A stretch of DNA of 64,000 bases from Mesorhizobium sp. (GTDB lineage Bacteria; Pseudomonadota; Alphaproteobacteria; Rhizobiales; Rhizobiaceae). The stretch is from contig SAQE01000016.1 in assembly GCA_004020545.1 (NCBI GenBank), positions 1-64,000 on the forward strand. The letters are read 5' to 3'. Below are positions 1-64,000 of this stretch, one piece after another (the stretch's first letter is position 1; every line of letters begins with the position of its first letter). Both the position numbers and the translations under genes were made by a program. The notes beneath the pieces were generated by a model, which was given only the letters and a program-made list of their open reading frames with translations, searched no databases and was not told the origin of the DNA.

Positions 1-2
1 CG

Positions 3-698
3 AGCATCGTCTTCGTGCCGCCGCCCTTCGCCGCCGATTCGATCATGGAGGCGGCGGATGCCGGCATAAAGCTCTGCGTCTGCATCACCGACGGCATCCC
101 CTCGCAGGACATGATGCAGGTCAAGCGCTACATGCGCCGCTACCGCTTCGAGGACCGCATGCGCCTCGTCGGGCCGAACTGCGCCGGCGTCATCACGCCC
201 GGACAGGCGCTGATGGGCATCATGCCCGGCAGCATCTATCTCCCCGGCCGCGTCGGCATCGTCGGCCGCTCCGGCACGCTGGGCTACGAGGCAGCCTCGC
301 AGATGAAGGCGCTTGGCATCGGTGTGTCGACCAGCGTCGGCATCGGCGGCGACCCGATCAACGGCTCGTCCTTCAAGGACATTCTGCAGCTCTTCGAGCG
401 GGACGAGGACACCGACGCCGTGGTGATGATCGGCGAGATCGGCGGACCGCAGGAAGCCGAAGCCGCGATCTGGGCGCGCGACAACATGCGCAAGCCGCTG
501 ATTGCTTACATCGCCGGGCTTTCGGCGCCGAAGGGCCGCCGCATGGGCCATGCCGGCGCCATCATCTCGGCCTTCGGCGAGTCGGCGCAGGAGAAGGTCG
601 AGATCCTGAAGGACGCTGGCGTCGTCATCGTGCCGACGCCGGCAGCGTTCGGTGCAACGGTCGCCGATGTCCTGAAACAGAGGCTGAAGGCGGCTTAA
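3..698 (+). CDS. mtkB: Malate-CoA ligase (malate thiokinase) alpha subunit, 5' end outside window
   Basis: This is the C-terminal 231 residues of an ATP-dependent acyl-CoA synthetase alpha subunit (succinyl-CoA synthetase family). The frame is open to the left window edge, so the start is missing. The phosphohistidine motif RMGHAGAI is visible, with the active-site His codon at 549-551, and GPNCAGVITPG precedes it. Sequence alone does not separate SucD from MtkB. I call MtkB because the next genes are hydroxypyruvate reductase, glycerate kinase, PEP carboxylase and serine hydroxymethyltransferase, the serine-cycle set in which malate is activated to malyl-CoA. The beta subunit mtkA is expected just upstream. 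The alternative is a housekeeping sucD. Confidence 0.85.
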   Translation, partial: SIVFVPPPFAADSIMEAADAGIKLCVCITDGIPSQDMMQVKRYMRRYRFEDRMRLVGPNCAGVITPGQALMGIMPGSIYLPGRVGIVGRSGTLGYEAASQMKALGIGVSTSVGIGGDPINGSSFKDILQLFERDEDTDAVVMIGEIGGPQEAEAAIWARDNMRKPLIAYIAGLSAPKGRRMGHAGAIISAFGESAQEKVEILKDAGVVIVPTPAAFGATVADVLKQRLKAA

Positions 699-808
699 GC
701 CCGCGCCTGGCCCGGCCGAGGTGGTGCGTCGAAATCGCTGGCAGCATCGCGAACTGCTGGACGCGTCCGGCGGTTCGCCGTGCGATTGCGCAAGTTGAGA
801 GGTTATGA

Positions 809-1777
809 ATGAAGCCGCGTGTGATCGTAACCCGACGTTGGCCGGCCAAGGTGGAGACGCTCCTGACGGAACGGTTCGACGCGGTGCTGAATGCCGATGA
901 TGTGCCAATGACACCAGCGGATTTCGCGGCGGCGTTCCGGGCCTATGACGCAATCCTTCCCACCGTCAGCGATCGACTGCCTGCGTCAGTGTTTCCGTCT
1001 GAAGGCTGTCGCACCAGGTTGCTCGCCAACTTCGGAGTCGGTTTCAGCCATATAGACACGGCGGCTGCTCGAGACCGCGGTATTGCCGTCACCAACACGC
1101 CGGGCGTGCTGACAGATTGCACGGCCGACCTCGCAATGAGCTTGCTCCTGTTGGTGGCACGGCGTGCCGGCGAGGGTGAGCGGCAACTGCGCGCCGGCGC
1201 CTGGAGGGGATGGCGTCCAACCCATCTCATCGGCACCAGGGTTTCGGGCAAGAAGCTTGGAATCATCGGCATGGGACGCATCGGCAAGGCCATGGCGAGC
1301 CGGGCGCATTTCGGCTTCGGCATGGACGTCGTCTTCTACAATCGTTCCAAGGTTGACGACGACGAGACCCGGTTAATGTCTGCCCAGCAACTTCCATCCA
1401 TCGAGGCAGTGCTGGCGGAGTCCGACTTCGTCTCGCTGCATTGTCCAGGTGGAGCCGAAAACAAGCATCTGATTGGCGAGGCAAGGCTCTCAATCATGAA
1501 GCCGACCGCTTTCCTCATCAATACGGCGCGCGGAGATGTAGTCGACGAGACCGCCCTTGTCCGCGCGCTCGACAAGGGAATAATCGCCGGCGCCGGACTC
1601 GACGTCTATGCGGAAGAACCGGCAGTGCCCCGAGGCTTGGTTGAGCGGGAGAACGTGGTTCTCCTTCCCCATCTCGGCAGCGCGACCGCGGAGACACGAG
1701 AGGCGATGGGCATGAAGGCCCTGGACAATCTCATCGCTTTCTTCGACGGCAAACCCGCTCCGGATCGGGTGGTGTGA
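809..1777 (+). CDS. hprA: Hydroxypyruvate/glyoxylate reductase (D-2-hydroxyacid dehydrogenase)
   Basis: 322 residues, the normal length for NAD(P)-dependent D-isomer-specific 2-hydroxyacid dehydrogenases. The Rossmann motif GMGRIG is at residues 154-159. The catalytic triad of the family is in place: Arg241 (NTARGD), Glu270 (EEP) and His288 (LPHLGSAT). In the serine cycle this enzyme reduces hydroxypyruvate to D-glycerate, and the glycerate kinase gene that uses the product overlaps its stop codon. The name rests on this context; by sequence it could also be a glyoxylate reductase. It lies 110 bp after mtkB, so it may share that transcript. Confidence 0.85.
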   Translation: MKPRVIVTRRWPAKVETLLTERFDAVLNADDVPMTPADFAAAFRAYDAILPTVSDRLPASVFPSEGCRTRLLANFGVGFSHIDTAAARDRGIAVTNTPGVLTDCTADLAMSLLLLVARRAGEGERQLRAGAWRGWRPTHLIGTRVSGKKLGIIGMGRIGKAMASRAHFGFGMDVVFYNRSKVDDDETRLMSAQQLPSIEAVLAESDFVSLHCPGGAENKHLIGEARLSIMKPTAFLINTARGDVVDETALVRALDKGIIAGAGLDVYAEEPAVPRGLVERENVVLLPHLGSATAETREAMGMKALDNLIAFFDGKPAPDRVV

Positions 1778-3063
1778 TGGTGCTGCCCGGCCCTGCGCCG
1801 GCATTTATGGACCTCCGCAAGCAGGCGATCGACCTGTTTCGGACGGGCGTCGCCGCGGCCGAGCCGGGCCCTGCGGTTGTCGCTGCGCTGGAACGGCACT
1901 CTGAGCGGCTTGAAAAGGCCAGGCGCGTCATCGTTATCGCCTTCGGCAAGGCGGCTTGCGCGATGACCTGCGCGGCATTGCCGCTGATTGGCGGCAAGCT
2001 GCACAAGGCCGTGGCTGTCACCAATGCCGAAAATGCCGTGGCGATCGATGGCGTGGCGGTCATCACGGCCGGGCACCCCCTGCCGGATCAGGGTAGTCTC
2101 GACGCGGGCCGTGCCGTCGAGAACCTTGCCCGATCGGCGGAGTCTGGCGACCTTCTTCTCGTTCTCGTCAGCGGTGGCGGCTCGGCGTTGTTATGCGCTC
2201 CCTCGGCCGGGCTGTCGCTGGCTGACAAGATTGCGCTCAACGACACCCTCATCCGTTCGGGTGCCGACATTCGGGAAATCAACACTGTCAGGCAGCATTT
2301 TTCGCGCCTGAAGGGTGGACGCTTGGCGCAATTGGCATCGAGGGCCGACATACTGTCGCTCATTGTCTCGGATGTGCCCGACGATGACGTTCGCCTTGTG
2401 GCCAGCGGCCCTACAGCTCCGCTCTACGCTTCCGCTTCCCATGCGCGCAACGTGCTTTCGAAGTATCGGGTCGACTCGTCTTTCAAGGACGCTCTTCTTT
2501 CGCCTGACGAGCGCTTTTCAGAAGCGATGTTCGGCCGCATCGAGAATGTGGTCGTCGGTTCCAATCGCATGAGCGTTGAAAGCGTGATGGCAAAAGCCCG
2601 GCAACACGGCATTCATGTCGTCAAGGCCAGCGACTGGTTGTCCGGCAATGTCTGTGACGCTGCTGGCACGCTCCACGCTATCGCGCTCCAGCATGCCTGC
2701 CATTCAGGACCGGTGGCGGTGGTCGCCGGCGGCGAGACAACCGTCGAGGTCTCAGGCACGGGCAAGGGAGGACGCAATCAGGAACTGGCGCTGCGGTTCG
2801 CGCTGGCCAATGAAGAGAAACCGATCCGCCGCGACTGGGTGTTTCTGAGCGGCGGTACCGATGGCCGGGATGGTCCCACCGACGCGGCCGGGGCTATCGT
2901 CGACGCCGGGTCCACGTTCCGAATGCGCAATTTCGGCCAGGAGCCCGCCGTCCTGCTGGGCAACAATGATTCCTATGCCGCGTTGGCAACGTCCGGAGAT
3001 TTGTTGATGACTGGCGCTACCGGCACCAATGTCGCGGACCTGCAGATATTGTTGATGCAGTAG
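1777..3063 (+). CDS. gck: Glycerate 2-kinase (MOFRL family)
   Basis: About 428 residues with the two-domain layout of DUF4147/MOFRL glycerate kinases (TtuD/GckA type). Visible motifs are SGGGSALLCAP in the N-terminal domain and GRNQELALRFA and SGGTDGRDGPTDAAGA in the C-terminal MOFRL domain. It phosphorylates D-glycerate to 2-phosphoglycerate, feeding PEP formation in the serine cycle. The ATG at 1777 overlaps the hprA stop in a TGATG, indicating translational coupling; a GTG at 1774 and an ATG at 1807 are other possible starts. Confidence 0.88.
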   Translation: MVLPGPAPAFMDLRKQAIDLFRTGVAAAEPGPAVVAALERHSERLEKARRVIVIAFGKAACAMTCAALPLIGGKLHKAVAVTNAENAVAIDGVAVITAGHPLPDQGSLDAGRAVENLARSAESGDLLLVLVSGGGSALLCAPSAGLSLADKIALNDTLIRSGADIREINTVRQHFSRLKGGRLAQLASRADILSLIVSDVPDDDVRLVASGPTAPLYASASHARNVLSKYRVDSSFKDALLSPDERFSEAMFGRIENVVVGSNRMSVESVMAKARQHGIHVVKASDWLSGNVCDAAGTLHAIALQHACHSGPVAVVAGGETTVEVSGTGKGGRNQELALRFALANEEKPIRRDWVFLSGGTDGRDGPTDAAGAIVDAGSTFRMRNFGQEPAVLLGNNDSYAALATSGDLLMTGATGTNVADLQILLMQ

Positions 3064-3378
3064 CAGTCATCGCATTCCACGCCGTCCAGCGATATGAAGC
3101 CGGCGCCGGCCGTAGCGCGCGCAAGGTTCATGCCTCGCGAGGCCCCAATCCAACAGTGTTTCGGCCTGATCGATTGTACTATAAGGAAAATTAAATTCAT
3201 GCTATGAATGGAGATCGCGACGATCGGGGATCAATGCCGAAAGGTGGTCGAAGCAGGAAAGCGATCGGCAGCGTAGGGGACTGCAAGGGAGAGGGCGCAA
3301 GAGCCGAAGGCTGGGAACGCGCATGAATGCCGCCGAGTCTGAGATCAGCGCCAATGTATCGGGACTTAGGTGGAGTCA
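3064..3378. other. Intergenic region before the LuxR regulator
   Basis: About 300 bp separate gck from the regulator. No convincing open frame or RNA gene is seen. A purine-rich AGGTGGAG just before 3379 is the likely ribosome-binding site for the downstream gene. The regulator is therefore probably a separate transcription unit. Confidence 0.5.
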
Positions 3379-4014
3379 ATGCCCGAAAAGAGCAGATTCA
3401 GGATCTTCATCGGAGAGCGCAATCCGCTCGTGGTCGCCGCCCTTGGGGATATGATCTCGCGAGATGACCGCTTCGATCTCGTTGGTAGCGTCCAGGCCGG
3501 TGAGGCTTTTCTCCGGGCGGCGTCAGCCTCAACTCCTCAGTTCGACCTCGCCGTGCTCGGGTGGAAATTGTCGGATATGGACGCCGGCGCTGTCATGACG
3601 GAGATGCAGCGGCGCAACCTGCATGCGCGCCTCGTGATCTTTTCCAACGATCACGACATCGCTATCCTCAAGCAGTGCGTGCGCCTTGGCGTTCAGGGGT
3701 TCTGCTATCAGTTCGATGACCCGGCGATCCTTTTCGACACCCTGGTCGCGGTCGCCAATGGCCGGATTTGTGTTCCTTACCTGGACGTCTCGAAAATCAA
3801 CGACACGCCGATGTCGCGACTGACGACACGCGAGCGCGAGCTGCTTTCGGTGCTGGCCGACGGCTGGACCAATCTGCAGATCGCGACCCGCACCGGAATT
3901 TCCGAGAACACGGTCAAATACCACCTCAGGAACCTCTACGACAAACTTGACGTCCGCAATCGAGCGATGGCTGTGGCGCTCTACGCCGGCGAGAAAAACC
4001 GAGGGCGCGTTTGA
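3379..4014 (+). CDS. LuxR/NarL-type regulator with degenerate receiver domain
   Basis: Two domains are visible: an N-terminal CheY-like receiver (about residues 6-120) and a C-terminal LuxR-type helix-turn-helix (LTTRERELLSVLADG, then ISENTVKYHLRNLYDKL). The receiver lacks what is needed for phosphotransfer. The phospho-acceptor Asp is Gly (context DLAVLGWKL, residue 61 from this start), the N-terminal acidic pair is replaced (GERNP), and the conserved Lys is replaced in GFCYQF. It probably acts without phosphorylation. Its position between gck and ppc suggests control of the serine cycle, but that is inference. A GTG at 3370 is an alternative start. Confidence 0.8.
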   Translation: MPEKSRFRIFIGERNPLVVAALGDMISRDDRFDLVGSVQAGEAFLRAASASTPQFDLAVLGWKLSDMDAGAVMTEMQRRNLHARLVIFSNDHDIAILKQCVRLGVQGFCYQFDDPAILFDTLVAVANGRICVPYLDVSKINDTPMSRLTTRERELLSVLADGWTNLQIATRTGISENTVKYHLRNLYDKLDVRNRAMAVALYAGEKNRGRV

Positions 4015-4192
4015 ACTCGCCGTGAGGGTTTGCGATGGGCTGCATCGCTGTCCCTGGCAATCCTTTGTGCGGGACAGTCGTCACGGCCTGGGGACTACTC
4101 GGTCCTATGTCCGGGCGGCTTTGAAACAATCCCTGACAGCTGGGTCCCTCCAAGGAAAGTCCGGGTGCTACGGTCGCGTTTGTCCGTCCATG

Positions 4193-4537
4193 TCAGGGAT
4201 AAGCGGGAAGGGCGCCAGGGTCTACCCGCGCAGCGAATAGGGGCATCGCAAGCCTTGCCGCGTCGGCGTAAAGCATCCGTCCTGAGGCGCGAACCAGATC
4301 CCTGCCGATGATCGCTTCCAGAACACCTTGTGTTCTCAGCGGCATCAGATCGGTGCAGTCGCTCATTCTGACGAAAACGCTGCTGATCGGTATGGCAACG
4401 CCGTGGATTGGAACGAGTGGCTCTTCGTCTTTCTCGCCCCATTCCTCGAGCGCCTCGAGCGCTTCGTGAAACGCGTTCTGGAGGGTGATTGGCGCATGCC
4501 CTTCAAAGAGATCTGGAAACACCTTGTGCATATCCAT
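4193..4537 (-). CDS. Conserved-looking hypothetical protein
   Basis: A 114-residue acidic protein that I do not recognise. It looks genuinely coding: GGGAGGGG lies 7-8 bp before an ATG at 4537, and the product is compositionally normal, with a helical N-terminal half rich in Glu. A TTG at 4543 would add two residues. It is divergent from ppc and convergent with the LuxR-type regulator. No membrane segment or signal peptide is seen. Its position inside the serine-cycle block may be functional or chance. Confidence 0.5.
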   Translation of the reverse strand: MDMHKVFPDLFEGHAPITLQNAFHEALEALEEWGEKDEEPLVPIHGVAIPISSVFVRMSDCTDLMPLRTQGVLEAIIGRDLVRASGRMLYADAARLAMPLFAARVDPGALPAYP

Positions 4538-4899
4538 GTCCAAGCCCCTCCCCGAGGTCCCCTTGTGAAACGCGCCGAGTTGGCGGTTTGTGGATCTGGA
4601 CCTCAGTCTTAAATGCCTTGCTTCCTTTTCCTATAAGGCAACATGTTTGCATAACAGTTAAATGGCGTCCAGCTCCAAATCGCGCTGGACCAATGTTGGC
4701 AAGATCGTGATTCATGCCTGGTTGGGTGGTCCCAGGTCAGCCTTGCCGATCATCATTCGGTTGGTGCTCCAACCCACCCGAACGAATGGCAAATCTACCC
4801 GTCCGGGCGTTTTCAAGAAGACGGAAAGTCTATCTGCTTCCAGATGGAGAATCCCCGGGTGTCCGCTTCGCTGGGCAAGCTCGGGACAACATCGGAAGA

Positions 4900-7605
4900 A
4901 TGGGTGCCGCTTTGAACGACAGCAGACCACTCAGCTGTCACGAGGACGTCCGGAGCCTGCTTTTCAGGCTCCTGACGACCGTTGTCAGCACACGGGAACC
5001 CGGGCTGGGGGAAGTTCTGACCGGGCGTGCAAGCCTCGACACCCTCACCGACGCTCAGCGCATTCCGGCCCTGCAGGCGACAGGGATATGGTTTCAGCTC
5101 GCCGCGATCGCCAACGAACTGCTGGCGATGCGTTCACGCCGCGAGCTTGAGCAGATGGGCGGCGCGGATGAGGTGATTGGCTCCTTCGCCAATGTCATAG
5201 GCGAAATGAAAACCGCCGGCTACCCGGCCGAGGAGATCCAAGCCACTCTCGATAAGCTGAGTGTCGGTCCAACCATGACCGCCCACCCGACCGAGGCAAA
5301 GCGAGTCACAATTCTCGAAATCCACCGGCGCATCTACCGCAAGCTCACCGAGCTCGAGCAGCAGCGCTGGGCGCCGCGCGAGCACCAGCAATTGGTTGAC
5401 GATCTCAGAAGTGAGATCGAGTTGCTGTGGATGTCGGGTGAGTTACGGCTTGAACGCCCCTCGGTTGAAAGTGAGATTGCTTGGGGCCTGCATTTCTTCC
5501 GCGAGGTGATCTTCGAGGCGACTCCGAAGATCTATGATGCCGTGGAGGAAGCGCTCGTCCGTCACTACCCGGATTACGACCTCAAGGTGCCATCCTTCAT
5601 GCACTATGCGTCGTGGATCGGCGGGGACCGTGACGGCAATCCGAATGTGACTGCAATCACTACCGCTTGCGCGCTCAAGGAATCGCGCCAGGCGATTATC
5701 GGCTGGTACATCCAGCAGGTTCGCCGACTGGTCACGGTGCTTAGCGTCAGCGCCAATGTCGTCGACATCCCTGAGGACTTCACCAAGGCGCTGGGTCAGG
5801 CGCTGCATCGGAGCGGTGCGGCTCGCGAGATTGTGGCGCGCAATCCGGGAGAGCCGCTGCGGCAGTTCGCGGCCGCGATGCTGGATCGCCTGCGGGCCAT
5901 GCTCGGTGAGACCGCGGCCAAGCCGTATGCCCGCTCGGAGTTGTTCAACGCCGACCTGCACCACGTCGAAACGGTGCTTGCCAAACTGGGTGGCAACCAC
6001 GTCGCGCGACGCTTCGTCCGCCCCCTGCGCCAGCAGGTCGAGACTTTTGGCTTCCGCACGGTCGCATTGGACATTCGCCAGAACTCGACGGTCGTCAATC
6101 GAGTACTGGCCGAACTTTTCAGACTTACAGACGCGGATCAGGCGCCAACGCCCGATACGCCACAATGGAGCACGCGCATTCGGACAGCACTCAGCACAGG
6201 CGAACAGCTTGGGATCGACCGGGGGGCGCTCTCGGCAGAGGCGTGCGAGCTCCTTGACCTGTTCGACGTCATCCGCGAGACCGCGTCTGGACTGAACGGC
6301 GGTGCAGTGGGCGCCTTCATCCTGAGTATGACACGCTCTTGCGACGACTTGCTTGCCGTCTATTTGCTCGGCCAATACAGCGGCATGGCCACCGCGCTCG
6401 ACGGCAGCGGCACAATCGGACTGCGCGTCGTGCCACTTTTCGAGACCATTGCCGACTTGCGTGCCGCCCCCGACATTTTAGATCGGCTGCTGGCGGTCTC
6501 GATCGTACGCCGCTCGCTGCGCGACTTCTCCAACCGGCAGGAAGTCATGCTGGGATATTCCGACTCGAACAAGGATGGCGGGTTCCTCGCTTCGAACTGG
6601 GAGTTGAATAAGACGCAAAGGCGTATCCATGCCCTCGGCCAGAAGCGGAAGATCAAGATCAGCTTCTTCCATGGCCGCGGCGGTTCAGTCAGCCGGGGCG
6701 GTGCGCCGACGGGCCGCGCGATCGCCGCCCAGCCCGCCTGCACGGTCGACGGAGCGATGCGCGTGACGGAGCAGGGCGAGGTGGTGTCGTCGAAATTCGC
6801 CAACCGTGGCACGGGGCGTTACCAGCTCGAAATCTTCGCCGCGAGCGTTTTCGCCCACAGCGTCAAGTCGGCCAACGAGCCCGAGCTGAGGGACATTCCC
6901 GAGTTCAATGAGGCTCTGGAGGCGTTGACCGGCATGTCGCAGGCATCCTATTCGAGCCTTATCAATGAGCCGGGTTTTATCGACTATTTCCATCAGGCGA
7001 GTCCTGTGGAGGAGCTTTCGCTGCTCAAGATCGGATCGCGTCCGGCACGCCGCTTCGGGGCCCGCGACATTTCCGACCTGCGCGCCATTCCTTGGGTTTT
7101 CGCCTGGAGCCAGAACCGGCATCTGCTGACCAATTGGTACGGCATCGGCAGCGCGCTCAATTCCTTCCTCAATGTTCGAGGTAACGCCGGATTGGAGCTG
7201 CTCAGACAGATGTTCGAGCGCTCGCGCTTCTTCCGTCTCATCGTCGACGAGGTCGACAAGGGAATTTACCAGACCGACATGGAAATCGGCCGCCTCTATG
7301 CCGGTCTGGTCCAAGATCGCGAGGTGGGTGAACGGATCTACGGCAAGATCGCCACTGAATATCTGCTGACCCGAAAGATGATCGCCGAGGTCAATGGTGG
7401 CCTGAAAGTCTCGCAGCGCTTCCCCACCTTCAAGCGGCACTTCGATCGCATTAGGCCGCAGATGGACAGCATACACCGATTGCAGGTGCAGCTCTTGCGC
7501 GAGGTCCGCGCACAGGACGGCTCCACCGCAAAACCAAAGCGGGCGGTCAACGCGCTTTTGCTTTCGATCAACTGCATTTCAACCGGTCTTGGCTGGACTG
7601 GGTGA
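4900..7605 (+). CDS. ppc: Phosphoenolpyruvate carboxylase
   Basis: About 901 residues from the ATG at 4900, close to family length (roughly 880-960). Hallmarks are TAHPTEAKR with the catalytic His at residue 129, [23 protein letters not shown] with His591 and Arg599 (the same 8-residue spacing as the E. coli His579/Arg587 pair), and the C-terminal end ISTGLGWTG, which matches the effector-site Asn/Gly tail region. It carboxylates PEP to oxaloacetate, the CO2-fixing step of the serine cycle. The frame is open back to 4714, with an ATG at 4786, but that extension resembles nothing in the family, so I prefer 4900. Confidence 0.92.
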
Positions 7606-7648
7606 CCGCAATCTTGACGCAAGCGTCGCGTCGCAAGGGAGGAGCCTT

Positions 7649-8953
7649 ATGAATATTTCGACCAAACCCGGCACCAGCTTCGCAGGTCGATTCTTCCGCG
7701 CCGGCGTGGCCATTACGGATCGTGCCGTCAATGACGCCATGAAGCGCGAACTCACACGCCAGCGTGACGAGGTCGAGCTGATCGCTTCCGAAAACATCGT
7801 TTCCAAGGCGGTGCTCGAGGCACAAGGTTCGGTGCTGACCAACAAATATGCAGAGGGCTATCCGGGCCGCCGGTACTATGGCGGCTGCCAATTCGTGGAC
7901 GAGGTCGAGGATCTGGCGCGCGAGCGCGCCAAGACGCTGTTTGGCTGCTCCTTCGTCAACGTCCAGCCAAACTCCGGCAGTCAGGCTAACCAATCGGTTT
8001 TCATGGCGCTGATGCGGCCTGGTGATACCTTTCTGGGTCTCAACCTCGCCGCTGGCGGGCATCTCACCCACGGCGCGCCGGTCAACCAATCCGGCAAGTG
8101 GTTCAATGTCGTTTCCTACGGGGTTCGCCGCGATACTCATCGCATCGACCTCGATGAGGTGCGCGATCTGGCACGCAAGCACCAGCCCAAGGTGATCCTT
8201 GCCGGCGGTTCCGCCTATCCGCGCATGATCGATTTCAAGGCCTTTCGCGCGATAGCCGACGAGTTCGGCGCAAAGCTGTTCGTGGACATGGCGCATTTTG
8301 CCGGCCTAGTTGCTGGTGGCGTCCACCCCAACCCCCTCGAATACGCCCACGTGGTGACCACAACCACCCATAAGACCCTGCGCGGCCCGCGTGGCGGCAT
8401 GGTGCTGTCCAACGACGAGGAGATCGGGAAAAAGATCAACTCGGCGGTGTTCCCTGGCCTCCAGGGCGGACCACTGATGCATGTCATCGCGGCAAAGGCC
8501 GTCGCCTTCGGCGAGGCGCTTGCGCCCGAATTCAAGATCTATGCCGCAAATGTAGTGTCAAATGCCAAGGTATTAGCCGAAACGCTGTCCGAAGGCGGCG
8601 TCGATATTATCTCGGGCGGCACCGACACGCATCTAATGCTGGTCGACCTTTGTCGGAAGGGTCTAACCGGCAAGGCGGTGGAGGCAGCGCTCGGTCGCGC
8701 CCATATCACCTGCAACAAGAACGGCATCCCGTTCGACCCGCAAGGACCGATGGTAACGTCGGGCATTCGCCTAGGCACCCCGGCCTGCACCACACGGGGC
8801 TTGCTCGTGGAAGAATTCCGTCAGGTCGGACGCCTGACGATGAGCGTGATCGATGGGTTGTCTGCCAATGGCGAAGCCGGCAACGCAGCAATCGAGGCGG
8901 CTGTGCGCGAGGAAGTGCACGATTTGGTCAGCCAATTCCCGATCTACGACTGA
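7649..8953 (+). CDS. glyA: Serine hydroxymethyltransferase
   Basis: 434 residues from an ATG preceded by GGGAGGAG. PLP-enzyme landmarks are clear: LIASEN near residue 45, DMAHFAGL at 213-220, and the Schiff-base Lys at residue 242 in [14 protein letters not shown]. It moves a one-carbon unit from methylene-tetrahydrofolate to glycine to make serine, the entry reaction of the serine cycle. It follows ppc by 43 bp, so the two are probably co-transcribed. A short N-terminal extension (about 20 residues before the usual start region) may distinguish this from a second, housekeeping glyA elsewhere. Confidence 0.93.
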
Positions 8954-9107
8954 GAGCAGCTCCGTTTTGATAGAATTGGTCGTCCAGAAGTTGGTTCTCA
9001 AGCAACTCCAGACGGAAAAGCAGCAACGCCTTTCCTCGCCGGTGAAGCCGAATTGCATCGCGCGCGGAGTGCTTCGGCAAGACGAGCGGATTCAGTCTAG
9101 ACTAATC

Positions 9108-9199
9108 AGAGCAGTTCAGCGTTCAGTATAATCGCTGAACCAGCTATTTGTTTTACGCTATTCCGGACGGAAAGCGTCACGCACTTTTCCTGGAATTGC
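9108..9199 (-). repeat. Rhizobial-type intergenic repeat, diverged copy
   Basis: Read on the minus strand, this stretch gives GCAATTCCAGGAAAAGTG, then TTTCCGTCCGGAAT and GCGTAAAACAAA. It matches, with substitutions, the element at 63911-63985 in this window. Elements with this consensus are common between genes in Hyphomicrobiales. Here it is inverted relative to the other copy. Confidence 0.7.
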
Positions 9200-9498
9200 C
9201 CTACGTTCCATCGCTCCCGATTGGCGGGCGTAGGAAGACTGATTGCCATGCGCGCAAGTTCGCCCGAGATGTCGGCTAGCAGCGATTATCAATCGTGACG
9301 ACGGCTTCAATTCCCACCGAGGCAACCCGAGCGGCAAGGCTTCTGGTGGTCGCGCTCCGCGATCGAAAGATGCATTCCTCCCGCGACCTGACTTGAGGTG
9401 TCGCGAACGTGCGCGCGAATGCAAACCCATATCCAGTTCAGTTCTGTTCAGGAGCATCTCTGCCTTGCCGACGCCATCCACTATCTGCACCGCGTCAC

Positions 9499-9550
9499 TT
9501 GACAGGAAATTAACTTTGCCTGATATTCCTGTCGGGAAATTAATTTTCCC
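9499..9550 (+). promoter_or_regulatory. Promoter with two tandem palindromic operator-like sites
   Basis: A TTGACA (9499-9504) is followed after 17 bp by GATATT (9522-9527), a plausible sigma-70 promoter. Two related dyads lie over it: GGAAATTAACTTTGCC (9505-9520, between the boxes) and GGGAAATTAATTTTCCC (9534-9550, at the expected start site). They are 30 bp apart, about three helical turns. The geometry suggests repression of the downstream permease operon. Confidence 0.5.
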
Positions 9551-9599
9551 ATACGAAAAAGCGAAACGAAGCCGAAAATGGCCGTCTGGAGGAGAACAA

Positions 9600-9914
9600 A
9601 TGGAAGCAACACTCAGTAGAACTGACGAACTCAGCCTCAGCCAGCGCATCGATAGGATGCATGCCCGCGATCGCGCTGGCCTGCTGGTCTTCGTTGTCGT
9701 GCTGTGGGGCACACTTCTTTTCGCGCTGTTCAGCGTGTGGCCATTCATTTCGATCCCCGCCATGCGCGTTATCCTGTCGGTCGCGTGCGGATTGGTGCTG
9801 GTTTTCAACACCGCGGCGATAATCGCCATGCTGCGCCACTACGTCGAGGACAAGCACTTCATCTACGGACTTGACATCAAGCATCTCGACGAGATGCGCA
9901 GGCCTCGGGGCTAA
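9600..9914 (+). CDS. Small two-helix membrane protein, first gene of permease operon
   Basis: 104 residues from an ATG preceded by TGGAGGAGAA. The N-terminal 27 residues are charged and soluble; two hydrophobic helices follow (about 28-50 and 57-80), then a charged C-terminus ending LDEMRRPRG. I do not recognise a family. It is 11 bp upstream of another small membrane protein gene and opens a tight operon that leads to an APC permease, so it may be an accessory or assembly subunit of that transporter. The neighbours fix the frame and strand; the function is unknown. Confidence 0.75.
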   Translation: MEATLSRTDELSLSQRIDRMHARDRAGLLVFVVVLWGTLLFALFSVWPFISIPAMRVILSVACGLVLVFNTAAIIAMLRHYVEDKHFIYGLDIKHLDEMRRPRG

Positions 9915-9925
9915 GGAGCTAGAAA

Positions 9926-10309
9926 ATGGCATATCAACCTCCCAAGCAAGGCCTCGCCGGTCAGGTATTCGACGTCATTACCCTGCTCGTACTGACCGTG
10001 GGCGCCCTCTATTTGCCCCTCTACCTGGGCTTTGCCGGCGCCGCCAAAACACCTAACCCCATCGCCAATCCGACCTGGGAAGCGCTTGGTCAGAATGCGA
10101 CCGAGGCCAAACAATGGGCGGCGATTGGAATTGCCGACCCGGCTGCCGCGAACGACATCATCACCGCGCGCTTCGATTACAGCTTCAACTGGCTGCCGCT
10201 GATCGTCATGGCGGTGCTGGTTGTTGGCTATTTTGTCCTGGTCGTGCGGCTTTCCGACAGGGAATACCGCGAAGTGATCGAAGAACGCTTCGATCCCAAG
10301 CGGCGATAG
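9926..10309 (+). CDS. Small membrane protein with two helices and an extracytoplasmic loop
   Basis: 127 residues. One hydrophobic helix lies at about 17-39 and a second at about 88-110. They are separated by a polar loop of about 45 residues (KTPNPIANPTWEALG...), probably extracytoplasmic. The C-terminus is strongly charged (REVIEERFDPKRR). No family is recognised. It sits between two other small membrane protein genes (gaps of 11 and 10 bp) ahead of the APC permease, so co-expression is near certain. A role as an auxiliary transporter subunit is inference. Confidence 0.75.
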   Translation: MAYQPPKQGLAGQVFDVITLLVLTVGALYLPLYLGFAGAAKTPNPIANPTWEALGQNATEAKQWAAIGIADPAAANDIITARFDYSFNWLPLIVMAVLVVGYFVLVVRLSDREYREVIEERFDPKRR

Positions 10310-10319
10310 GGAGGCGACC

Positions 10320-10487
10320 ATGGATATCTGGAACATTCTCGAATACGTCGCCTGGGCCCTTTCAGCCATGTTTGGTGCGCTGATGCTCATGAACCTCATT
10401 CGCATAGACACCACCTACGACAACGAGCTGCTGGCCTCATCACGCGAAGGCGAGATCGAGGTGACGGCCGAGCGCCACCAAATCTGA
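10320..10487 (+). CDS. 55-residue single-helix membrane protein
   Basis: A very short gene with an ATG at 10320 preceded by AGGGAGGCGACC, a good ribosome-binding site. One transmembrane helix (about residues 8-28, AWALSAMFGALMLMNLI) is followed by an acidic tail of about 27 residues. It fits exactly between the upstream small membrane protein (10-bp gap) and the permease (10-bp gap), which supports it as real despite its size. Function unknown. Confidence 0.75.
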   Translation: MDIWNILEYVAWALSAMFGALMLMNLIRIDTTYDNELLASSREGEIEVTAERHQI

Positions 10488-10497
10488 GGGGACGGAA

Positions 10498-11895
10498 ATG
10501 GCAAACGTGACTGCAACCGCACCCGCAACCGAGCGACTTCAGCTCCTGCGCGTGCTCGGCCCCGCCCATATCTGGGCCCTCGGCGTCGGCATCGTGCTGG
10601 TCGGGGAATATATGGGCTGGAACTTCTCTGTCGGCAAAGGCGGCATGATCGCCGGACTTGCCGCCTGCTGGGTGGCAGGCCTGCTCTACACATGCGTGGC
10701 GATGATCGATTCCGAAGTGACGTCAACCATTGCCGCGGCTGGCGGCCAGTACGCTCAAGCCAAGCACATTGTCGGGCCGTTGATGGCCTTCAATGTCGGC
10801 CTGTTCCTGGTCATGGCCTACACCATGCTCGAGGCGGCCAACGCGATCACCGTCGGCTATCTGCTCGATACGGTCGCGGGCATGATGGGCCATACCGGTC
10901 TCAACCAGAAGCCGTTCATCATCCTTTCCATCATGTTCCTGGCGTGGCTCAACTTCCGCGGTGTCTTGGCCACACTGACCTTCAATCTGGTCATCACCGC
11001 CATTGCCTTCCTGGCAATCATTGCCCTGTTCGTATCGGTGCAACTGGGCGCCTCAGCCGTGGCTATGGACTTTTCAGCGATTACCACGGCCCCGCTGCCC
11101 TATGGCTGGATCGGCATCGTCGCGGCGTTGCACTTCGGCTTGTGGTACTATCTCGGCATCGAGGGAACCTGTCAGGCCGCCGAAGAAGTGCGCTCGCCGG
11201 CGCGTTCGCTGCCTTACGGCACCATGGCCGGGATCATGACACTGCTGATCGCGGCGACCATGACCTGGTACGTCTGCTCCGGCCTCCTGCCTTGGGAATA
11301 TCTCGGTCAGGCCGGAACGCCTCTCTTTGACGCCGCGCGCGTCACGGGCAACACCGGATTGATGGTGCTCCTCTTCGTCGGCACGATGTTCTCGACGCTC
11401 GCTTCGGCAAACGGATGTATCAACGATGCCTCGCGCGCCTGGTTCTCCATGGGCCGCGACCGCTATCTGCCGAGTTGGTTCGGGGCGGTGCACCCGGTCT
11501 ATCGTACGCCGTACCGGTCGATCGTTTTCCTGGTTCCCATTGCCCTCATCTTCGCGCTTGGCGCGCCACTCGACCAGGTCGTGACATTCTCGATCCTGTC
11601 GGGCCTGCTCGGCTACACCTTCATGACCTTCAATATGGTCATGTTCCGGCGCAAATGGCCGCTCGAAACGATCAAGCGCGGCTATGTGCATCCGCTCCAC
11701 CCGCTGCCGACGATCGTCCTGCTGACGCTGTGCGCTGCCGCGTACTTCGCTGTGTTCCTTGGCTACGGCACGCAACTCAGCGCGATGATGTGCTTCTACA
11801 TCGTGGCATCGCTCTGGTTCCATTTCCGGCGCTATCGGTTCGTGCGTCGGGGCGACCAGTTCACCATGCCCTGGCCGAAGCCCCAAGGTTACTGA
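10498..11895 (+). CDS. APC-superfamily permease, ethanolamine-permease-like
   Basis: 465 residues with about 12 hydrophobic segments. The N-terminal motif ALGVGIVLVGEYMGWNFSVGKGG resembles the substrate-site region of ethanolamine/amino-acid permeases of the APC superfamily (Eat type), where a GEY/GDYxGWN pattern recurs. It should import an amine or amino acid across the cytoplasmic membrane by cation symport. No ethanolamine ammonia-lyase genes are in the window. Next to a serine-cycle cluster, a methylated amine or amino acid is a reasonable but unproven substrate. GGGGACGGAA precedes the start. Confidence 0.8.
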   Translation: MANVTATAPATERLQLLRVLGPAHIWALGVGIVLVGEYMGWNFSVGKGGMIAGLAACWVAGLLYTCVAMIDSEVTSTIAAAGGQYAQAKHIVGPLMAFNVGLFLVMAYTMLEAANAITVGYLLDTVAGMMGHTGLNQKPFIILSIMFLAWLNFRGVLATLTFNLVITAIAFLAIIALFVSVQLGASAVAMDFSAITTAPLPYGWIGIVAALHFGLWYYLGIEGTCQAAEEVRSPARSLPYGTMAGIMTLLIAATMTWYVCSGLLPWEYLGQAGTPLFDAARVTGNTGLMVLLFVGTMFSTLASANGCINDASRAWFSMGRDRYLPSWFGAVHPVYRTPYRSIVFLVPIALIFALGAPLDQVVTFSILSGLLGYTFMTFNMVMFRRKWPLETIKRGYVHPLHPLPTIVLLTLCAAAYFAVFLGYGTQLSAMMCFYIVASLWFHFRRYRFVRRGDQFTMPWPKPQGY

Positions 11896-11953
11896 ACCCG
11901 ACAGACGTGGCGGCGCTTCCCGCGCTGCCACGTCTCGCATCAAGGCGATCTCG

Positions 11954-12652
11954 ATGATCTCCACAATCGCTCTTTCTGCTTTCATCGCCGCCGCCTGCAC
12001 CTGGATAGGCAAGCGCGCGATCAGCGACCATCGTGCCTCCCTCGCGAAACGCAGGGGGCTTCTTGACGAGGCGGCGAGGTCTTTTCCCGATGCGCGGATC
12101 AGCTTCGCCCCCGATCACTTTCCCATTCTTGTCAGCCGCCTTGAGGACGGCAGGCAGGTGCGGATCGAACTCCTTGCCGACACAATGGTCACACGTCGAC
12201 TGCCGCAGCTCTGGCTCCGGGTGACACTCAGCGAAGTCAGCGAACGCAGCCGGCCAGCGATTGGCGTGCTCGCCCGCCCGACCGGTGCTGAATATTATTC
12301 GCTTGTCCATGACTTGCCTGAATGGATGGCGCCACCACAGATGGACGCATCAGTGTTGATGCGCGGCGATGGTCGCGCCACTGCCTGCCAGGTTGAGCGC
12401 GCCATAGCGATCTTCCGTAACCTCTTTTCCGATCCCGCCGTTAAGGAAGCCGTCATTTCGCCGCGCGGTACCCGGGTGATTCGCCAGGTCGGCCAGGGCG
12501 AGCGCGGAGCACATCTATTGCTGCGGCAGATCCGCTTTGCAGTCACCACGATTTCCGCCGATCTCGTCAGCAAGGCAGTCGCGGAGGCGCAGTCCCTCAG
12601 CGAGGCGCTGGCCGCGGGCGGCGCCATCACTGCTGTCCACGAAGCCGCGTGA
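11954..12652 (+). CDS. Hypothetical protein with N-terminal membrane anchor
   Basis: 232 residues. A hydrophobic N-terminus (about residues 1-18) looks like a signal anchor. The rest is soluble and mixed alpha/beta, with no motif I recognise. It lies 58 bp after the permease and its stop overlaps or abuts the next gene, so it belongs to the same operon. It may act with the permease, but nothing in the sequence states how. Confidence 0.6.
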   Translation: MISTIALSAFIAAACTWIGKRAISDHRASLAKRRGLLDEAARSFPDARISFAPDHFPILVSRLEDGRQVRIELLADTMVTRRLPQLWLRVTLSEVSERSRPAIGVLARPTGAEYYSLVHDLPEWMAPPQMDASVLMRGDGRATACQVERAIAIFRNLFSDPAVKEAVISPRGTRVIRQVGQGERGAHLLLRQIRFAVTTISADLVSKAVAEAQSLSEALAAGGAITAVHEAA

Positions 12653-12660
12653 GGTCGCCG

Positions 12661-12945
12661 ATGGCTAAGCCAATCAATCCTTATCTGGTCCTCGCCATGG
12701 CGATCCTCTGCCCCGGGGCCGGTCATTTTGCCGTACGCGACCCGAGGCGCGGGCTAGCGTTTGCATTCTTCGTGCTTTTCTTTTCGGCGATCAGCTACGT
12801 GACGACCACCCCGGATCAATCGTTCATCGGGCGACATGCGTTTGGGTTGTTCGTGTGGGCACTGTCGATCCCAGATGCCTATCGTCGGGCTCGGGTCCTG
12901 GCGACGGCGGCATTAAGCGCGAGGCATCAAAGCGGTCTCGCTTGA
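12661..12945 (+). CDS. Small two-helix membrane protein with a PGAGH motif
   Basis: 94 residues, with helices at about 8-22 and 32-50, then a C-terminal amphipathic part. The sequence CPGAGHFAVRDPRRG between the first helix and a basic stretch recalls the PG(A/L)GHxYxG pattern of TM2-like small membrane proteins. The ATG at 12661 has GAGG 6 bp upstream. A GTG at 12649 would overlap the preceding stop by 4 bp and is the alternative. It is the last gene of the permease operon. Confidence 0.55.
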   Translation: MAKPINPYLVLAMAILCPGAGHFAVRDPRRGLAFAFFVLFFSAISYVTTTPDQSFIGRHAFGLFVWALSIPDAYRRARVLATAALSARHQSGLA

Positions 12946-13310
12946 GCGAAGATACTGCGAGATTCGCGCCGGTTCGTGCTCGCGCCGGCAATCGCCAGGG
13001 CAACCCAAGCCGCAACGATGCCTCTTATTGTCGGTATTTCGCCGCGGCGTGCCGCCGAATGGCGCTGCCCAGCGAGGCGTGTTATTCATCGGCGGCGACG
13101 GTACTTTCGGCGACACCTCCGAAGCGTTATTGCTCGGCCGAATAACCGAAATTCGTCCCGGCCGATACCGATACGTCCTGAGCCCTCAAAAATATTTTTG
13201 CGGCGATTTTCCATTTAAAATCAAAAGCGTAACTTTTTGGCGGCCTCGGCGTCGGAGTTTGCGTGCCGTCAGAATAAATTTGCTAGTGATTTCAGTATGT
13301 TATAGGGTAT
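12946..13310. other. Long gene-poor, AT-richer intergenic stretch
   Basis: No supported gene. The right part is AT-richer than its surroundings and holds a perfect 14-bp palindrome CAAAAATATTTTTG (13187-13200) whose role is unknown. The lower GC and the flanking gene remnants suggest a decayed or recombined region. Confidence 0.5.
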
Positions 13311-13424
13311 TTAGACAATCGAGGGGGCATCATTCCAGTTCGCGGCCAGAGGCAGGTAGCGCTTCCCTTCGACTTTAAGGCTGTCGCGGAACCATACGGA
13401 ATGATACGGGAAGACTTCTGATTT
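13311..13424 (-). pseudogene. C-terminal fragment of an unidentified protein
   Basis: Read from a stop at 13311-13313 on the minus strand, this gives 37 coherent residues, including EVFPYHSVWFRDSLKVEG and a tail RYLPLAANWNDAPSIV. A stop (TAA on the minus strand) lies immediately upstream. The composition is that of a real protein end, not of a random frame. The rest of the gene is missing. I cannot name the family. Confidence 0.35.
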
Positions 13425-13599
13425 TTACCGTCGAAAAAGTCAATGAAATCAATGCGTCTGGTTTGCCCTCCGGGTCCACCATTGTTGTTGTTTATCAAAG
13501 GCTTAGCACATATTTCTCCCGTCGGTTAGCCAGATCCCGGTGGCGAACCTCCGCGCATCATCTTGATTGTGTTGACTTACGGTGGGCTGCTGAGGCTCA

Positions 13600-13940
13600 T
13601 CAAACGTAGTAGAAGGATCGCGGCGGGGCAGGCGGACCGACCGTGGTCCCTATCCCGTAAGGGGGAACCGTCAGAACGTGCAGCGGATACTCAACGATCT
13701 GCACAGAGAGCACATCGTCGCGTTCGATCCGAACCCGTATCAGCGTTGCGCACAACTCGTCGTCCTGACCGCTCGCGGCAGGGCGACCGATAACGCGGCC
13801 TTGCGGCTGCGGAGCCCTCTGGTTGGGGAGCTTGCGGCCGGCTCTCCGCGGGCGATGTCGCGGTCGCGCGCACGGTAATGATGGCGTTACGCCAAAAGCT
13901 GGAAATGCTTTTCGGCGACGAACCCAATGAACTCCGGTGA
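13600..13940 (+). pseudogene. MarR-family transcriptional regulator, frameshifted remnant
   Basis: Three pieces in different frames together make the C-terminal two thirds of a MarR-type regulator. They are a recognition-helix part (RQNVQRILNDLHRE, about 13670-13720), the wing and dimerisation start (IVAFDPNPYQRCAQLVVLT, to about 13790), and a C-terminal helix in another frame (LSAGDVAVARTVMMALRQ then LEMLFGDEP) ending at the TGA at 13938. In-frame stops and frame changes show that it no longer makes a full protein. Confidence 0.7.
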
Positions 13941-14231
13941 CGTGCAGGGCCGTTTGTGAGAGGCAAATATGAGCGTGCGGTTGATCTTCAACATCTGGTC
14001 ATACCCGGGCCGTGGCGCTGCCAGCAACGCAAGAGCCGGGAATGCACGAGCGCCGAGCTATTCCACGGAACAGGAGAGCAGGCGCACACGGTCCGGTTCC
14101 GGCGCATGGTGAAGATCCACTGGGAGAGGCGGGTTGGTCTGGCGGGATGAGACATAGCTAAACGACTTGGGCGCCGAGCACTCAAGCCCAGCGCCGGCTT
14201 CGATCACCCGCGCATGTCAGCAAAGTGGCGG
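13941..14231. other. Intergenic stretch after the MarR remnant
   Basis: About 290 bp. A short frame beginning MSVRLIFNIWSYPGRG near 13970 may be a further gene remnant, but it breaks into low-complexity Arg/Ser coding and cannot be assigned. Nothing else is seen. Confidence 0.4.
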
Positions 14232-14525
14232 TCAGGCCATCTTTGCCAATATCTTGGTCATATCTGCCGTGTCGAATGCCCTCAGCGTCTCAGTTCTGAT
14301 GTTGCCCATTGATGCGATCGACAAGGCTAGTGCGGTCGCAGCAATGTCGTCTTCTGCCTCGGCAATAACTACGACATCATGTTTGCCAAGCGTCCACAAC
14401 AGCGTGTGAACCTTGACCCCGCTTTTGCTGGCCATCGCCTTGAAGGCCTCAGCCCGCTTCTGAGTATCCTTTATAGTCCTGATACCTTGATCGGTGAAAT
14501 TCGACAGTAATACGTAATGAGCCAT
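14232..14525 (-). CDS. GYD-domain protein
   Basis: 97 residues from an ATG with TGGGAGGAACC just upstream. The sequence begins MAHYVLLSNFTDQGIRTIKD and continues with LWTLGKHDVVVIAEAEDD, typical of the small GYD-domain family (ferredoxin-like fold, dimeric). These proteins are widespread in proteobacteria; no biochemical role is established. It is transcribed towards the MarR remnant and away from the pterin dehydratase gene, which is on the same strand 234 bp upstream. Confidence 0.8.
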   Translation of the reverse strand: MAHYVLLSNFTDQGIRTIKDTQKRAEAFKAMASKSGVKVHTLLWTLGKHDVVVIAEAEDDIAATALALSIASMGNIRTETLRAFDTADMTKILAKMA

Positions 14526-14759
14526 TGGTTCCTCCCACAATTGGGAACCGGCGGGGCGCTCACGGCGCGTCCGCCGTTTCCCGGAACCACGATATCACGA
14601 GCCGGGTGCGCGAACCACAGGCGGTCAAGAAACGACAACGGCGCCCGGTGGCGTGTCGACCACATAGTACTTCTTCGTTGCGGCATCGCACCCATGACGT
14701 GCGGATCATGAATGCGAACTTTTGGGCCCGTTTCAGCCGTTGGGGTGTCGAGTGGCTCT

Positions 14760-15095
14760 CTACGAACCGGCGATGAGGTCGATCTTCGCGGCCATGATGA
14801 AGTCATTCTCGTGCAATCCCTTGATCTTGTGAGTCTGCAGCGAGATTGCCGCATAACCCCAACCGAAGCAGATGTCGGGATGATGCCGTTCTTGTTCCGC
14901 CAATCGGCCAACTTTGTCGACGAAGTCGAGCGATTGACGGAAGTCCGCAAATTTGAATTTGCGGCGTAGCAGGTGCGCCTCCCCTAGTTCCCAGCCAGGG
15001 GTCTGGGACAGGTAGCCCTCGGCTGCCTCCTGCGTTAGCGGCGCAACGCCGCCGCGGCAGGGCGTGCAGGTTTTCTGAGCAATACCATCGGTCAT
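14760..15095 (-). CDS. phhB: Pterin-4-alpha-carbinolamine dehydratase
   Basis: 111 residues. The family motif ERHHPDICFGWGYAAISLQTH contains the catalytic His-His-Pro and the Trp/Tyr strand of 4a-hydroxytetrahydrobiopterin dehydratases. It recycles the carbinolamine pterin formed by aromatic amino acid hydroxylases. No phenylalanine hydroxylase gene is nearby. A role in folate/pterin or molybdopterin metabolism has been proposed for some family members. The CxxC (KTCTPCRGG) near the N-terminus is common in bacterial copies. AAGGGAGGTTGCC lies before the start. Confidence 0.88.
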   Translation of the reverse strand: MTDGIAQKTCTPCRGGVAPLTQEAAEGYLSQTPGWELGEAHLLRRKFKFADFRQSLDFVDKVGRLAEQERHHPDICFGWGYAAISLQTHKIKGLHENDFIMAAKIDLIAGS

Positions 15096-15332
15096 GGCAA
15101 CCTCCCTTCGTGCTCATTCCGGGTGCGTGATCGCGTCTTTCACCTCGCCCGGTATTTGCTCGCATAGTGCTTGGCAAGCACCTTGCGAATCTGCTCGGCA
15201 AGCCGCTTGTTGCCGGTCGTCGCCCGCGCCTTGTCATCGCCTTTTTGCAGCTTCGGCGGATCGGCCCCGGGCCTCGTTTCGTTGACTTGGGCATCGCAAT
15301 GGATCAACGCGGTGACGGACAACCGGTTTCGT

Positions 15333-16061
15333 TCAAAGGACGATCTCCACAGGACTGCCGATCGCGAGACCGAGCTCGCCGTCCGCGCGCCCTTGATTGA
15401 CAGCAATCTCGGCAAGCCCGTTCGAGTTCTCGTACCAAAAGGCCGTGCCACGCGGCCGATCTCTGAAGGTCGTCGCGCCTTCCAGCACGCGATCTGCAGC
15501 GGCGAGCCTTGCGCCTGCCGGCAGCCTGGCTGCCCTCAGGCCGGTCAAGGCATTGCCGAAATGGTCGATATAGACGATCTCGGCGAGGTCCTCCGGCCAG
15601 TCTCTACGGCGATCTGCTTCATCCAGGCGCGGCCTTCCGGGCGGCGGCTCACGGCGTGCCAGCATGGCCGCGACCGGGGCAAACAGGTCACGCCCGTGGA
15701 AGCTGGCAGACAGGCGCTTTGGCTTCCAGTCGATATCCCAGCGAAACGTCTCGGCCGCGCGACGCTGGACCAGCTCGAACAGGCCGTTGCCGGGGCCGAC
15801 ATACAAGCGACCGTCGGCCTCGACGATGACCGACGGGCGCGTCCCTCCGACGCCTGGATCGACGACACAGAGAAAGACGGTTCCCGCAGGAAACCACTCC
15901 GCGTAGGCCGCCAGCAGGTAGGCCGACGCCTTGGGATTGCCGACCGGCGCATCGGAGAAGAGGTCGATCGCGGGGATGCCCGGCGCCATCTGGTGCAACA
16001 CAGCTTTCATCTGGCCCGTGTAGGGGCCGTGCAAGCCGAAATCCGTGAACAAGACAATCAT
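15333..16061 (-). CDS. SAM hydrolase / S-adenosyl-L-methionine hydroxide adenosyltransferase (DUF62)
   Basis: 242 residues from the ATG at 16061, which overlaps the upstream gene's stop in ATGA. It starts MIVLFTDFGLHGPYTGQMKA, where the Asp of TDFG and the following residues match the SAM-binding N-terminus of the fluorinase/chlorinase/DUF62 family. VVDPGVGG and the C-terminal Asn-containing domain (DHFGNALTGL) follow. Family members split SAM into adenosine and methionine using water. The longer upstream frame (to 16250) is Pro/Arg-rich and lies in the preceding gene, so I reject it. Confidence 0.85.
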   Translation of the reverse strand: MIVLFTDFGLHGPYTGQMKAVLHQMAPGIPAIDLFSDAPVGNPKASAYLLAAYAEWFPAGTVFLCVVDPGVGGTRPSVIVEADGRLYVGPGNGLFELVQRRAAETFRWDIDWKPKRLSASFHGRDLFAPVAAMLARREPPPGRPRLDEADRRRDWPEDLAEIVYIDHFGNALTGLRAARLPAGARLAAADRVLEGATTFRDRPRGTAFWYENSNGLAEIAVNQGRADGELGLAIGSPVEIVL

Positions 16062-16993
16062 GGACGGGCACCGACTGCGCTGCGATGGACATACAAATAG
16101 TCGGCCGGAAGGCGCATCCGCCGGCAGGCCTGAACGGCTGGGCTGGTTTCGATGACGAGGCGATCCGCCAAAGCCCCTGCCTGCCGGACTGCTTCGGCTT
16201 CCCAACGGCGCAAGCCGTGCCCGGTGAGCCCCAACTGGGCCTGCATCCAATCGGGCACCAAATCAACAGCGGCCGCCACCAGTAGGCGCTGTGCCGGCCT
16301 CAGCGGCAGCGGCAGGATAGGCGCCGACCGCATGATCGCGAGGAATTCGAACACAATGGCCGAGCGCTGCAGCCGTCCTGCGGTCGCATGGAGCAGCGCT
16401 TCAAGCTCGGCTTCCGATCCCGGTGCGCCTGTAGCGCCGAAAAGGCGCGCGGCGGGAACGCCCTCGCCGTAACAGCGGTCGCGCTCCGATGCGGAGAGCT
16501 GCCGCATATAGGTGTGATAAGCCTGGACAAAGCCGTATCCCGCCGTGGCCTGAACCCAGTTCAGAAGGTCGGGGTCATTGGCATGGTACGTCTCTCCTGA
16601 CGATGTCACGCCTGCGACCCGGTCGTGTATCCGCCGAACACGGGCGATCATAGCCTCGGCCGTGGTGCGGGAACCGTAGATGGTCACCATGGCAGCGAGC
16701 CCCGTGCTGTGCAGTCGCCGAATTGGATTCAGGCGGAAAGACGTATGCTCCCACACGCCGGTGCGCACGTGCGGTTCTGCAAGCTCCATGATCACGGCGG
16801 CGACACCGCCGATGAACAGCGAAAGCGGGTTCTTGAACACGCGCCACGACACCGAGTCCGGCGATACCAGTCCAGCCTCGCCGATCGGTCGCGAGAAATC
16901 GATGTGAGGCTGGTCGCCAGGCTGCAGCACCGCCCGCGCTACCGCCTCTAGGAGGCTTTGCAACGGCCAAGGCAGGACGATCGGCGTGGTCAT
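16058..16993 (-). CDS. MpaB-like (DUF2236) oxygenase family protein
   Basis: About 311 residues from an ATG at 16993. Features of the DUF2236/MpaB/latex-clearing-protein family are visible: AGLVSPDSVSWRVF near the N-terminus, a hydrophobic GGVAAVIMELAEPHV with the conserved His, and a second conserved region around DLLNWVQATAGYGFVQAY. Members bind haem and include fungal MpaB and rubber oxygenase Lcp, but most bacterial ones have unknown substrates. It is translationally coupled (4-bp overlap) to the SAM hydrolase downstream. The functional link is unknown. A frame extension to 17101 exists but has no family similarity. Confidence 0.75.
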   Translation of the reverse strand: MTTPIVLPWPLQSLLEAVARAVLQPGDQPHIDFSRPIGEAGLVSPDSVSWRVFKNPLSLFIGGVAAVIMELAEPHVRTGVWEHTSFRLNPIRRLHSTGLAAMVTIYGSRTTAEAMIARVRRIHDRVAGVTSSGETYHANDPDLLNWVQATAGYGFVQAYHTYMRQLSASERDRCYGEGVPAARLFGATGAPGSEAELEALLHATAGRLQRSAIVFEFLAIMRSAPILPLPLRPAQRLLVAAAVDLVPDWMQAQLGLTGHGLRRWEAEAVRQAGALADRLVIETSPAVQACRRMRLPADYLYVHRSAVGARP

Positions 16994-17459
16994 GGCAAAC
17001 GAGCGCCATTCGCAAGAACGCGCGCTTCCGAACAGCGCAGTTGAGCCGCTGGACGCACTTGGCGAAATTACGGCCACTTTCCGCGGGGCTCGATCGCGCA
17101 TCGTAGCTCAATTGGATGACCGTGCCCACCGTCAGTTCACATTGTCGGCCAGGACAGCGTAAGCCTCCTCTCAGTTCCAACACACGTTGAGGCGCGGGCG
17201 CCGTCTTGAGGCTGCGTTGCGACACTTCACGGTTGATCCGAAGCGAGGATAGGCGCTCTATCGAAAATGTACGAGACAATATTGGATGACAGTTCGTTTC
17301 GCCCTGCTGCTACCATGCGTCGTAGCCAGTGATGGCAAGGCTGTGATACCATTGCACAAGTTGCGCCGCCGTTGGCAATTGCCGTTCCCGCGCAGCCAAA
17401 CGACTGCGCGGTGCTGATCGGGTCGCGGGTCTCGTCCCGTGACCGAGTGGCCTCGGATC
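16994..17459. other. Intergenic region left of the complex I cluster, with a tRNA-like scrap
   Basis: About 450 bp between divergent genes. At 17103-17117 the plus strand reads GTAGCTCAATTGGAT, the D-arm signature of many tRNAs, but the anticodon and T arms do not follow, so it is at most a fragment. The rest must hold the promoters of nuoH and of the oxygenase gene; I cannot place them. Confidence 0.4.
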
Positions 17460-18446
17460 ATGGAACTCGTCGTCGCTCTTGGGCTGATCGTCTTCAAGGT
17501 CGCGTTGCTGATTGCGATCCTGCTGCTGCTGCCCTTGCCGCTGACCTGGCTGGAACGCAAGATCGCGGGGCACATCCAGCAGAGGATGGGGCCGATGCGT
17601 GTGGGCTGGCATGGGCTGCTGCAGCCGGTAGCGGACGGGGTCAAGCTCTTGACCAAAGAGGACCACATCCCGGCCGAGGCCGACCGCTTCCTGTTCAAAC
17701 TGGCGCCAATCCTGGCGCTCGCTCCGCCCTTCGTGGTGTTCGTCGCGATACCCTTCGGCGAATCCGTCTCGGTGCTCGGCACCAAGATCACCCTCTACGT
17801 CTCCAACCTGAACGTGGCGCTGCTTTTCGTCTTCGCGGTGATCGGGATCGAGGTCTATGGCGTCATCTTCGGCGGCTGGGCGGCGAACAGCAAATACGCC
17901 GTCCTGGGCAGCCTCAGGACCTGCGCGCAGATGATCAGCTACGAGATTCCGATGGGGTTCGCGGTCATCGGCGTGGTCATGCTGGCGCAATCCATGAGCC
18001 TGCTCGACATCGTGCGGGCGCAAGCCAATGTCTGGAACATCGTCTACCAACCGGTCGGGTTCTTCGTGTTTTTCGTCGCCGGCCTGGCCGAAGCGCAGCG
18101 CATTCCCTTCGACCTGGCGGAAGCGGAAGGCGACCTGGGGGCCGGGTTCCATACCGAATATAGCGGTATCCGCTTCGCATTCTTCATGGTCAGTGAATAC
18201 GCCATCATGCTTCTGACGTCGGTCCTTGCGGTGATCCTGTTCTTCGGCGGCTGGAACGGCGTGCTGGTCCCGTTGCCACCGCTCCTCTGGTTCGTGCTCA
18301 AGGTCGCGTTCTTCGTCTATGTGTTTATCTGGTTCCGCTTCACTTTCCCGCGCTATCGCTATGACCAACTGATGGCGATCGGGTGGAAAGTCTTGCTTCC
18401 TTTGTCGATGGCGAACATAATCATAACCGGTGTTGCTTTCCTTTAG
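17439..18446 (+). CDS. nuoH: NADH-quinone oxidoreductase subunit H (ND1)
   Basis: 335 residues from GTG 17439 (328 from ATG 17460). Eight or more membrane helices are present, with ND1 landmarks: LTWLERKIAGHIQQRMGP, GLLQPVADGVKLL, the quinone-channel loop AEAQRIPFDLAEAEGDLGAGFHTEYSG (given here in two parts: AEAQRIPFDL, then AEAEGDLGAGF), and IWFRFTFPRYRYDQLM. It forms the quinone chamber and joins the peripheral and membrane arms. Unusually it sits with nuoI on the opposite strand from the other twelve nuo genes. Confidence 0.93.
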   Translation: MTEWPRIMELVVALGLIVFKVALLIAILLLLPLPLTWLERKIAGHIQQRMGPMRVGWHGLLQPVADGVKLLTKEDHIPAEADRFLFKLAPILALAPPFVVFVAIPFGESVSVLGTKITLYVSNLNVALLFVFAVIGIEVYGVIFGGWAANSKYAVLGSLRTCAQMISYEIPMGFAVIGVVMLAQSMSLLDIVRAQANVWNIVYQPVGFFVFFVAGLAEAQRIPFDLAEAEGDLGAGFHTEYSGIRFAFFMVSEYAIMLLTSVLAVILFFGGWNGVLVPLPPLLWFVLKVAFFVYVFIWFRFTFPRYRYDQLMAIGWKVLLPLSMANIIITGVAFL

Positions 18447-18465
18447 GGGCTGCAACGAGGCGACT

Positions 18466-19032
18466 ATGTCGCGCGCACTGGACAGAACTGGAATATGGAT
18501 CGGCTGGGCGTTCTTCGCCGATCTGACGAACGCCTTGGCGCTGACCTTCGGCTACATGTTCTCCAGACCCGTGACCATGCAGTATCCGGACAAGGAAAAA
18601 TGGTTGCCCTATTCGCGTTACCGCGGGCATCACTTCCTGAAGCGCGACGACGAGGGCGAGATCAAATGCGTAGCCTGCGAACTCTGCGCGCGGATCTGTC
18701 CCTGCGACTGCATCGAGGTCATCCCCTACGAGGACGAGAAGGGCAACCGACACCCGGCAAAATTCGAGATCGACATGGCCCGGTGCCTGTTCTGCGGGCT
18801 GTGCGAGGACGCCTGTCCGGCGGACGCGATCGCGCTTGGCCAACAATACGAATTCTCGAGTTTTTCCTCAGCTGACCTGGTTATCGGACGTGACGATCTG
18901 CTCGGCAAGCCGGGCAAGGCGACGACCGGCGGCGGCGTGGTCGCTGCACGCCTGAACACTGAACAGGACGTGCTGGTCGAGACGAGCGAGCCGCAGGGGT
19001 ACAACTGGTGGCGGAATATCCGACGAACGTGA
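18466..19032 (+). CDS. nuoI: NADH-quinone oxidoreductase subunit I (two 4Fe-4S clusters)
   Basis: 188 residues from the ATG at 18466, which has AACGAGG upstream. Two complete ferredoxin motifs carry clusters N6a and N6b: Cys68/71/74/78 and Cys107/110/113/117. The subunit passes electrons towards N2 in NuoB. The C-terminus is about 30 residues longer than the minimal family core and ends NWWRNIRR. It lies 19 bp after nuoH, so the two are co-transcribed. Confidence 0.93.
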   Translation: MSRALDRTGIWIGWAFFADLTNALALTFGYMFSRPVTMQYPDKEKWLPYSRYRGHHFLKRDDEGEIKCVACELCARICPCDCIEVIPYEDEKGNRHPAKFEIDMARCLFCGLCEDACPADAIALGQQYEFSSFSSADLVIGRDDLLGKPGKATTGGGVVAARLNTEQDVLVETSEPQGYNWWRNIRRT

Positions 19033-19077
19033 AGGCGCGCCAGCTGGCAAGCCGGAGCGCGCAGACAGGAGGCTCAT

Positions 19078-19518
19078 ATGCTGGTCTGCCAAATCTTGAA
19101 GGCCAAGGCTCCCGAGGTCGTCTCGGTCACTCCAGGTCAGACAATGGAGGAAGTGCTACGGCTGTTTAGGGAGAACAACATCGGTTTCGTGGTCGTCAGC
19201 CGTTTCCCCGGCGATTGCATGGGCACGCTGTCGGAGCGGGACTGCTGCAATGCCGTGGCCGAACACGGAACCAGGGCGCCCTTGATGCGGGTCGCCGAGA
19301 TCATGAACCGCAGTGTGGCGACCTGTTCGACACAGGATTTTCTGCCTTCGGTGATGGCGATCATGACCGAACGGCGCACGCGCCATGTGCTGGTCGTGGA
19401 TGGCCGCACGATTGTCGGCGTGGTGAGCATCGGCGACGTGGTCAAGCATCGTCTCGAAGAATTGATGAGCAACGAGCAGGTGCTGCACGATTACATTGCC
19501 GGGACCGGTTATCACTGA
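19078..19518 (+). CDS. Tandem CBS-domain protein linked to nuoHI
   Basis: 146 residues from an ATG with AGGAGGCT upstream. Two CBS motifs are visible (about 10-65 and 75-135, the second ending RHVLVVDGRTIVGVVSIGDVVKHR). Such stand-alone CBS pairs bind adenine nucleotides and often sense energy state. It is 45 bp behind nuoI and ends 50 bp before the convergent nuoG end. A CBS gene inside a complex I locus suggests nucleotide-dependent control of the enzyme, but this is inference. It is distinct from the second CBS gene at 36717. Confidence 0.85.
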   Translation: MLVCQILKAKAPEVVSVTPGQTMEEVLRLFRENNIGFVVVSRFPGDCMGTLSERDCCNAVAEHGTRAPLMRVAEIMNRSVATCSTQDFLPSVMAIMTERRTRHVLVVDGRTIVGVVSIGDVVKHRLEELMSNEQVLHDYIAGTGYH

Positions 19519-19568
19519 CCGCCGGGTCAAAGGCGCAGGGGGCAGGCTGCCGGGGAACCGGTGGTGCC

Positions 19569-22157
19569 TCAGCCCGGATTGCCAGGCCACGCCCCGACGC
19601 CGGCGAGAGTGGCGATCTCGAAAGCCGCGTGCGCCATTTCAACTTCCACCGGGCATGGGTATTCGCCCCGCCGCAGCAGGCTGTTGAGACGTAGCGATCT
19701 GTAGTTCTCGGGAACGAACACGAGGCCGTTGGGAAAACGCTTGTTGACCTTGAGCTTCGCCGTCAGTTCGCCCTGGGCCGATCGCACGACCACCTGATCG
19801 CCATCCGCAAGGCCAAGCTGCGCTGCATCCGGCGCGCTCATCTCGATATATGGGTCATCCGCGACGGTATTCAGGATCTCCGAGCGCTCGGAAAGATATC
19901 CGTTGTGGAACAGGCAGTTGCCGGTGACCAGCATGAGCCCGCCGGCGGCATTGGGGGCTGGCGGGGGGGCGAAGAACTCGCCTGCCGGCGGCGCAAGGGT
20001 CGCCTTAGTGAACACTCCGTCGGCGCCAAGCTCGCCCTGCGTCAACCCCTGGTATGCCGGAACCAGCCGGGCAATCTCGCCGAAGATTTCGCCATGGATC
20101 GACGGCCGCAACGCCTGGCCGCGAAGCGCCGCTACGAAGTCGAAAATCGCCAGATTGTCCCGCGCCTCAAGGGCGGGCTCGCGGAACTTGCAGACCTTCT
20201 GGGCGCGGCCTTCATTGTTGGTGAACGTGCCGGCTTCCTCGCCATAGCTTGCCGCGGGCAGCACGACATCCGCCAGGCCCGCCGTATCCGTAAGGAACGC
20301 GTCCTGCACGATCAGGAGATCGACGGCACGAAGCGCGCGCTGCACGAATCCCCGGTCGGGATAGGACATCATTGGGTCGCTTCCGGCTATATAGAGCGCA
20401 CCCATTCGCTTCCTGTCACAAAGCTCCAGCATGGCGTCGAAATCCAAGCCCGGTTCAGACGGCATCTCGGCGCCCCAGGCCCGTTCGAGCGTTGCGCGTG
20501 CCGCATCGTCGGCGAGCGCGCGCAACCCCGGCAGCGCCGTCGGCAGAACGCCCATGTCCCAGGCGCCCAGTTGGTTGGCACGGTCGAAGAGGAACTGCAT
20601 CGCCAGGCCCTTACCGAGTGCGCGCAGGACCTGCAAAAGGTTGTTGAGCTGGTACAACGTCGCGCGCGCCCGGGGTGATCTCAAGAGGTCGGCGCTGACA
20701 AGCACACTGGCGCTCCGGCCTTCCAGCAGCGCTGCGGCCAGGCGGTCCGGATCGTCACTGTCGGCGGCCGCTGCTGGCCGGCCGGTTTTCACGCCGATGT
20801 CCGCAAAAACGTCGCCCGGCAATGCCTGACCAGCCGCCCCCAGTCCGCTCACCACTGCGGCAAGGCCCTGAGCCTCACCGCCCGGCGGCACTCGAACGAC
20901 CACGTGGGCATCGGCGTCCAGACGCGAAGGTCGTGCCGAGAGCATGAGCAACCGGGTCTTCCGCCGCCGCGCACCGTCGCGCAGCAAATATTCCGTGACG
21001 GGATTTTCGTCCGTCACATTGCCGCCGACGACAAGCACACAGTCGTTGCCTATCACCTCCTCCAGCGGCGCGCGCGTGTAGAAGCCGGCCACCAACGGGC
21101 CGAGCGCATCAAAGGGCGTGGACCAGCGCGAGGAGCAGTCGATATTGTTGGTCCGGAATGCCGTCCGCATCAGCTTCTGGAATTGATAAAGCACCTCGTT
21201 GGGCAGGCGCGGCGAGGCCAGCCCGCCCGCAGCCTTGCTGGCGACGGCCGACAGCCGCCGGCGGAGGTAGTCCCCCGCTTCGTCCCAGGAAACCGGGACC
21301 TGGACCCCGTCACGACGGATCATCGGTCGCTTGATCCGGTCCCGACTGCCGACGAAGTCGAGACCGAAGCGCCCGCGCACGCAGAGCGTTTCGCGGTTGA
21401 CTCCGTGCTCCACCTTCGAGCGGACCCGCATGAACTCGCCCTTGCGTGTACCGACGGTCAGTTGGCAGCCGGTGCCGCAATGCGGGCAGACCGTGTCGGT
21501 CTCGACCAGATCCCAGGGCCGCGCCTTGTAGCGATAGGGGAAGCTCATCAGCGCGCCGACCGGGCATACTTCGACGCAATTGCCGCACTGGTCGCAACTC
21601 GCGAGACTACCCTCGAAGCCGGTGACAGCGGTGTCCATGCCTTTTTCAACGGTGCCCAAGGCAACCGCGCCGACGACTTCTTCGCACATCCGGACGCAGC
21701 GCTGGCACTGGATGCAGCGGTTGACGTTCATGATGATGACCGGGCTGAGACGGATGTCCTCGGAGTGGAACACTCGCTTGGCATCGTGAAAGCGGCTTGT
21801 GCGAGGGCCATACGCCATCACCATGTCTTGAAGCTCGCACTCGCCGCCCTTGTCGCAGATCGGGCAGTCGAGAGGGTGGTTGGCGAGCAGCATGTCGAGC
21901 ATGGAAGAGCGCGTTTCGTCGATCAGCTTTGTGTTCGTGCGCACCACCATGCCGTCGGTGACCGCGGTGGCGCAGGAAGGCTGCAGTCGCCGCTGCCCCT
22001 CAATCTCCACCAGGCACATGCGGCAGGAGGCCAGCGCCGGCAGCCGCTTCAGATAGCAGAAGGTCGGGATGTCGATGCCCAAACACTCGGCGGCCTGGAG
22101 CACCGTGGAGCCCGCCTCCACTTCCAGCGTTCGTTCATCGATTGTGACGCGAACCAT
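19569..22157 (-). CDS. nuoG: NADH-quinone oxidoreductase subunit G, with N7-type cluster
   Basis: About 862 residues from ATG 22157. Cluster ligands visible: 2Fe-2S N1b (Cys34, 45, 48, 62); N5 (His94, Cys98, 101, 107); N4 region (Cys148, 151, 154, 158 and Cys188, 191, 194, 198); and the extra N7 motif Cys224-x2-Cys227-x3-Cys231-x27-Cys259. The long C-terminal half is a molybdopterin-oxidoreductase-like domain. Mitochondrial-type alphaproteobacterial NuoG (about 690 residues) lacks N7, so this belongs to the E. coli/Thermus-like kind. It is the last gene of the minus-strand operon. A longer frame to 22205 lies inside nuoF and is not needed. Confidence 0.93.
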   Translation of the reverse strand: MVRVTIDERTLEVEAGSTVLQAAECLGIDIPTFCYLKRLPALASCRMCLVEIEGQRRLQPSCATAVTDGMVVRTNTKLIDETRSSMLDMLLANHPLDCPICDKGGECELQDMVMAYGPRTSRFHDAKRVFHSEDIRLSPVIIMNVNRCIQCQRCVRMCEEVVGAVALGTVEKGMDTAVTGFEGSLASCDQCGNCVEVCPVGALMSFPYRYKARPWDLVETDTVCPHCGTGCQLTVGTRKGEFMRVRSKVEHGVNRETLCVRGRFGLDFVGSRDRIKRPMIRRDGVQVPVSWDEAGDYLRRRLSAVASKAAGGLASPRLPNEVLYQFQKLMRTAFRTNNIDCSSRWSTPFDALGPLVAGFYTRAPLEEVIGNDCVLVVGGNVTDENPVTEYLLRDGARRRKTRLLMLSARPSRLDADAHVVVRVPPGGEAQGLAAVVSGLGAAGQALPGDVFADIGVKTGRPAAAADSDDPDRLAAALLEGRSASVLVSADLLRSPRARATLYQLNNLLQVLRALGKGLAMQFLFDRANQLGAWDMGVLPTALPGLRALADDAARATLERAWGAEMPSEPGLDFDAMLELCDRKRMGALYIAGSDPMMSYPDRGFVQRALRAVDLLIVQDAFLTDTAGLADVVLPAASYGEEAGTFTNNEGRAQKVCKFREPALEARDNLAIFDFVAALRGQALRPSIHGEIFGEIARLVPAYQGLTQGELGADGVFTKATLAPPAGEFFAPPPAPNAAGGLMLVTGNCLFHNGYLSERSEILNTVADDPYIEMSAPDAAQLGLADGDQVVVRSAQGELTAKLKVNKRFPNGLVFVPENYRSLRLNSLLRRGEYPCPVEVEMAHAAFEIATLAGVGAWPGNPG

Positions 22158-22189
22158 GGCTTCCTCGCGGTCCTCTCGTTGCGCCCTCC

Positions 22190-23455
22190 TCAGTGAAACG
22201 GGCACCTCCGCTCCTCGATGTGCGTGACGAATTCATCTTCGAAATGAGCCAGTGCCGCCCGCAGGCCCATCGCCGCGCCGTCGCCAAGGGCGCAGAACGT
22301 GTTGCCGAAAATGCCTTTGCAGAGCGCCTCCAGCTGTTCCATATCGCCAGGCGCGCCCCGGCCCGCCTCGACCCGGCGCAGGACTTTCACGACCCAGTTC
22401 AGCCCTTCGCGGCAGGGGGTGCACTTGCCGCAGGACTCGTGGTGGAAGAACTCGATGATCCGGGTGGCGACTTTGACGATGCAGGTCGAGTCGTCGATCA
22501 CGATCACCCCGGCCGAGCCGAGCATGGAGCCGGCAGCAGCCAGCGAGTCGAAGTCCATCCCGACGTCCAGCCCGCGCTCCGGGATCAGCGGCGCCGAAAC
22601 CCCGCCCGGGATCACCGCCTTGAGCTTGCGCCCCGGCAGCGGCCCGCCGGCGCAGTCCTCGACCAGTTCGCGCAGCGGTATCCCCATCGGCAGCTCGTAA
22701 AGGCCCGGCTTCCGCACCTGTCCGCTGAGGCAATAGAGCTTCGGGCCGGGGCTCTTGTCCGGGCCGATGCCGCGGAACCAGTCGGCCCCTCGCACCACGA
22801 TATGCGGGACACAGGCCAGCGTCTCGACATTGTTGATCACGGTCGGGCTGGCGTAGAGCCCCTCGACCGCCGGAAAAGGCGGCTTCAGGCGCGGCTGCGC
22901 CCGCTTGCCTTGGAGCGAGTCGAGCATCGCGGTCTCCTCGCCGCAGATATAGGCGCCGGCGCCGCAATGGATGTGCACGACGAAGCTGAAATCCGAGCCC
23001 ATAATCCGTGTTCCCAGATAACCCTTCGCATGAGCCTCGGCGATCGCCTGCTCCAGCCGTGAGATCGCCAGCGTGTATTCCCCGCGGATGTAGACATAGG
23101 CGGTTTCCGCTCCTATCGCGTAGGCGCAGATCGCCATGCCCTCGATCAGTTGGTGCGGGTCACGCTCCATGATGATCCGGTCCTTGAAGGTGCCCGGCTC
23201 GCCTTCATCAGCGTTGCAGCACAGGTATTTCGGCTTGCCGGCACGCTTGGGCACGAAGCTCCATTTCATGCCCGTAGGGAATCCGGCTCCGCCGCGACCG
23301 CGCAGGTTGGATTTCTTGACGAGGTCGATGATCTCGTCGGGCGTGTGCTCCCGCAGCGCCTTGGCCAGCGCCCGGTAGCCGCCGCCGGCCTCATAAGTCG
23401 CGAGCAGATGGCCATCCGGCACGTCCACGTTGCTGAGAAGGACCGGTTCGAACAT
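22190..23455 (-). CDS. nuoF: NADH-quinone oxidoreductase subunit F (FMN, N3 cluster)
   Basis: 421 residues. The FMN/NADH site motif GRGGAGFPTGMKW is near residue 53, ADEGEPGTFKDR follows, and the N3 cluster motif ESCGKCTPCREG with a distal Cys in GNTFCALGDGA is near the C-terminus. This subunit oxidises NADH and starts the electron chain. It is 4 bp downstream of nuoE and followed by nuoG in one operon. Confidence 0.95.
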   Translation of the reverse strand: MFEPVLLSNVDVPDGHLLATYEAGGGYRALAKALREHTPDEIIDLVKKSNLRGRGGAGFPTGMKWSFVPKRAGKPKYLCCNADEGEPGTFKDRIIMERDPHQLIEGMAICAYAIGAETAYVYIRGEYTLAISRLEQAIAEAHAKGYLGTRIMGSDFSFVVHIHCGAGAYICGEETAMLDSLQGKRAQPRLKPPFPAVEGLYASPTVINNVETLACVPHIVVRGADWFRGIGPDKSPGPKLYCLSGQVRKPGLYELPMGIPLRELVEDCAGGPLPGRKLKAVIPGGVSAPLIPERGLDVGMDFDSLAAAGSMLGSAGVIVIDDSTCIVKVATRIIEFFHHESCGKCTPCREGLNWVVKVLRRVEAGRGAPGDMEQLEALCKGIFGNTFCALGDGAAMGLRAALAHFEDEFVTHIEERRCPFH

Positions 23456-23459
23456 GGCG

Positions 23460-23981
23460 CTATTCTCCCGGCGGTCCTGCGGCGGCGAGCTCAGCGCCAG
23501 TCGCTAGCCGCACCGTCGCGCGTAACCTGCCCAGCAGCGCGTCGATCCGCGCGATGTCGAGGTCGCCGTGATAGTCGTCGCCGACCTGCATAACCGGAGC
23601 CATCTCGCAAGCGCCGAGGCATTCGACGGTCGAAAGCGTGAACAGCCCGTCCGAGGTCGTGCCGCCTTTCTTGATGCCGAGCACCTCCTCCAGGTGCCTC
23701 AGCAGGTCTTCGGATCGGCGCAGCATGCAGGAGACATTGTCGCAGAGCTGCAGATGGAACATGCCCACCGGCTCGGTATGGAAGAGGGTGTAGAAGGTCG
23801 CCAGTTCGTAGACCCAGATCCGCTCGACGCCGAGGATGTCGGCGACCTCTTCCAGGACCGAGCCGGGCAGATGGCCATGTTCCCTCTGGGCGATCAGAAG
23901 TGCGGGCATGATCGCCGAGCGCTGGTCGGGATATCGCGCCGCCGCCTCTTCGATCTTTTCGCGCATGGTCATCGCGTCCAA
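23460..23981 (-). CDS. nuoE: NADH-quinone oxidoreductase subunit E (N1a cluster)
   Basis: 173 residues of thioredoxin-like fold. The 2Fe-2S ligands Cys80, Cys85, Cys121 and Cys125 (LCDNVSCML and ECLGACEMAP) are present. It partners NuoF in the NADH-dehydrogenase module. Internal ATGs at codons 4 and 6 are also possible starts. It lies 7 bp after nuoD. Confidence 0.93.
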   Translation of the reverse strand: MDAMTMREKIEEAAARYPDQRSAIMPALLIAQREHGHLPGSVLEEVADILGVERIWVYELATFYTLFHTEPVGMFHLQLCDNVSCMLRRSEDLLRHLEEVLGIKKGGTTSDGLFTLSTVECLGACEMAPVMQVGDDYHGDLDIARIDALLGRLRATVRLATGAELAAAGPPGE

Positions 23982-23988
23982 ATCCCTG

Positions 23989-25203
23989 CTACTTGTCCAC
24001 CTCCGCCATCACGGGGTCGAGGCTGCCGAGCACGGCGATCATGTCCGCCAGATAGCGCGCATTGGTGACCCCGAAGAGCGCCTGAAGGTTGACGAACGAG
24101 GGTGACCGCACCTTCATGCGGAACGGTTTCGGCGACCCGTCGCTGATGATGTAGAAGCCGAGCTCGCCCTTTGGCGCCTCGATCACCGAATAGACCTCTC
24201 CCTTCGGCACCTTGAAGCCATAGGCCGACAGGTCGAAATGCTGGATCAGCGCCTCCATCGAACAGTGCACCCGGTCCTTGTCCACCGGGAAGGCGATCGT
24301 CGGCATGTCGATCTGGAACGGCCCGTCGGGCATCTGGTCGAGGCATTGCTCGATGATCCGGACGCTCTCGCGCATTTCCTCGACCCGGCATCGCCAGCGT
24401 GCGTAACAATCGCCCTCCTGGCTGGTGATGACATCGAAATCGAGCCGGTCGTAAATCTCGTAAGGCTCGTCGCGGCGGATATCCCAGTCGACGCCCGAGG
24501 CGCGCAGGTTCGGGCCGCTCAGGCCGAGATCGATGCCGTCTTCGGCCGAGATGACACCGATCCCTTGCGTGCGCTTCAGGAACACGCGGTTGCTGTCGAG
24601 CAATCGTTCATAGTCGCGGATCCGGTTCGGGAAGATGTCGCAGAACTCTCGGATCTTAGAGAAGAACCCGTCGGGCAGGTCCTCGCGCACGCCGCCGACC
24701 CGGCAAAAGGAGGTGTGCATCCGCGCCCCGCTGATCATCTCCAGCAGGTCCATGATCATTTCGCGCTCGCGCATGGCGTAGAGGAGCGCGGTCATCGCGC
24801 CCAGGTCCATCGGCAGCGCGCCGGTGATCAGGAGATGGCCGGAAATCCGTGCCAGTTCTGCCATCAGCACGCGGATGTATTGTGCGCGGACCGGTGCCTG
24901 GATGCCGAGCAGCTTCTCCACCGCAAGCGCGAATGCCAGGTTGTTCGAGGGCGGGCAGAGGTAGTCGAGCCGGTCGGTCAGCGGAAAGATCTGGGTGTAG
25001 GTGAAGCTCTCGGCCAGCTTTTCGGTGCCGCGGTGGAGGTAGCCGATGTGCGGGTCGACACGCTCGACATATTCGCCGTCCAACTCGAGGACGAGGCGCA
25101 GCACTCCATGCGTGCTGGGATGCTGCGGCCCGAGGTTGAGAAGCACTTCCCTGGTGTGGGGCGCATCCGATTCAGAACAGCTCAATTCCGTGACTTCGGT
25201 CAT
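23989..25203 (-). CDS. nuoD: NADH-quinone oxidoreductase subunit D (49 kDa)
   Basis: 404 residues from the ATG at 25203, one base after the nuoC stop. Motifs: NLGPQHPSTHGVLRLVLEL near the N-terminus, PHIGYLHRGTEKL and the C-terminal YIISDGSPKPFRMKVRSPSF. It forms the quinone-reduction site with NuoB. The open frame extends back to 25488 through nuoC in another frame, and that extension is rejected. NuoC and NuoD are separate here, not fused as in E. coli. Confidence 0.95.
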   Translation of the reverse strand: MTEVTELSCSESDAPHTREVLLNLGPQHPSTHGVLRLVLELDGEYVERVDPHIGYLHRGTEKLAESFTYTQIFPLTDRLDYLCPPSNNLAFALAVEKLLGIQAPVRAQYIRVLMAELARISGHLLITGALPMDLGAMTALLYAMREREMIMDLLEMISGARMHTSFCRVGGVREDLPDGFFSKIREFCDIFPNRIRDYERLLDSNRVFLKRTQGIGVISAEDGIDLGLSGPNLRASGVDWDIRRDEPYEIYDRLDFDVITSQEGDCYARWRCRVEEMRESVRIIEQCLDQMPDGPFQIDMPTIAFPVDKDRVHCSMEALIQHFDLSAYGFKVPKGEVYSVIEAPKGELGFYIISDGSPKPFRMKVRSPSFVNLQALFGVTNARYLADMIAVLGSLDPVMAEVDK

Positions 25204-25204
25204 C

Positions 25205-25768
25205 TCAAGTCCGCGGTGTGGAGCGGCCTCCCAGCGGAATGTCCTCGGTGGCAAGGTCGGGTTGCGTCGGCGGCGAGCCTTCGGCGCCGAACGGGTTGAG
25301 CTTGTCCTTGTAGCCCCGCAGCGGAAAGTCCTTGCGCTGCGGGAAGCCCTGGAACCCTTCCCACATATAAATCCGGCGCAGGTCGGGGTGGCCTTCGAAC
25401 CTGATCCCGTACATGTCCCAGGCCTCGCGCTCATGCCAGTTGGCGGTGCGCCAGACCCCCGTAACCGACGGGACCCGGGGCGGATCACCGAGGCGGCACT
25501 TGATCCGCACGCGCCATTTGTTCGGCAGCGAACAGAGGTGGTACACCGCCTCGTAGCGCGGCATCTCGGGGTAGTGATCGACCCCGCAGATGTCGGACAG
25601 GAAATCGAACCGAAGCACCGGGTGTTCCTTCATGAACCGGCAAAGCTCGACGATCATGTCAGGCGGAGCGGCGAAAGCGTGAACCCCGTGCGAAAAGCCG
25701 AGTTCCTCGATTGCCTCCCCGAAACGTTCCACGACCAGGGTGCGGATGAGGGATGTCTCCACGCTCAT
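25205..25768 (-). CDS. nuoC: NADH-quinone oxidoreductase subunit C (30 kDa)
   Basis: 187 residues. The 30-kDa-subunit signature is clear: [20 protein letters not shown] then [16 protein letters not shown], and PLRGY near the end. It is a peripheral-arm structural subunit contacting NuoD. Its start overlaps the nuoB stop by 4 bp (ATGA). Confidence 0.94.
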
Positions 25769-26268
25769 GGCACCGCGACCCGGTCCAGGGGCCCCGCAGC
25801 CAGCGCCCTGGATTTCTTGATCTTCTCCTGAAGCAGTAGGAAGCCGTGCATCAGCGCCTCGGGCCGCGGCGGGCAGCCGGGCACATGCACGTCCACCGGC
25901 ACGAAGGTCTCCGCGCCCTGCACCACCGCATAGGTGTTGTAGACCCCGCCCGAGATGGCGCAGGTGCCCATGGCGATGACCCAGCGCGGTTCCGGCATCT
26001 GGTCATAGAGCCGGCGCACCACGGGCGCGAATTTCCGCGTTATGGTGCCGGCGATGATCATCACATCGGACTGGCGCGGCGAAGGCCGGAACACCACGCC
26101 GAAGCGGTCGAGATCGTACCGTGCACAGCCCGCAGAGATCATCTCGATGGCGCAGCAGGCAATGCCGAAGGTTTCGGGCCACAGCGCCGACCTTCGGCCC
26201 CAGCTGATCAGGCTGTCGGCGGTGGTGAACAGCACGCTGTCGCGGATCGCGTTGTTTACACCTCCCAT
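25765..26268 (-). CDS. nuoB: NADH-quinone oxidoreductase subunit B (N2 cluster)
   Basis: 167 residues from the ATG at 26268. The N2 cluster ligands are Cys38-Cys39 (the tandem pair in [10 protein letters not shown]), Cys103 (MGTCAISGG) and Cys132 ([10 protein letters not shown]). N2 hands electrons to quinone. The start lies 13 bp inside the end of nuoA, so the two are translationally coupled. The upstream part of the open frame to 26490 is nuoA in another frame. Confidence 0.95.
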
Positions 26269-26612
26269 TCCAGCGCCCCCTTCAGCCAGGCGTAGGCGAA
26301 GCCCACGAGAAGCAGCAATATGAAGACGAACATCTCGACATAACCAACCAGCCCGATCTCTTTCAGGACAACGGCCCACGGAAAGAGGAACATCGTCTCG
26401 ACATCGAAGACCACAAACAGGATCGCGATGATGAAGAACTGCACCCTGAAGCGGCCCCCGGCGGCTTCGCCCGCCGGGTCCATGCCGCATTCATAGGGCA
26501 TGTTCTTTGCGGGATAAGGATTGGATGGGCGCAGGAGCGAGGAGACAAAAAGCGTAGCCATCGCCACCAGAACAATTCCGGCGACCATGAAAAGTACCGG
26601 CAGGAACTCCAT
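26256..26612 (-). CDS. nuoA: NADH-quinone oxidoreductase subunit A (ND3)
   Basis: 118 residues from ATG 26612 (a GTG at 26621 would add three). Three membrane helices and the ND3 motifs YECGMDP (with the loop Cys) and [15 protein letters not shown] are present. It starts the A-B-C-D-E-F-G run. A gap of 165 bp separates it from the end of nuoN, long enough for an internal promoter. Confidence 0.94.
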
Positions 26613-26777
26613 TCCGGTCACGTCGCACAGCCCCGGTCATCCGCCGAGGGCTTTACTCAAGCCGCCACCGACGCCTTTGGGATCGGTGATGCGGGCGCCC
26701 CTTTGGAAACGACTAGGGCATTCCTTTCTAGTACCGTCAGAGTATTCCGTCGGTCGGATCATTGCAAATGCAATCGA

Positions 26778-28217
26778 TCAGCCGCCAATCGCGGCATGTT
26801 GAGCAAGCCTCAGAAACCACGCCGGAAACAGGCCGATGCCGATGGTGCCGGCGGCGGTGAGGGCGAGTGTGGCGCCGACCGAGGGCGTCAGCGCGGGGAC
26901 GAACGCGCCTTCCGGCTCGCGCATGTAGATCACCATTACGATGCGGATGTAGAAGTAGGCGGCAACGGCGCTCAACAGCACCGCGATCACCGCCAGCATG
27001 ACGAAACCCCGCTCGACGAGCGCGACCAGCACGTAGAATTTGGCGAAGAACCCGGCTGTCGGCGGAATGCCGGCCAACGAGAACAGATAGAGCAGCATCA
27101 GAAGCGCCAGCCCGCTATGTGACTTGGCGAAACCAGCGTAGTGCTCGATGACCTCGCCCGAGAAATCGCCGTTCCGCATCATGATGACGATGCCGAAGAT
27201 GCCGAGGTTCATGAACGCATAGATCAGCAAATAGAGCATCACGCTGGCGACCCCGTCCGCACCGCCGGCCGCCACGCCGAACATGGCGAACCCGGCATGG
27301 GCGATGCTGGAATAGGCCAGGAGGCGCTTGAAATTGTCCTGCACCAGCGCCACGAAACTGCCGAGTGCCATTGTCACTGCCGCAATGACGGCGACGATGA
27401 CCCAGACATTCGAGGCAGCGACCAGCGGGTTGAGGAACACCCGGAGGATCACAGCGAACCCCGCTGCCTTAGGCCCCACCGACATGAAGGCGGTGATCGT
27501 CGTCGGCGCGCCTTCATAGACGTCCGGCACCCACATATGGAAGGGCACAGCGCCGACCTTGAATACAAGCCCTGCGACGATAAAAACCACAGCCAGGAGC
27601 AATCCGGGGTCGAGCGGGTTTCCGGTCACCGCCGTAGCCATCTTGTCCAACTGCGTCGTGCCGGTGAGCCCGTAGACCAGCGAAACGCCGTAAAGGAAAA
27701 TCCCGGTCGAAACCCCGCCAAGGATCACGTATTTCAGCGCCGCTTCGTTCGACCGCTGCTGCTGCCGCAGGAAGCCGGTCAGCACATAGGTGCAGAGCAC
27801 CATCAGTTCGAGGCCTACATAGATCGACAGGAGGTCGGTCGCTGAGGCCATGATCATCATTCCAGAAAGCGCCAGCAGCAGCAGTACATAGTATTCACTG
27901 CGCCCGATCCCCTCGATCTCGGCATATCTTTGCGACAGAAGGAATGTCAGAACTGTAGCTAGGTAAAACACGACCTTGAAGAAGACCGCGAAGCGGTCGG
28001 CGATGAACATGCCCGAGTAAGCCGATCGCACCTCGCCAGCCAGCATGAGTGTCCCCGAGGCGGCCATCAGCACGACCGCGACTGAAGCCCAGACAAGGAA
28101 ATGTTCCTGCCCCTTGGGCACAAGCTGCCCCAGGATCAGCAGGATGCAGGCCCCGGTAATCACGACAATCTCGGGCAGGCTTGCTAGAATCGACTGGAAA
28201 AGCACGGCGGCGGTCAT
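26778..28217 (-). CDS. nuoN: NADH-quinone oxidoreductase subunit N (ND2)
   Basis: 479 residues from the ATG at 28217, overlapping the nuoM stop by 4 bp. It has the antiporter-like core: FKVGAVPFHMWVPDVYEGAP with the TM7 Lys, the discontinuous-helix region VGPKAAGFAVI, and PPTAGFFAKFYVLVALVERG with the TM12 Lys. It is one of the proton-translocating membrane subunits. The frame extending to 28310 lies within nuoM and is rejected. Confidence 0.94.
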   Translation of the reverse strand: MTAAVLFQSILASLPEIVVITGACILLILGQLVPKGQEHFLVWASVAVVLMAASGTLMLAGEVRSAYSGMFIADRFAVFFKVVFYLATVLTFLLSQRYAEIEGIGRSEYYVLLLLALSGMMIMASATDLLSIYVGLELMVLCTYVLTGFLRQQQRSNEAALKYVILGGVSTGIFLYGVSLVYGLTGTTQLDKMATAVTGNPLDPGLLLAVVFIVAGLVFKVGAVPFHMWVPDVYEGAPTTITAFMSVGPKAAGFAVILRVFLNPLVAASNVWVIVAVIAAVTMALGSFVALVQDNFKRLLAYSSIAHAGFAMFGVAAGGADGVASVMLYLLIYAFMNLGIFGIVIMMRNGDFSGEVIEHYAGFAKSHSGLALLMLLYLFSLAGIPPTAGFFAKFYVLVALVERGFVMLAVIAVLLSAVAAYFYIRIVMVIYMREPEGAFVPALTPSVGATLALTAAGTIGIGLFPAWFLRLAQHAAIGG

Positions 28218-29689
28218 TGGGCGTCCCCCTTGCCGTGCACCTGCGCCAGAAGATGCTTCACCGAGGCGTCGATGATTTCGAGAAAGGGCTTCGGATAGAG
28301 TCCGATCCAAACAACGAAGACGGCTAGCGGCAGGATCGCCGCCATCTCGCGGGCGTTCACGTCGCGGATCTTGAACCGCACGCCGATGCTGGCCGGACCA
28401 AGCGCGACCTTCCTATACATGCCAAGCAGATAGGCTGCCCCCAGCAAGGCTCCCAGAACGGCGGCGGCGCCGACAGCGAGATTGGCTGCGAACGCGCCTG
28501 ACAGCACCAGCAACTCGCCCACGAACGAACTCGTTCCCGGCAGCGCCATCGACGACAGGGCGAACAGTGCAAGAAACGCCGTATAGACCGGCGCCGCCTT
28601 CATCAGGCCGCCATAATCCGCGATGCTGCGGGTATGGGTCCGCTCGTAGATGAGGCCCACAGACAGGAACAACGCGCCCGTCGTCACGCCATGATTGAAC
28701 ATCTGCAGGATGCCGCCCTCCAGCCCACGGAGGTTCAGCGTGAAAATCCCCAGCGTCACCAAGCCCATGTGGCTGATGCTGGAATAGGCCACCAGCTTCT
28801 TCAGGTCGTCCTGCGCCAGGGCGAGCAACCCGCCATAGACGATGGCAACCGCCGAAAGAACCAGCATCAGCGTCGAATAATGCACCGTCGCCTCGGGCAG
28901 CATTGGCAGCGAGAACCGCAGGAACCCGTAGGCGCCCATCTTCAGAAGCACGGCGGCGAGGATGATGCTGCCGGCCGTTGGTGCCTGCACATGGGCATCC
29001 GGGAGCCAGGTATGGACCGGGACCATCGGCACCTTGACCGCGAAGGCGATCAGGAAGGCGAAGAACAGCCACGACTGGACCTGGAACGGCAAATGCTGCG
29101 CCATCAAGGTGCGGATGTCGAAGGTCTCGCCACCGTGGAAATAGAGCACGATGACACCGATCAGGAACATGAGGCTGCCTGCCAGCGTGTAGAGGAAGAA
29201 CTTGAACGCTGCATAGACGCGGCCGTCGCCACCCCAGACGCCGATGATGACGTACATCGGAATCAGCATCGCCTCCCAGAAGACGTAGAACAGGAACAGG
29301 TCCAGCGCGCAGAACACGCCCAGCATCAGCGCTTGCATGGCCAGCAGGCTGACCATGAACTCCTTTACCTTGCGGTCAATCGCGACCCACGAGGCAAGCA
29401 CGCAGATCCAGCCCAGCAACGCGGTCAGGAACACGAAGGGTGCACTGATCCCGTCGATACCAAGTGCGTAAGTGATCCCTAGCGCGGGCACCCACTGATG
29501 CGTCTCGGTGAACTGCATCTCGTGGGTAGAGGTGTCAAAGCCGCCCAGCATGGCGATGCAAAGTGCGAAGTCGAGGGCAGTGACGCCCAGTGCCGTCCAC
29601 CGCACAACATCGTCGTTGCGGACAAACATCAATGCTGTCGCCCCGACGGCTGGAGTGAAGACGATGAGGCTAAGCAGAGGCATCGCCAT
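28214..29689 (-). CDS. nuoM: NADH-quinone oxidoreductase subunit M (ND4)
   Basis: 491 residues, about 14 helices. NuoM landmarks: FLFYVFWEAMLIPMYVIIGVWGG with the TM5 Glu, VKVPMVPVHTWLPDAHVQAP with the TM7 Lys, VLLKMGAYGFLRFSLP, and a TM12 acidic residue in TSSFVGELLVLSG, which is Glu in NuoM in place of the Lys of NuoL/N. All key charged residues are present, so it should pump. It starts 9 bp after the NuoL-like gene. Confidence 0.94.
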   Translation of the reverse strand: MAMPLLSLIVFTPAVGATALMFVRNDDVVRWTALGVTALDFALCIAMLGGFDTSTHEMQFTETHQWVPALGITYALGIDGISAPFVFLTALLGWICVLASWVAIDRKVKEFMVSLLAMQALMLGVFCALDLFLFYVFWEAMLIPMYVIIGVWGGDGRVYAAFKFFLYTLAGSLMFLIGVIVLYFHGGETFDIRTLMAQHLPFQVQSWLFFAFLIAFAVKVPMVPVHTWLPDAHVQAPTAGSIILAAVLLKMGAYGFLRFSLPMLPEATVHYSTLMLVLSAVAIVYGGLLALAQDDLKKLVAYSSISHMGLVTLGIFTLNLRGLEGGILQMFNHGVTTGALFLSVGLIYERTHTRSIADYGGLMKAAPVYTAFLALFALSSMALPGTSSFVGELLVLSGAFAANLAVGAAAVLGALLGAAYLLGMYRKVALGPASIGVRFKIRDVNAREMAAILPLAVFVVWIGLYPKPFLEIIDASVKHLLAQVHGKGDAQ

Positions 29690-29698
29690 CGCGCGCCC

Positions 29699-31459
29699 CT
29701 ACCGCCACGCCACAGCGAATATGGCGATAGCCGCGATCACGCCGGCGACCATCGCCAGCGCATAGTGGGTCACGACGCCGCTCTGGAGCCGCCGCAGCGC
29801 CAAGCCGCCGCGCAGGATCGAGCGGGCGACGCCGTTCACGAAGGCGTCCACGCCGTGGAGGTCGATCCGCAGTCCTGCCCGTGCCATCCCATGCAGAAAG
29901 GGCAGCGCCGCGGTCTCGGACACGTCACTCACCGCTTTCTCGTAGCGCGCCAGCGGTTTTTCGGCGAGCCACATGAACTGCCGCGCGCCCATGCGGTAGA
30001 ACCAGTCGGTATCGATGCTGATCGTATTCTCGGGGTCGAGCGCCCGGAGGAAGATGACGAAGCCCAAGGCCGTGAACATCAGCACGCCGAGGCTCTCGGT
30101 GACATGGACGCCGGTGTAGGGTTCGAAGTCGACCGGATGTGGCAGAAGCGCGTAGAGCGTGTGGGGAAACACCCCGATCGCAATGCAGAGCACTGCCGCC
30201 ATGCCCATCGCAACCAGCATGTTGCGCGGCGGTTCTCGCGCTTCCAGCCCTTGGTCCGTACCGAAGAACATGTAGTACGGGAGCTTGAGCCCGGTGTGCA
30301 GGAACGTGCCTGACGACGCCATCGTCAGCGCCAGCACCACCAGCGCGCGATGATCCTGCGCGGCGGCGGCCACCACCATCGACTTGGTGACGAAACCCGA
30401 GAAGAACGGGAATGCCGAGATCGCAAAGGCGCCAATCATATAGAGCGCAAGGGTTACCGGCATGGTTCTATAGAGCCCTCCGAGCTCCGTGAGCTTGCGC
30501 CGTCCCGTGACGTGGATCACCGCCCCTGCGCCCATGAAGAGGAGCGCCTTGTAGAGGATATGCGCGAAGGCATGGCTGACGGCGCCGTTCACCGCCATCT
30601 CGGTCCCGATGCCGATGCCCGCCACCATGTAGCCCACCTGGCTGACGATGTGATAGGCAAGGAGCCGTCGGCAATCGTTCTCCAGCACTGCGTAGATAAC
30701 GCCGTAAAGCGCCATCACAGTGCCGAGCCAGACAAGAAGATCGGTCCCCGGAAACGCCCGCGCCAGCACATAGACGGCGGTCTTCGTGGTGAAGGCGCTC
30801 ATGAATACGGCCCCGGTGACGGTCGCTTCCGGGTAGGCGTCGGTCAGCCAGGCGTTGAGTGGCGGCACCGCGGCGTTGAGCAGGAACCCGGCAAGGATCA
30901 GGCACGTCGCAAAGCCCAGCCCGCCCTCGATCGGGGCGATGAGCAGCGAACCCGTGCCGAACCCATGGAGAACGATGCCGCCGAGCAGGGCAACGCTGCC
31001 GGTGATGTGGACCATGAGGTAGCGGAACCCTGCGCGGAACGCCTGCCCGCTGCGCTGGGCAAAGACCAGGTAGGCAGAGGCAAACGTCATACCCTCCCAG
31101 AAAAGGAAGAGGGTCAGGTAGTCGCCGGCGAACACGACTCCGAGCGCGCTGCCGACGTAGACGAACGCCGCGATATGCTGTCCCGCGTGCGTCAGGTGCA
31201 ACGCATAGACCATGCCGATCAACGCCATGATGCTGAAAACGGTGGCGAAGAGGATGCTTAGCTTGTCGACCTCGGCGACAATGATTTCCTGCCCGATGAA
31301 CCGCGCCACGCCGTAACTGCCAGGATGCATCGTCAGCACGGCTAGGATCGCCAGCGTCGGGATCAGCAGCACATAGGCCTTGCGGACAGACCCTTTGAGG
31401 AATGGAATTGGAAGAGCGCCGAGAATGAACAGTAGTCCTGGATGGACGAAGTCAGTCAT
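29699..31459 (-). CDS. nuoL: NuoL/MrpD-like antiporter subunit with long C-terminal lateral helix
   Basis: 586 residues. The core is antiporter-like: FLFWEGMTFASAYLVF with the TM5 Glu, and FFSGFVTKSMVVAAA with a TM12 Lys. Two features differ from textbook NuoL. The TM7 Lys position reads FLLNAAVPPLNAWL (Asn for Lys), and TM8 carries an MrpD-like Lys (TTKTAVYVLAR). The C-terminus, from DTDWFYRMGARQF to LRRLQSGVVTHYALAM, has the NuoL pattern of a lateral amphipathic helix plus a final membrane helix. That stretch is about 80 residues, which seems longer than usual. It is the best NuoL candidate here, and overlaps the small gene upstream by 8 bp. Confidence 0.85.
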   Translation of the reverse strand: MTDFVHPGLLFILGALPIPFLKGSVRKAYVLLIPTLAILAVLTMHPGSYGVARFIGQEIIVAEVDKLSILFATVFSIMALIGMVYALHLTHAGQHIAAFVYVGSALGVVFAGDYLTLFLFWEGMTFASAYLVFAQRSGQAFRAGFRYLMVHITGSVALLGGIVLHGFGTGSLLIAPIEGGLGFATCLILAGFLLNAAVPPLNAWLTDAYPEATVTGAVFMSAFTTKTAVYVLARAFPGTDLLVWLGTVMALYGVIYAVLENDCRRLLAYHIVSQVGYMVAGIGIGTEMAVNGAVSHAFAHILYKALLFMGAGAVIHVTGRRKLTELGGLYRTMPVTLALYMIGAFAISAFPFFSGFVTKSMVVAAAAQDHRALVVLALTMASSGTFLHTGLKLPYYMFFGTDQGLEAREPPRNMLVAMGMAAVLCIAIGVFPHTLYALLPHPVDFEPYTGVHVTESLGVLMFTALGFVIFLRALDPENTISIDTDWFYRMGARQFMWLAEKPLARYEKAVSDVSETAALPFLHGMARAGLRIDLHGVDAFVNGVARSILRGGLALRRLQSGVVTHYALAMVAGVIAAIAIFAVAWR

Positions 31460-31706
31460 AATAGTCCTCGCGCCGCATCAGCCCGCACTGATGGCCAAGA
31501 AACTTGGACACGAAGATCAGAAGCACGCAGGAGCCGAAGCCATAGAAAGCAGACCAGCCTGGCAGCCGCTCCCACAGGTATTCGGCGCGCGCGCGGAAGA
31601 CCAGAAAGTCGGCGATAACGATCAGGACGAGCACCAGATAGAACAGCCGGCGACGCGTTTTCGCATGTCTCTCATCGCCAAAGAAATCGACAACGAGCTT
31701 GATCAT
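31452..31706 (-). CDS. Small membrane protein between the two antiporter subunits
   Basis: 84 residues with two hydrophobic helices (about 22-39 and 51-67), a basic N-terminal part (ERHAKTRRRLFY) and an acidic C-terminus ending RREDYYD. It overlaps the upstream antiporter gene by 4 bp and the downstream one by 8 bp, so it must be co-translated with them. No family is recognised. It is not a standard Nuo or Mrp subunit. It may bridge the extra antiporter to the complex. Confidence 0.75.
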   Translation of the reverse strand: MIKLVVDFFGDERHAKTRRRLFYLVLVLIVIADFLVFRARAEYLWERLPGWSAFYGFGSCVLLIFVSKFLGHQCGLMRREDYYD

Positions 31707-33157
31707 CTGACGACTCTTTCCGCCAGGGCGACGAAATAGTCCGGGAAGATGCCCATCGCCACCGACAGGATGGCGGTCGCGACCAGCGGTATCGTCAGCA
31801 TCGGAATTTCGCGAACGGTGGCCGGGCTCTCCTGCGCCTCAGTCCCGAAGAAAGCGGCATAGCTGACCGGGAGGAAATAGGCGGCGTTCAGGACCGAACT
31901 TATCAAGAGCACGATAAGGAACGGGGTCTCCCCGGCCTCCACTGAGCCGCGCGCCAGATACCACTTGCTGATGAAGCCCGCAGCCGGCGGCACCCCGATC
32001 ATGCTGAGCGAGCCGACGAAGAACGCCCCCATCGTCCAGGGCAACCTGCGGCCGATGCCGGCCATGTCACTGATGTTCCGCTTGCCGGACGCGCAATAGA
32101 TCGACCCGGCGCAGAAAAACAGCGTGATCTTCGAGAATGCATGCGCCGCGATGTGGATGATCCCGCCAACCATCGCGATGGGCGACAGCAGAACCGCGCC
32201 CAGCACGATGTAGGAGAGCTGGCTGACCGTCGAATAGGCGAGCCGTGCCTTCAGGTCGTCCCGCGTCAGGGCGTAGATGGACGCCATCAGGATCGTGAAC
32301 GAGACTACATAGGCAGTGGCGATCCCGAGCCCCAGCCCACCCACCAGCCCTACGCCGAAGACATGGAACACGACGCGCAGCACGCAGAAAACACCCATCT
32401 TGACGACGGCCACCGCATGCAAGAGGGCGCTTACCGGTGTCGGCGCCACCATTGCGGCAGGCAGCCAGGCATGCATCGGCATCACCGCGGCCTTGGCGAA
32501 GCCGAAGAGGTAGCAGAAATAGACGACGGTCAGCAGCGGCGCCGAGGCGTTCACTCCCGCCAGCAGCCCCCCCGGCACAAAGTCGAGCGACCCCGCAATA
32601 TTGTAGGTCAACGCCAGCGCGGCCAGAAGCACGCTTTTCGATGCGCCCATCAAATAGACGAGGTATTTGCGGCTGCCTGTCCATCCCTCCTCGTCCTCGT
32701 GGTGGTAGACAAGCGGATAGGTGACGAGGCTCAGCACCTCGTAGAAGATCACCAACGTGAACAGGTTGGCGGCGAAGGCGCCCCCGGCGGCTGCCGCGAG
32801 GCTGGCAGCGAAGCAGGCGAAGAACCGGGTCTGCGCATGCTCATTCAAGTGCCGCATGTAGCCTATGGAATAGATCGAAGCCACGATCCACAGCAGCGAA
32901 GATACGGTGGCAAACACCATGCCGAGCGCATCGACACGGAAAGCGAAGTCGATCCCCGGCAGAATCTCGAACAGGCGCAAATCGACTGTCCCGCCTGCCA
33001 GCACCGTGGGCGCCATTGAGGCGACGATTGCGAACATAGCGATCGCGGCCAACGGCGAGATGACATCGCGGAGCTTCGCGCGCTTGTTCAGAAGGAGAAC
33101 TGCAAGGGCCGCCAGAACTGGGACGGCAACGGCAAGCAGAGGCCGGATCGATATCAC
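31703..33157 (-). CDS. Extra MrpD/NuoM-like antiporter subunit
   Basis: 484 residues, about 14 helices, no lateral helix. All proton-path residues are visible: FTLVIFYEVLSLVTYPLVY (TM5 Glu), FAKAAVMPMHAWLPAAMVAP (TM7 Lys), LLHAVAVVKMGVFCVLR (TM8 His and Lys) and PPAAGFISKWYLARG (TM12 Lys). It resembles MrpD of Na+/H+ antiporters and NuoM more than NuoL. With NuoL-like, NuoM and NuoN this makes four antiporter-type subunits in one complex I operon, against three in the canonical enzyme. It follows nuoK by 3 bp. Confidence 0.85.
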   Translation of the reverse strand: MISIRPLLAVAVPVLAALAVLLLNKRAKLRDVISPLAAIAMFAIVASMAPTVLAGGTVDLRLFEILPGIDFAFRVDALGMVFATVSSLLWIVASIYSIGYMRHLNEHAQTRFFACFAASLAAAAGGAFAANLFTLVIFYEVLSLVTYPLVYHHEDEEGWTGSRKYLVYLMGASKSVLLAALALTYNIAGSLDFVPGGLLAGVNASAPLLTVVYFCYLFGFAKAAVMPMHAWLPAAMVAPTPVSALLHAVAVVKMGVFCVLRVVFHVFGVGLVGGLGLGIATAYVVSFTILMASIYALTRDDLKARLAYSTVSQLSYIVLGAVLLSPIAMVGGIIHIAAHAFSKITLFFCAGSIYCASGKRNISDMAGIGRRLPWTMGAFFVGSLSMIGVPPAAGFISKWYLARGSVEAGETPFLIVLLISSVLNAAYFLPVSYAAFFGTEAQESPATVREIPMLTIPLVATAILSVAMGIFPDYFVALAERVVR

Positions 33158-33160
33158 CGG

Positions 33161-33466
33161 CTATCCTTTCATCATGGTCACTTCGTCGACCTTGAGGGTG
33201 GACTTGTTCCTCGCGAGGGCGACCAGGATTCCGAGGGCGACGGCAACCTCCGCCGCAGTGATCGCGATGACGAAGATTGCGAAAATCTGCCCGCGGAAGT
33301 CGTCGTAGTAATGCCCGAAAGCGATGAAATTGATATTGACCGAGTTGAGCAGCAGTTCCAGCGACATCAGCACGACCAGGATATTGCGTCTGAGCAGCAC
33401 GCCCGCCGCACCGATCACGAACAGGACCACTCCGAGCACGACATACCACCACAGCGGCACCATCAC
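33161..33466 (-). CDS. nuoK: NADH-quinone oxidoreductase subunit K (ND4L)
   Basis: 101 residues, three helices. The motifs [20 protein letters not shown] and [16 protein letters not shown] carry the two conserved buried Glu residues of ND4L. Its start overlaps the nuoJ stop by 4 bp. Confidence 0.94.
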
Positions 33467-33963
33467 TGCGGCTCCTTCCGCGCCAAAACGATGGCGCCTA
33501 CCAGGGCCGCCAGCAGGATGACGGAGGCGACTTCAAACGGCAGGAGATAGTCGGCGAAAAGTGCCGCGCTGAGCTGCCTGACCTCACCGCCGGTGCGCAT
33601 TGCGACGGGTTGCGCGATCGCAAAGCGATCGCTCCTGAGCACCAGCACAAGCATCTCGACCCCGAGCACGACGAGCAGCACCAGGGCCGGCAGATTGCTG
33701 CCGGGCAAGAACCGCTGCAGCACCGCTTCGCGCACGTCGATCATCATGATCACGAACAGGAACAGGACCATTATCGCGCCGACATAGACGAAAATCTGGA
33801 TGACCGCGAGCAGCGGCGCCTCGAGCAAGACGAAGATCGCCGATACTTGCAGGAAACACGCCATCAGCGCCAATGCGCTGTGAACAGGATTGCGCGCCAG
33901 GACCAAGGTCAGGGCCGTGACCACGGACGCCGCGGCAAACAGAAGAAAGAACCCCTGATCCAT
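33463..33963 (-). CDS. nuoJ: NADH-quinone oxidoreductase subunit J (ND6)
   Basis: 166 residues from the ATG at 33963, with CGGAGGAGCGG upstream (an in-frame start at 34029 is the alternative). Five helices; the ND6 motif [21 protein letters not shown] contains the pi-bulge helix. It is the first gene of the minus-strand operon nuoJ-K-antiporter-small-antiporter-M-N-A-B-C-D-E-F-G. Confidence 0.93.
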
Positions 33964-34080
33964 CGACGCCGCTCCTCCGACCGAACTGTCACTCGGCGCG
34001 ACAGGGCCGGACTTGAGATAGCTGTCCACTTCCGTTTACAAATTATGCCCTAGTCTCGGATTTTTCTCAAGATTATCGCG

Positions 34081-34099
34081 GTTTAGTGCTGCGCTAAAC
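34081..34099. promoter_or_regulatory. Inverted repeat upstream of the nuoJ operon
   Basis: The sequence GTTTAGTGCTGCGCTAAAC is a dyad with 6-bp arms (GTTTAG/CTAAAC), about 120 bp upstream of nuoJ. It could be an operator for the large nuo operon. No matching regulator is identified, and it borders the integrase remnant. Confidence 0.3.
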
Positions 34100-34102
34100 T
34101 CA

Positions 34103-34490
34103 CTACTCATATTTGAGAGAGAGGCGCACTTCTCGGAATCCGTCGAACTGACGCTCGACCGCGTCGGTGATGGCGCGACGAGTCATCCGTTGATCCCACC
34201 GCAGCCCGGCAACGTCGCCACGACGATTGCCAAGCCAAGTGTCAACCCGTGCGCGGCGCGCTGCCGAGCGGCCAACGGGTTTCGAATTGCGCCATCGCGT
34301 CGCGCGGCCACGCTTTCCAGCCGGCATAGGCAGGCCGCCATTCGACCGCGGCTGTGGGGTCGATTTCGATCCAGTCTTGGCGTAGGGCGACATAGACCAG
34401 CTTGCGTATCCCCACCAACAGGTGCTTGGCCTTATGGGGCGGGGCGATGAAGCGGCCAAGAAGCTCACCTGACGTCCCCACACGAGGGCT
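34103..34490 (-). pseudogene. Tyrosine recombinase (integrase) remnant
   Basis: Two frames on the minus strand join into one integrase-like sequence. The first reads KAKHLLVGIRKLVYVALRQD, then WIEIDPTAAVEWRP and AWPRDAMAQFETRWPLGS, and stops at 34242. After a one-base shift near 34245 the second frame continues DTWLGNRRGDVAGLRWDQR, which contains the catalytic-Arg box of phage-type integrases, and ends at 34103. The C-terminal His/Arg box and Tyr are missing, so the gene is dead by frameshift and truncation. It lies just outside the nuo operon. Confidence 0.7.
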
Positions 34491-34783
34491 TCGAGATCGA
34501 GGTGAAAGGCAAGCTTGCCGCCCTTTTGGTGGCGGCGCAAATTCTGTGCGCGTCGCCAAATGCAACTCGCCAACGGCTTCTGAGGGGCCGATTTGGCAGG
34601 TCGGCAGGCTCCTCGCAGCAATGCATCGAGCACGGTGCGTTCGATACTTGACGATGGCAAGTGCTTCGTATTGCAACGCAACGGCTGTGGTGACGTCCGG
34701 CCTGAGTTGGTTGTGCCAGGCTCTCGAAACAAGGTGCGTTCTCGTTCGGGATATCCTCGATCGAAAGCCTTTATGTAGTTCGT
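34491..34783. other. Degenerate DNA between integrase remnant and HdeD-like gene
   Basis: About 290 bp without an intact gene. Open frames on both strands read through with Arg/Pro-rich, low-information protein. It is probably the rest of a decayed mobile element, but no family can be named. Confidence 0.4.
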
Positions 34784-35578
34784 TCAACTTCTCCGCACTT
34801 GCCAGGCGAGGTAGGCAACAGCCGCACCCTCGCTGATCAGTTCTACCCCTAACAGCAGTCCGATCAGCCACGCGGCCGTCACGGGGATCCTGACCCACAG
34901 TATTAGGGAAAGAAGAATGCCGACACCTCCACTTCCCAACACCCAGCCCCAATTGGGAAAGGGACGGATGGTGAGGGCGAAAACCAGCTTCGAGATACCC
35001 TCGATCATGAAGAAGACGATCAGCAGCAAGGTGATAGTCAGCAGGCCGTTTCCCGGATGGCGCAGAAAGAGGAGACCGATCATCACTGCAAGGATGACGG
35101 AGATGAGTTGCAGCCAGAAATGAGGCACGTGGCCCGCACCGACCAGGCTTATGCCTTGCAGGCCCCCACTGATGATCAGCAGCCACCCGAGCAGAACCAC
35201 CACAGCGACCGACGAGATCACAGGAGAGATCACCGCCAAAATTCCGGCCACGACCAGCAACACGCCCTCTACCAGATACCAGAGCGAATACCGCTTGACG
35301 GTCCGCCGCATTGCCTCGCGAAAGACCTCTGCGGCGGCATCCAACGAGTTCGGCCCGGCCCGCCCCCCAAAATCGCCTGTATCTAGGATAACCCCGAGCC
35401 GGTCCGCATGGGCTTTCGCAATCCTAAGGAGAGTTGCCGCTGTTTCTTGGGCAGTCCATCCGCGGTTTTGTGACGCTGCGACCAGCTCTTTGAAGGCAGG
35501 CTCTAACGCGACCTCACAGTTGACTTCCCGATCCGGGCTTGTCTCCGGCAGGATTGGCGGTTCAACCTTCTGGGACAT
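34784..35578 (-). CDS. HdeD-like (DUF308) membrane protein with N-terminal soluble extension
   Basis: 264 residues from the ATG at 35578. An N-terminal soluble part of about 95 residues (including FKELVAASQNRGWTAQETAA) is followed by six hydrophobic helices with the DUF308 pattern (VVAGILAVISPVISSVAVVVLLGWLLI and GLLFLRHPGNGLLTITLLL, given as two separate segments). HdeD proteins contribute to acid resistance in enterobacteria; the role in alphaproteobacteria is unknown. No good ribosome-binding site precedes the ATG, and a TGCAC/GTGCA dyad (35578-35592) overlaps it, so the start is uncertain. Confidence 0.75.
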   Translation of the reverse strand: MSQKVEPPILPETSPDREVNCEVALEPAFKELVAASQNRGWTAQETAATLLRIAKAHADRLGVILDTGDFGGRAGPNSLDAAAEVFREAMRRTVKRYSLWYLVEGVLLVVAGILAVISPVISSVAVVVLLGWLLIISGGLQGISLVGAGHVPHFWLQLISVILAVMIGLLFLRHPGNGLLTITLLLIVFFMIEGISKLVFALTIRPFPNWGWVLGSGGVGILLSLILWVRIPVTAAWLIGLLLGVELISEGAAVAYLAWQVRRS

Positions 35579-35885
35579 GCACAAGAAGTGCACCAGGGAG
35601 GAAAGGTTCCGATACGCCTCAACAATTGACCACAAAACTGAAAGAGCGCCCCGCTCAATGGCCAAGAAGCCGCCGCTCGCGCGCCAAGCCTTGGGCAGGC
35701 CTCTATGACAATTGTCGCCAAAAGAAGGGAGGATGCAGAGGAAACAGCGGCCGCTTGTAACAAGGGCCGTGGCACCTAAGCCGCACGCTCCGCTAACGCA
35801 ACGCACGCCGATTGCGCGCGTTTTACCGTAGGGATTGGTCAGAAGGGTGGCCTGATGCGCCGACAAAGTCGGAGGAACAGCTAGT
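35579..35885. other. Divergent intergenic region
   Basis: About 300 bp between the HdeD-like gene and a plus-strand hypothetical gene. It must hold both promoters. The dyad TGCACAAGAAGTGCA at its left edge is the only structure seen. No small gene is supported. Confidence 0.45.
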
Positions 35886-36332
35886 ATGTCTAAGTTCAAA
35901 GATGCCCTTGAGCGCGGAAAGGAAGCTCGCCGTCGGCAAGAGAAGCATGACAGCAATGTGGAGGCGGAGCGAGATGCCCTTACGGCAGACTTCGGCGAGC
36001 AAGCCAAGGTTTGGCTTAACGACGTCGCGGTTGCATCGTTGGAAGCGGCCAAGGCTGAGGTGGCGAGCGAAGTGATTGTCGACATAGACACCTCGCCACG
36101 CCGAGAGATGAAAGCCTCAACGCCGTCTATTCGCTTCCAAATCTACAGCAGGCGAGAATCGGAGAAGGCGGCCAGAAGGACCTTCACGGTCAAGGTTGAG
36201 GTAAGCGGGGCGGTGTCAGTGTCTTCGCCCGGAACCGTGGCTAAGGATGTGGGAAACATAGGGGATAGGTCTGACTTGCGGTTCCGCAGCTTGATAGCCG
36301 AGTTGATCGAGGAGGCTGCCAAGGACACCTAA
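35886..36332 (+). CDS. Hypothetical protein, charged, possible coiled-coil start
   Basis: 148 residues from an ATG with GTCGGAGGAACAGC upstream. The first 60 residues are highly charged and probably helical (SKFKDALERGKEARRRQEKH). The middle and C-terminal parts alternate as in beta strands, with a helical end (SLIAELIEEAAKDT). No family is recognised and no signal peptide or membrane segment is present. Confidence 0.55.
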   Translation: MSKFKDALERGKEARRRQEKHDSNVEAERDALTADFGEQAKVWLNDVAVASLEAAKAEVASEVIVDIDTSPRREMKASTPSIRFQIYSRRESEKAARRTFTVKVEVSGAVSVSSPGTVAKDVGNIGDRSDLRFRSLIAELIEEAAKDT

Positions 36333-36716
36333 GCAGGACTACGCCAACCGGCACGTTGTGGAACTCAACGGGCGCGGGGCGCGCGTGCTATCGAATCCTC
36401 AGTTCAGAAATCTCAACCAACTACTCTGACCTCCATAGACAACCGCCCCAAGCTCAACCCTGCGGCAAAGAGGGCAGCGCTATCGGTGGATTGGTGGCGG
36501 AGGGAAAGATCGCACGCTGGTGCGAAAATCGAGCCCGGGCCTTGCCGCTGGCGCCGCGCGCCGCCTGGCCGCCCCTTAATGCAACTGCTTCCCCGCAGGC
36601 AGGGCGCTCGTTGTAGAATCGGCACCGGGCCCGAAGACCGGACATTTCTGCCGACGCGCTGTGTTCAGCGCGGCGGCAAGTTGAGACCTTCGCTCAAAAG
36701 CACGGTGAGCCGCCCT
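36333..36716. other. Intergenic stretch without recognisable features
   Basis: About 380 bp. No frame with a plausible start and composition, no RNA gene, no repeat shared with the rest of the window. Confidence 0.45.
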
Positions 36717-37139
36717 TCAGTGGTGATGGGCTGAAACGCGCTTGACGTATTCGGACACGAGTTCCCTAGGCGCCGACTGACTGACGTCGCCGACGCTAAG
36801 GATGCCGACCATGCGCATATTCTTATTGATCACCGGCAACCGGCGGATTTTTAGTTCCTCCATGTGCCGTACCGCCTTGGCCAGATCGTCGTCTTCGCGG
36901 CAGCAGTGAATGCCGGCCGTCATGACATCGCGCGCCGTAGCGGTGCGGCTGTCAAAACCATCCTCCGCCAGTCCTTTGCAGACGATGTCGCGGTCGGTCA
37001 CCATTCCGATCAGCCGGTCATTCTCGCCGATGGGAATCGACCCAATGTCCTGGGTTCGCATCATTTTCGCCAGTTCGGCGACAGGGGTTTCGGGGCTGAC
37101 CCAGTCGACACCCCTATGCATTGCGTCTTTGACTTTCAT
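36717..37139 (-). CDS. Tandem CBS-domain protein
   Basis: 140 residues from the ATG at 37139 with AAGGGAGGTCC upstream. Two CBS motifs: residues about 5-60 (DIGSIPIGENDRLIGMVTDRD) and 70-128 (IRRLPVINKNMRMVGILSVGD). The family binds AMP/ATP/SAM-type ligands. It is commonly seen in Hyphomicrobiales as a stress-related single gene. Its sequence is clearly different from the CBS gene next to nuoI. Confidence 0.85.
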   Translation of the reverse strand: MKVKDAMHRGVDWVSPETPVAELAKMMRTQDIGSIPIGENDRLIGMVTDRDIVCKGLAEDGFDSRTATARDVMTAGIHCCREDDDLAKAVRHMEELKIRRLPVINKNMRMVGILSVGDVSQSAPRELVSEYVKRVSAHHH

Positions 37140-37201
37140 GACGGACCTCCCTTGCTGGGGTTGGGTAATGTCCCTCCGTCTCATGTTACCCCGGACCGGG
37201 A

Positions 37202-37807
37202 TTGGCTGCCAGAGGTCGTCAATCCCGACGGGCGCTTCTCCCGGCAGGCTTCAAAGCCGCCGACTTCAACCAGTGGCTTGCTCAGAGAGACCCTGTCACC
37301 TTCACGGACTTCGAACTGCAAGGAAACTGGCCTCGCTGGGCGCGTGACGTCACACTGAAGCTCTCGTCGGCGCGCGTCGAGGCTGTGATCGTTGCAAGGC
37401 TTTCAGGGAGCGGGATCGATGTCCCAGCCGACCTCAAGACTTTGGTAGGCGTCGCCCGGGAGGACAATTGGATTCTGAATCCGGAAGAAAGCGCTGCGGT
37501 AGTCGAAGGCCCGGCCGAACTATGGGCTCTGGGCGATCCAATCCCATCTTTCATCGGAGCCGTATGGATTTCCCCGGAGAATCCATTCTCGGGTCGGACG
37601 GACACGGCGATGGTCAGCAGAATCCTGGAGGAGGCACGAAGCGACGGCGCCATCATCGCCCCGGCGATGTCGCTGTTGGCGGACATCGAGGCGGTGGAAG
37701 AGAAGGTTCTTGTCGAAGTCCGCACCGCTTTGGAAAAGCGTCTGGCCGACGTGCCCCCCACCCAGCTCGGGGCTTTGAAGAACCCAATCCGGATTTCATG
37801 GCACTAA
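37202..37807 (+). CDS. Hypothetical protein, possibly 5'-truncated
   Basis: An open frame of about 200 codons from TTG 37202. From about residue 15 the product looks genuine (FKAADFNQWLAQRDPVTFTD, WPRWARDVTLKLSSARVEAV, and a helical C-terminal part near ADIEAVEEKVLVEVRTALEK). The first residues are Arg-rich, and no ribosome-binding site is seen, so the true 5' end may have been lost. No family is recognised. No promoter is evident in the 62 bp after the divergent CBS gene. Confidence 0.4.
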   Translation: MAARGRQSRRALLPAGFKAADFNQWLAQRDPVTFTDFELQGNWPRWARDVTLKLSSARVEAVIVARLSGSGIDVPADLKTLVGVAREDNWILNPEESAAVVEGPAELWALGDPIPSFIGAVWISPENPFSGRTDTAMVSRILEEARSDGAIIAPAMSLLADIEAVEEKVLVEVRTALEKRLADVPPTQLGALKNPIRISWH

Positions 37808-38078
37808 CCCATGTTGGATTATGTGAACCAACAAGCATCTGTGGCCGCTGCATCATCAGACGACTGTCGAGCAAGCACAATTCCACTTTCGGCGACGTTC
37901 AGCGCAAAATGGACCGCGATATCATGGCTCGGAGCGCGGCGGTTCGGGAGCCGCAACGTGCGGCCGCGCAATTGTTCAGTGTTGGCCGGGGTCAAGTCTT
38001 TTCGCAGGCCGCCATGCTCCAACGCAACCGATAACAGAGTAATCCCGCCGACCGCGGCAGCCCAGCCATAGGGAGTGA

Positions 38079-39050
38079 TCAGAATTCCACTCGCGATCCG
38101 AGGCCTTTGTCGGTCGCACGCCGCACAGCAAGATTTGCCACGACCAGATCCTGAAGGGACACGCCGGTGCCGTCGAAAATTGTAATCTCCTGTGCCGATC
38201 GGCGTCCCTCGGCCATGCCTGCAATGACGGCGCCGATCGAACCGCGAATGTCACTTTCCCCGATCAGGGCCTGCGCGTAAGCATGCTGAAATTCGCCTAT
38301 GCTGAGTGACTGTGCCATCTCGTCGACGAAGAGCGCCGCGGCGGAGACAAGCTCCGGATCGAGCTCCTGCTTGCCCCGCGTATCCGCCCCCATGGCGGAA
38401 ATATGGGTTCCGGGCACAACCCACTCTCTTTCGACAAGCACCTTGGTGGAGGGCGTGACCGTGACAAGGATGTCAGAGAGCCGGACGGCGTCCTCGCGGT
38501 TTTTATGGGCGCGGTAGGCAATGCCAAGCTCGGCAACTGTCTTGCCGAAGGCCGTCAGATTGTCTGGCGAGGGATCCCAGGCGTGGACGGTCTTAATGCT
38601 GCGGACAGCCAGGGTCGCCTTGAGCTGATAGACAGATTGCGTACCCGTCCCGATGATCCCGAGCGACTCGGAATCCGGGCGCGACAGGTGCTTCGTGGCG
38701 ATCGCGCTTGCCGCTCCGGTACGGATGCCTGTCAAGTAATTGGCGCTGACCAGAGCCGAAGCCCGTCCTGTATCGGGATCGAAGAGCAGCGTCGAGGACT
38801 GATGATTGGTCAATCCACGTGCCAGATTGTGTGGCCAGTAGCCGCCAGCCTTGAGGCCGAGAAACGGTACAGAATTGTCCGCGCCGGTCTTCACACCGAA
38901 TACGGCGTCCGCGTGGCCGACCACTTCCCGCACGACAGGGTAGTTCCGGGCCAAGCCGCGGGCCATGGCGCAGAAGGTTTGCTCGACGGCCTCTAACGCC
39001 TCCTCGATGGCCACAAGATCCCGAGCAAGTGTTTCGCAAATGACTAGCAT
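38079..39050 (-). CDS. Ornithine cyclodeaminase / mu-crystallin family NAD(P)-dependent enzyme
   Basis: 323 residues. Rossmann motif GIIGTGTQS near residue 135; the substrate-side motifs GLTNHQSSTLLFDPDTG and NYLTGIRTGAASAIA and the C-terminal IFDGTGVSLQDLVVANLA are family-typical. Members deaminate or reduce imino acids (ornithine cyclodeaminase, alanine dehydrogenase, iminosuccinate reductase BhcD). The pattern recalls BhcD-like proteins, but the rest of the beta-hydroxyaspartate pathway (aminotransferase, dehydratase) is not seen here, so substrate is open. It is 17 bp downstream of the SDR gene and co-transcribed with it. Confidence 0.8.
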   Translation of the reverse strand: MLVICETLARDLVAIEEALEAVEQTFCAMARGLARNYPVVREVVGHADAVFGVKTGADNSVPFLGLKAGGYWPHNLARGLTNHQSSTLLFDPDTGRASALVSANYLTGIRTGAASAIATKHLSRPDSESLGIIGTGTQSVYQLKATLAVRSIKTVHAWDPSPDNLTAFGKTVAELGIAYRAHKNREDAVRLSDILVTVTPSTKVLVEREWVVPGTHISAMGADTRGKQELDPELVSAAALFVDEMAQSLSIGEFQHAYAQALIGESDIRGSIGAVIAGMAEGRRSAQEITIFDGTGVSLQDLVVANLAVRRATDKGLGSRVEF

Positions 39051-39067
39051 GGATCCCCCTGGCGGTC

Positions 39068-39862
39068 TCAGGTTTCGAGGATGAATTCGTCGATCATGAC
39101 GTTCATGCCTGCCAGCATGCCGCCGTCGACCGGCAGGACTACTCCCGAAATAAACGCGGCGTCATTGGACCCCAAGAAGGAGACAGCCTTGGCGATATCC
39201 ATCGGCTCGGCGACGCGGCCAAGCGGATACCAGCGGTCAAGTTTCTCGAAGATGCCCGGGTCCTTTTGCTGGCGAATGGTCCAAGTGATGTTGTCGGTGC
39301 GCACCGAACCAGGAGAGACGGCGTTACATCGAATGCCGTCACGGCCGAATTCGGAGGCCACCGACATGGTTAGGTTGATAACGCCCGCCTTCGCGGCGCT
39401 GTAGCTCGGATTGCCGAAATAGCGCATCCCGTTTACCGACGCGATGTTGACGATGGCGCCGCCGCCCCGGGATCGCATGCGCGGGAGGACGGCGCGTATG
39501 CAGTGATAGGTGCCATTGAGATTGATATCGATTTCGCGATGCCAGGAGTGGAGGCTTATGCCCTTGAGATCGCCTGCGTCGGTAAAGGCTGCGTTGTTGA
39601 CAAGCAGGTTGACCGGACCAAGCGCGTTCTCGGCCGCGGCGAAGGCACTCTCCACCTGATCGGCATTTGTTATGTCGGCCTCGACAAAAACCGCACGGCC
39701 GCCGGCCTCAACGATCTGCCTGACCGTCTCGCTCCCCTTAGGCTCATCGATTTCGAGAACCGCCACTGCAGCGCCCTCGGCGACCAACTGTCTGGCGATA
39801 GAACGCCCAATCCCGTGACCTGCACCCGTCACGACCGCAATCGTCCCGTCATGGCGAGCCAT
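39068..39862 (-). CDS. Short-chain dehydrogenase/reductase
   Basis: 264 residues, classical SDR. TGAGHGIG is the nucleotide-binding motif (about residues 12-19); NNAA precedes the catalytic Ser-Tyr-x3-Lys (NIASVNGM, then YSAAKAG). The PGSVRTD loop follows. It oxidises or reduces a hydroxyl group with NAD(P). The substrate is unknown; the neighbouring sugar ABC importer and epimerase suggest a polyol, sugar or hydroxy acid. It is divergent from the epimerase gene at 40078, and the 215 bp between them must hold both promoters. Confidence 0.88.
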   Translation of the reverse strand: MARHDGTIAVVTGAGHGIGRSIARQLVAEGAAVAVLEIDEPKGSETVRQIVEAGGRAVFVEADITNADQVESAFAAAENALGPVNLLVNNAAFTDAGDLKGISLHSWHREIDINLNGTYHCIRAVLPRMRSRGGGAIVNIASVNGMRYFGNPSYSAAKAGVINLTMSVASEFGRDGIRCNAVSPGSVRTDNITWTIRQQKDPGIFEKLDRWYPLGRVAEPMDIAKAVSFLGSNDAAFISGVVLPVDGGMLAGMNVMIDEFILET

Positions 39863-40077
39863 GTCTAATCTCCCGGTCGCCTGTCCAGGCGGTTGCTCTT
39901 CTCACCGATCAACCACTACCGGCCGTCAATGCGGTCTTCCAATGCAGAACGGGCATGGCAGGATCAGTATTTCGCATTCGCCTACCGATACCCTGGGACC
40001 GTAGGGTGTCCTCGATTGGCTGGCCGGGTGAAATCCGCAGGAGCTTTGGCCGGCGTGGCAGATACAGGGAACGGTCA

Positions 40078-40953
40078 ATGAAGAACATCGTCGTTACCGG
40101 CGGCAGCGGCAAGGCGGGCAGGGCAGTCTGTCGTGGTCTGGTGGAACACGGTTACAGCGTCTTGAATGTTGACGTGCAGACTTCACGGGATCCCGTCTGC
40201 CCGTTCTACAAAGTCGATCTCAATGATCTTGGCCAGGTGATCGACGCTTTGCAGTGGGGCGGCGGCAAGGATCACCCTTTCCGCAAGTTCCGCACGCCAG
40301 ATGCCGTGGTGCATCTGGCGGCGATTCCGGCACCCGACCTGATGCCCGACGATGTCATTTTCCGCAACAATGTCGTGACAACCTATAATGTCTTTGACGC
40401 GGCCATCCGCGTGGGCGTCAGGCGGATCGTTTGGGCATCGAGCGAGACCACGTTGGGCCTGCCTTTCAGCCCCTCCAACCCGCCGTCCTACGCGCCGATT
40501 GACGAAGACCACCCCATGCGGCCGGAAAGCGCCTACTCGCTGTCGAAGGACCTTGGCGAGGAAATGGCCCGACAGATGCAACGGTGGAACCCCGATACGA
40601 CCTTCATTGGGCTCAGGCTTTCCAATGTCATGGAGCCATCGGATTACGACCGCTTCTCGTCCTGGCAGGACGACCCGCATGTCAGGGAGTGGAACTGCTG
40701 GGGCTATATCGACGCGCGCGATTGCGCCCAGGCGGTGCGCAAGGCGCTGCAAGTTGATCTCGTCGGTGCAGATCATTTCATCATCGCCAACGCCGACACC
40801 GTGATGGAGCAAGAAAGCGCTGAGCTCATGAAAACGGTCTTTCCAGACGTGCAATTCAAGCGCGAGATCAAGGGCCGCGAGACATTGTTGTCGATAGATA
40901 AAGCGCGACATGTCCTCGGCTACGAACCGGAGTTCAATTTCGGGCGAATCTAG
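40078..40953 (+). CDS. NAD-dependent epimerase/dehydratase family protein
   Basis: 291 residues from the ATG at 40078. It is an extended SDR with TGGSGKAG at the N-terminus, catalytic Tyr and Lys in SAYSLSKDLGEE, and the conserved WGYIDARDCAQAV. It is clearly related to the protein at 61815 (shared starts of the form [32 protein letters not shown] and YIDARD). Both sit in sugar-catabolic clusters beside ABC importers. Probably an NAD-dependent sugar or sugar-acid dehydrogenase/epimerase. Earlier in-frame starts (39955) lie in the promoter region. Confidence 0.82.
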   Translation: MKNIVVTGGSGKAGRAVCRGLVEHGYSVLNVDVQTSRDPVCPFYKVDLNDLGQVIDALQWGGGKDHPFRKFRTPDAVVHLAAIPAPDLMPDDVIFRNNVVTTYNVFDAAIRVGVRRIVWASSETTLGLPFSPSNPPSYAPIDEDHPMRPESAYSLSKDLGEEMARQMQRWNPDTTFIGLRLSNVMEPSDYDRFSSWQDDPHVREWNCWGYIDARDCAQAVRKALQVDLVGADHFIIANADTVMEQESAELMKTVFPDVQFKREIKGRETLLSIDKARHVLGYEPEFNFGRI

Positions 40954-40985
40954 AACGCGTCGTCACAAGTATGCTATTTATGCGC

Positions 40986-41015
40986 AACAAAAGGCGATCA
41001 AGTTCGCCTTTTGTT
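40986..41015 (+). terminator. Rho-independent-like terminator after the epimerase gene
   Basis: A perfect 12-bp inverted repeat, AACAAAAGGCGA / TCGCCTTTTGTT, with a 6-base loop. The T-rich 3' arm makes it terminator-like on the plus strand. A second, weaker hairpin AAGGCATC/GATGCCTT follows at 41034-41052. Together they separate the epimerase from the ABC operon. Confidence 0.65.
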
Positions 41016-41205
41016 ATACTACACTCGTTGCGAAAGGCATCCGGGATGCCTTCATGCGACCTATGCTACTTCTTCATGCCCCCATGCGATAATTGTATTT
41101 TCACCTGTCGTTTTGCTGGCGCACAGTGTCTTGGTCAGCGCGGCGCCTGAGTGCTGCCGCTTCGGTTCGAAAAGAAGAGAAACACCTCATGAGGAGAACA
41201 AATTC

Positions 41206-42438
41206 ATGACTTTCAGTATTCGCAAAGCGATGGCTGCGTCGGCCCTCGCCGTGGGCATGGCTTGGGCGGGCAGCCCGGCTTATGCCAAAACGCAGGTCAA
41301 CTTCACTGTGGCGGAGTACAGCTCCAAGACTGGCCCGTACTTTGAGGAAGTGGCGGCGGCCTTCGAGAAGGAGAATCCCGACATCCATATCAACATCCAG
41401 GTGGTTCCGTGGGACACGCTCCTGCAGCGGCTAACCACCGATATCGCCGGCGGCCAAGCCCCCGACATTTCGATCATCGGTACGCGCTGGCTGGTTGACT
41501 TCGCCTCCCAGGGCATCGCCGAACCGGTCGATTCCTACTTGACGCCAGAATTCAAGTCGACCTTCATCGACACTTTCATGGCGCCGTCCGTCATCGATGG
41601 CAAGACCATGGGGCTGCCGGTCGCCGCCTCTGCCCGCGCCATGTTGGTCAACACCGATCTGCTCGACAAGGCCGGCGCCAAGGCTCCCGCCAACTGGGAC
41701 GAGTTCTATACGACTGCCGAGAAGCTCAAGGCTGTTCCCGACACCTTTGCCTTCGGTCTGCAGGGCAAGGAAATCGAGACCGACGCCTATTTCTACTACA
41801 GCCTTTGGACTCACGGCGGCGACATCCTGAAGGGTGATGGGACGTCGGGCCTCGACACGCCTGAGGCACTCCAGGCTGTGACATTGTACAAGAAGATGAT
41901 CGACGAAGGACTGACCCAGCCTTCTCCGACCAACTACACCCGTGAAGACGTTTTCAACCTCTTCAAGCAAGGCAAGGTCGGGATGGTCTTCACCTTCCCG
42001 ATGCTCATTCCCCAGATCAAAGCCGAGGCGCCGAACCTGAAGTACAAGGTCCTGCCCTTCCCGGAAGGCAAGGCCAAGGCGACCTACGGTGTGACCGACA
42101 CGCTGATGCTCTTCTCTTCCTCGCAAGTGAAGAAGGAAGCCTGGAAGTTCATCGAGTTCGCCTACAAGGACGAATGGCGGACCAAGTTCGATCACGGCGA
42201 AGGCTTCCTGCCCGTAACGAAGAATGTCGCGGCCGAGAAATACTACAGCAGCGATCCTGATATTGCCGGCTTTGCAGCGGGTCTGCCCTATGCGAAGTTT
42301 GCTCCGACCATCGCGAATTGGGAAGAGATCGCCGACACGACAGTTCGCGCCTTGCAGCAAATCTATCTTGGCCAAGCCAAGCCTGACGAAGCGCTCAAGG
42401 CTGCCGCGGCCGATATCAACAAAATTCGCAGCAAGTAG
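41206..42438 (+). CDS. Sugar ABC transporter substrate-binding protein (MalE-like, family 1)
   Basis: 410 residues from the ATG at 41206 after TGAGGAGAAC. A Sec signal peptide ends about AYA-K (residues 26-28). The mature part has the family-1 solute-binding pattern: FEKENPDIHINIQVVPWD, APDISIIGTRW, and the FPMLIPQIKAEAP hinge region. It binds a sugar or sugar derivative in the periplasm for the two permeases that follow. The ligand cannot be told from sequence. Confidence 0.9.
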   Translation: MTFSIRKAMAASALAVGMAWAGSPAYAKTQVNFTVAEYSSKTGPYFEEVAAAFEKENPDIHINIQVVPWDTLLQRLTTDIAGGQAPDISIIGTRWLVDFASQGIAEPVDSYLTPEFKSTFIDTFMAPSVIDGKTMGLPVAASARAMLVNTDLLDKAGAKAPANWDEFYTTAEKLKAVPDTFAFGLQGKEIETDAYFYYSLWTHGGDILKGDGTSGLDTPEALQAVTLYKKMIDEGLTQPSPTNYTREDVFNLFKQGKVGMVFTFPMLIPQIKAEAPNLKYKVLPFPEGKAKATYGVTDTLMLFSSSQVKKEAWKFIEFAYKDEWRTKFDHGEGFLPVTKNVAAEKYYSSDPDIAGFAAGLPYAKFAPTIANWEEIADTTVRALQQIYLGQAKPDEALKAAAADINKIRSK

Positions 42439-42454
42439 GCGCTGCCGCAAAAGA

Positions 42455-42483
42455 TGGGCGGGCGTGGGGTAGCCCGCCCATTT
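42455..42483 (+). terminator. Stem-loop between binding-protein and permease genes
   Basis: TGGGCGGGC / GCCCGCCCA, 9 bp perfect, loop of 8, followed by only three T. Its position directly after the binding-protein gene fits an mRNA-stabilising or attenuating hairpin that raises binding-protein level over the permeases. Confidence 0.6.
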
Positions 42484-42518
42484 CCCTGAGCGAGCCTCAA
42501 TAGCCGTGGAACGGGATC

Positions 42519-43430
42519 ATGAAATCGCGGACGCGTATACCGACGACACCCCTGTTGATGATCCTGCCGAGTTTCCTTCTGGCGATGTCGATCATCGGCT
42601 ATCCGATCCTTGACCTCGCGTGGACGTCAATGCAGGAGGTCAGCCGCTTCGGAAAGATGATGGGCTTCGTCGGCTTGGTGAATTTCTCCGAAGTGTTTCG
42701 CGATCCGCTTTTCTATTCATCATTGGTGCGCACGGTGATCTGGACGGTCGCGGTGGTTGGCGGAACGCTGATCATATCACTGCCGATCGCGATAATGCTC
42801 AACGACGATTTCTATGGTCGAGGCCTAGCCCGCGTCATTGTCATGTTGCCCTGGGCGATTTCACTAACCATGACAGCCGTGCTCTGGCGCTGGAGCCTCA
42901 ACGGTCGCGCCGGACTCATCAATGCGACGCTGATGGATTTCCACATCATCAGCGAGCCGATCGAATGGCTCGCCACGGCTCCACTTGCCTTCACCGTCGA
43001 GATCCTTGTCGGTATCCTGGTCTCCATTCCATTCACAACGACGATCTTTCTTGGCGGCCTGTCCTCTCTGCCGCAGGATTCTTATGAGGCCGCGGTTGTG
43101 GACGGCGCCAAGCCCTGGGAGCTGTTCCGCTATATCACGCTGCCGCTGATGAAGCCCTTCATCAACATCGCGATAGTGCTCAACGTCATCTATGTCTTCA
43201 ATTCGCTTCCAATCATCTGGGTCATGACGGAAGGCGGGCCAGCCAACGGCACCGACATCCTGGTGACCTACCTCTACAAACTGGCTTTTCGCTTCGGCCA
43301 GCTCGGTAAAGCGTCTGCGATCTCGCTTATCATGTTCTCCGTCCTGTTCGTCTTCACCATCGCCTATGTGCTGATGGTGATGCGGCAGGAACACGACAGC
43401 GCTGACGAGGAGGTGAAACATGACGCCTAA
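42519..43430 (+). CDS. Sugar ABC transporter permease (MalF/UgpA-like)
   Basis: 303 residues, six helices. The ATPase-contact EAA loop reads YEAAVVDGAKPWELFRYITL, followed by PLMKPFI. It forms the translocation channel with the next gene, whose start overlaps this stop by 11 bp. The C-terminus is charged and cytoplasmic. Confidence 0.9.
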   Translation: MKSRTRIPTTPLLMILPSFLLAMSIIGYPILDLAWTSMQEVSRFGKMMGFVGLVNFSEVFRDPLFYSSLVRTVIWTVAVVGGTLIISLPIAIMLNDDFYGRGLARVIVMLPWAISLTMTAVLWRWSLNGRAGLINATLMDFHIISEPIEWLATAPLAFTVEILVGILVSIPFTTTIFLGGLSSLPQDSYEAAVVDGAKPWELFRYITLPLMKPFINIAIVLNVIYVFNSLPIIWVMTEGGPANGTDILVTYLYKLAFRFGQLGKASAISLIMFSVLFVFTIAYVLMVMRQEHDSADEEVKHDA

Positions 43431-44250
43431 GCTGAAAAAGAGCCTTCTTTACTGGCTTTTGCTGTCACCGCTTTGCGTTGTTATCCTGTTGCCATTCGGC
43501 ATCATGTTCGTGACCGCCCTGCGACCACGCGACGAACTCTTCGTCTACCCGCCGACCTGGACCTTCAGCGAATTTCGTTGGGAAAACTTCGCCGAAATGT
43601 GGGTGAAGACCAATTTCGGCGGGGCGCTTCTAAACAGTCTCTATGTCAGCCTGACCTCGACGATCATTGCCATCGCGCTGTCTATTCCTGCCGCTTACGC
43701 GCTGTCGCGCTACCGCTTTTCCGGTAAAGGGCTCTACAGGAATTTCCTTTTGATGACACAGATGATGTCGCCGATCGTGCTTGTCCTAGGCCTGTTCCGG
43801 CTGATGGTGCATCTCAACCTGGTCAACAGCCTCAATTCGCTGGTCGTCACCTATGTCGCCTTCAATATGGCCTTCACGATCTGGATGCTGCAGAGCTACT
43901 TCAACACGATTCCGCGTGAGCTCGAGGAAGCGTCCTGGATAGATGGCGCGACCGGCTTTACCAGCTTGGTGAAGATCTTCTTGCCGCTGGCCATTCCAGC
44001 CATGGTCGTGACCGCGATATTCACCTTCATCAACAGCTGGAATGAATTCGTGCTGGCGCTCACTTTGATCCGCAGCCAGAACGATTACACGTTGCCGGTA
44101 CAGATATTCTCCCAGGTGGCTGGACGTTACCAGGTCGAGTGGCACCACGTCATGGCGGCGACTGTGCTTGCCACGGTCCCTGTCGCCATCGTCTTCTCCT
44201 GGCTGCAACGCTATCTCATCCGCGGCATGGCGCTCGGAGCGGTCAAATAA
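43420..44250 (+). CDS. Sugar ABC transporter permease (MalG/UgpE-like)
   Basis: 276 residues, six helices. The EAA loop reads LEEASWIDGATGFTSLVKIF followed by LPLAIPAM, and the end is of MalG type (LQRYLIRGMALGAVK). It pairs with the preceding permease. Confidence 0.9.
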   Translation: MTPKLKKSLLYWLLLSPLCVVILLPFGIMFVTALRPRDELFVYPPTWTFSEFRWENFAEMWVKTNFGGALLNSLYVSLTSTIIAIALSIPAAYALSRYRFSGKGLYRNFLLMTQMMSPIVLVLGLFRLMVHLNLVNSLNSLVVTYVAFNMAFTIWMLQSYFNTIPRELEEASWIDGATGFTSLVKIFLPLAIPAMVVTAIFTFINSWNEFVLALTLIRSQNDYTLPVQIFSQVAGRYQVEWHHVMAATVLATVPVAIVFSWLQRYLIRGMALGAVK

Positions 44251-44277
44251 GCCTTGGAAATATAAGGACCTCCCAAC

Positions 44278-45348
44278 ATGGCATCGGTTACCATCAGCGG
44301 CGTCGAGAAGTGGTTTGGCACCCTGCAGATCCTCCATGGCATCGATATTGACATTGAGGACCAGGAGTTTGTCGTCCTGGTCGGGCCATCCGGCTGCGGC
44401 AAATCCACGTTGCTGCGCATGATCGCCGGCTTGGAATCGATATCGGACGGCGAGATATCGATCGGCACACGGATGATCAATGACGTACCGGCCCGCGACC
44501 GCGACATCGCCATGGTCTTTCAAAACTACGCCCTCTATCCGCATATGAGCGTCTTTGACAATATCGGCTTCAGCTTGAAGTTGAGAAAAAGGTCGAAGCA
44601 GGAGATTTCGGAAAAGATCAACGAAGCCGCCGAGATACTCGATCTTACGCCCTATCTGGAGCGCTCGCCGCGACAGTTGTCGGGCGGACAGCGACAACGC
44701 GTTGCCATGGGCAGGGCTCTGGTCCGGGATGCGCAGGTCTTCCTCTTCGACGAGCCGCTTTCGAATCTGGATGCCAAGCTTCGGGTTGTCATGCGGACTG
44801 AGATCAAGGCCCTTCACCAAAGGCTCAAGACCACGTCGGTCTATGTGACACATGACCAGATAGAGGCCATGACGATGGCGGATCGCATCGTCGTCATGAA
44901 CAAAGGGCGTGTGGAACAAATCGGTACGCCGATGGATCTTTATGACTTTCCGGCCAATCTGTTTGTGGCGGATTTCATTGGCTCGCCGTCAATGAATTTC
45001 ATCGAGGGCATCGTTGCCGCTGATAACGAGGGACCTTTTGTAACGGCTAAGGATGGAACCCGGCTCGCCATCTCACGCGAGTCCTCAGCCGCCCTCGGCC
45101 AGAAGGTTGTCTATGGAGCAAGACCTGAACATCTGGTTTTGGCTAGCGGAAACGAAGGCTTTGACGCGACCATCGAAGTCATCGAGCCGACTGGCCCTAA
45201 CATACAGATCTTCGCAGACGTCGCGGGACAGCGAATTTGCGCGCTCTCCACTGAACGTCGTACCCACAAGCCGGGACAGAGGATCAGATTGCACTGTCCT
45301 GAGACGTCCGTTCACCTTTTCGACGCCTCTTCAGGCGCAAGGATTTGA
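44278..45348 (+). CDS. Sugar ABC transporter ATP-binding protein (MalK/UgpC-like)
   Basis: 356 residues. Walker A GPSGCGKST (about 38-46), Q-loop VFQNYALYPHMSV, signature LSGGQRQR, Walker B VFLFDEPLSNLD and the switch His in YVTHDQ. The C-terminal TOBE-type domain (about 240-356) is typical of the CUT1 subfamily. It energises the importer of the three preceding genes. It is the last gene of the operon and is followed by a repeat and a terminator. Confidence 0.93.
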   Translation: MASVTISGVEKWFGTLQILHGIDIDIEDQEFVVLVGPSGCGKSTLLRMIAGLESISDGEISIGTRMINDVPARDRDIAMVFQNYALYPHMSVFDNIGFSLKLRKRSKQEISEKINEAAEILDLTPYLERSPRQLSGGQRQRVAMGRALVRDAQVFLFDEPLSNLDAKLRVVMRTEIKALHQRLKTTSVYVTHDQIEAMTMADRIVVMNKGRVEQIGTPMDLYDFPANLFVADFIGSPSMNFIEGIVAADNEGPFVTAKDGTRLAISRESSAALGQKVVYGARPEHLVLASGNEGFDATIEVIEPTGPNIQIFADVAGQRICALSTERRTHKPGQRIRLHCPETSVHLFDASSGARI

Positions 45349-45391
45349 GAGCGTCTCTCGCAAGTATCCTGTAGCGAATGTTATCCCGAAG

Positions 45392-45474
45392 CGCGTTAAG
45401 TCGAAAAGGCTTCGAGCGACGCGCCTTCTTCCCAAACCGGCTGACCGGCCGCATTTCGCGCGACATGCATTAAA
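45392..45474 (+). repeat. Rhizobial-type palindromic repeat, degenerate copy
   Basis: This stretch contains GAAGCGCGTTAAG...GCGACGCGCC and then CCCAAACCGGC and CGCGCGACATGCATTAA. It matches, in the same order, the better preserved copy at 55833-55941. It lies between the ATPase gene and its terminator. Confidence 0.55.
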
Positions 45475-45510
45475 AGCCCCTTGACGCCATGTTGGCGCAG
45501 GGGCTTTCTT
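45472..45510 (+). terminator. Rho-independent terminator of the sugar ABC operon
   Basis: AAAGCCCC / GGGGCTTT arms (45473-45480 and 45500-45507) enclose an inner 5-bp stem CGCCA/TGGCG with a 3-base loop, and the sequence ends TTTCTTT. A-rich on the other side, it can also serve the convergent minus-strand gene that ends at 45595. Confidence 0.8.
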
Positions 45511-45594
45511 TGTTGCCAGGCGCGAGGTCTGCAATCAGATCGGTTCTGCAATCAGATCGGTGCTGAACGGGCGCAGGAAATCCTCGACAGCTCC

Positions 45595-46734
45595 TCACCA
45601 GCCGTTGATGCGTGGCCATTCGACGATGTTGCCGTCATGATTCCCGGCAACGGCATGATATCGATCGTACATCGCCGCGGTCATGCAGGCATGGTTGGGG
45701 AGAATCCGAACCTTGGAACCAACTGGCAAGGCGTCATAGGGGAAGGGCCCCTGGCTCACTAGGAGGCCGTGTTCCTGGTAGACATGGCCAACAGTGACCC
45801 CCGGAATCCGTTCTTGGCAATGCACGTCCATGACCATGCCGAAGCCGACATCCTCCGTCAGACCCGAAGCCGCCGTGCTGCGATCCTTGGACAAGGCAAG
45901 CGCGCCCGCATCGATGAGTGCGGTGTTGAACTGGGGCCGATGGCCGATGACCGTCGCGAGAACCGAAAGCGAAATGTCCTCCCGCCCACAGGAATAGATC
46001 TCGGACTGCATGACATCGCCGAACATGTAGACGCCGCAACGCACCTCCGTCACGCCGGCAAAGTTCACACCATGGGTCGCTGTCGGTGTCGAGCCGACGC
46101 TAACGACCGGAACGGCAAGGCCAATCGCCCTTAGTCGTTCAGCAGCGGACACTGCTACGACACGCTCTTCCTCCGCCACCTTTCGGATATCCTCGATGGT
46201 GCGTGATTGATAGGAATGACCGGCATGGGTCAGCACGCCCTCGAGCCGGGTTCCCGGCAGTTCGGCAAGCGTCCGGCCGATATCCAGCAATTCCTCAGAA
46301 CCGCTAGGAACGCCGGCACGCTGCTCGCCTGAATCGAGTTCGATGAGAACGTCAACCACAATGCCCAAGTCGAGGGCTTGCCGGTTGACTTCCCGGACAA
46401 GGCCTAGCTGGTCGAGTATGACGCTCACCTTGATGCCGCGTTTGACGAGTTCGGCGATCCGAGCCAGCTTGTCAGGCAGAACGGTAACGCCATAGGTGAT
46501 GTCGGAAATTCCGTGGCTTGCGAAATATTCAGCTTCCTTGAGAGTCGACACCATCACCCCGCCGAAATTTCCGGCGATCGCTATGCGCGCAACCTCAATG
46601 GATTTAGCCGTTTTCATGTGAGGCCGAAACCGGACGCCATGATCCTTGAGCCTGCGGGTCATCCGGCGCGTATTTGCCTCGAGCAGCATCCTGTCCAGGA
46701 TCAGGCTCGGTGTGCTGAGATTATTCAATTCCAT
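45595..46734 (-). CDS. DSD1/D-threonine aldolase family PLP enzyme
   Basis: 379 residues from the ATG at 46734. The fold-type III (alanine racemase-like) barrel carries the PLP Lys in RPHMKTAKS near residue 41. The C-terminal metal site PNHACMT (His and Cys) is typical of D-serine dehydratase/D-threonine aldolase/D-3-hydroxyaspartate aldolase proteins. It should cleave or dehydrate a D-beta-hydroxy amino acid. It is 29 bp downstream of the MlrC-like gene and co-transcribed. Exact substrate unknown. Confidence 0.85.
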   Translation of the reverse strand: MELNNLSTPSLILDRMLLEANTRRMTRRLKDHGVRFRPHMKTAKSIEVARIAIAGNFGGVMVSTLKEAEYFASHGISDITYGVTVLPDKLARIAELVKRGIKVSVILDQLGLVREVNRQALDLGIVVDVLIELDSGEQRAGVPSGSEELLDIGRTLAELPGTRLEGVLTHAGHSYQSRTIEDIRKVAEEERVVAVSAAERLRAIGLAVPVVSVGSTPTATHGVNFAGVTEVRCGVYMFGDVMQSEIYSCGREDISLSVLATVIGHRPQFNTALIDAGALALSKDRSTAASGLTEDVGFGMVMDVHCQERIPGVTVGHVYQEHGLLVSQGPFPYDALPVGSKVRILPNHACMTAAMYDRYHAVAGNHDGNIVEWPRINGW

Positions 46735-46763
46735 GGTTCCCCTTGCGCAATTCGTGTCGGAGC

Positions 46764-48284
46764 TCAGGCGCGTGGCCACGTCACGTCGCGATCGACGGGG
46801 AAAATCGGCCGCGGCAAGAACTTAAAATCGAAACGTGTGAGAATTGGCGATGACAGGCCGGGCGCGTCCACCTCGATCACCTGGTCTGGTCCGAAGAATT
46901 CGTCAAAGCCGGCACGGAAATGACCGCGTGATTTTACGACGATCGAACGTGCCTTGCTGATGTCGATCCCCATCATCTCGAAGAAGACCGGGTCGGCACA
47001 CTGTGTACGTATGGAGATGATGACAACCTTGATGCCTTCGACGTCGAGAAGCACTGTCGTGCCGAGATCGAGCCTGCGATTGGCGTAGAAACCTCGGCGG
47101 CCGACACAATCGCCGTCGCGGATCCGTAGCACGGTCGCATTGGCTTCAAATCGGCGGGAGAACCTGTCTGGCTCAACCCGGTTGAAGACCGCCCGGAAAC
47201 AAGCGCCTTCTCCCAATTCCATGGCCTCCCGCGCCAGCGTCGGATCGTTGAAAATGCCAAGCACGGCTCCATTGGCTCGAGCCTTGATCAATGCTTCGAG
47301 AAGCCATGTTGTGTTGCCGTTCGCCCCGCCGCCGGGATTGTCGGCGACATCGGCGAGGATGACGGCTGGCAGGCTCGGATCTTCTCCAGCCGCAACCGCC
47401 TTTGCCACCGCCTCGTCGAGCGGGGTGAGGTGCGGGTCATAGCGCCGGTAGTCACTCCAGGCATACTCGGCAATATCCTGGGCTACTGCCTCGGCGACGG
47501 CGCGGTCGCTGCGGGCGGTCACGATGATGCACAAGCCGTTTTTTGCTGTGTCGGCATAGGCAAAACCGCCGAGTATCGAGACATTCATGATTTCGCCGCC
47601 GGACTTGGCCTGACCATATCTCATCAGATCGGCATAGGGTCCCTTGTCGGTGAGAAGGGTCACGGTCGGCGGGCAAATTGGCAGGCGGATGATTGCAGAC
47701 GCCGGCCGCAATCCAGATAGCATGGAGCTCATTGCAAAAGCCGCCTCGCGACCGCGAGCGACCATGTCGACGTGCGGATTGGTCTGGTAGGCCACCACCA
47801 GATTGACTGCCGCAACCATCCGGTCGGAGACGTTTCCATGAAGATCGAGAGTCGCGACGATGGGGCAGTCTTTTCCGACCACGGAACGGGCCATTTCGAA
47901 GATATCGCCGTCGGGATCTCGGTCTTGTGTCGTGATCATGGCGCCGTGGTTGCATATGTACACCCCGTCGAGCGGCATTGCCGCTTCAAGCCTACCTTTC
48001 ATGTCTTCCAATGTCTGGGCGAAGAAATCATGGTCAATCGGTCCACCTGCCTCGACAAGGCCGATCAGTATCGGAGCGGCTTCCCATTCGACGGAACTGT
48101 CCATAGCGGCGCAGAAGCTGTGCATTTCCGCAGGGATCTTCGACTCGTCCTTACGGAGCTCCTCGGCCATTTCGATGCCGGCCACGTAGAGCCGACTGAG
48201 GAAATCATCGCGCCCGGTTACCGGAGCGAAGCTGTTGCTCTCCAGCATAAGTCCCAGAAGGGCGATTTTCTTTTTTCGAAACAT
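46764..48284 (-). CDS. M81-family (MlrC-like) metallopeptidase/amidohydrolase
   Basis: 506 residues from the ATG at 48284. Motifs: GLMLESNSFAPV at the N-terminus, the metal-site segments ICNHGAM and ATLDLHGNVSDRM, and ADVADNPGGGANGNTTWLL in the middle. The family is named for microcystinase C, but most members in alphaproteobacteria sit in catabolic clusters and have unknown substrates. A GTG at 48305 is an alternative start. It is upstream of the DSD1-type enzyme in a two-gene unit behind the LysR gene. Confidence 0.85.
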   Translation of the reverse strand: MFRKKKIALLGLMLESNSFAPVTGRDDFLSRLYVAGIEMAEELRKDESKIPAEMHSFCAAMDSSVEWEAAPILIGLVEAGGPIDHDFFAQTLEDMKGRLEAAMPLDGVYICNHGAMITTQDRDPDGDIFEMARSVVGKDCPIVATLDLHGNVSDRMVAAVNLVVAYQTNPHVDMVARGREAAFAMSSMLSGLRPASAIIRLPICPPTVTLLTDKGPYADLMRYGQAKSGGEIMNVSILGGFAYADTAKNGLCIIVTARSDRAVAEAVAQDIAEYAWSDYRRYDPHLTPLDEAVAKAVAAGEDPSLPAVILADVADNPGGGANGNTTWLLEALIKARANGAVLGIFNDPTLAREAMELGEGACFRAVFNRVEPDRFSRRFEANATVLRIRDGDCVGRRGFYANRRLDLGTTVLLDVEGIKVVIISIRTQCADPVFFEMMGIDISKARSIVVKSRGHFRAGFDEFFGPDQVIEVDAPGLSSPILTRFDFKFLPRPIFPVDRDVTWPRA

Positions 48285-48377
48285 AGACCGCACTCTCTCT
48301 TGCACCTCCAGGAAGGATAGGCCGGTGTGTCGGCCTCCTCCAATGCAAGCTTGGCCTTGTTCGATGCGTGAGGGGTA

Positions 48378-49313
48378 TCAGTAGTTCTCTGGTGAGAGGA
48401 GTTCTGCCGGCCGGGCCTCACCGTCCAGCATGGACCACAACTCTTCCGCCATCGCGGGCAGCCGCTCGCGCGAGCGGAAGATGCGAATTTCAACGGGGAT
48501 GAACCATTTTTCGCCGCCGGCCAATACAAGGCTGCCGGATGTCAGTTCTTCTGAGATACTGCTCTCCGGAAGCCAAGCCATGCCTCGGCCCTCGCGACTT
48601 AGCGTTTTGAGTACAGCCGCCAGTTGGCTGACGAAAACCTTATCCAGATAGACCGGTTCTTCCACATTTTGGATCATGTGTTCGACAGCCTGCCCGATCG
48701 CAGACGTTTCAGTATAGGCTAAATAGTGAACGGGCTCTTCCTCTGTGCCAGGAAGTTTATCAAGGGGGGAGCCGGCGGAATCGGGCAGTGTAACCGGCAG
48801 TAGCCGGTCGGTGCCGACAAGCTTCGAGGTGAAGTGCATCGGCGGCAAATTCATCTCGACCTGCGGGTGAGCGTGACTGATGGCAAAATGGGATTCACCC
48901 TTGATCAGCGACTGCATGCAATCGTTGAACTGGCACGAATCCAGTCTGATGTTGAAGGTATGGGTCTTGGCCTCGATCGACCTGATCCAGTTGGGAAAGA
49001 AGGTCAGTGAAAGGCTGTGCGTTGCAGAAAAGCGGATGAGATTGGCCGAAGTCTCACCGACCCGGCGTGCATCCTCCCGTCCCTGGAGGAGTCTTCTAAG
49101 TACCTCCTCGGCGACAGGCCGGAACCGTTCGCCCGAGGGCGTTAAACTGATCGGTTGGGTGGTCCGATCAAACAGCTTCGCGCCGACCCAATCCTCGAGG
49201 CTCTTGATACGGCGGCTGAACGCTGGTTGGGTGGTGTAGCGCGCCTCGGCCGATCGGGAGAAATTTCGAGTGTCCACCAGGCTGAGAAAGTCCTCAAGCC
49301 AACGGCTTTCCAT
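48378..49313 (-). CDS. LysR-family transcriptional regulator
   Basis: 311 residues. The N-terminal winged HTH is clear: WLEDFLSLVDTRNFSRSAEA, then TQPAFSRRIKSLEDW and GAKLFDR. The C-terminal effector domain follows from about residue 90. It lies upstream of, and on the same strand as, the M81 and DSD1 genes and downstream of the aldehyde dehydrogenase, so it probably controls these catabolic genes. LysR regulators usually need a small-molecule co-inducer; none can be named. Confidence 0.9.
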   Translation of the reverse strand: MESRWLEDFLSLVDTRNFSRSAEARYTTQPAFSRRIKSLEDWVGAKLFDRTTQPISLTPSGERFRPVAEEVLRRLLQGREDARRVGETSANLIRFSATHSLSLTFFPNWIRSIEAKTHTFNIRLDSCQFNDCMQSLIKGESHFAISHAHPQVEMNLPPMHFTSKLVGTDRLLPVTLPDSAGSPLDKLPGTEEEPVHYLAYTETSAIGQAVEHMIQNVEEPVYLDKVFVSQLAAVLKTLSREGRGMAWLPESSISEELTSGSLVLAGGEKWFIPVEIRIFRSRERLPAMAEELWSMLDGEARPAELLSPENY

Positions 49314-49456
49314 TTCGCTCCCCGGTCACTCGCTTTTGGTCGTAGTATTGTCAAAACGAAGACCGTGTCCAGCCAAGTTATGACGTCGTTTCCCGGTCCT
49401 GCCCGTCATACCCAGGGGTGTCCGGTTGGAGATATCGGGACGGTGCTGGCGATAGT

Positions 49457-50899
49457 TTACAGCCTGATCCCGACGTTCTTGGTCTGCACATAGCCTAGAA
49501 GGGCTTCCTGTCCCTTTTCTCGGCCATAGCCGGAGCGCCGCGTCCCGCCAAAGGGTGTCTCGACACCGCCTACCCACCAGTCATTCACATAGACTTGGCC
49601 AGCGACGAGACGATCAGCCGTCCAAAGCGCTAGTTTGAGGTCGCGGGTAAAGACTCCAGCCGCGAGCCCGTAGTCGGTCCCATTGGCAATAGCGATAGCT
49701 TCCTCGGCAGTGTCAAACGGGATAACAACCAGGACCGGTCCGAAGAATTCCTCCTGCGCGACGCGCATATCTGGCCGAACGTCGGTGAAAATCGTTGGCG
49801 GCAAGAAAAATCCCTCGCGCGCCAGCCGCTTCCCGCCTATTGCAAGGGTGGCACCTTCCGCAACGCCAACGTCGCACAATGTCTCAATGCGCTGCAGTTG
49901 GCGCTCCGAGATCACGGGTCCCATGTCGTAGCCCTCAACCCCCGGGCCGACAGTCCGTCGGGCTGCCTCGGCCTTGAGCTTTTCAACCAACGGCCCGATG
50001 ATTGAACGATGAGCCACGAGCCGAGAGGCGGCCGAACAGATTTGGCCGGCATGATGCAGTATACCGCGGGCGATGTTTCGCGCTGCATTGTCGAGGTCTG
50101 CGTCTGCATAGGCGATGGCGGCCGATTTGCCACCAAGTTCCATGACGCACGGGATAACCCGCTCCGCAGCCGCTCGTAGCACGCTCTTTCCTGTTTCCAC
50201 TGACCCTGTGAAGACGATGTGGTCTATATCCTTATGTGCAACGAGAGCTGCTCCCGCCTCGGAGCCATAACCGCAAACTATGTTGACGGCGCCTTTGGGG
50301 ACACCGGCGCGTTGGCAGGCTTCTGCCAACACGAAGAGACTGAGAGGCGAGTCCTCCGGCGACTTCAGCACAACCGTGTTGCCTGTCACAAGGGCGCAGG
50401 CAATAGATCGCGCGCCCACCGGAAGCGGTCCATTCCAGGGCACGATCTGAGCGGACACGCCGTAAGGCATTCTAATCGTATAGTCGACGACGTTCTCTCC
50501 GAGCGGGATCTGCCGTCCTTCCAGCTTGTCGGCCATCCCACCGTAATACCGAAGGTAGCGTTGGGTGAGCTTCACCTCGTTGTACCCGGCGGCGCGCGTC
50601 TTGCCGTTGTCGCGGACTTCCAGCTCCGCGATCTCATCCGCAAGCGTTTCGAGCTCCTCGGCAATCGCAAACATCAGTTCGCCACGGGCTGCTGGCGTCA
50701 GCGACTGCAGCCGGCGTTCTTGGAAGCAACGCCTTGCCGCGGCGACGGCCAGATCAATCTCAACGGCTCCTCCGCACGCGACCTGAGAAATGACCTTGCC
50801 ATTGCCCGGGTCGACGATTGGGATCGAGCGCCCGTCAGAACTATCCACCCATTCGCCACCAATAAAGTTTCGCCAATAAGGTCGAATTTCCGCAGCCAA
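49457..50899 (-). CDS. NAD(P)-dependent aldehyde dehydrogenase
   Basis: 480 residues from a TTG at 50899, which has TCAGGTG 6 bp upstream; this start gives the normal ALDH N-terminus (YWRNFIGGEWVDSSDG). The catalytic Glu is in CVMELGGKSA and the catalytic Cys in GQICSAASRLV, and the NAD-site PWNGPL is present. The frame runs open to 51013 but that part is not ALDH-like. It should oxidise an aldehyde made by the neighbouring pathway. Transcribed towards the LysR gene. Confidence 0.88.
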   Translation of the reverse strand: MAAEIRPYWRNFIGGEWVDSSDGRSIPIVDPGNGKVISQVACGGAVEIDLAVAAARRCFQERRLQSLTPAARGELMFAIAEELETLADEIAELEVRDNGKTRAAGYNEVKLTQRYLRYYGGMADKLEGRQIPLGENVVDYTIRMPYGVSAQIVPWNGPLPVGARSIACALVTGNTVVLKSPEDSPLSLFVLAEACQRAGVPKGAVNIVCGYGSEAGAALVAHKDIDHIVFTGSVETGKSVLRAAAERVIPCVMELGGKSAAIAYADADLDNAARNIARGILHHAGQICSAASRLVAHRSIIGPLVEKLKAEAARRTVGPGVEGYDMGPVISERQLQRIETLCDVGVAEGATLAIGGKRLAREGFFLPPTIFTDVRPDMRVAQEEFFGPVLVVIPFDTAEEAIAIANGTDYGLAAGVFTRDLKLALWTADRLVAGQVYVNDWWVGGVETPFGGTRRSGYGREKGQEALLGYVQTKNVGIRL

Positions 50900-51087
50900 G
50901 ATGCACCTGATGTTCCGCTGATTCTGATCCAGGTTAGGGCTTGCACGGGCAGGGGGCCAATGTCTTTTCTCTATAACGTGATGTAGATTTTGAATAGCGC
51001 GCCGGTGCCCCAAGTCATTCCGACTCCCCTGGAGTATTGAATCCTCTAACCCCAGCGCACCGCGGCATCCGCGGGGCGGCCATGCGG

Positions 51088-51981
51088 CTATTCGATCCCG
51101 TTTGCCCGCGCGATGAAATCGGACAAGTGAGGCACGTAATCAGCCGCCCCGTTCCCGCCATTCGCCATTGCCACTGCGAAAGAGTTCTTCACGGCGCTGG
51201 CCATTGTCGTGGTTACCGTGGCGGCATTCGCCATCGATTCGACATAACGCATGTCCTTGTAGGCGTTGCTAAGGCTGAACTTATGCGCCTCGCGGTCGCC
51301 TTCCAGCGCATAGCCCATGAAGGTCTGGTAAAAACCGCAATCCATACGCCCGCCGCGGATCACCTTGTCGAACTCGGCCACTGGAATGCCGACCTTGCGC
51401 GACAGCGCGAGCGCCTCGGAATAAAGCGCGGCATAGCCAAGCGAGAGGAAGTTGTTCAAAAGCTTCATCCGGTGGCCATCGCCTACCCCGCCGATATGCA
51501 CGATCTTGGCAGCCCATGTGGCAATAACCGGCTGAACCCTGGCGAAGATGTCCGCCTTGGCCCCAATCATACAATCGAGCGTTCCCGCCCACGCTTCTTT
51601 CGGGGTGCGGCTGAGGGGCGCATCGGCGAAATGCACGCCGACCGCGGCCAGTTCCACAGCAAGGCGCTGGGTGACCGTCGGATCACTGGTGGAACAATCG
51701 ACGATCACGCTGCCCGCCTGAAGGCCGGACTTCAGTGCCGCAATTGCCGCAGCCACTTCGGGCGATCCGGTCAGGCACAGGAAGATGATGGTACAATCGC
51801 GCGCCATCTCCTCCATCGAGGCCGCTTCGACCGCGCCCCGCGATACAAGATCTTCGACCGGTCCGCGGTTGCGGTGCGCGACCACGGTTAATGGAAAGCC
51901 CTTTTCGACAATGTTCTTCGCCATACCATGGCCCATCAGACCGATGCCGATGAAACCGATCTTCTCATTTGTCTGTGTCAT
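51088..51981 (-). CDS. 3-hydroxyisobutyrate/L-threonate dehydrogenase family enzyme
   Basis: 297 residues of the beta-hydroxyacid dehydrogenase family. NAD motif GFIGIGLMGHGMA at the N-terminus; substrate-binding DAPLSRTPKEAW; catalytic Lys in MKLLNNFLSLG near residue 170. It is the third gene of the minus-strand unit otnK-otnC-this gene, and a second, different family member (54150) is in the divergent unit. Two dehydrogenases suggest that two sugar acids of different stereochemistry enter the pathway. Confidence 0.82.
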   Translation of the reverse strand: MTQTNEKIGFIGIGLMGHGMAKNIVEKGFPLTVVAHRNRGPVEDLVSRGAVEAASMEEMARDCTIIFLCLTGSPEVAAAIAALKSGLQAGSVIVDCSTSDPTVTQRLAVELAAVGVHFADAPLSRTPKEAWAGTLDCMIGAKADIFARVQPVIATWAAKIVHIGGVGDGHRMKLLNNFLSLGYAALYSEALALSRKVGIPVAEFDKVIRGGRMDCGFYQTFMGYALEGDREAHKFSLSNAYKDMRYVESMANAATVTTTMASAVKNSFAVAMANGGNGAADYVPHLSDFIARANGIE

Positions 51982-52002
51982 TGTCTTTGCGATCTTGGCT
52001 GG

Positions 52003-52644
52003 TCAGGGAAGGTTGAAGCGCACGCGCAGGTCAGCCACCTGCTCTGGGGTCAGCGAGCGCAGGACGTGGTTTTGCAGCATAAGGAAAAGCTTGGCCGTCT
52101 CTTCCAGCTCTTCGGTCGCATACTGGGCATTGGCCAGCGTCGTGCCGGCCACGACGGGCCCGTGATTGGCTAGCAGAACCGCATGGTGACGGCTGGCAAG
52201 GGCCTTGACCGCAAGGGCCAGGTCGGGGTCGCCGGGCGCGAAATAGGGCACCAGAGGCAGGCGTCCGACTCGCATCACATAATAGGCGGTCAGGGCGGGC
52301 AGTACATCCTGCGGATCGATGTCGCGAAGGATGCTGACGGCAGTGGCGTGGCTGGAGTGCAGATGCACCACGGCCCCCGCGTCGGCGCGTTCGCCATACA
52401 TCGAAAAATGCAAAAACGCCTCTTTCGTCGGCGCGTCGCCCGACAACAGTCGCCCCTGCGCATCGAACCGCGACAGGCGTGCGGGGTCGAGCGATCCCAT
52501 GGACACGTTTGTCGGCGTCATCAGCCAGCCGCCGTCGGGCAGCCTGACCGAGATGTTGCCGCTCGATCCTGCCGTCAGCCCGCGGTCGAAGAGCGAGGCA
52601 CCGACACGACAAATTTCATCCCGGGCGCGGGTTTCATCAGACAT
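52003..52644 (-). CDS. otnC: 3-oxo-tetronate 4-phosphate decarboxylase (class II aldolase)
   Basis: 213 residues from the ATG at 52644, overlapping the kinase stop by 8 bp. Class II aldolase motifs: GSSGNISVRLPDG, LMTPTNVSMG, the zinc ligands in VVHLHSSHATAV (HxxxH pattern) and LLANHGPVVAG with the third His. In the OtnK/OtnC/OtnI pathway it converts 3-oxo-tetronate 4-phosphate to dihydroxyacetone phosphate. The coupling to otnK makes this assignment strong. Confidence 0.88.
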   Translation of the reverse strand: MSDETRARDEICRVGASLFDRGLTAGSSGNISVRLPDGGWLMTPTNVSMGSLDPARLSRFDAQGRLLSGDAPTKEAFLHFSMYGERADAGAVVHLHSSHATAVSILRDIDPQDVLPALTAYYVMRVGRLPLVPYFAPGDPDLALAVKALASRHHAVLLANHGPVVAGTTLANAQYATEELEETAKLFLMLQNHVLRSLTPEQVADLRVRFNLP

Positions 52645-53920
52645 GTGCAGGATCCAACTCAAGCAGGCCCCAGGCCTTCAGAAAGAAATCGGGAGCGCCG
52701 AAGTTGCCGGATTTCAGCGCAAGCGCCAAGCTCGGCGAACCGATGCTGCGGGTCCACGGCACGCCGGGGTCGATCTCAGGGCCGATTTCCAGCATCGTCA
52801 CCCCCAGCGAGGCAACGACTGCGCCGGACGTTTCCCCGCCTGCGATCAGAAACCGGCGGAAGCCTGCATCCCGCAACAAGGCAGCAACACGGGCCAGCGA
52901 TTCTTCAACCAGTGCGCCGGACTCATGCTGGCCCATGCACCGTTGGATGGCTTGCAGCGCCTCCGGGGTGGTGCTGGAGTAGATCACGGGCGTTGTGGTT
53001 TTTGGCTGCCTGATCGCCCAATCCGCCACCTGCGCGGCGGTCTGGCGACCATCGGCGAGGGCCGCGACATTCAATGGTAGCGTCGGCAGGCCAGCAGCCT
53101 GTGCGGTCGCGATCTGGTCACGGGTCGCCACCGAACAGGAACCTGCCAATATGATGGCGCGGCCCGCAGGCGCGGGCATTCGGGTCGTTGCAGGGCGAGG
53201 AGCCACCTTGCCCGCCTGCACGAAATTCGCGGCGAGGCCGAGAGCAATCCCCGATCCGCCGGTAACCAGCTTCATATCGGCGCAGGCGGCACCGATCGTG
53301 CGCAGATCCGCATCGGCAAGCGTATCGAGGATCAGGATGCGCTTTCCCGCTGCGCGTTGCCGGGCGAAGGCCGTACGCACGGCATCGGCACCCTGCCTGA
53401 CCGTCCCGATGTCCACCAGCCCCACTGGCAGCGCTGTCTGTCGCGACAGCACGCGCACGAGATTGGAGTCGTGCATCGGGTTCAGTGGATGATCCTTCAG
53501 TGGGCTGTCCGACAGCAATTGGCTGCCGACAAAAAGATGCCCCTGGTAGGTTGTGCGCCCTGCCGCAGGAAAGGATGGGCAGGCGATGGTCAACTCGACA
53601 CCCATCTCTTCCATCAGCGCCTCGGCCACCGGGCCGATGTTTCCGTCATCTGTTGAATCGAAGGTCGAACAGTATTTGAACAGGATCTGCTGAGCCCCGT
53701 GTTCCAGAAGTACGCTAAGGGCGGAAACCGACATCGCCACGGCATCATCTGCGGGAATTGATCGTGATTTCAATGCGATGACAACCGCGTCGACATCTGG
53801 CAGGGCGGCACCCGGCGAAGGAACACCCATGACCTGAACCGTCCGCAGACCTTCGCGTGACAGCATCAGGCAAAGATCGGTGGCGCCCGTGATGTCGTCT
53901 GCAACTGCGCCAATCAACAA
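52637..53920 (-). CDS. otnK: 3-oxo-tetronate kinase (DUF1537 four-carbon acid sugar kinase)
   Basis: 427 residues with the two DUF1537 domains: N-terminal substrate part starting IGAVADDITGATDLCLMLSR and the C-terminal nucleotide-binding part with LVTGGSGIALGLA and LIAGGETSGAVV. It phosphorylates 3-oxo-tetronate using ATP. It is first in the otnK-otnC-dehydrogenase unit, divergent from ltnD-otnI. A LacI-type operator lies between the two units. Confidence 0.9.
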   Translation of the reverse strand: MLIGAVADDITGATDLCLMLSREGLRTVQVMGVPSPGAALPDVDAVVIALKSRSIPADDAVAMSVSALSVLLEHGAQQILFKYCSTFDSTDDGNIGPVAEALMEEMGVELTIACPSFPAAGRTTYQGHLFVGSQLLSDSPLKDHPLNPMHDSNLVRVLSRQTALPVGLVDIGTVRQGADAVRTAFARQRAAGKRILILDTLADADLRTIGAACADMKLVTGGSGIALGLAANFVQAGKVAPRPATTRMPAPAGRAIILAGSCSVATRDQIATAQAAGLPTLPLNVAALADGRQTAAQVADWAIRQPKTTTPVIYSSTTPEALQAIQRCMGQHESGALVEESLARVAALLRDAGFRRFLIAGGETSGAVVASLGVTMLEIGPEIDPGVPWTRSIGSPSLALALKSGNFGAPDFFLKAWGLLELDPAHV

Positions 53921-54055
53921 GATTCTGGTCCTTTTCCTCTGTGAACGGGCAACACCGTGCCGGTCGCTGCTCCGGGCGACCGTCGGGCGTGCAGCGCCTG
54001 ACTGCTATGCGAAACGAGGGACTTGCTTTTCGTTCCGGTCCTAGGCTAACCAAGC

Positions 54056-54073
54056 AATGGCAACGCTATCATT
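54056..54073. promoter_or_regulatory. Candidate LacI-family operator 1
   Basis: AATGGCAACGCTATCATT, an imperfect palindrome with central CG, between divergent otnK and ltnD. Its right half is identical to the second site (58025-58040). It is the expected position for coordinate repression of both units by the LacI-type regulator at 62846. Confidence 0.6.
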
Positions 54074-54149
54074 CGTGCGTTGTCAACACAAGATCGGGCC
54101 CAAACTCAACCGGCAATTATGCCAAACATCCTGAAACCGAGGTTCTGAC

Positions 54150-55064
54150 ATGAACAGCAAGTCCGATCTGAAAATCTGTGTGATCGGCTTGGGGTCGATG
54201 GGATTCGGGGTGGCCGCCACGCTGCTGCGTGATGGTTTTGATGTCACGGGGTTTGACGTGAGCGCCGATGCGATGGCGCGGTTTTCGGCCCTTGGCGGCA
54301 AGACCGCCGACAGTCCGCCTGCGGCAGCCAAAGACGCAGACGTCGCCATCTGCCTGGTGGTAAACGCAGCCCAGACCGAAACGGTGCTTTTCGGTGCAGA
54401 GGGCGCGGCCGCCGCGCTGGCCTCCGGCGGCACGATACTGTCCTGCGCGACAATGTCCCCCGGTGCCGCCCGCGATTTCGCGGCCCGCGCCGAAGCGCTG
54501 GGCCTGAACTACGTCGACGCGCCGGTCAGCGGCGGCGCGACGCGCGCCGCCTCCGGCGACCTGACCATCATGGCATCGGGCGCGCCCGCCGGCATTGCGC
54601 ATGCCCGACCGGTTCTGGATTGCATCGCCTCCAAGGTTTACGAGTTGGGAGAAAAGCCTGGAACCGGCGCAGCGTTCAAGATCGTGAACCAGCTGCTTGC
54701 CGGTGTCCATATCGCCGCCGCCTGCGAAGCGATCACCTTCGCCAAGGCCATGGATCTGGACATCGCCAGGGTTTACGAGGTGATCACCGCATCGGCGGGT
54801 AGTTCCTGGATGTTCGAAAACCGCGTTCCGCACATCCTTGATGGCGACTACGCGCCGCGCAGCGCGGTCGACATCTTTACCAAGGACCTGGGAATCGTGG
54901 CCGACATCGGACGGGAGATGAAGTTCCCGACTCCGATCGCCTCGATGGCCTTGCAGATGTTCGTGATGACGGCTGCCGCCGGAATGGGCCGGGACGACGA
55001 TGCCTCCGTCGCGCGGATGATCGCGGGCATTGCCGGGCTGCAATTGCCCGGAATGGAGGACTGA
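54150..55064 (+). CDS. ltnD: L-threonate dehydrogenase-like (2-hydroxyacid 2-dehydrogenase)
   Basis: 304 residues. NAD motif VIGLGSMGFGVAATLL; substrate motif DAPVSGGATRAASGDL; catalytic Lys in AFKIVNQLLAG near residue 177. This matches LtnD-type enzymes that oxidise L-threonate (or D-erythronate) at C2 to 2-oxo-tetronate. The isomerase gene otnI starts 2 bp after its stop, which supports the assignment. Family members are hard to separate by eye, so the exact substrate is uncertain. Confidence 0.85.
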   Translation: MNSKSDLKICVIGLGSMGFGVAATLLRDGFDVTGFDVSADAMARFSALGGKTADSPPAAAKDADVAICLVVNAAQTETVLFGAEGAAAALASGGTILSCATMSPGAARDFAARAEALGLNYVDAPVSGGATRAASGDLTIMASGAPAGIAHARPVLDCIASKVYELGEKPGTGAAFKIVNQLLAGVHIAAACEAITFAKAMDLDIARVYEVITASAGSSWMFENRVPHILDGDYAPRSAVDIFTKDLGIVADIGREMKFPTPIASMALQMFVMTAAAGMGRDDDASVARMIAGIAGLQLPGMED

Positions 55065-55066
55065 TC

Positions 55067-55876
55067 GTGCCGCGTTTTGCCGCAAACCTGACCATGATGT
55101 TCAACGAGGTCGGGTTCATGGATCGCTTCGCTGCTGCCGCCGGGGCGGGCTTTGACGCGGTCGAATATCTGTTCCCCTATGCCTTCGATGCGCATCGCAT
55201 CGCTGATGCCTTGCGGCGGAACGGCGTGACGCAGGCGCTGTTCAACCTGCCGCCGGGAAACTGGGGCGCCGGCGAGCGTGGGCTTGCGGCACTGCCGGAT
55301 CGGCAGGACGAGTTTCGCGCTTCGGTCTGGACGGCGCTGGCCTATGCGTCGGCAACTGGCGTGGGCCGCGTCCATGTCATGAGCGGGCTTGCCGACAGGG
55401 CGGACCCTGTCGCGCATAAAACCTATCGCGCGTCGCTCGCCTATCTGTGCGACGCGGCAGGAGCGAGGGGGCTCGACGTATTGATCGAACCGATCAATCC
55501 GCGCGACATGCCGGGGTATTTCTTGAACGATTTCAATCAGGCAGCCGATTTAATCGCCGAGATGGGTCTGCCGAACCTCAAGCTGCAATTCGACATCTAC
55601 CACCGTCAGATCATCCACGGCGATGTACTGACCGGCCTGCGCGAACTAATGCCGATCATTGGCCATGCGCAGATCGCTGCCGTGCCGCTGCGCAACGAAC
55701 CGGGCACGGGAGAATTGGACGATGCCCGCATCCTGCGCGAGCTGGATGCGCTGAAGTATGACGGTTTCGTGGGCTTAGAGTATCGCCCTGCAGGCGAAAC
55801 TGTGGCTGGCCTGGGCTGGCTGACAGCTTATGCTAAAGCGCGTCGCGACGAAACGGATTCAGGCGACGCGCTTTAG
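55067..55876 (+). CDS. otnI: 2-oxo-tetronate isomerase (hydroxypyruvate isomerase-like)
   Basis: 269 residues from a GTG with GGAGG upstream. It is a TIM-barrel of the xylose isomerase-like superfamily: NLTMMFNEVGFMDRFAAAA, LIEPINPRDMPGYFLN, LKLQFDIYHRQIIHGD and FVGLEYRPAGET. It interconverts 2- and 3-oxo-tetronate. The last about 14 codons and the stop are inside an intergenic repeat (55833-55941), so the native C-terminus has been replaced. The catalytic part is intact. Confidence 0.88.
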   Translation: MPRFAANLTMMFNEVGFMDRFAAAAGAGFDAVEYLFPYAFDAHRIADALRRNGVTQALFNLPPGNWGAGERGLAALPDRQDEFRASVWTALAYASATGVGRVHVMSGLADRADPVAHKTYRASLAYLCDAAGARGLDVLIEPINPRDMPGYFLNDFNQAADLIAEMGLPNLKLQFDIYHRQIIHGDVLTGLRELMPIIGHAQIAAVPLRNEPGTGELDDARILRELDALKYDGFVGLEYRPAGETVAGLGWLTAYAKARRDETDSGDAL

Positions 55877-55941
55877 GTCTTTGTTTTTGTGCATGTCGTT
55901 TTCGCAAAACCGCTGCACACTTTTGCGCGACATGCATTAAG
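55833..55941 (+). repeat. Rhizobial-type palindromic intergenic repeat
   Basis: Begins with a hairpin AAAGCGCGTCGC...GCGACGCGCTTT (about 55835-55875), continues GTCTTTGTTTTTGTGCATG, and ends GCGCGACATGCATTAA, which is the inverted counterpart of GCATGTCG upstream. Its first hairpin forms the 3' end of otnI. A partial second copy follows. Confidence 0.75.
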
Positions 55942-56004
55942 CCTTTGTTTTGACGCATGTCGCCCAAAACGCTGCGCACTTTTGAGCGACGCGCATCAAG
56001 GCGT
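55942..56004 (+). repeat. Partial second copy of the palindromic repeat
   Basis: CCTTTGTTTTGACGCATGTCG then CGCTGCGCACTTTTG and GCGACGCGCATCAA repeats, with changes, the right half of the preceding element. The tandem arrangement suggests serial insertion or unequal recombination. Confidence 0.6.
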
Positions 56005-56036
56005 ATGTGCCCGGTGTGCAACCGGGCGCAAGCTTT

Positions 56037-57092
56037 TCACCCTTCGGCTAGGTCTCGGTGCAGGGCCAGGTCGGCTTCGCAGAAACGATCCTTGGCAAAG
56101 TTGCGCTGGTGCCAATAGGGGTAGATCAGCGGAATGGTGCTGGCCGCTGTCAGGCGGGCGCGTTCCTCATCCGACAGGCGCAGGCTGACGGCGGCGAAGT
56201 TATCGCGGAATTGGACCTCGTTCCGGCCCCCGATCACCAGCGAAGACACGCCGGGACGCTTTAGCAGCCAGGCCAGCGCTACCTGCGCAGCCGACACCCC
56301 ATGCGCATCGCCGATTTCCACCAGGACATCCACGATGTTCCACAACCTTTCCGGGTCGCGGATCGGCGGCTCCGTCCAGCCTGCGGCCTGGCGGGAACCT
56401 TCCGGCGTGGCCATACCACGCCGGTGCTTCCCCGACAGCAGGCCAGCGGCAAGTGGGCTCCACACCAGAACGCCGAGCCCCTGATCGACGGAAATCGGCA
56501 GCAACTCGTACTCCGCCTCGCGCGCCTCGAGCGTGTAGTGGATCTGTTGGGTGACAAAGCGGGGGCGGCGGTCGCGGTCGCTGATGGCAAGCGATTTCAT
56601 GATGTGCCAGCCGGAATAGTTCGAGCAGCCGACGTAACGCACCTTGCCCTGCTGGACGAGTGTATCCAGCGCGGCCATCTTTTCCTCGACCGGGGTCGTG
56701 CCGTCCCATTCGTGGATATAATAGATGTCGATGCGGTCGGTGCGCAGGCGTTTCAGGCTGCGTTCGCATTCACGGATCAGGTGAAAGCGTGACGCGCCTT
56801 CGTCGTTGGGGCCGGTGCCGGTGCGCATCCGCGCCTTGGACGAAATCAGCACCTGGTCGCGCCTCCCGTCCAGCACCTCGCCCAGAATTTCCTCTGAGAG
56901 GCCGTTCGAATACATGTTCGAGGTGTCGAACAGGTTGACGCCCGTGTCGATGCACAGATCAACAAGCTGACGTGCTTCTTGCACCCCTTGCTGGCCCACC
57001 ATCGCAAAGGGGCCGGTGCCGCCAAATGTAAATGTTCCCATCGTCAGGACGGACACCTTCAGGCCAGAGCGGCCAAGTGTTCTGTATTCCAT
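56037..57092 (-). CDS. Aldo/keto reductase
   Basis: 351 residues from the ATG at 57092, which has GGAAGAAG upstream (an ATG at 57104 is the alternative). Family landmarks: LFDTSNMYSNGLSEEILGE with catalytic Asp and Tyr, SSKARMRTGTG with the Lys, IYYIHEWD with the His, and the cofactor loop VWSPLAAGLLSG. It likely reduces or oxidises a sugar or aldehyde intermediate of the acid-sugar pathway. It is 22 bp downstream of the racemase-fold gene. Confidence 0.88.
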   Translation of the reverse strand: MEYRTLGRSGLKVSVLTMGTFTFGGTGPFAMVGQQGVQEARQLVDLCIDTGVNLFDTSNMYSNGLSEEILGEVLDGRRDQVLISSKARMRTGTGPNDEGASRFHLIRECERSLKRLRTDRIDIYYIHEWDGTTPVEEKMAALDTLVQQGKVRYVGCSNYSGWHIMKSLAISDRDRRPRFVTQQIHYTLEAREAEYELLPISVDQGLGVLVWSPLAAGLLSGKHRRGMATPEGSRQAAGWTEPPIRDPERLWNIVDVLVEIGDAHGVSAAQVALAWLLKRPGVSSLVIGGRNEVQFRDNFAAVSLRLSDEERARLTAASTIPLIYPYWHQRNFAKDRFCEADLALHRDLAEG

Positions 57093-57114
57093 CACTTCTT
57101 CCATTTTCGGTTGG

Positions 57115-57798
57115 TCAAGCAGTCAGGGCCTTGCGCAGATGACGCATGCCGATTTCGGGGCTGGTCAGAACGGGCAGGGTGCCCATCGCCTCCCGCACCG
57201 ATGGCAGCACCCGCGCCATAGAGGCTTGGGCCAGCAGTATCACGTCCACTTGCGGGGCGAGGTCACGCAGGCTTTGCGCCACCATGCGATCATGTCCTTC
57301 AGCGTCGCCTTGCGACAACCGTTCGAAGGCGCCTTCGGACAGGACGCTGGTGATGGCGCAATCGTGCCCAAGCCGGGCAGCGGTGCACCTGATCAGATTG
57401 GTTGTCGGGTCAAGCGTGGTGCGCAGCGTGGCCAGCACCCCGATGCGCCGGCCGGTTCCGATTGCCTCGATCGCCATGCCTTCATCGATGCGGAACAGCA
57501 GCACCGGGCAGAGCAGGCGTGCAGCCTCGATCGCCGGACCAAGCGACGAACAGGTGACGACGACCGCATCCGCGCCCGCGTCCACCGCCGACCAGACCAT
57601 GCAGGTCAAGCGGCGCATCGTCGCTGCCGACAGGCCGCCTTCGCGGATCGTGATGCGTAGCAGGCTTTCGTCCAGCATGTTGAACGTCGCCCAGCAGGGC
57701 AGGTTTTGCCGCGCCAGCGGTTCGAGCACCGGGATCAGCCCCGGAACGGTGTGTATCATCGCAAGCGTGCCGGTCGAGGGGCTCTTTGCCAGTGGCAT
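57115..57798 (-). CDS. Asp/Glu racemase-fold protein of unknown function
   Basis: 227 residues from the ATG at 57798, chosen because GGGGAAAG precedes it and the family begins with the following strand (LAMIHTVPGLIPVLEP). A first catalytic-type Cys is in VVVTCSSLGPAI. The position of the second Cys reads LLAQASMARV (Ala), so a two-base racemase mechanism is unlikely. Such proteins recur in sugar-acid clusters without known activity. In-frame starts at 57843 and 57924 are also possible. It is divergent from the ABC importer operon. Confidence 0.7.
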   Translation of the reverse strand: MPLAKSPSTGTLAMIHTVPGLIPVLEPLARQNLPCWATFNMLDESLLRITIREGGLSAATMRRLTCMVWSAVDAGADAVVVTCSSLGPAIEAARLLCPVLLFRIDEGMAIEAIGTGRRIGVLATLRTTLDPTTNLIRCTAARLGHDCAITSVLSEGAFERLSQGDAEGHDRMVAQSLRDLAPQVDVILLAQASMARVLPSVREAMGTLPVLTSPEIGMRHLRKALTA

Positions 57799-58024
57799 TT
57801 GGTGTCTTTCCCCTGATTCAGCCGGCCTGGTAAGCACGCTCATTGCGCCCTCCGCTTCAAAATCGCAGCGCTGCCATCGCCGGCAAACGGATGGCATTCG
57901 CCACTGGAATTGATATTTTGCCATTTTTCAAGCGGGATTTCGCCGCGAGCACCCGGATCATGATGAAAATTGCATACCGTTATTCGCAAAATGAAGGTTG
58001 ACGGCCACTCATCGCTGGCGAGAA

Positions 58025-58040
58025 ATGACAGCGCTATCAT
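58025..58040. promoter_or_regulatory. Candidate LacI-family operator 2
   Basis: ATGACAGCGCTATCAT, a 16-bp palindrome with one mismatched pair and central GC, in the divergent region between the racemase-fold gene and the ABC permease gene. It shares GCTATCAT and overall form with operator 1. This is the typical size and symmetry of LacI-family sites. Confidence 0.65.
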
Positions 58041-58152
58041 CTGTCGCGGTCAGGATCAGCAGCCGGTGACGTTGCCTGGGCCAAACGGTGCGGCTGTGCC
58101 TGCCGGCACAATACGCGAACGCGCCCAGGTGAACACGAGCGGAGGAACGTGC

Positions 58153-59160
58153 ATGTCCGTATCTGATAACAAGGCGACGCTGGAAAAGTCGCCCGCTCGC
58201 ATCTGGCACGACCTTTACCAACTGCGGCATGTGCGCGAAGTGAACGTGCTGATCGCCATGCTGATCGTGGGCGCGCTCATCAGCCTTTGGACGCCATACT
58301 TCCTGACCACCAACAACCTCATGGGCGTCTTTCGCGCTTTTTCACTGACCGCGATCATGAGCATTGGCATGGTCATGGTGATCGTCACGGGCGGCATCGA
58401 CCTGTCGGTCGGATCGGCGATGGGCCTTGCCTCGCTTGTCACGGCGCTGTGCTTCGGTGCAGGCTATTCGACCGGCGCCAGCATTGGCGCGGGCGTCGCG
58501 GTGGGCATTGTCTTCGGTCTAAGTAACGGGCTCTTGATCACTGCCATCGGCCTGCCGCCCTTCATTGCCACGTTGGGAACCCTCAGCATTGGGCGTGGCA
58601 TGATGTACATGGTGACGCGCGGCGTCCCGGTCACGCCCGAAACGCCCGATGCATTTTCCCTACTGGGGCAGGGTTACGTCGGGCCTGTCCCCGTTCCCGT
58701 TGTGATCATGCTGATTTTGATGGTGCTGTTCGCGCTGATCATGAAGCGAACGCGCTTTGGCCGCCACGTCTATGCCACCGGCGGCAACGAGCAGGCGGCC
58801 CGGCTCAGCGGGGTCAAGACAAACCGGGTCAAGCTCGCGGTTTACATGCTGTCGTCGACCATCGCCTCGTTGGCCGGGATCATCGGGTTCTCGCGTTATC
58901 TGACGGCAGAGCCGGCGTCGGGCTTCGGCTCTGAACTGGACGTGATCGCCGCAGCGGCAATCGGCGGGGCCAGCCTTGCGGGCGGCGTCGGCAGCGTTAC
59001 CGGGGCCGTGATCGGGGCAGCGCTGGTGGGCGTCATCGCCAACGGCGTCGTGCTGCTGAACATCAACACCTATGCCCAACAGGCAATCACCGGCGGGGTC
59101 ATTCTGATCGCCGTCAGCCTTGACGTGCTGCGCAACAAACTGACGGGAGGAAATGGCTGA
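58153..59160 (+). CDS. Ribose-type ABC transporter permease
   Basis: 335 residues from the ATG at 58153 after GCGGAGGAACG. About 8-10 helices; RbsC-like signature VIVTGGIDLSVGSAMGLASL, GTLSIGRGMMYM and AIGGASLAGGVGSVTGAVIGA (split: AIGGASLAGG, VGSVTGAVIG). It is the channel of a CUT2-type importer. The frame to 57970 covers the operator and is not coding. It opens the importer operon, ahead of the binding protein and the ATPase. Confidence 0.9.
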   Translation: MSVSDNKATLEKSPARIWHDLYQLRHVREVNVLIAMLIVGALISLWTPYFLTTNNLMGVFRAFSLTAIMSIGMVMVIVTGGIDLSVGSAMGLASLVTALCFGAGYSTGASIGAGVAVGIVFGLSNGLLITAIGLPPFIATLGTLSIGRGMMYMVTRGVPVTPETPDAFSLLGQGYVGPVPVPVVIMLILMVLFALIMKRTRFGRHVYATGGNEQAARLSGVKTNRVKLAVYMLSSTIASLAGIIGFSRYLTAEPASGFGSELDVIAAAAIGGASLAGGVGSVTGAVIGAALVGVIANGVVLLNINTYAQQAITGGVILIAVSLDVLRNKLTGGNG

Positions 59161-59252
59161 AGGGATAGTTTCTGATCAACACCGGGACGAAAAGTTACGA
59201 CCAAGAACAAACAAAGGCCCGTCTCAGGAACGAGCGGGCAGGAGGAAAGACG

Positions 59253-60185
59253 ATGCGTATCTTTATGAAAGCAGCTCGTGCAGCGATGGCTTCCATTGCG
59301 ATTCTGGCGGGTACCGCGGCGTTCGCCCAGGACGTCACGATTGCCGTGGTGCCGAAAGTGGCAGTGCCGTTCTTTGACGACTGTAACACCGGCGCGAAGA
59401 CCGCTGCCGATGCTCTGGGTGTCAGCTACCAGTGGGTCGTTCCGCAAAACACGCAGGGCGCGACCCAAGTCAAGATCATCGAAGATCTGATCGCCCGCCA
59501 GGTCAACGGCATCGCCATTTCGGTGAACGAGCCGAAGTCGGTCGAAGGCGTGATCAAGCAAGCAATGCAAGCTGGCATCAAGGTCGTAACCTTTGACAGC
59601 GACAGCGCCAAAAGCGGCCGCAGCATGTATATCGGCACGATCAACAAGCAGGCCGGCGTGACGATGGGCAACTCGATGGCCAAGGCGCTGGGTGGCAAGG
59701 GCAAGATCGCCATCGTGACCGGGCAGCTTGGCGCATCCAATCTGAACGAGCGTATCGACGGCGTGAAAGAAGCGCTGACTGCCTACCCAGGAATCGAGAT
59801 CGTTGCCGTCGAAGGCACTGAAGACGACCTCGCCAAGGCCGTCTCCGTGACCGAAGCGCTGCTGCGCGGTCACCCGGACCTGGCCGGCATCTTTGGCATG
59901 AGTCAAGTCGGTGGTCCGGCTGTGGCCAAGGTTCTTGCCGAGCAGGAATTCGCAGATCGCAAGGGTAAGGTGGCTGTCTTCGCCTTTGATGACCTGCCGG
60001 ACACCATCAAGGGTGTGAAGGACGGCTACATCAACGGCATCATGGTGCAGCGCCCCGTCACCATGGGCAAACTGGCCGTCGAACATCTCGTTGCCCAGGT
60101 CAAGGGCAAAGAGGCCGAAAGCAAGGACATCGATACCGGCGTGACCGTGGTGAACGCTGATAACCTCGGCAGCTATACGAAATAA
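59253..60185 (+). CDS. Ribose-type ABC transporter substrate-binding protein
   Basis: 310 residues from an ATG after GCAGGAGGAAAG. A signal peptide ends about AAFA-Q (residues 22-26). The periplasmic-binding-protein type 1 (Peripla_BP_4) pattern is clear: TIAVVPKVAVPFFDDCNTGAK, IEDLIARQVNGIAISVNEP (two separate segments), and FDSDSAKSGRSMYIGT. It delivers the substrate to the permease. By context this is a tetronate or related acid sugar. A strong hairpin follows the stop. Confidence 0.9.
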   Translation: MRIFMKAARAAMASIAILAGTAAFAQDVTIAVVPKVAVPFFDDCNTGAKTAADALGVSYQWVVPQNTQGATQVKIIEDLIARQVNGIAISVNEPKSVEGVIKQAMQAGIKVVTFDSDSAKSGRSMYIGTINKQAGVTMGNSMAKALGGKGKIAIVTGQLGASNLNERIDGVKEALTAYPGIEIVAVEGTEDDLAKAVSVTEALLRGHPDLAGIFGMSQVGGPAVAKVLAEQEFADRKGKVAVFAFDDLPDTIKGVKDGYINGIMVQRPVTMGKLAVEHLVAQVKGKEAESKDIDTGVTVVNADNLGSYTK

Positions 60186-60199
60186 ATGAGCTGCCGAGA

Positions 60200-60233
60200 G
60201 GGGCGAAGCTTCTCCCTGCTTCGCCCCTTTTTT
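60200..60233 (+). terminator. Strong intrinsic terminator/attenuator between binding protein and ATPase
   Basis: GGGGCGAAGC / GCTTCGCCCC (10 bp perfect, 8-base loop) followed by six T. It lies between genes of the same importer, so it probably attenuates read-through and keeps the binding protein in excess over the ATPase. Confidence 0.85.
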
Positions 60234-60251
60234 ACGAAAGCCGAGACGACC

Positions 60252-61754
60252 ATGTCCCACTTCCTTGAAATGCGCGGCATCGCCAAGACGTTTCCCGGCG
60301 TTAAGGCGCTGAACAGGGTCGATCTCCAGCTGGCGCGTGGCGAGGTGCATGTGCTTGCCGGCGAGAATGGGGCCGGAAAGAGTACCTTGATGAAGATCAT
60401 GACCGGCGTATATCGCGCCGATCCGGGAGGGGTGATCCGTGTCGATGGCCAAGACGTGGTGATCAGGGATCCCGTTCACGCCAGCGCGCTCGGGATCAGC
60501 ATCATCTATCAAGAGCTGGCGGTGGTGAACAACCTGACCGTGGCCGAAAACATCTACCTTGCACGCGAACCGCTTGGCGCGGGCGGGCTGATCGACAGCC
60601 GCAGGATGAACGCCGATGCCAAGGCGGTGCTGGCCGAACTGGACATGAACATCGAGCCGACGGCAAAGGTCGGCAACCTCAGCATCGGGCAAAAGCAGAT
60701 GGTGGAGATCGCGCGCGCGATTTCCTATCGCTCAAAGCTGATCATCATGGATGAACCGACCGCGTCCCTCAGTCACCACGAGGCATCGACGCTGATGCGG
60801 ATGGTGCGCAAGCTGGCATCGCAGAACGTCAGCGTGGTCTATATCTCGCACCGGCTGGACGAGATTTTCGAGATAGGTGATCGCGTGACCGTGTTGCGCG
60901 ACGGCGAAACCGTCGACACCCGCCCGATCGGCGACATGACGCGCGACATCCTCGTGCGCAAGATGGTCGACCGTGACATGTCGCAGCTTTTCGGAAAACA
61001 CAACTCGCATGCCACCCGAGACGTGCTGCTATCCGTACGCGGCCTCGGGCTGAAGCGGCCCACCTTGCGCGGTGCGCGGGTGGCGGATGTCAGTTTCGAT
61101 CTGCACAAGGGTGAGGTGCTGGGCTTCTTCGGGCTGGTCGGCTCCGGCCGGACCGAGATCATGGAAATGGTCTTCGGCAGCCGCCCCAGCGTCGGCGAAA
61201 TCCGGGTCGAGGGGCAGAAGGTCTCCATTCGCGAGCCCTCGCAGGCCATCGACCTCGGCATCGGTTTCGTGACCGAAGACCGCAAGGAAATGGGCCTCGT
61301 CCTGGGCATGTCGGTGCGCGAGAATTTCAGCCTGACACACCTGTCGGATTACTGCACGATGGGCGTGGTGCAACGCAGGCGCGAGACAAATGCCTGCCGC
61401 GCCTACATCCGCTCGCTGGGGATAAAGACACCGTCGCCCGAACAAAAGCTGCTGACCCTGTCGGGCGGGAACCAGCAGAAGGTCGTGATCGCCAAGTGGG
61501 TGGCGCGCAAGCCGCGCATCCTGATCGTCGACGAACCGACGCGCGGCATCGACATCGGTGCCAAAGCCGAGGTGCACGCCCTGCTCAACCGGCTGGCCGA
61601 GGATGGGATGTCGATCATCGTCGTCTCTTCCGACCTGCCTGAGGTGCTTGCCATCAGCGACCGGGTGGTAATCCTGAAGGAAGGGCGTATCACCGGCATT
61701 CTTGACCGCGAAGACGCTACGCAAGAGCGGGTCATGCTGGCGGCTACGGGCTGA
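60252..61754 (+). CDS. Ribose-type ABC transporter ATP-binding protein (two ATPase domains)
   Basis: 500 residues, two ABC domains. Domain 1: Walker [10 protein letters not shown], signature LSIGQKQM, Walker [13 protein letters not shown]. Domain 2 starts about residue 260: the Walker A region reads GLVGSGRTE (degenerate, as usual in CUT2 ATPases), signature LSGGNQQK, and Walker [12 protein letters not shown]. It powers the RbsC-type permease. Confidence 0.93.
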
Positions 61755-61814
61755 TCCCGCCAGGTGACAGATTGCGCAGCAGCCTGATGAATTATCCATT
61801 GACGGAGACTGAGC

Positions 61815-62708
61815 ATGACGAAACGCATCATTTTCACCGGTGGCACCGGCAAGGCCGGTCGCCACGCGGTGCCGCATCTTCTTGCCAAGGGCTATTCGGT
61901 CCTCAACGTCGATCTGAAGCCGTTCGATCATCCGGGCGTCAACACCCTGATCACCGACATCACCGACAGCGGTCAGGTGTTCAACGCGCTGACCACGCAT
62001 TTCGGCTTTGACGGCTACAATGACGGTGCTCCACCCAAGGCCCCCGACGCGGTCGTGCATTTCGCCGCGGTGCCGCGCGTGATGATCAACCCCGACAACA
62101 CGACCTTCTCCGCCAACACCGTGGGCACCTACAACGTGATCGAAGCGGCGATGAAGCTGGGCGTGCGCAAGGTCATCATCGCCAGCTCCGAAACGACTTA
62201 CGGCGTTTGCTTTGCCGAAGGCGACAAGGATTACCATTCGTTCCCGCTGGAAGAAGATTACGACAACGACCCGATGGACAGCTACGGCCTGTCGAAGCTG
62301 GTCAACGAAAAGACCGCCCGCGCCTTTGCGATGCGCTACGGCGCCGACATTTACGCGCTGCGCATAGGCAATGTGATCGAGCCGCATGAATATGCGAACT
62401 TCCCAGGCTACCTCGACGATCCGATGTGCCGCAAGCGCAATGCCTGGAGCTATATCGATGCCCGCGACCTGGGCGAGATCGTGCATCTGTGCCTTGAAAA
62501 GGATGGGCTCGGGTTTCAAGTATTCAACGCAGTGAACGATACCATCACCGCCGACCTGCCTACGACGGAATTCCTTGCGAAATACTGCCCGAACACCCCC
62601 ATCACCCGCCCGATGGGCCGGGACGAGGCGCCATTGTCCAACCGCAAGATCCGCGAGGTTCTGAATTTCAAGGAAGCGCACCCGTGGCGCAACTACGTCA
62701 GGCGCTGA
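61815..62708 (+). CDS. NAD-dependent epimerase/dehydratase family protein
   Basis: 297 residues, extended SDR. N-terminal [10 protein letters not shown]; catalytic Tyr and Lys in [20 protein letters not shown] carries the catalytic Ser/Thr. It is a paralogue of the protein at 40078. In this cluster it could be the D-erythronate-type dehydrogenase (DenD is also of this superfamily), but the match is not specific. It lies 60 bp after the ABC ATPase gene and probably shares the transcript. Confidence 0.82.
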
Positions 62709-62721
62709 TCCTCACAAGGAG

Positions 62722-62746
62722 GGGGCGGCTGCGTGCCGCCCCTTCG
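62722..62746 (+). terminator. GC-rich hairpin after the epimerase gene
   Basis: GGGGCGGC / GCCGCCCC (8 bp, 5-base loop), followed by a weak TTCGT instead of a T run. It may terminate the importer operon before the LacI gene. Confidence 0.5.
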
Positions 62747-62845
62747 TCCCCTCGGGCACAAAATGAATGTACAACCCCGCTGGCATCGTGGCATCACAAG
62801 CGTTCAACCGCGGTCAGAACGCTGCCTCCGCACAAGGGGATCCCG

Positions 62846-63871
62846 TTGACGAAGATCAGGCAACGCCTTCAGGAAAAGAAAAGCAAGGTGACGGTCCACG
62901 AGGTGGCGCGTCTGGCCGGCGTCAGTGAATCCACCGTGTCGCGGATCATGCGCAATCAGGGGCTGGTTGCGGAAGCCACCCGCGCCAAGGTGATGGAAAG
63001 CGTCCGCACTCTTGGCTACGTCCCCAACCGCATCGCTGGATCGCTGGCATCGCTGGATTCGTACCTGGTCGGCGTCGTGGTGCCCTCGCTTTCAAACATT
63101 GTCTTCCCCGAGGTGCTGCAGGGCGTCAGCGCCGGGCTGAAAACGTCGAACTATCAGGCAGTCATCAGCATCAGCGACTACGACATGGACCGCGAGGAAA
63201 CGCTGGTGCGCGGGCTGCTTGCGTGGAAACCCGCGGCGATCCTAATCGCGGGTTTCGATCACACCATGGCCACCCGTCGCATGCTGGACCAAAGCGGTGT
63301 GCGCGTGGTCGAGATGATGGATATCGACAGTGCGCCCATCGACATGGCCGTGGGCATGTCGCATCGGCGTGCGGGCTATGCGGTGGGCCAGCACCTGATC
63401 GCACGCGGTTACCGGCGGTTTGGCTATGTCGGACATGACTGGACCGCCGATCGTCGCGCACGCCTGCGCTATGATGGCATGTGCGAAGCGCTTGGCCAGG
63501 CAGGGCTGTCGTTCGTCGCCCATGCCATCGCCGATGGCCAAAGCTCCGTCGCCGCGGGACGGAAACAGACGGCGCAGCTCTGCGCCACCTCATCGGTCGA
63601 CGTCGCAGTCTATTCCAACGACGACATGGCGGTGGGCGGCATATTTCACTGCCTTGCAGCAAGCATTAGGGTACCGGACAAACTGGCGATCTTCGGCTTC
63701 AACGGTCTGGATATCGGGCTGGAATTGCCGCAGCCCCTGTCGACGATGCGTTCGAACCGTTTCCTGATTGGGCAAAAGGCGATCGAGGCGATCCTTCTGG
63801 CCCCTGAACGTCCCGAGACACCGTCGATCATAGACACCGGATTTGAGATCTTCCCCGGGGCTACAGCCTGA
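62846..63871 (+). CDS. LacI-family transcriptional regulator
   Basis: 341 residues from a TTG start (AAGGGG upstream; the longer frame from 62684 is Arg/Pro-rich and overlaps the hairpin). The HTH reads TVHEVARLAGVSESTVSRIM, followed by a hinge helix RIAGSLASLDS. The effector domain is of the periplasmic-binding type (LVGVVVPSLSNIVFPEVLQG). Within the HTH the recognition region follows the usual LacI layout. It is the obvious regulator of the acid-sugar genes and the candidate ligand of the palindromes at 54056 and 58025. Confidence 0.9.
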   Translation: MTKIRQRLQEKKSKVTVHEVARLAGVSESTVSRIMRNQGLVAEATRAKVMESVRTLGYVPNRIAGSLASLDSYLVGVVVPSLSNIVFPEVLQGVSAGLKTSNYQAVISISDYDMDREETLVRGLLAWKPAAILIAGFDHTMATRRMLDQSGVRVVEMMDIDSAPIDMAVGMSHRRAGYAVGQHLIARGYRRFGYVGHDWTADRRARLRYDGMCEALGQAGLSFVAHAIADGQSSVAAGRKQTAQLCATSSVDVAVYSNDDMAVGGIFHCLAASIRVPDKLAIFGFNGLDIGLELPQPLSTMRSNRFLIGQKAIEAILLAPERPETPSIIDTGFEIFPGATA

Positions 63872-63910
63872 CCCGGCAGCAATAGCCAAGGAAACCGCAT
63901 GTCGCACTTG

Positions 63911-63985
63911 CTAGAGCAATTCCAGGAAAGTGTGTAACGGTTTTCCGTCCGGAATTGCGTGAAAACAAAGAGATAGAACGGTTCG
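63911..63985 (+). repeat. Rhizobial-type intergenic repeat
   Basis: Contains TAGAGCAATTCCAGGAAAG, GGTTTTCCGTCCGGAATTGC and AAACAAAGAGATAGAACGG, with a TTCCGTCCGGAA dyad. I recognise this as a widespread intergenic element of rhizobial genomes. An inverted diverged copy lies at 9108-9199. It follows the LacI gene. Confidence 0.75.
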
Positions 63986-64000
63986 ACTGCCGTCTGCAGC

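Follow-up and report, generated by a model that had tools for sequence, protein, structure and literature searches.

The window, a 64,000-nucleotide stretch of Mesorhizobium sp. DNA, carries a complex I gene set complete from A to N, in which two MrpD-like antiporter genes, here termed D1 and D2, are present and NuoL is absent from the cluster. The genes are as follows.

33463..33963, minus strand: nuoJ (PF00499), 166 aa from ATG, the length of S. meliloti nuoJ
33161..33466, minus strand: nuoK (PF00420, and NF004320 above cut-off)
31703..33157, minus strand: D1, MrpD-like antiporter subunit, 484 aa (NF006236, antiporter subunit D, above cut-off; tree)
31452..31706, minus strand: sp, 84-aa protein between D1 and D2 (relatives at other loci)
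29699..31459, minus strand: D2, 586 aa (NF009310, antiporter subunit D, above cut-off)
28214..29689, minus strand: nuoM (TIGR01972 above cut-off; tree)
26778..28217, minus strand: nuoN (TIGR01770 above cut-off), start from the nuoM overlap, as in S. meliloti
26256..26621, minus strand: nuoA (PF00507)
25765..26268, minus strand: nuoB (PF01058), start as in S. meliloti
25205..25768, minus strand: nuoC, ORF named from gene order and related loci
23989..25203, minus strand: nuoD, ORF named from related loci
23460..23981, minus strand: nuoE, ORF named from related loci
22190..23455, minus strand: nuoF, ORF named from related loci
19569..22157, minus strand: nuoG (Fer2_4, NADH-G_4Fe-4S_3 and Molybdopterin domains)
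17439..18446, plus strand: nuoH, converging on nuoG (NF004741 above cut-off; layout identical in S. meliloti and Rhizobium)
18466..19032, plus strand: nuoI (TIGR01971 above cut-off; layout identical in S. meliloti and Rhizobium)
19078..19518, plus strand: CBS-domain protein after nuoI (PF00571)

The names of nuoC, nuoD, nuoE and nuoF were assigned from the ORFs and related loci, without a family-profile scan. For nuoJ, a longer GTG-start ORF extends to 34029, and the CBS-domain gene after nuoI is also present in S. meliloti and Rhizobium sp. Pop5. The FixK-like pattern TTGATN4ATCAA, allowing up to two mismatches, occurs 35 times in the window versus 17.5 expected; the nearest match upstream of nuoJ (34360-34373) lies about 400 bases off within another ORF.

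ORFs are present at all coordinates given in an earlier note on this DNA, and its main claim, that four antiporter-like subunits are encoded in one complex I cluster with nuoJ and nuoK, is borne out by ORFs, Pfam and NCBIfam. Four proteins of the cluster match PF00361 (D1, D2, nuoM and nuoN), and for the two NuoL models among the NCBIfam matches listed, both D1 and D2 stay below cut-off. The genes nuoJ-nuoK-D1-sp-D2-nuoM-nuoN, which overlap by 4-8 bases or are spaced by 3-9 bases, do fill the interval 26778..33963, but as an outline of the cluster this interval is too short, with nuoA to nuoG continuing in the same direction and nuoH-nuoI converging from the plus strand (17439-19032).

The order from nuoJ to nuoN was kept in 78 of 80 fetched genome loci, the remaining two (L028 and L082) starting at a contig end within the set, and the complete order from nuoJ to nuoG was found in 73 of the 80 within the fetched stretch, indicating that the arrangement is not due to chance. 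The same cluster order occurs on plasmids of Sinorhizobium meliloti and Rhizobium. PF00361 was found at nine places in the genome to which the window belongs: four in this cluster, three on contig C160, where a canonical nuo cluster lies, and two of hydrogenase-4 type on contig C144. A canonical complex I is also encoded in this genome.

Judged by gene content and order, the cluster is a rhizobial green complex I, a described type in which NuoL is replaced by two MrpD-like subunits (PMC9040806, PMC7415380). It shares with this type the two MrpD-like subunits in the place of NuoL, D1 and D2 falling into Mrp-type clades, as well as the rearranged gene order and its occurrence as an additional complex I in a genome that also has the canonical enzyme; no difference was found except the host, a Mesorhizobium-like relative of root-nodule bacteria from soil. 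Among the strains compared in PMC7415380, Rhizobium and Sinorhizobium had the green form and other genera lacked it. The earlier note was thus right that complex I with an extra pump had already been described in bacteria, and its question whether a small protein between two MrpD-like genes belongs to such a type can be answered with green complex I, where the small protein recurs. Complex_I_3 of Manganitrophaceae also has two MrpD-like subunits, reported to be closest to the rhizobial ones, but differs in having a second NuoM and thus five pump subunits (PMC9040806). 2M complex I resembles the cluster in its four antiporter-like subunits and extended lateral helix, but gains its fourth through a second NuoM and keeps NuoL, in a lengthened form (PMC6606698, PMC9040806); with one NuoM and no NuoL here, this assignment was rejected. 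Canonical complex I, with three antiporter-like subunits including NuoL, does not fit either: the cluster has four and no NuoL. Nor does an Mrp antiporter fit: the stretch from nuoJ to nuoG supplies nuo genes as partners, and MrpA, B, C, E, F and G are missing.

In an 81-row tree, green D1 joined the Mrp-type D1 and green D2 the Mrp-type D2, with 100/100 in both cases, these clades were separate from NuoL, MrpA and MrpD, and M and N grouped with NuoM and NuoN. By this tree, the closest kin of D1 and D2 are found in Mrp-type operons that encode three antiporter subunits. These operons, of the order E-F-G-B-C-D'-D1-sp-D2 (L123-L134, L142-L179), share the succession of D1 and D2 but have no adjoining nuo genes; the helix segment of their D2 is short and its tail unrelated. 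The small protein was detected between D1 and D2 in 43 of the 50 Mrp-type operons. Two membrane helices are predicted in it, its C-terminus carries the motif LMRREDYYD, and it is 84 aa long in 78 of 80 rows when the Met giving a length nearest to 84 is chosen. Pfam and NCBIfam gave no family for it within an E limit of 0.001. With the limit relaxed to 1, six families appeared, each matching a single one of seven members (best 0.003), and no solved relative was found (best E 0.75). As a guess from the gene order, sp probably forms a structural element where D1 and D2 meet.

D1 retains the TM5 Glu, TM7 Lys, TM8 Lys and TM12 Lys. The two parts of D2 score with different families. The D2 body had a median of 656 bits against the Mrp-type D2 profile versus 111 against a NuoL body profile built from only 18 sequences, whereas the last 58 residues scored 36-48 bits against a profile of 31 NuoL tails versus 1.6-7.5 against the Mrp-type tail profile in 84 of 84 sequences. 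High scores of NuoL and Mrp members on their own profiles follow from how these profiles were built; green sequences are in neither. Usable NuoL tails were missing for 13 and 18 of 30 loci (frame/motif), and the tails were redone with 31 NuoL. For the D2 set, four duplicate loci were removed, L023 and L069 were relabelled green by us, and L100 was excluded for lack of context. On these profile scores, D2 is a chimera of an Mrp-type antiporter body and a NuoL-like C-terminus. An AlphaFold model of D2 (32 green sequences) was poor, with a mean pLDDT of 53.7 and residues 424-586 below 50, and was not used as evidence.

The segment from a conserved aromatic anchor to TM16 measures 25-29 residues in MrpA (8/8; we set this anchor ourselves, demanding an LQ motif no more than 27 residues away), 49-54 in NuoL (31/31), 47-59 in Mrp-type D2 (48 of 50; the other two gave no TM16 window) and 76-79 in green D2 (83 of 84; the remaining one has 50). 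The lateral-helix segment of D2 is therefore about 25 residues longer than that of NuoL or Mrp-type D2, and that of NuoL about 26 longer than that of MrpA, a step matching the antiporter-like subunit numbers 2, 3 and 4. A step of about 25 residues per subunit supports the predicted order N-M-D1-D2. The step holds for this segment; measured from the TM15 end, the lengths are 90-95 in green D2, 75-90 in NuoL and 66-79 in Mrp-type D2, a smaller gap without a clean step, because the NuoL piece before the anchor is longer (median 32 vs 14). Beyond the DW motif, 84/84 green D2 have a tail of 100 residues, about 25 more than in NuoL and Mrp-type D2. The MrpD2 of Manganitrophaceae, from the complex with five pump subunits and compared by description only, has a lateral helix reported to be 26 residues longer than the rhizobial form (PMC9040806). 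The statement there that the rhizobial form has no insertion is relative to Manganitrophaceae, and stands beside our own comparison with NuoL.

Four antiporter-like modules are very likely present in the enzyme. We consider it highly probable that the cluster encodes an NADH:quinone oxidoreductase of the green complex I type, with a four-subunit membrane arm, likely in the order N-M-D1-D2, and an Mrp-derived D1-sp-D2. The N and Q modules would be normal, with the membrane arm most likely running N-M-D1-D2 outward from the quinone site. D1-sp-D2 may have been acquired from an Mrp-type operon, displacing nuoL, with the 3' end of a nuoL retained on D2. The NuoL-like end of D2 would dock this helix on the N/K side, with the ~25 additional residues bridging one further subunit. 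D1 would move a proton like M and N, and D2, placed distally, would work with a changed ion pair of a TM6 His and a TM7 Asn. A stoichiometry of 5 H+ per NADH, and with it the changed proton to electron ratio expected in the earlier note, is possible, though 4 may also apply.

Whether D2 itself pumps is the point on which one alternative turns. D2 has Asn195 at the TM7 Lys position and His151 on TM6; the change from Lys to Asn is found in 84/84 green D2, while Lys is kept in 67/67 aligned antiporter-like rows other than D2. Pumping of the usual type by D2 is in question since this lysine is missing, and the corresponding K232Q mutation in Paracoccus Nqo13 is reported to leave complex I unable to catalyse (PMC9802314). 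D2 could accordingly be a modified end piece or proton exit rather than an independent pump, giving four modules but 4 H+ per NADH, a reading we hold possible though rather doubtful. Against it, the TM5 Glu, TM8 Lys and TM12 Lys are invariant in 134/134 D2, and the Asn form, shared by 26/50 Mrp-type D2, corresponds to one change on a 58-row D2 tree and is always accompanied by His151 (110/110). The Asn and His151 form looks like a working variant, not decay.

A mainly reverse use, in which more coupled ions drive electrons from quinol to NAD+ or a low-potential carrier, has been proposed for 2M complex I and Complex_I_3 of Manganitrophaceae (PMC6606698, PMC9040806), but appears unlikely here. 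The cluster retains nuoE, nuoF and nuoG. Respiration in symbiosis runs forward. The green form, moreover, is described as raised in symbiosis and nodules in a review (PMC7415380). That D1-sp-D2 is a separate cation/proton antiporter sharing the operon, outside the enzyme, is highly improbable because Mrp partners and NuoL are both missing: D1 and D2 do fall in antiporter-D families and occur in Mrp-type operons without nuo genes, but this reading would leave the cluster without any NuoL, Mrp E, F, G, B, C or D' matches were found in the fetched stretch of only 2/80 green loci and distant from the cluster (in L023 a single D'-like match ~7 kb away on the opposite strand, in L069 a few Mrp-like matches >6 kb away), and the NuoL-like tail and longer helix segment of D2 are seen only in the nuo setting.

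Within the preferred reading of a four-module green-type enzyme, its more specific parts may hold jointly: capture of an Mrp module with a strap from the nuoL 3' end, a helix ruler of about 25 residues per subunit, and a TM6-His pump without the TM7 Lys, in which the TM6 histidine would take over the role of the TM7 lysine in the terminal pump. On this ruler, Mrp would stand for two subunits, NuoL and Mrp-type D2 for three, the present cluster for four and Manganitrophaceae for five. This combination is plausible but falls somewhat short of being probable.

A search of titles and abstracts on the chimera, the helix rule and a fourth antiporter-like subunit gave none stating these, though the original 2M and green descriptions may hold parts; PMC4893023, found in this search, refers to the E-channel. 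A title and abstract search also gave no statement of Mrp operons with an extra MrpD. Within the literature examined, the Mrp-type kinship, the D2 chimera, the helix-length step and the missing TM7 lysine are new.

The proton number of complex I and the role of each antiporter-like subunit are still debated. A natural four-module enzyme and a canonical copy in one genome make a direct test of stoichiometry possible. The chimeric D2, together with the step-like helix length, provides a definite rule by which such machines may lengthen, while the lack of the TM7 lysine offers a natural variant at a position considered essential.

The complex I genes of the window are arranged in two convergent parts.

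33963 down to 19569, minus strand: nuoJ, nuoK, D1, sp, D2, nuoM, nuoN, nuoA, nuoB, nuoC, nuoD, nuoE, nuoF and nuoG, in this order
31703 to 33157, minus strand: D1, MrpD-like antiporter subunit
31452 to 31706, minus strand: sp, small protein of 84 aa
29699 to 31459, minus strand: D2, MrpD-like antiporter subunit
17439 to 19518, plus strand: nuoH, nuoI and a CBS-domain protein, convergent with nuoG

The complex I set is complete, provided that D1 and D2 replace NuoL. The earlier note described four antiporter-like subunits in one complex I cluster, and D1, D2, nuoM and nuoN are indeed encoded there; the arrangement is an already known type, the rhizobial "green" complex I, in which two MrpD-like subunits replace NuoL. 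The 6.99 Mb genome, Mesorhizobium-like going by the closest matches to D2, harbors a canonical nuo cluster besides, on contig C160, as well as two hydrogenase-4-type antiporter-like genes on contig C144. Small CBS-domain proteins are encoded near both cluster ends (19078-19518 and 36717-37184), the former also 3' of nuoI in S. meliloti and Rhizobium sp. Pop5. Adjoining nuoH on the minus strand, ORFs for an MpaB/Lcp-type oxygenase and a SAM hydroxide adenosyltransferase overlap as listed and occupy 15333-17101. With E values up to 1e-5 considered, no Pfam family was matched by a 314-aa ORF upstream of nuoJ (34242-35186). Allowing up to 2 mismatches, FixK-like half-palindromes occur 35 times across the whole window, twice the 17.5 in shuffles, and the closest one ahead of nuoJ lies about 400 bases from it.

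In the 80 genome loci taken from the protein search (best 80 of 160 relatives), the order J-K-D1-sp-D2-M-N is present in 78 and the complete J to G order in 73, the genera including Mesorhizobium, Phyllobacterium, Microvirga, Ensifer and Defluviimonas. Among the seven loci without the full order, L028 and L082 start at a contig end and the contig of L058 stops after N, while at L056, L071, L082 and L085 the order is incomplete within the fetched stretch because intervening DNA (2 to 6 kb) separates N from A. At L056 and L082 this intervening stretch measures about 6 kb, and at L063 (Ensifer sp. LCM 4579), which has nuoJ-K-D1-sp-D2-M-N, no A to G was found in the 7 kb following N; nuoA-G might be located farther on. 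The membrane-arm genes are therefore separable from the remaining nuo genes. The same layout, with the convergent H-I-CBS part included, recurs on plasmids from S. meliloti RCAM1750 and from Rhizobium sp. Pop5. According to PMC7415380, green complex I exists beside the standard enzyme in about 70 Alphaproteobacteria, is found in Rhizobium and Sinorhizobium and not in the remaining genera compared there, and is raised in symbiosis. With a cut-off of E 1e-100, the D2 family is encoded by 19 of 146 genomes within the genus, the window's own genome among them.

Order-wide, the D2 family was found in 92 of 397 genomes, from which 40 further regions (2 green, 38 non-green) were fetched; a phylum search (15 of 299 genomes above the cut-off) gave 12 D2, bringing the non-green D2 to 50. 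Of these, 48 share an operon with MrpC and one more subunit, D'. These operons lack nuo genes and have the form MnhE-MrpF-MrpG-MrpB-MrpC-D'-D1-sp-D2, some clipped by contig ends. A relative of sp was found near 43 of the 50, and none at E 0.001 at the other seven. The two exceptions are L147, an incomplete locus, and L127, where D1-sp-D2 (6121-9686) stands alone beside flagellar and two-component genes, with no further Mrp or nuo matches within the fetched stretch. One genome, G081, carries the trio three times (L127, L129 and L130). A tree of 81 antiporter-like proteins, the comparison with NuoL/M/N and MrpA/D proposed in the earlier note, placed D1 and D2 in Mrp-type clades (green with Mrp-type, each 100/100) separate from NuoL, MrpA and MrpD, with M and N falling among NuoM and NuoN; a long branch is flagged for E. 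coli NuoN. Green D2 is nested within Mrp-type D2 beside L154, both in this tree (100/92) and in a 58-row D2 tree (100/99). The tree and the operon kinship suggest that a nuo operon captured the D1-sp-D2 module, which would have displaced nuoL.

The body of green D2, up to the DW motif (residues 485-486), scored a median of 656 bits against the Mrp-type D2 profile, whereas a profile built from 18 NuoL gave 111. In contrast, for the tail (last 58 residues) the profile of 31 NuoL tails gave 36-48 bits and the Mrp-type tail profile 1.6-7.5, in 84/84. Against the NuoL tail profile, no Mrp-type D2 tail exceeded 4.5 bits (46 of 50 scored at all), and among 20 window proteins used as control D2 alone exceeded 4. 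Judged by sequence, D2 is a chimera of an Mrp-type body and a NuoL-like end. Because L154, the closest Mrp-type relative of green D2, has a short tail, this end would most simply have been acquired within the green line.

Lateral-helix length was taken as the distance between TM16 and a conserved aromatic anchor, which is LYD in NuoL, FYR in D2, and VFE or similar in MrpA, where our own rule set it. This span is 25-29 residues in eight MrpA, 49-54 in 31 NuoL, 47-59 in Mrp-type D2 (48/50) and 76-79 in green D2 (83/84). MrpA is reported to partner one other antiporter-like subunit (PMC7419157), NuoL has two such partners, Mrp-type D2 two by gene content and green D2 three. The helix thus appears to lengthen by about 25 residues per added subunit, which favors placing D1 between M and D2, with D2 at the tip. 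The step is close to the 26 residues by which Manganitrophaceae MrpD2 is described as exceeding the rhizobial form, and to the similar extra length of NuoL in 2M complex I (PMC9040806). The full TM15-to-TM16 gap steps less cleanly, because the piece ahead of the anchor varies by family (medians of 32 in NuoL, 14 in green D2 and 17 in Mrp-type D2; 19-24 in MrpA).

The Glu-Lys pair is described as common to every antiporter-like subunit (PMC9802314). Across D2, TM5 Glu, TM8 Lys and TM12 Lys are invariant in 134/134. The TM7 Lys, present in all 67 antiporter-like non-D2 proteins of an 83-row alignment, is Asn in 84/84 green D2; Mrp-type D2 have Asn (26/50) or Lys (24/50). PMC9802314 also reports that purified Nqo13 K232Q has no catalysis and that changing H239 to Gln has not much effect; the H239 counterpart is lost in D2 too (Asn202). 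Asn195 on TM7 is paired with His151 on TM6 in 110/110, and Lys195 with Gln151 (23/24) or Lys151 (1/24). Since the trait requires one change on the D2 tree (58 rows, among them 8 of the 84 green D2) and 11 other columns shift together with it, these pairings are at most suggestive of a link between His151 and Asn195.

The small protein has two predicted membrane helices, and its 20 aligned rows share an acidic residue close to the end of helix 1 (Asp in 19, Glu in one) and, at the C-terminus, the motif R-x-(D/E)-x-YY. Family searches matched no family and the search for solved structures gave no relative; from gene order, our guess is that it sits at the D1/D2 contact.

Four sequence results on the cluster were not found in the literature searched, and the cluster itself represents a known type of complex I with a new host record.
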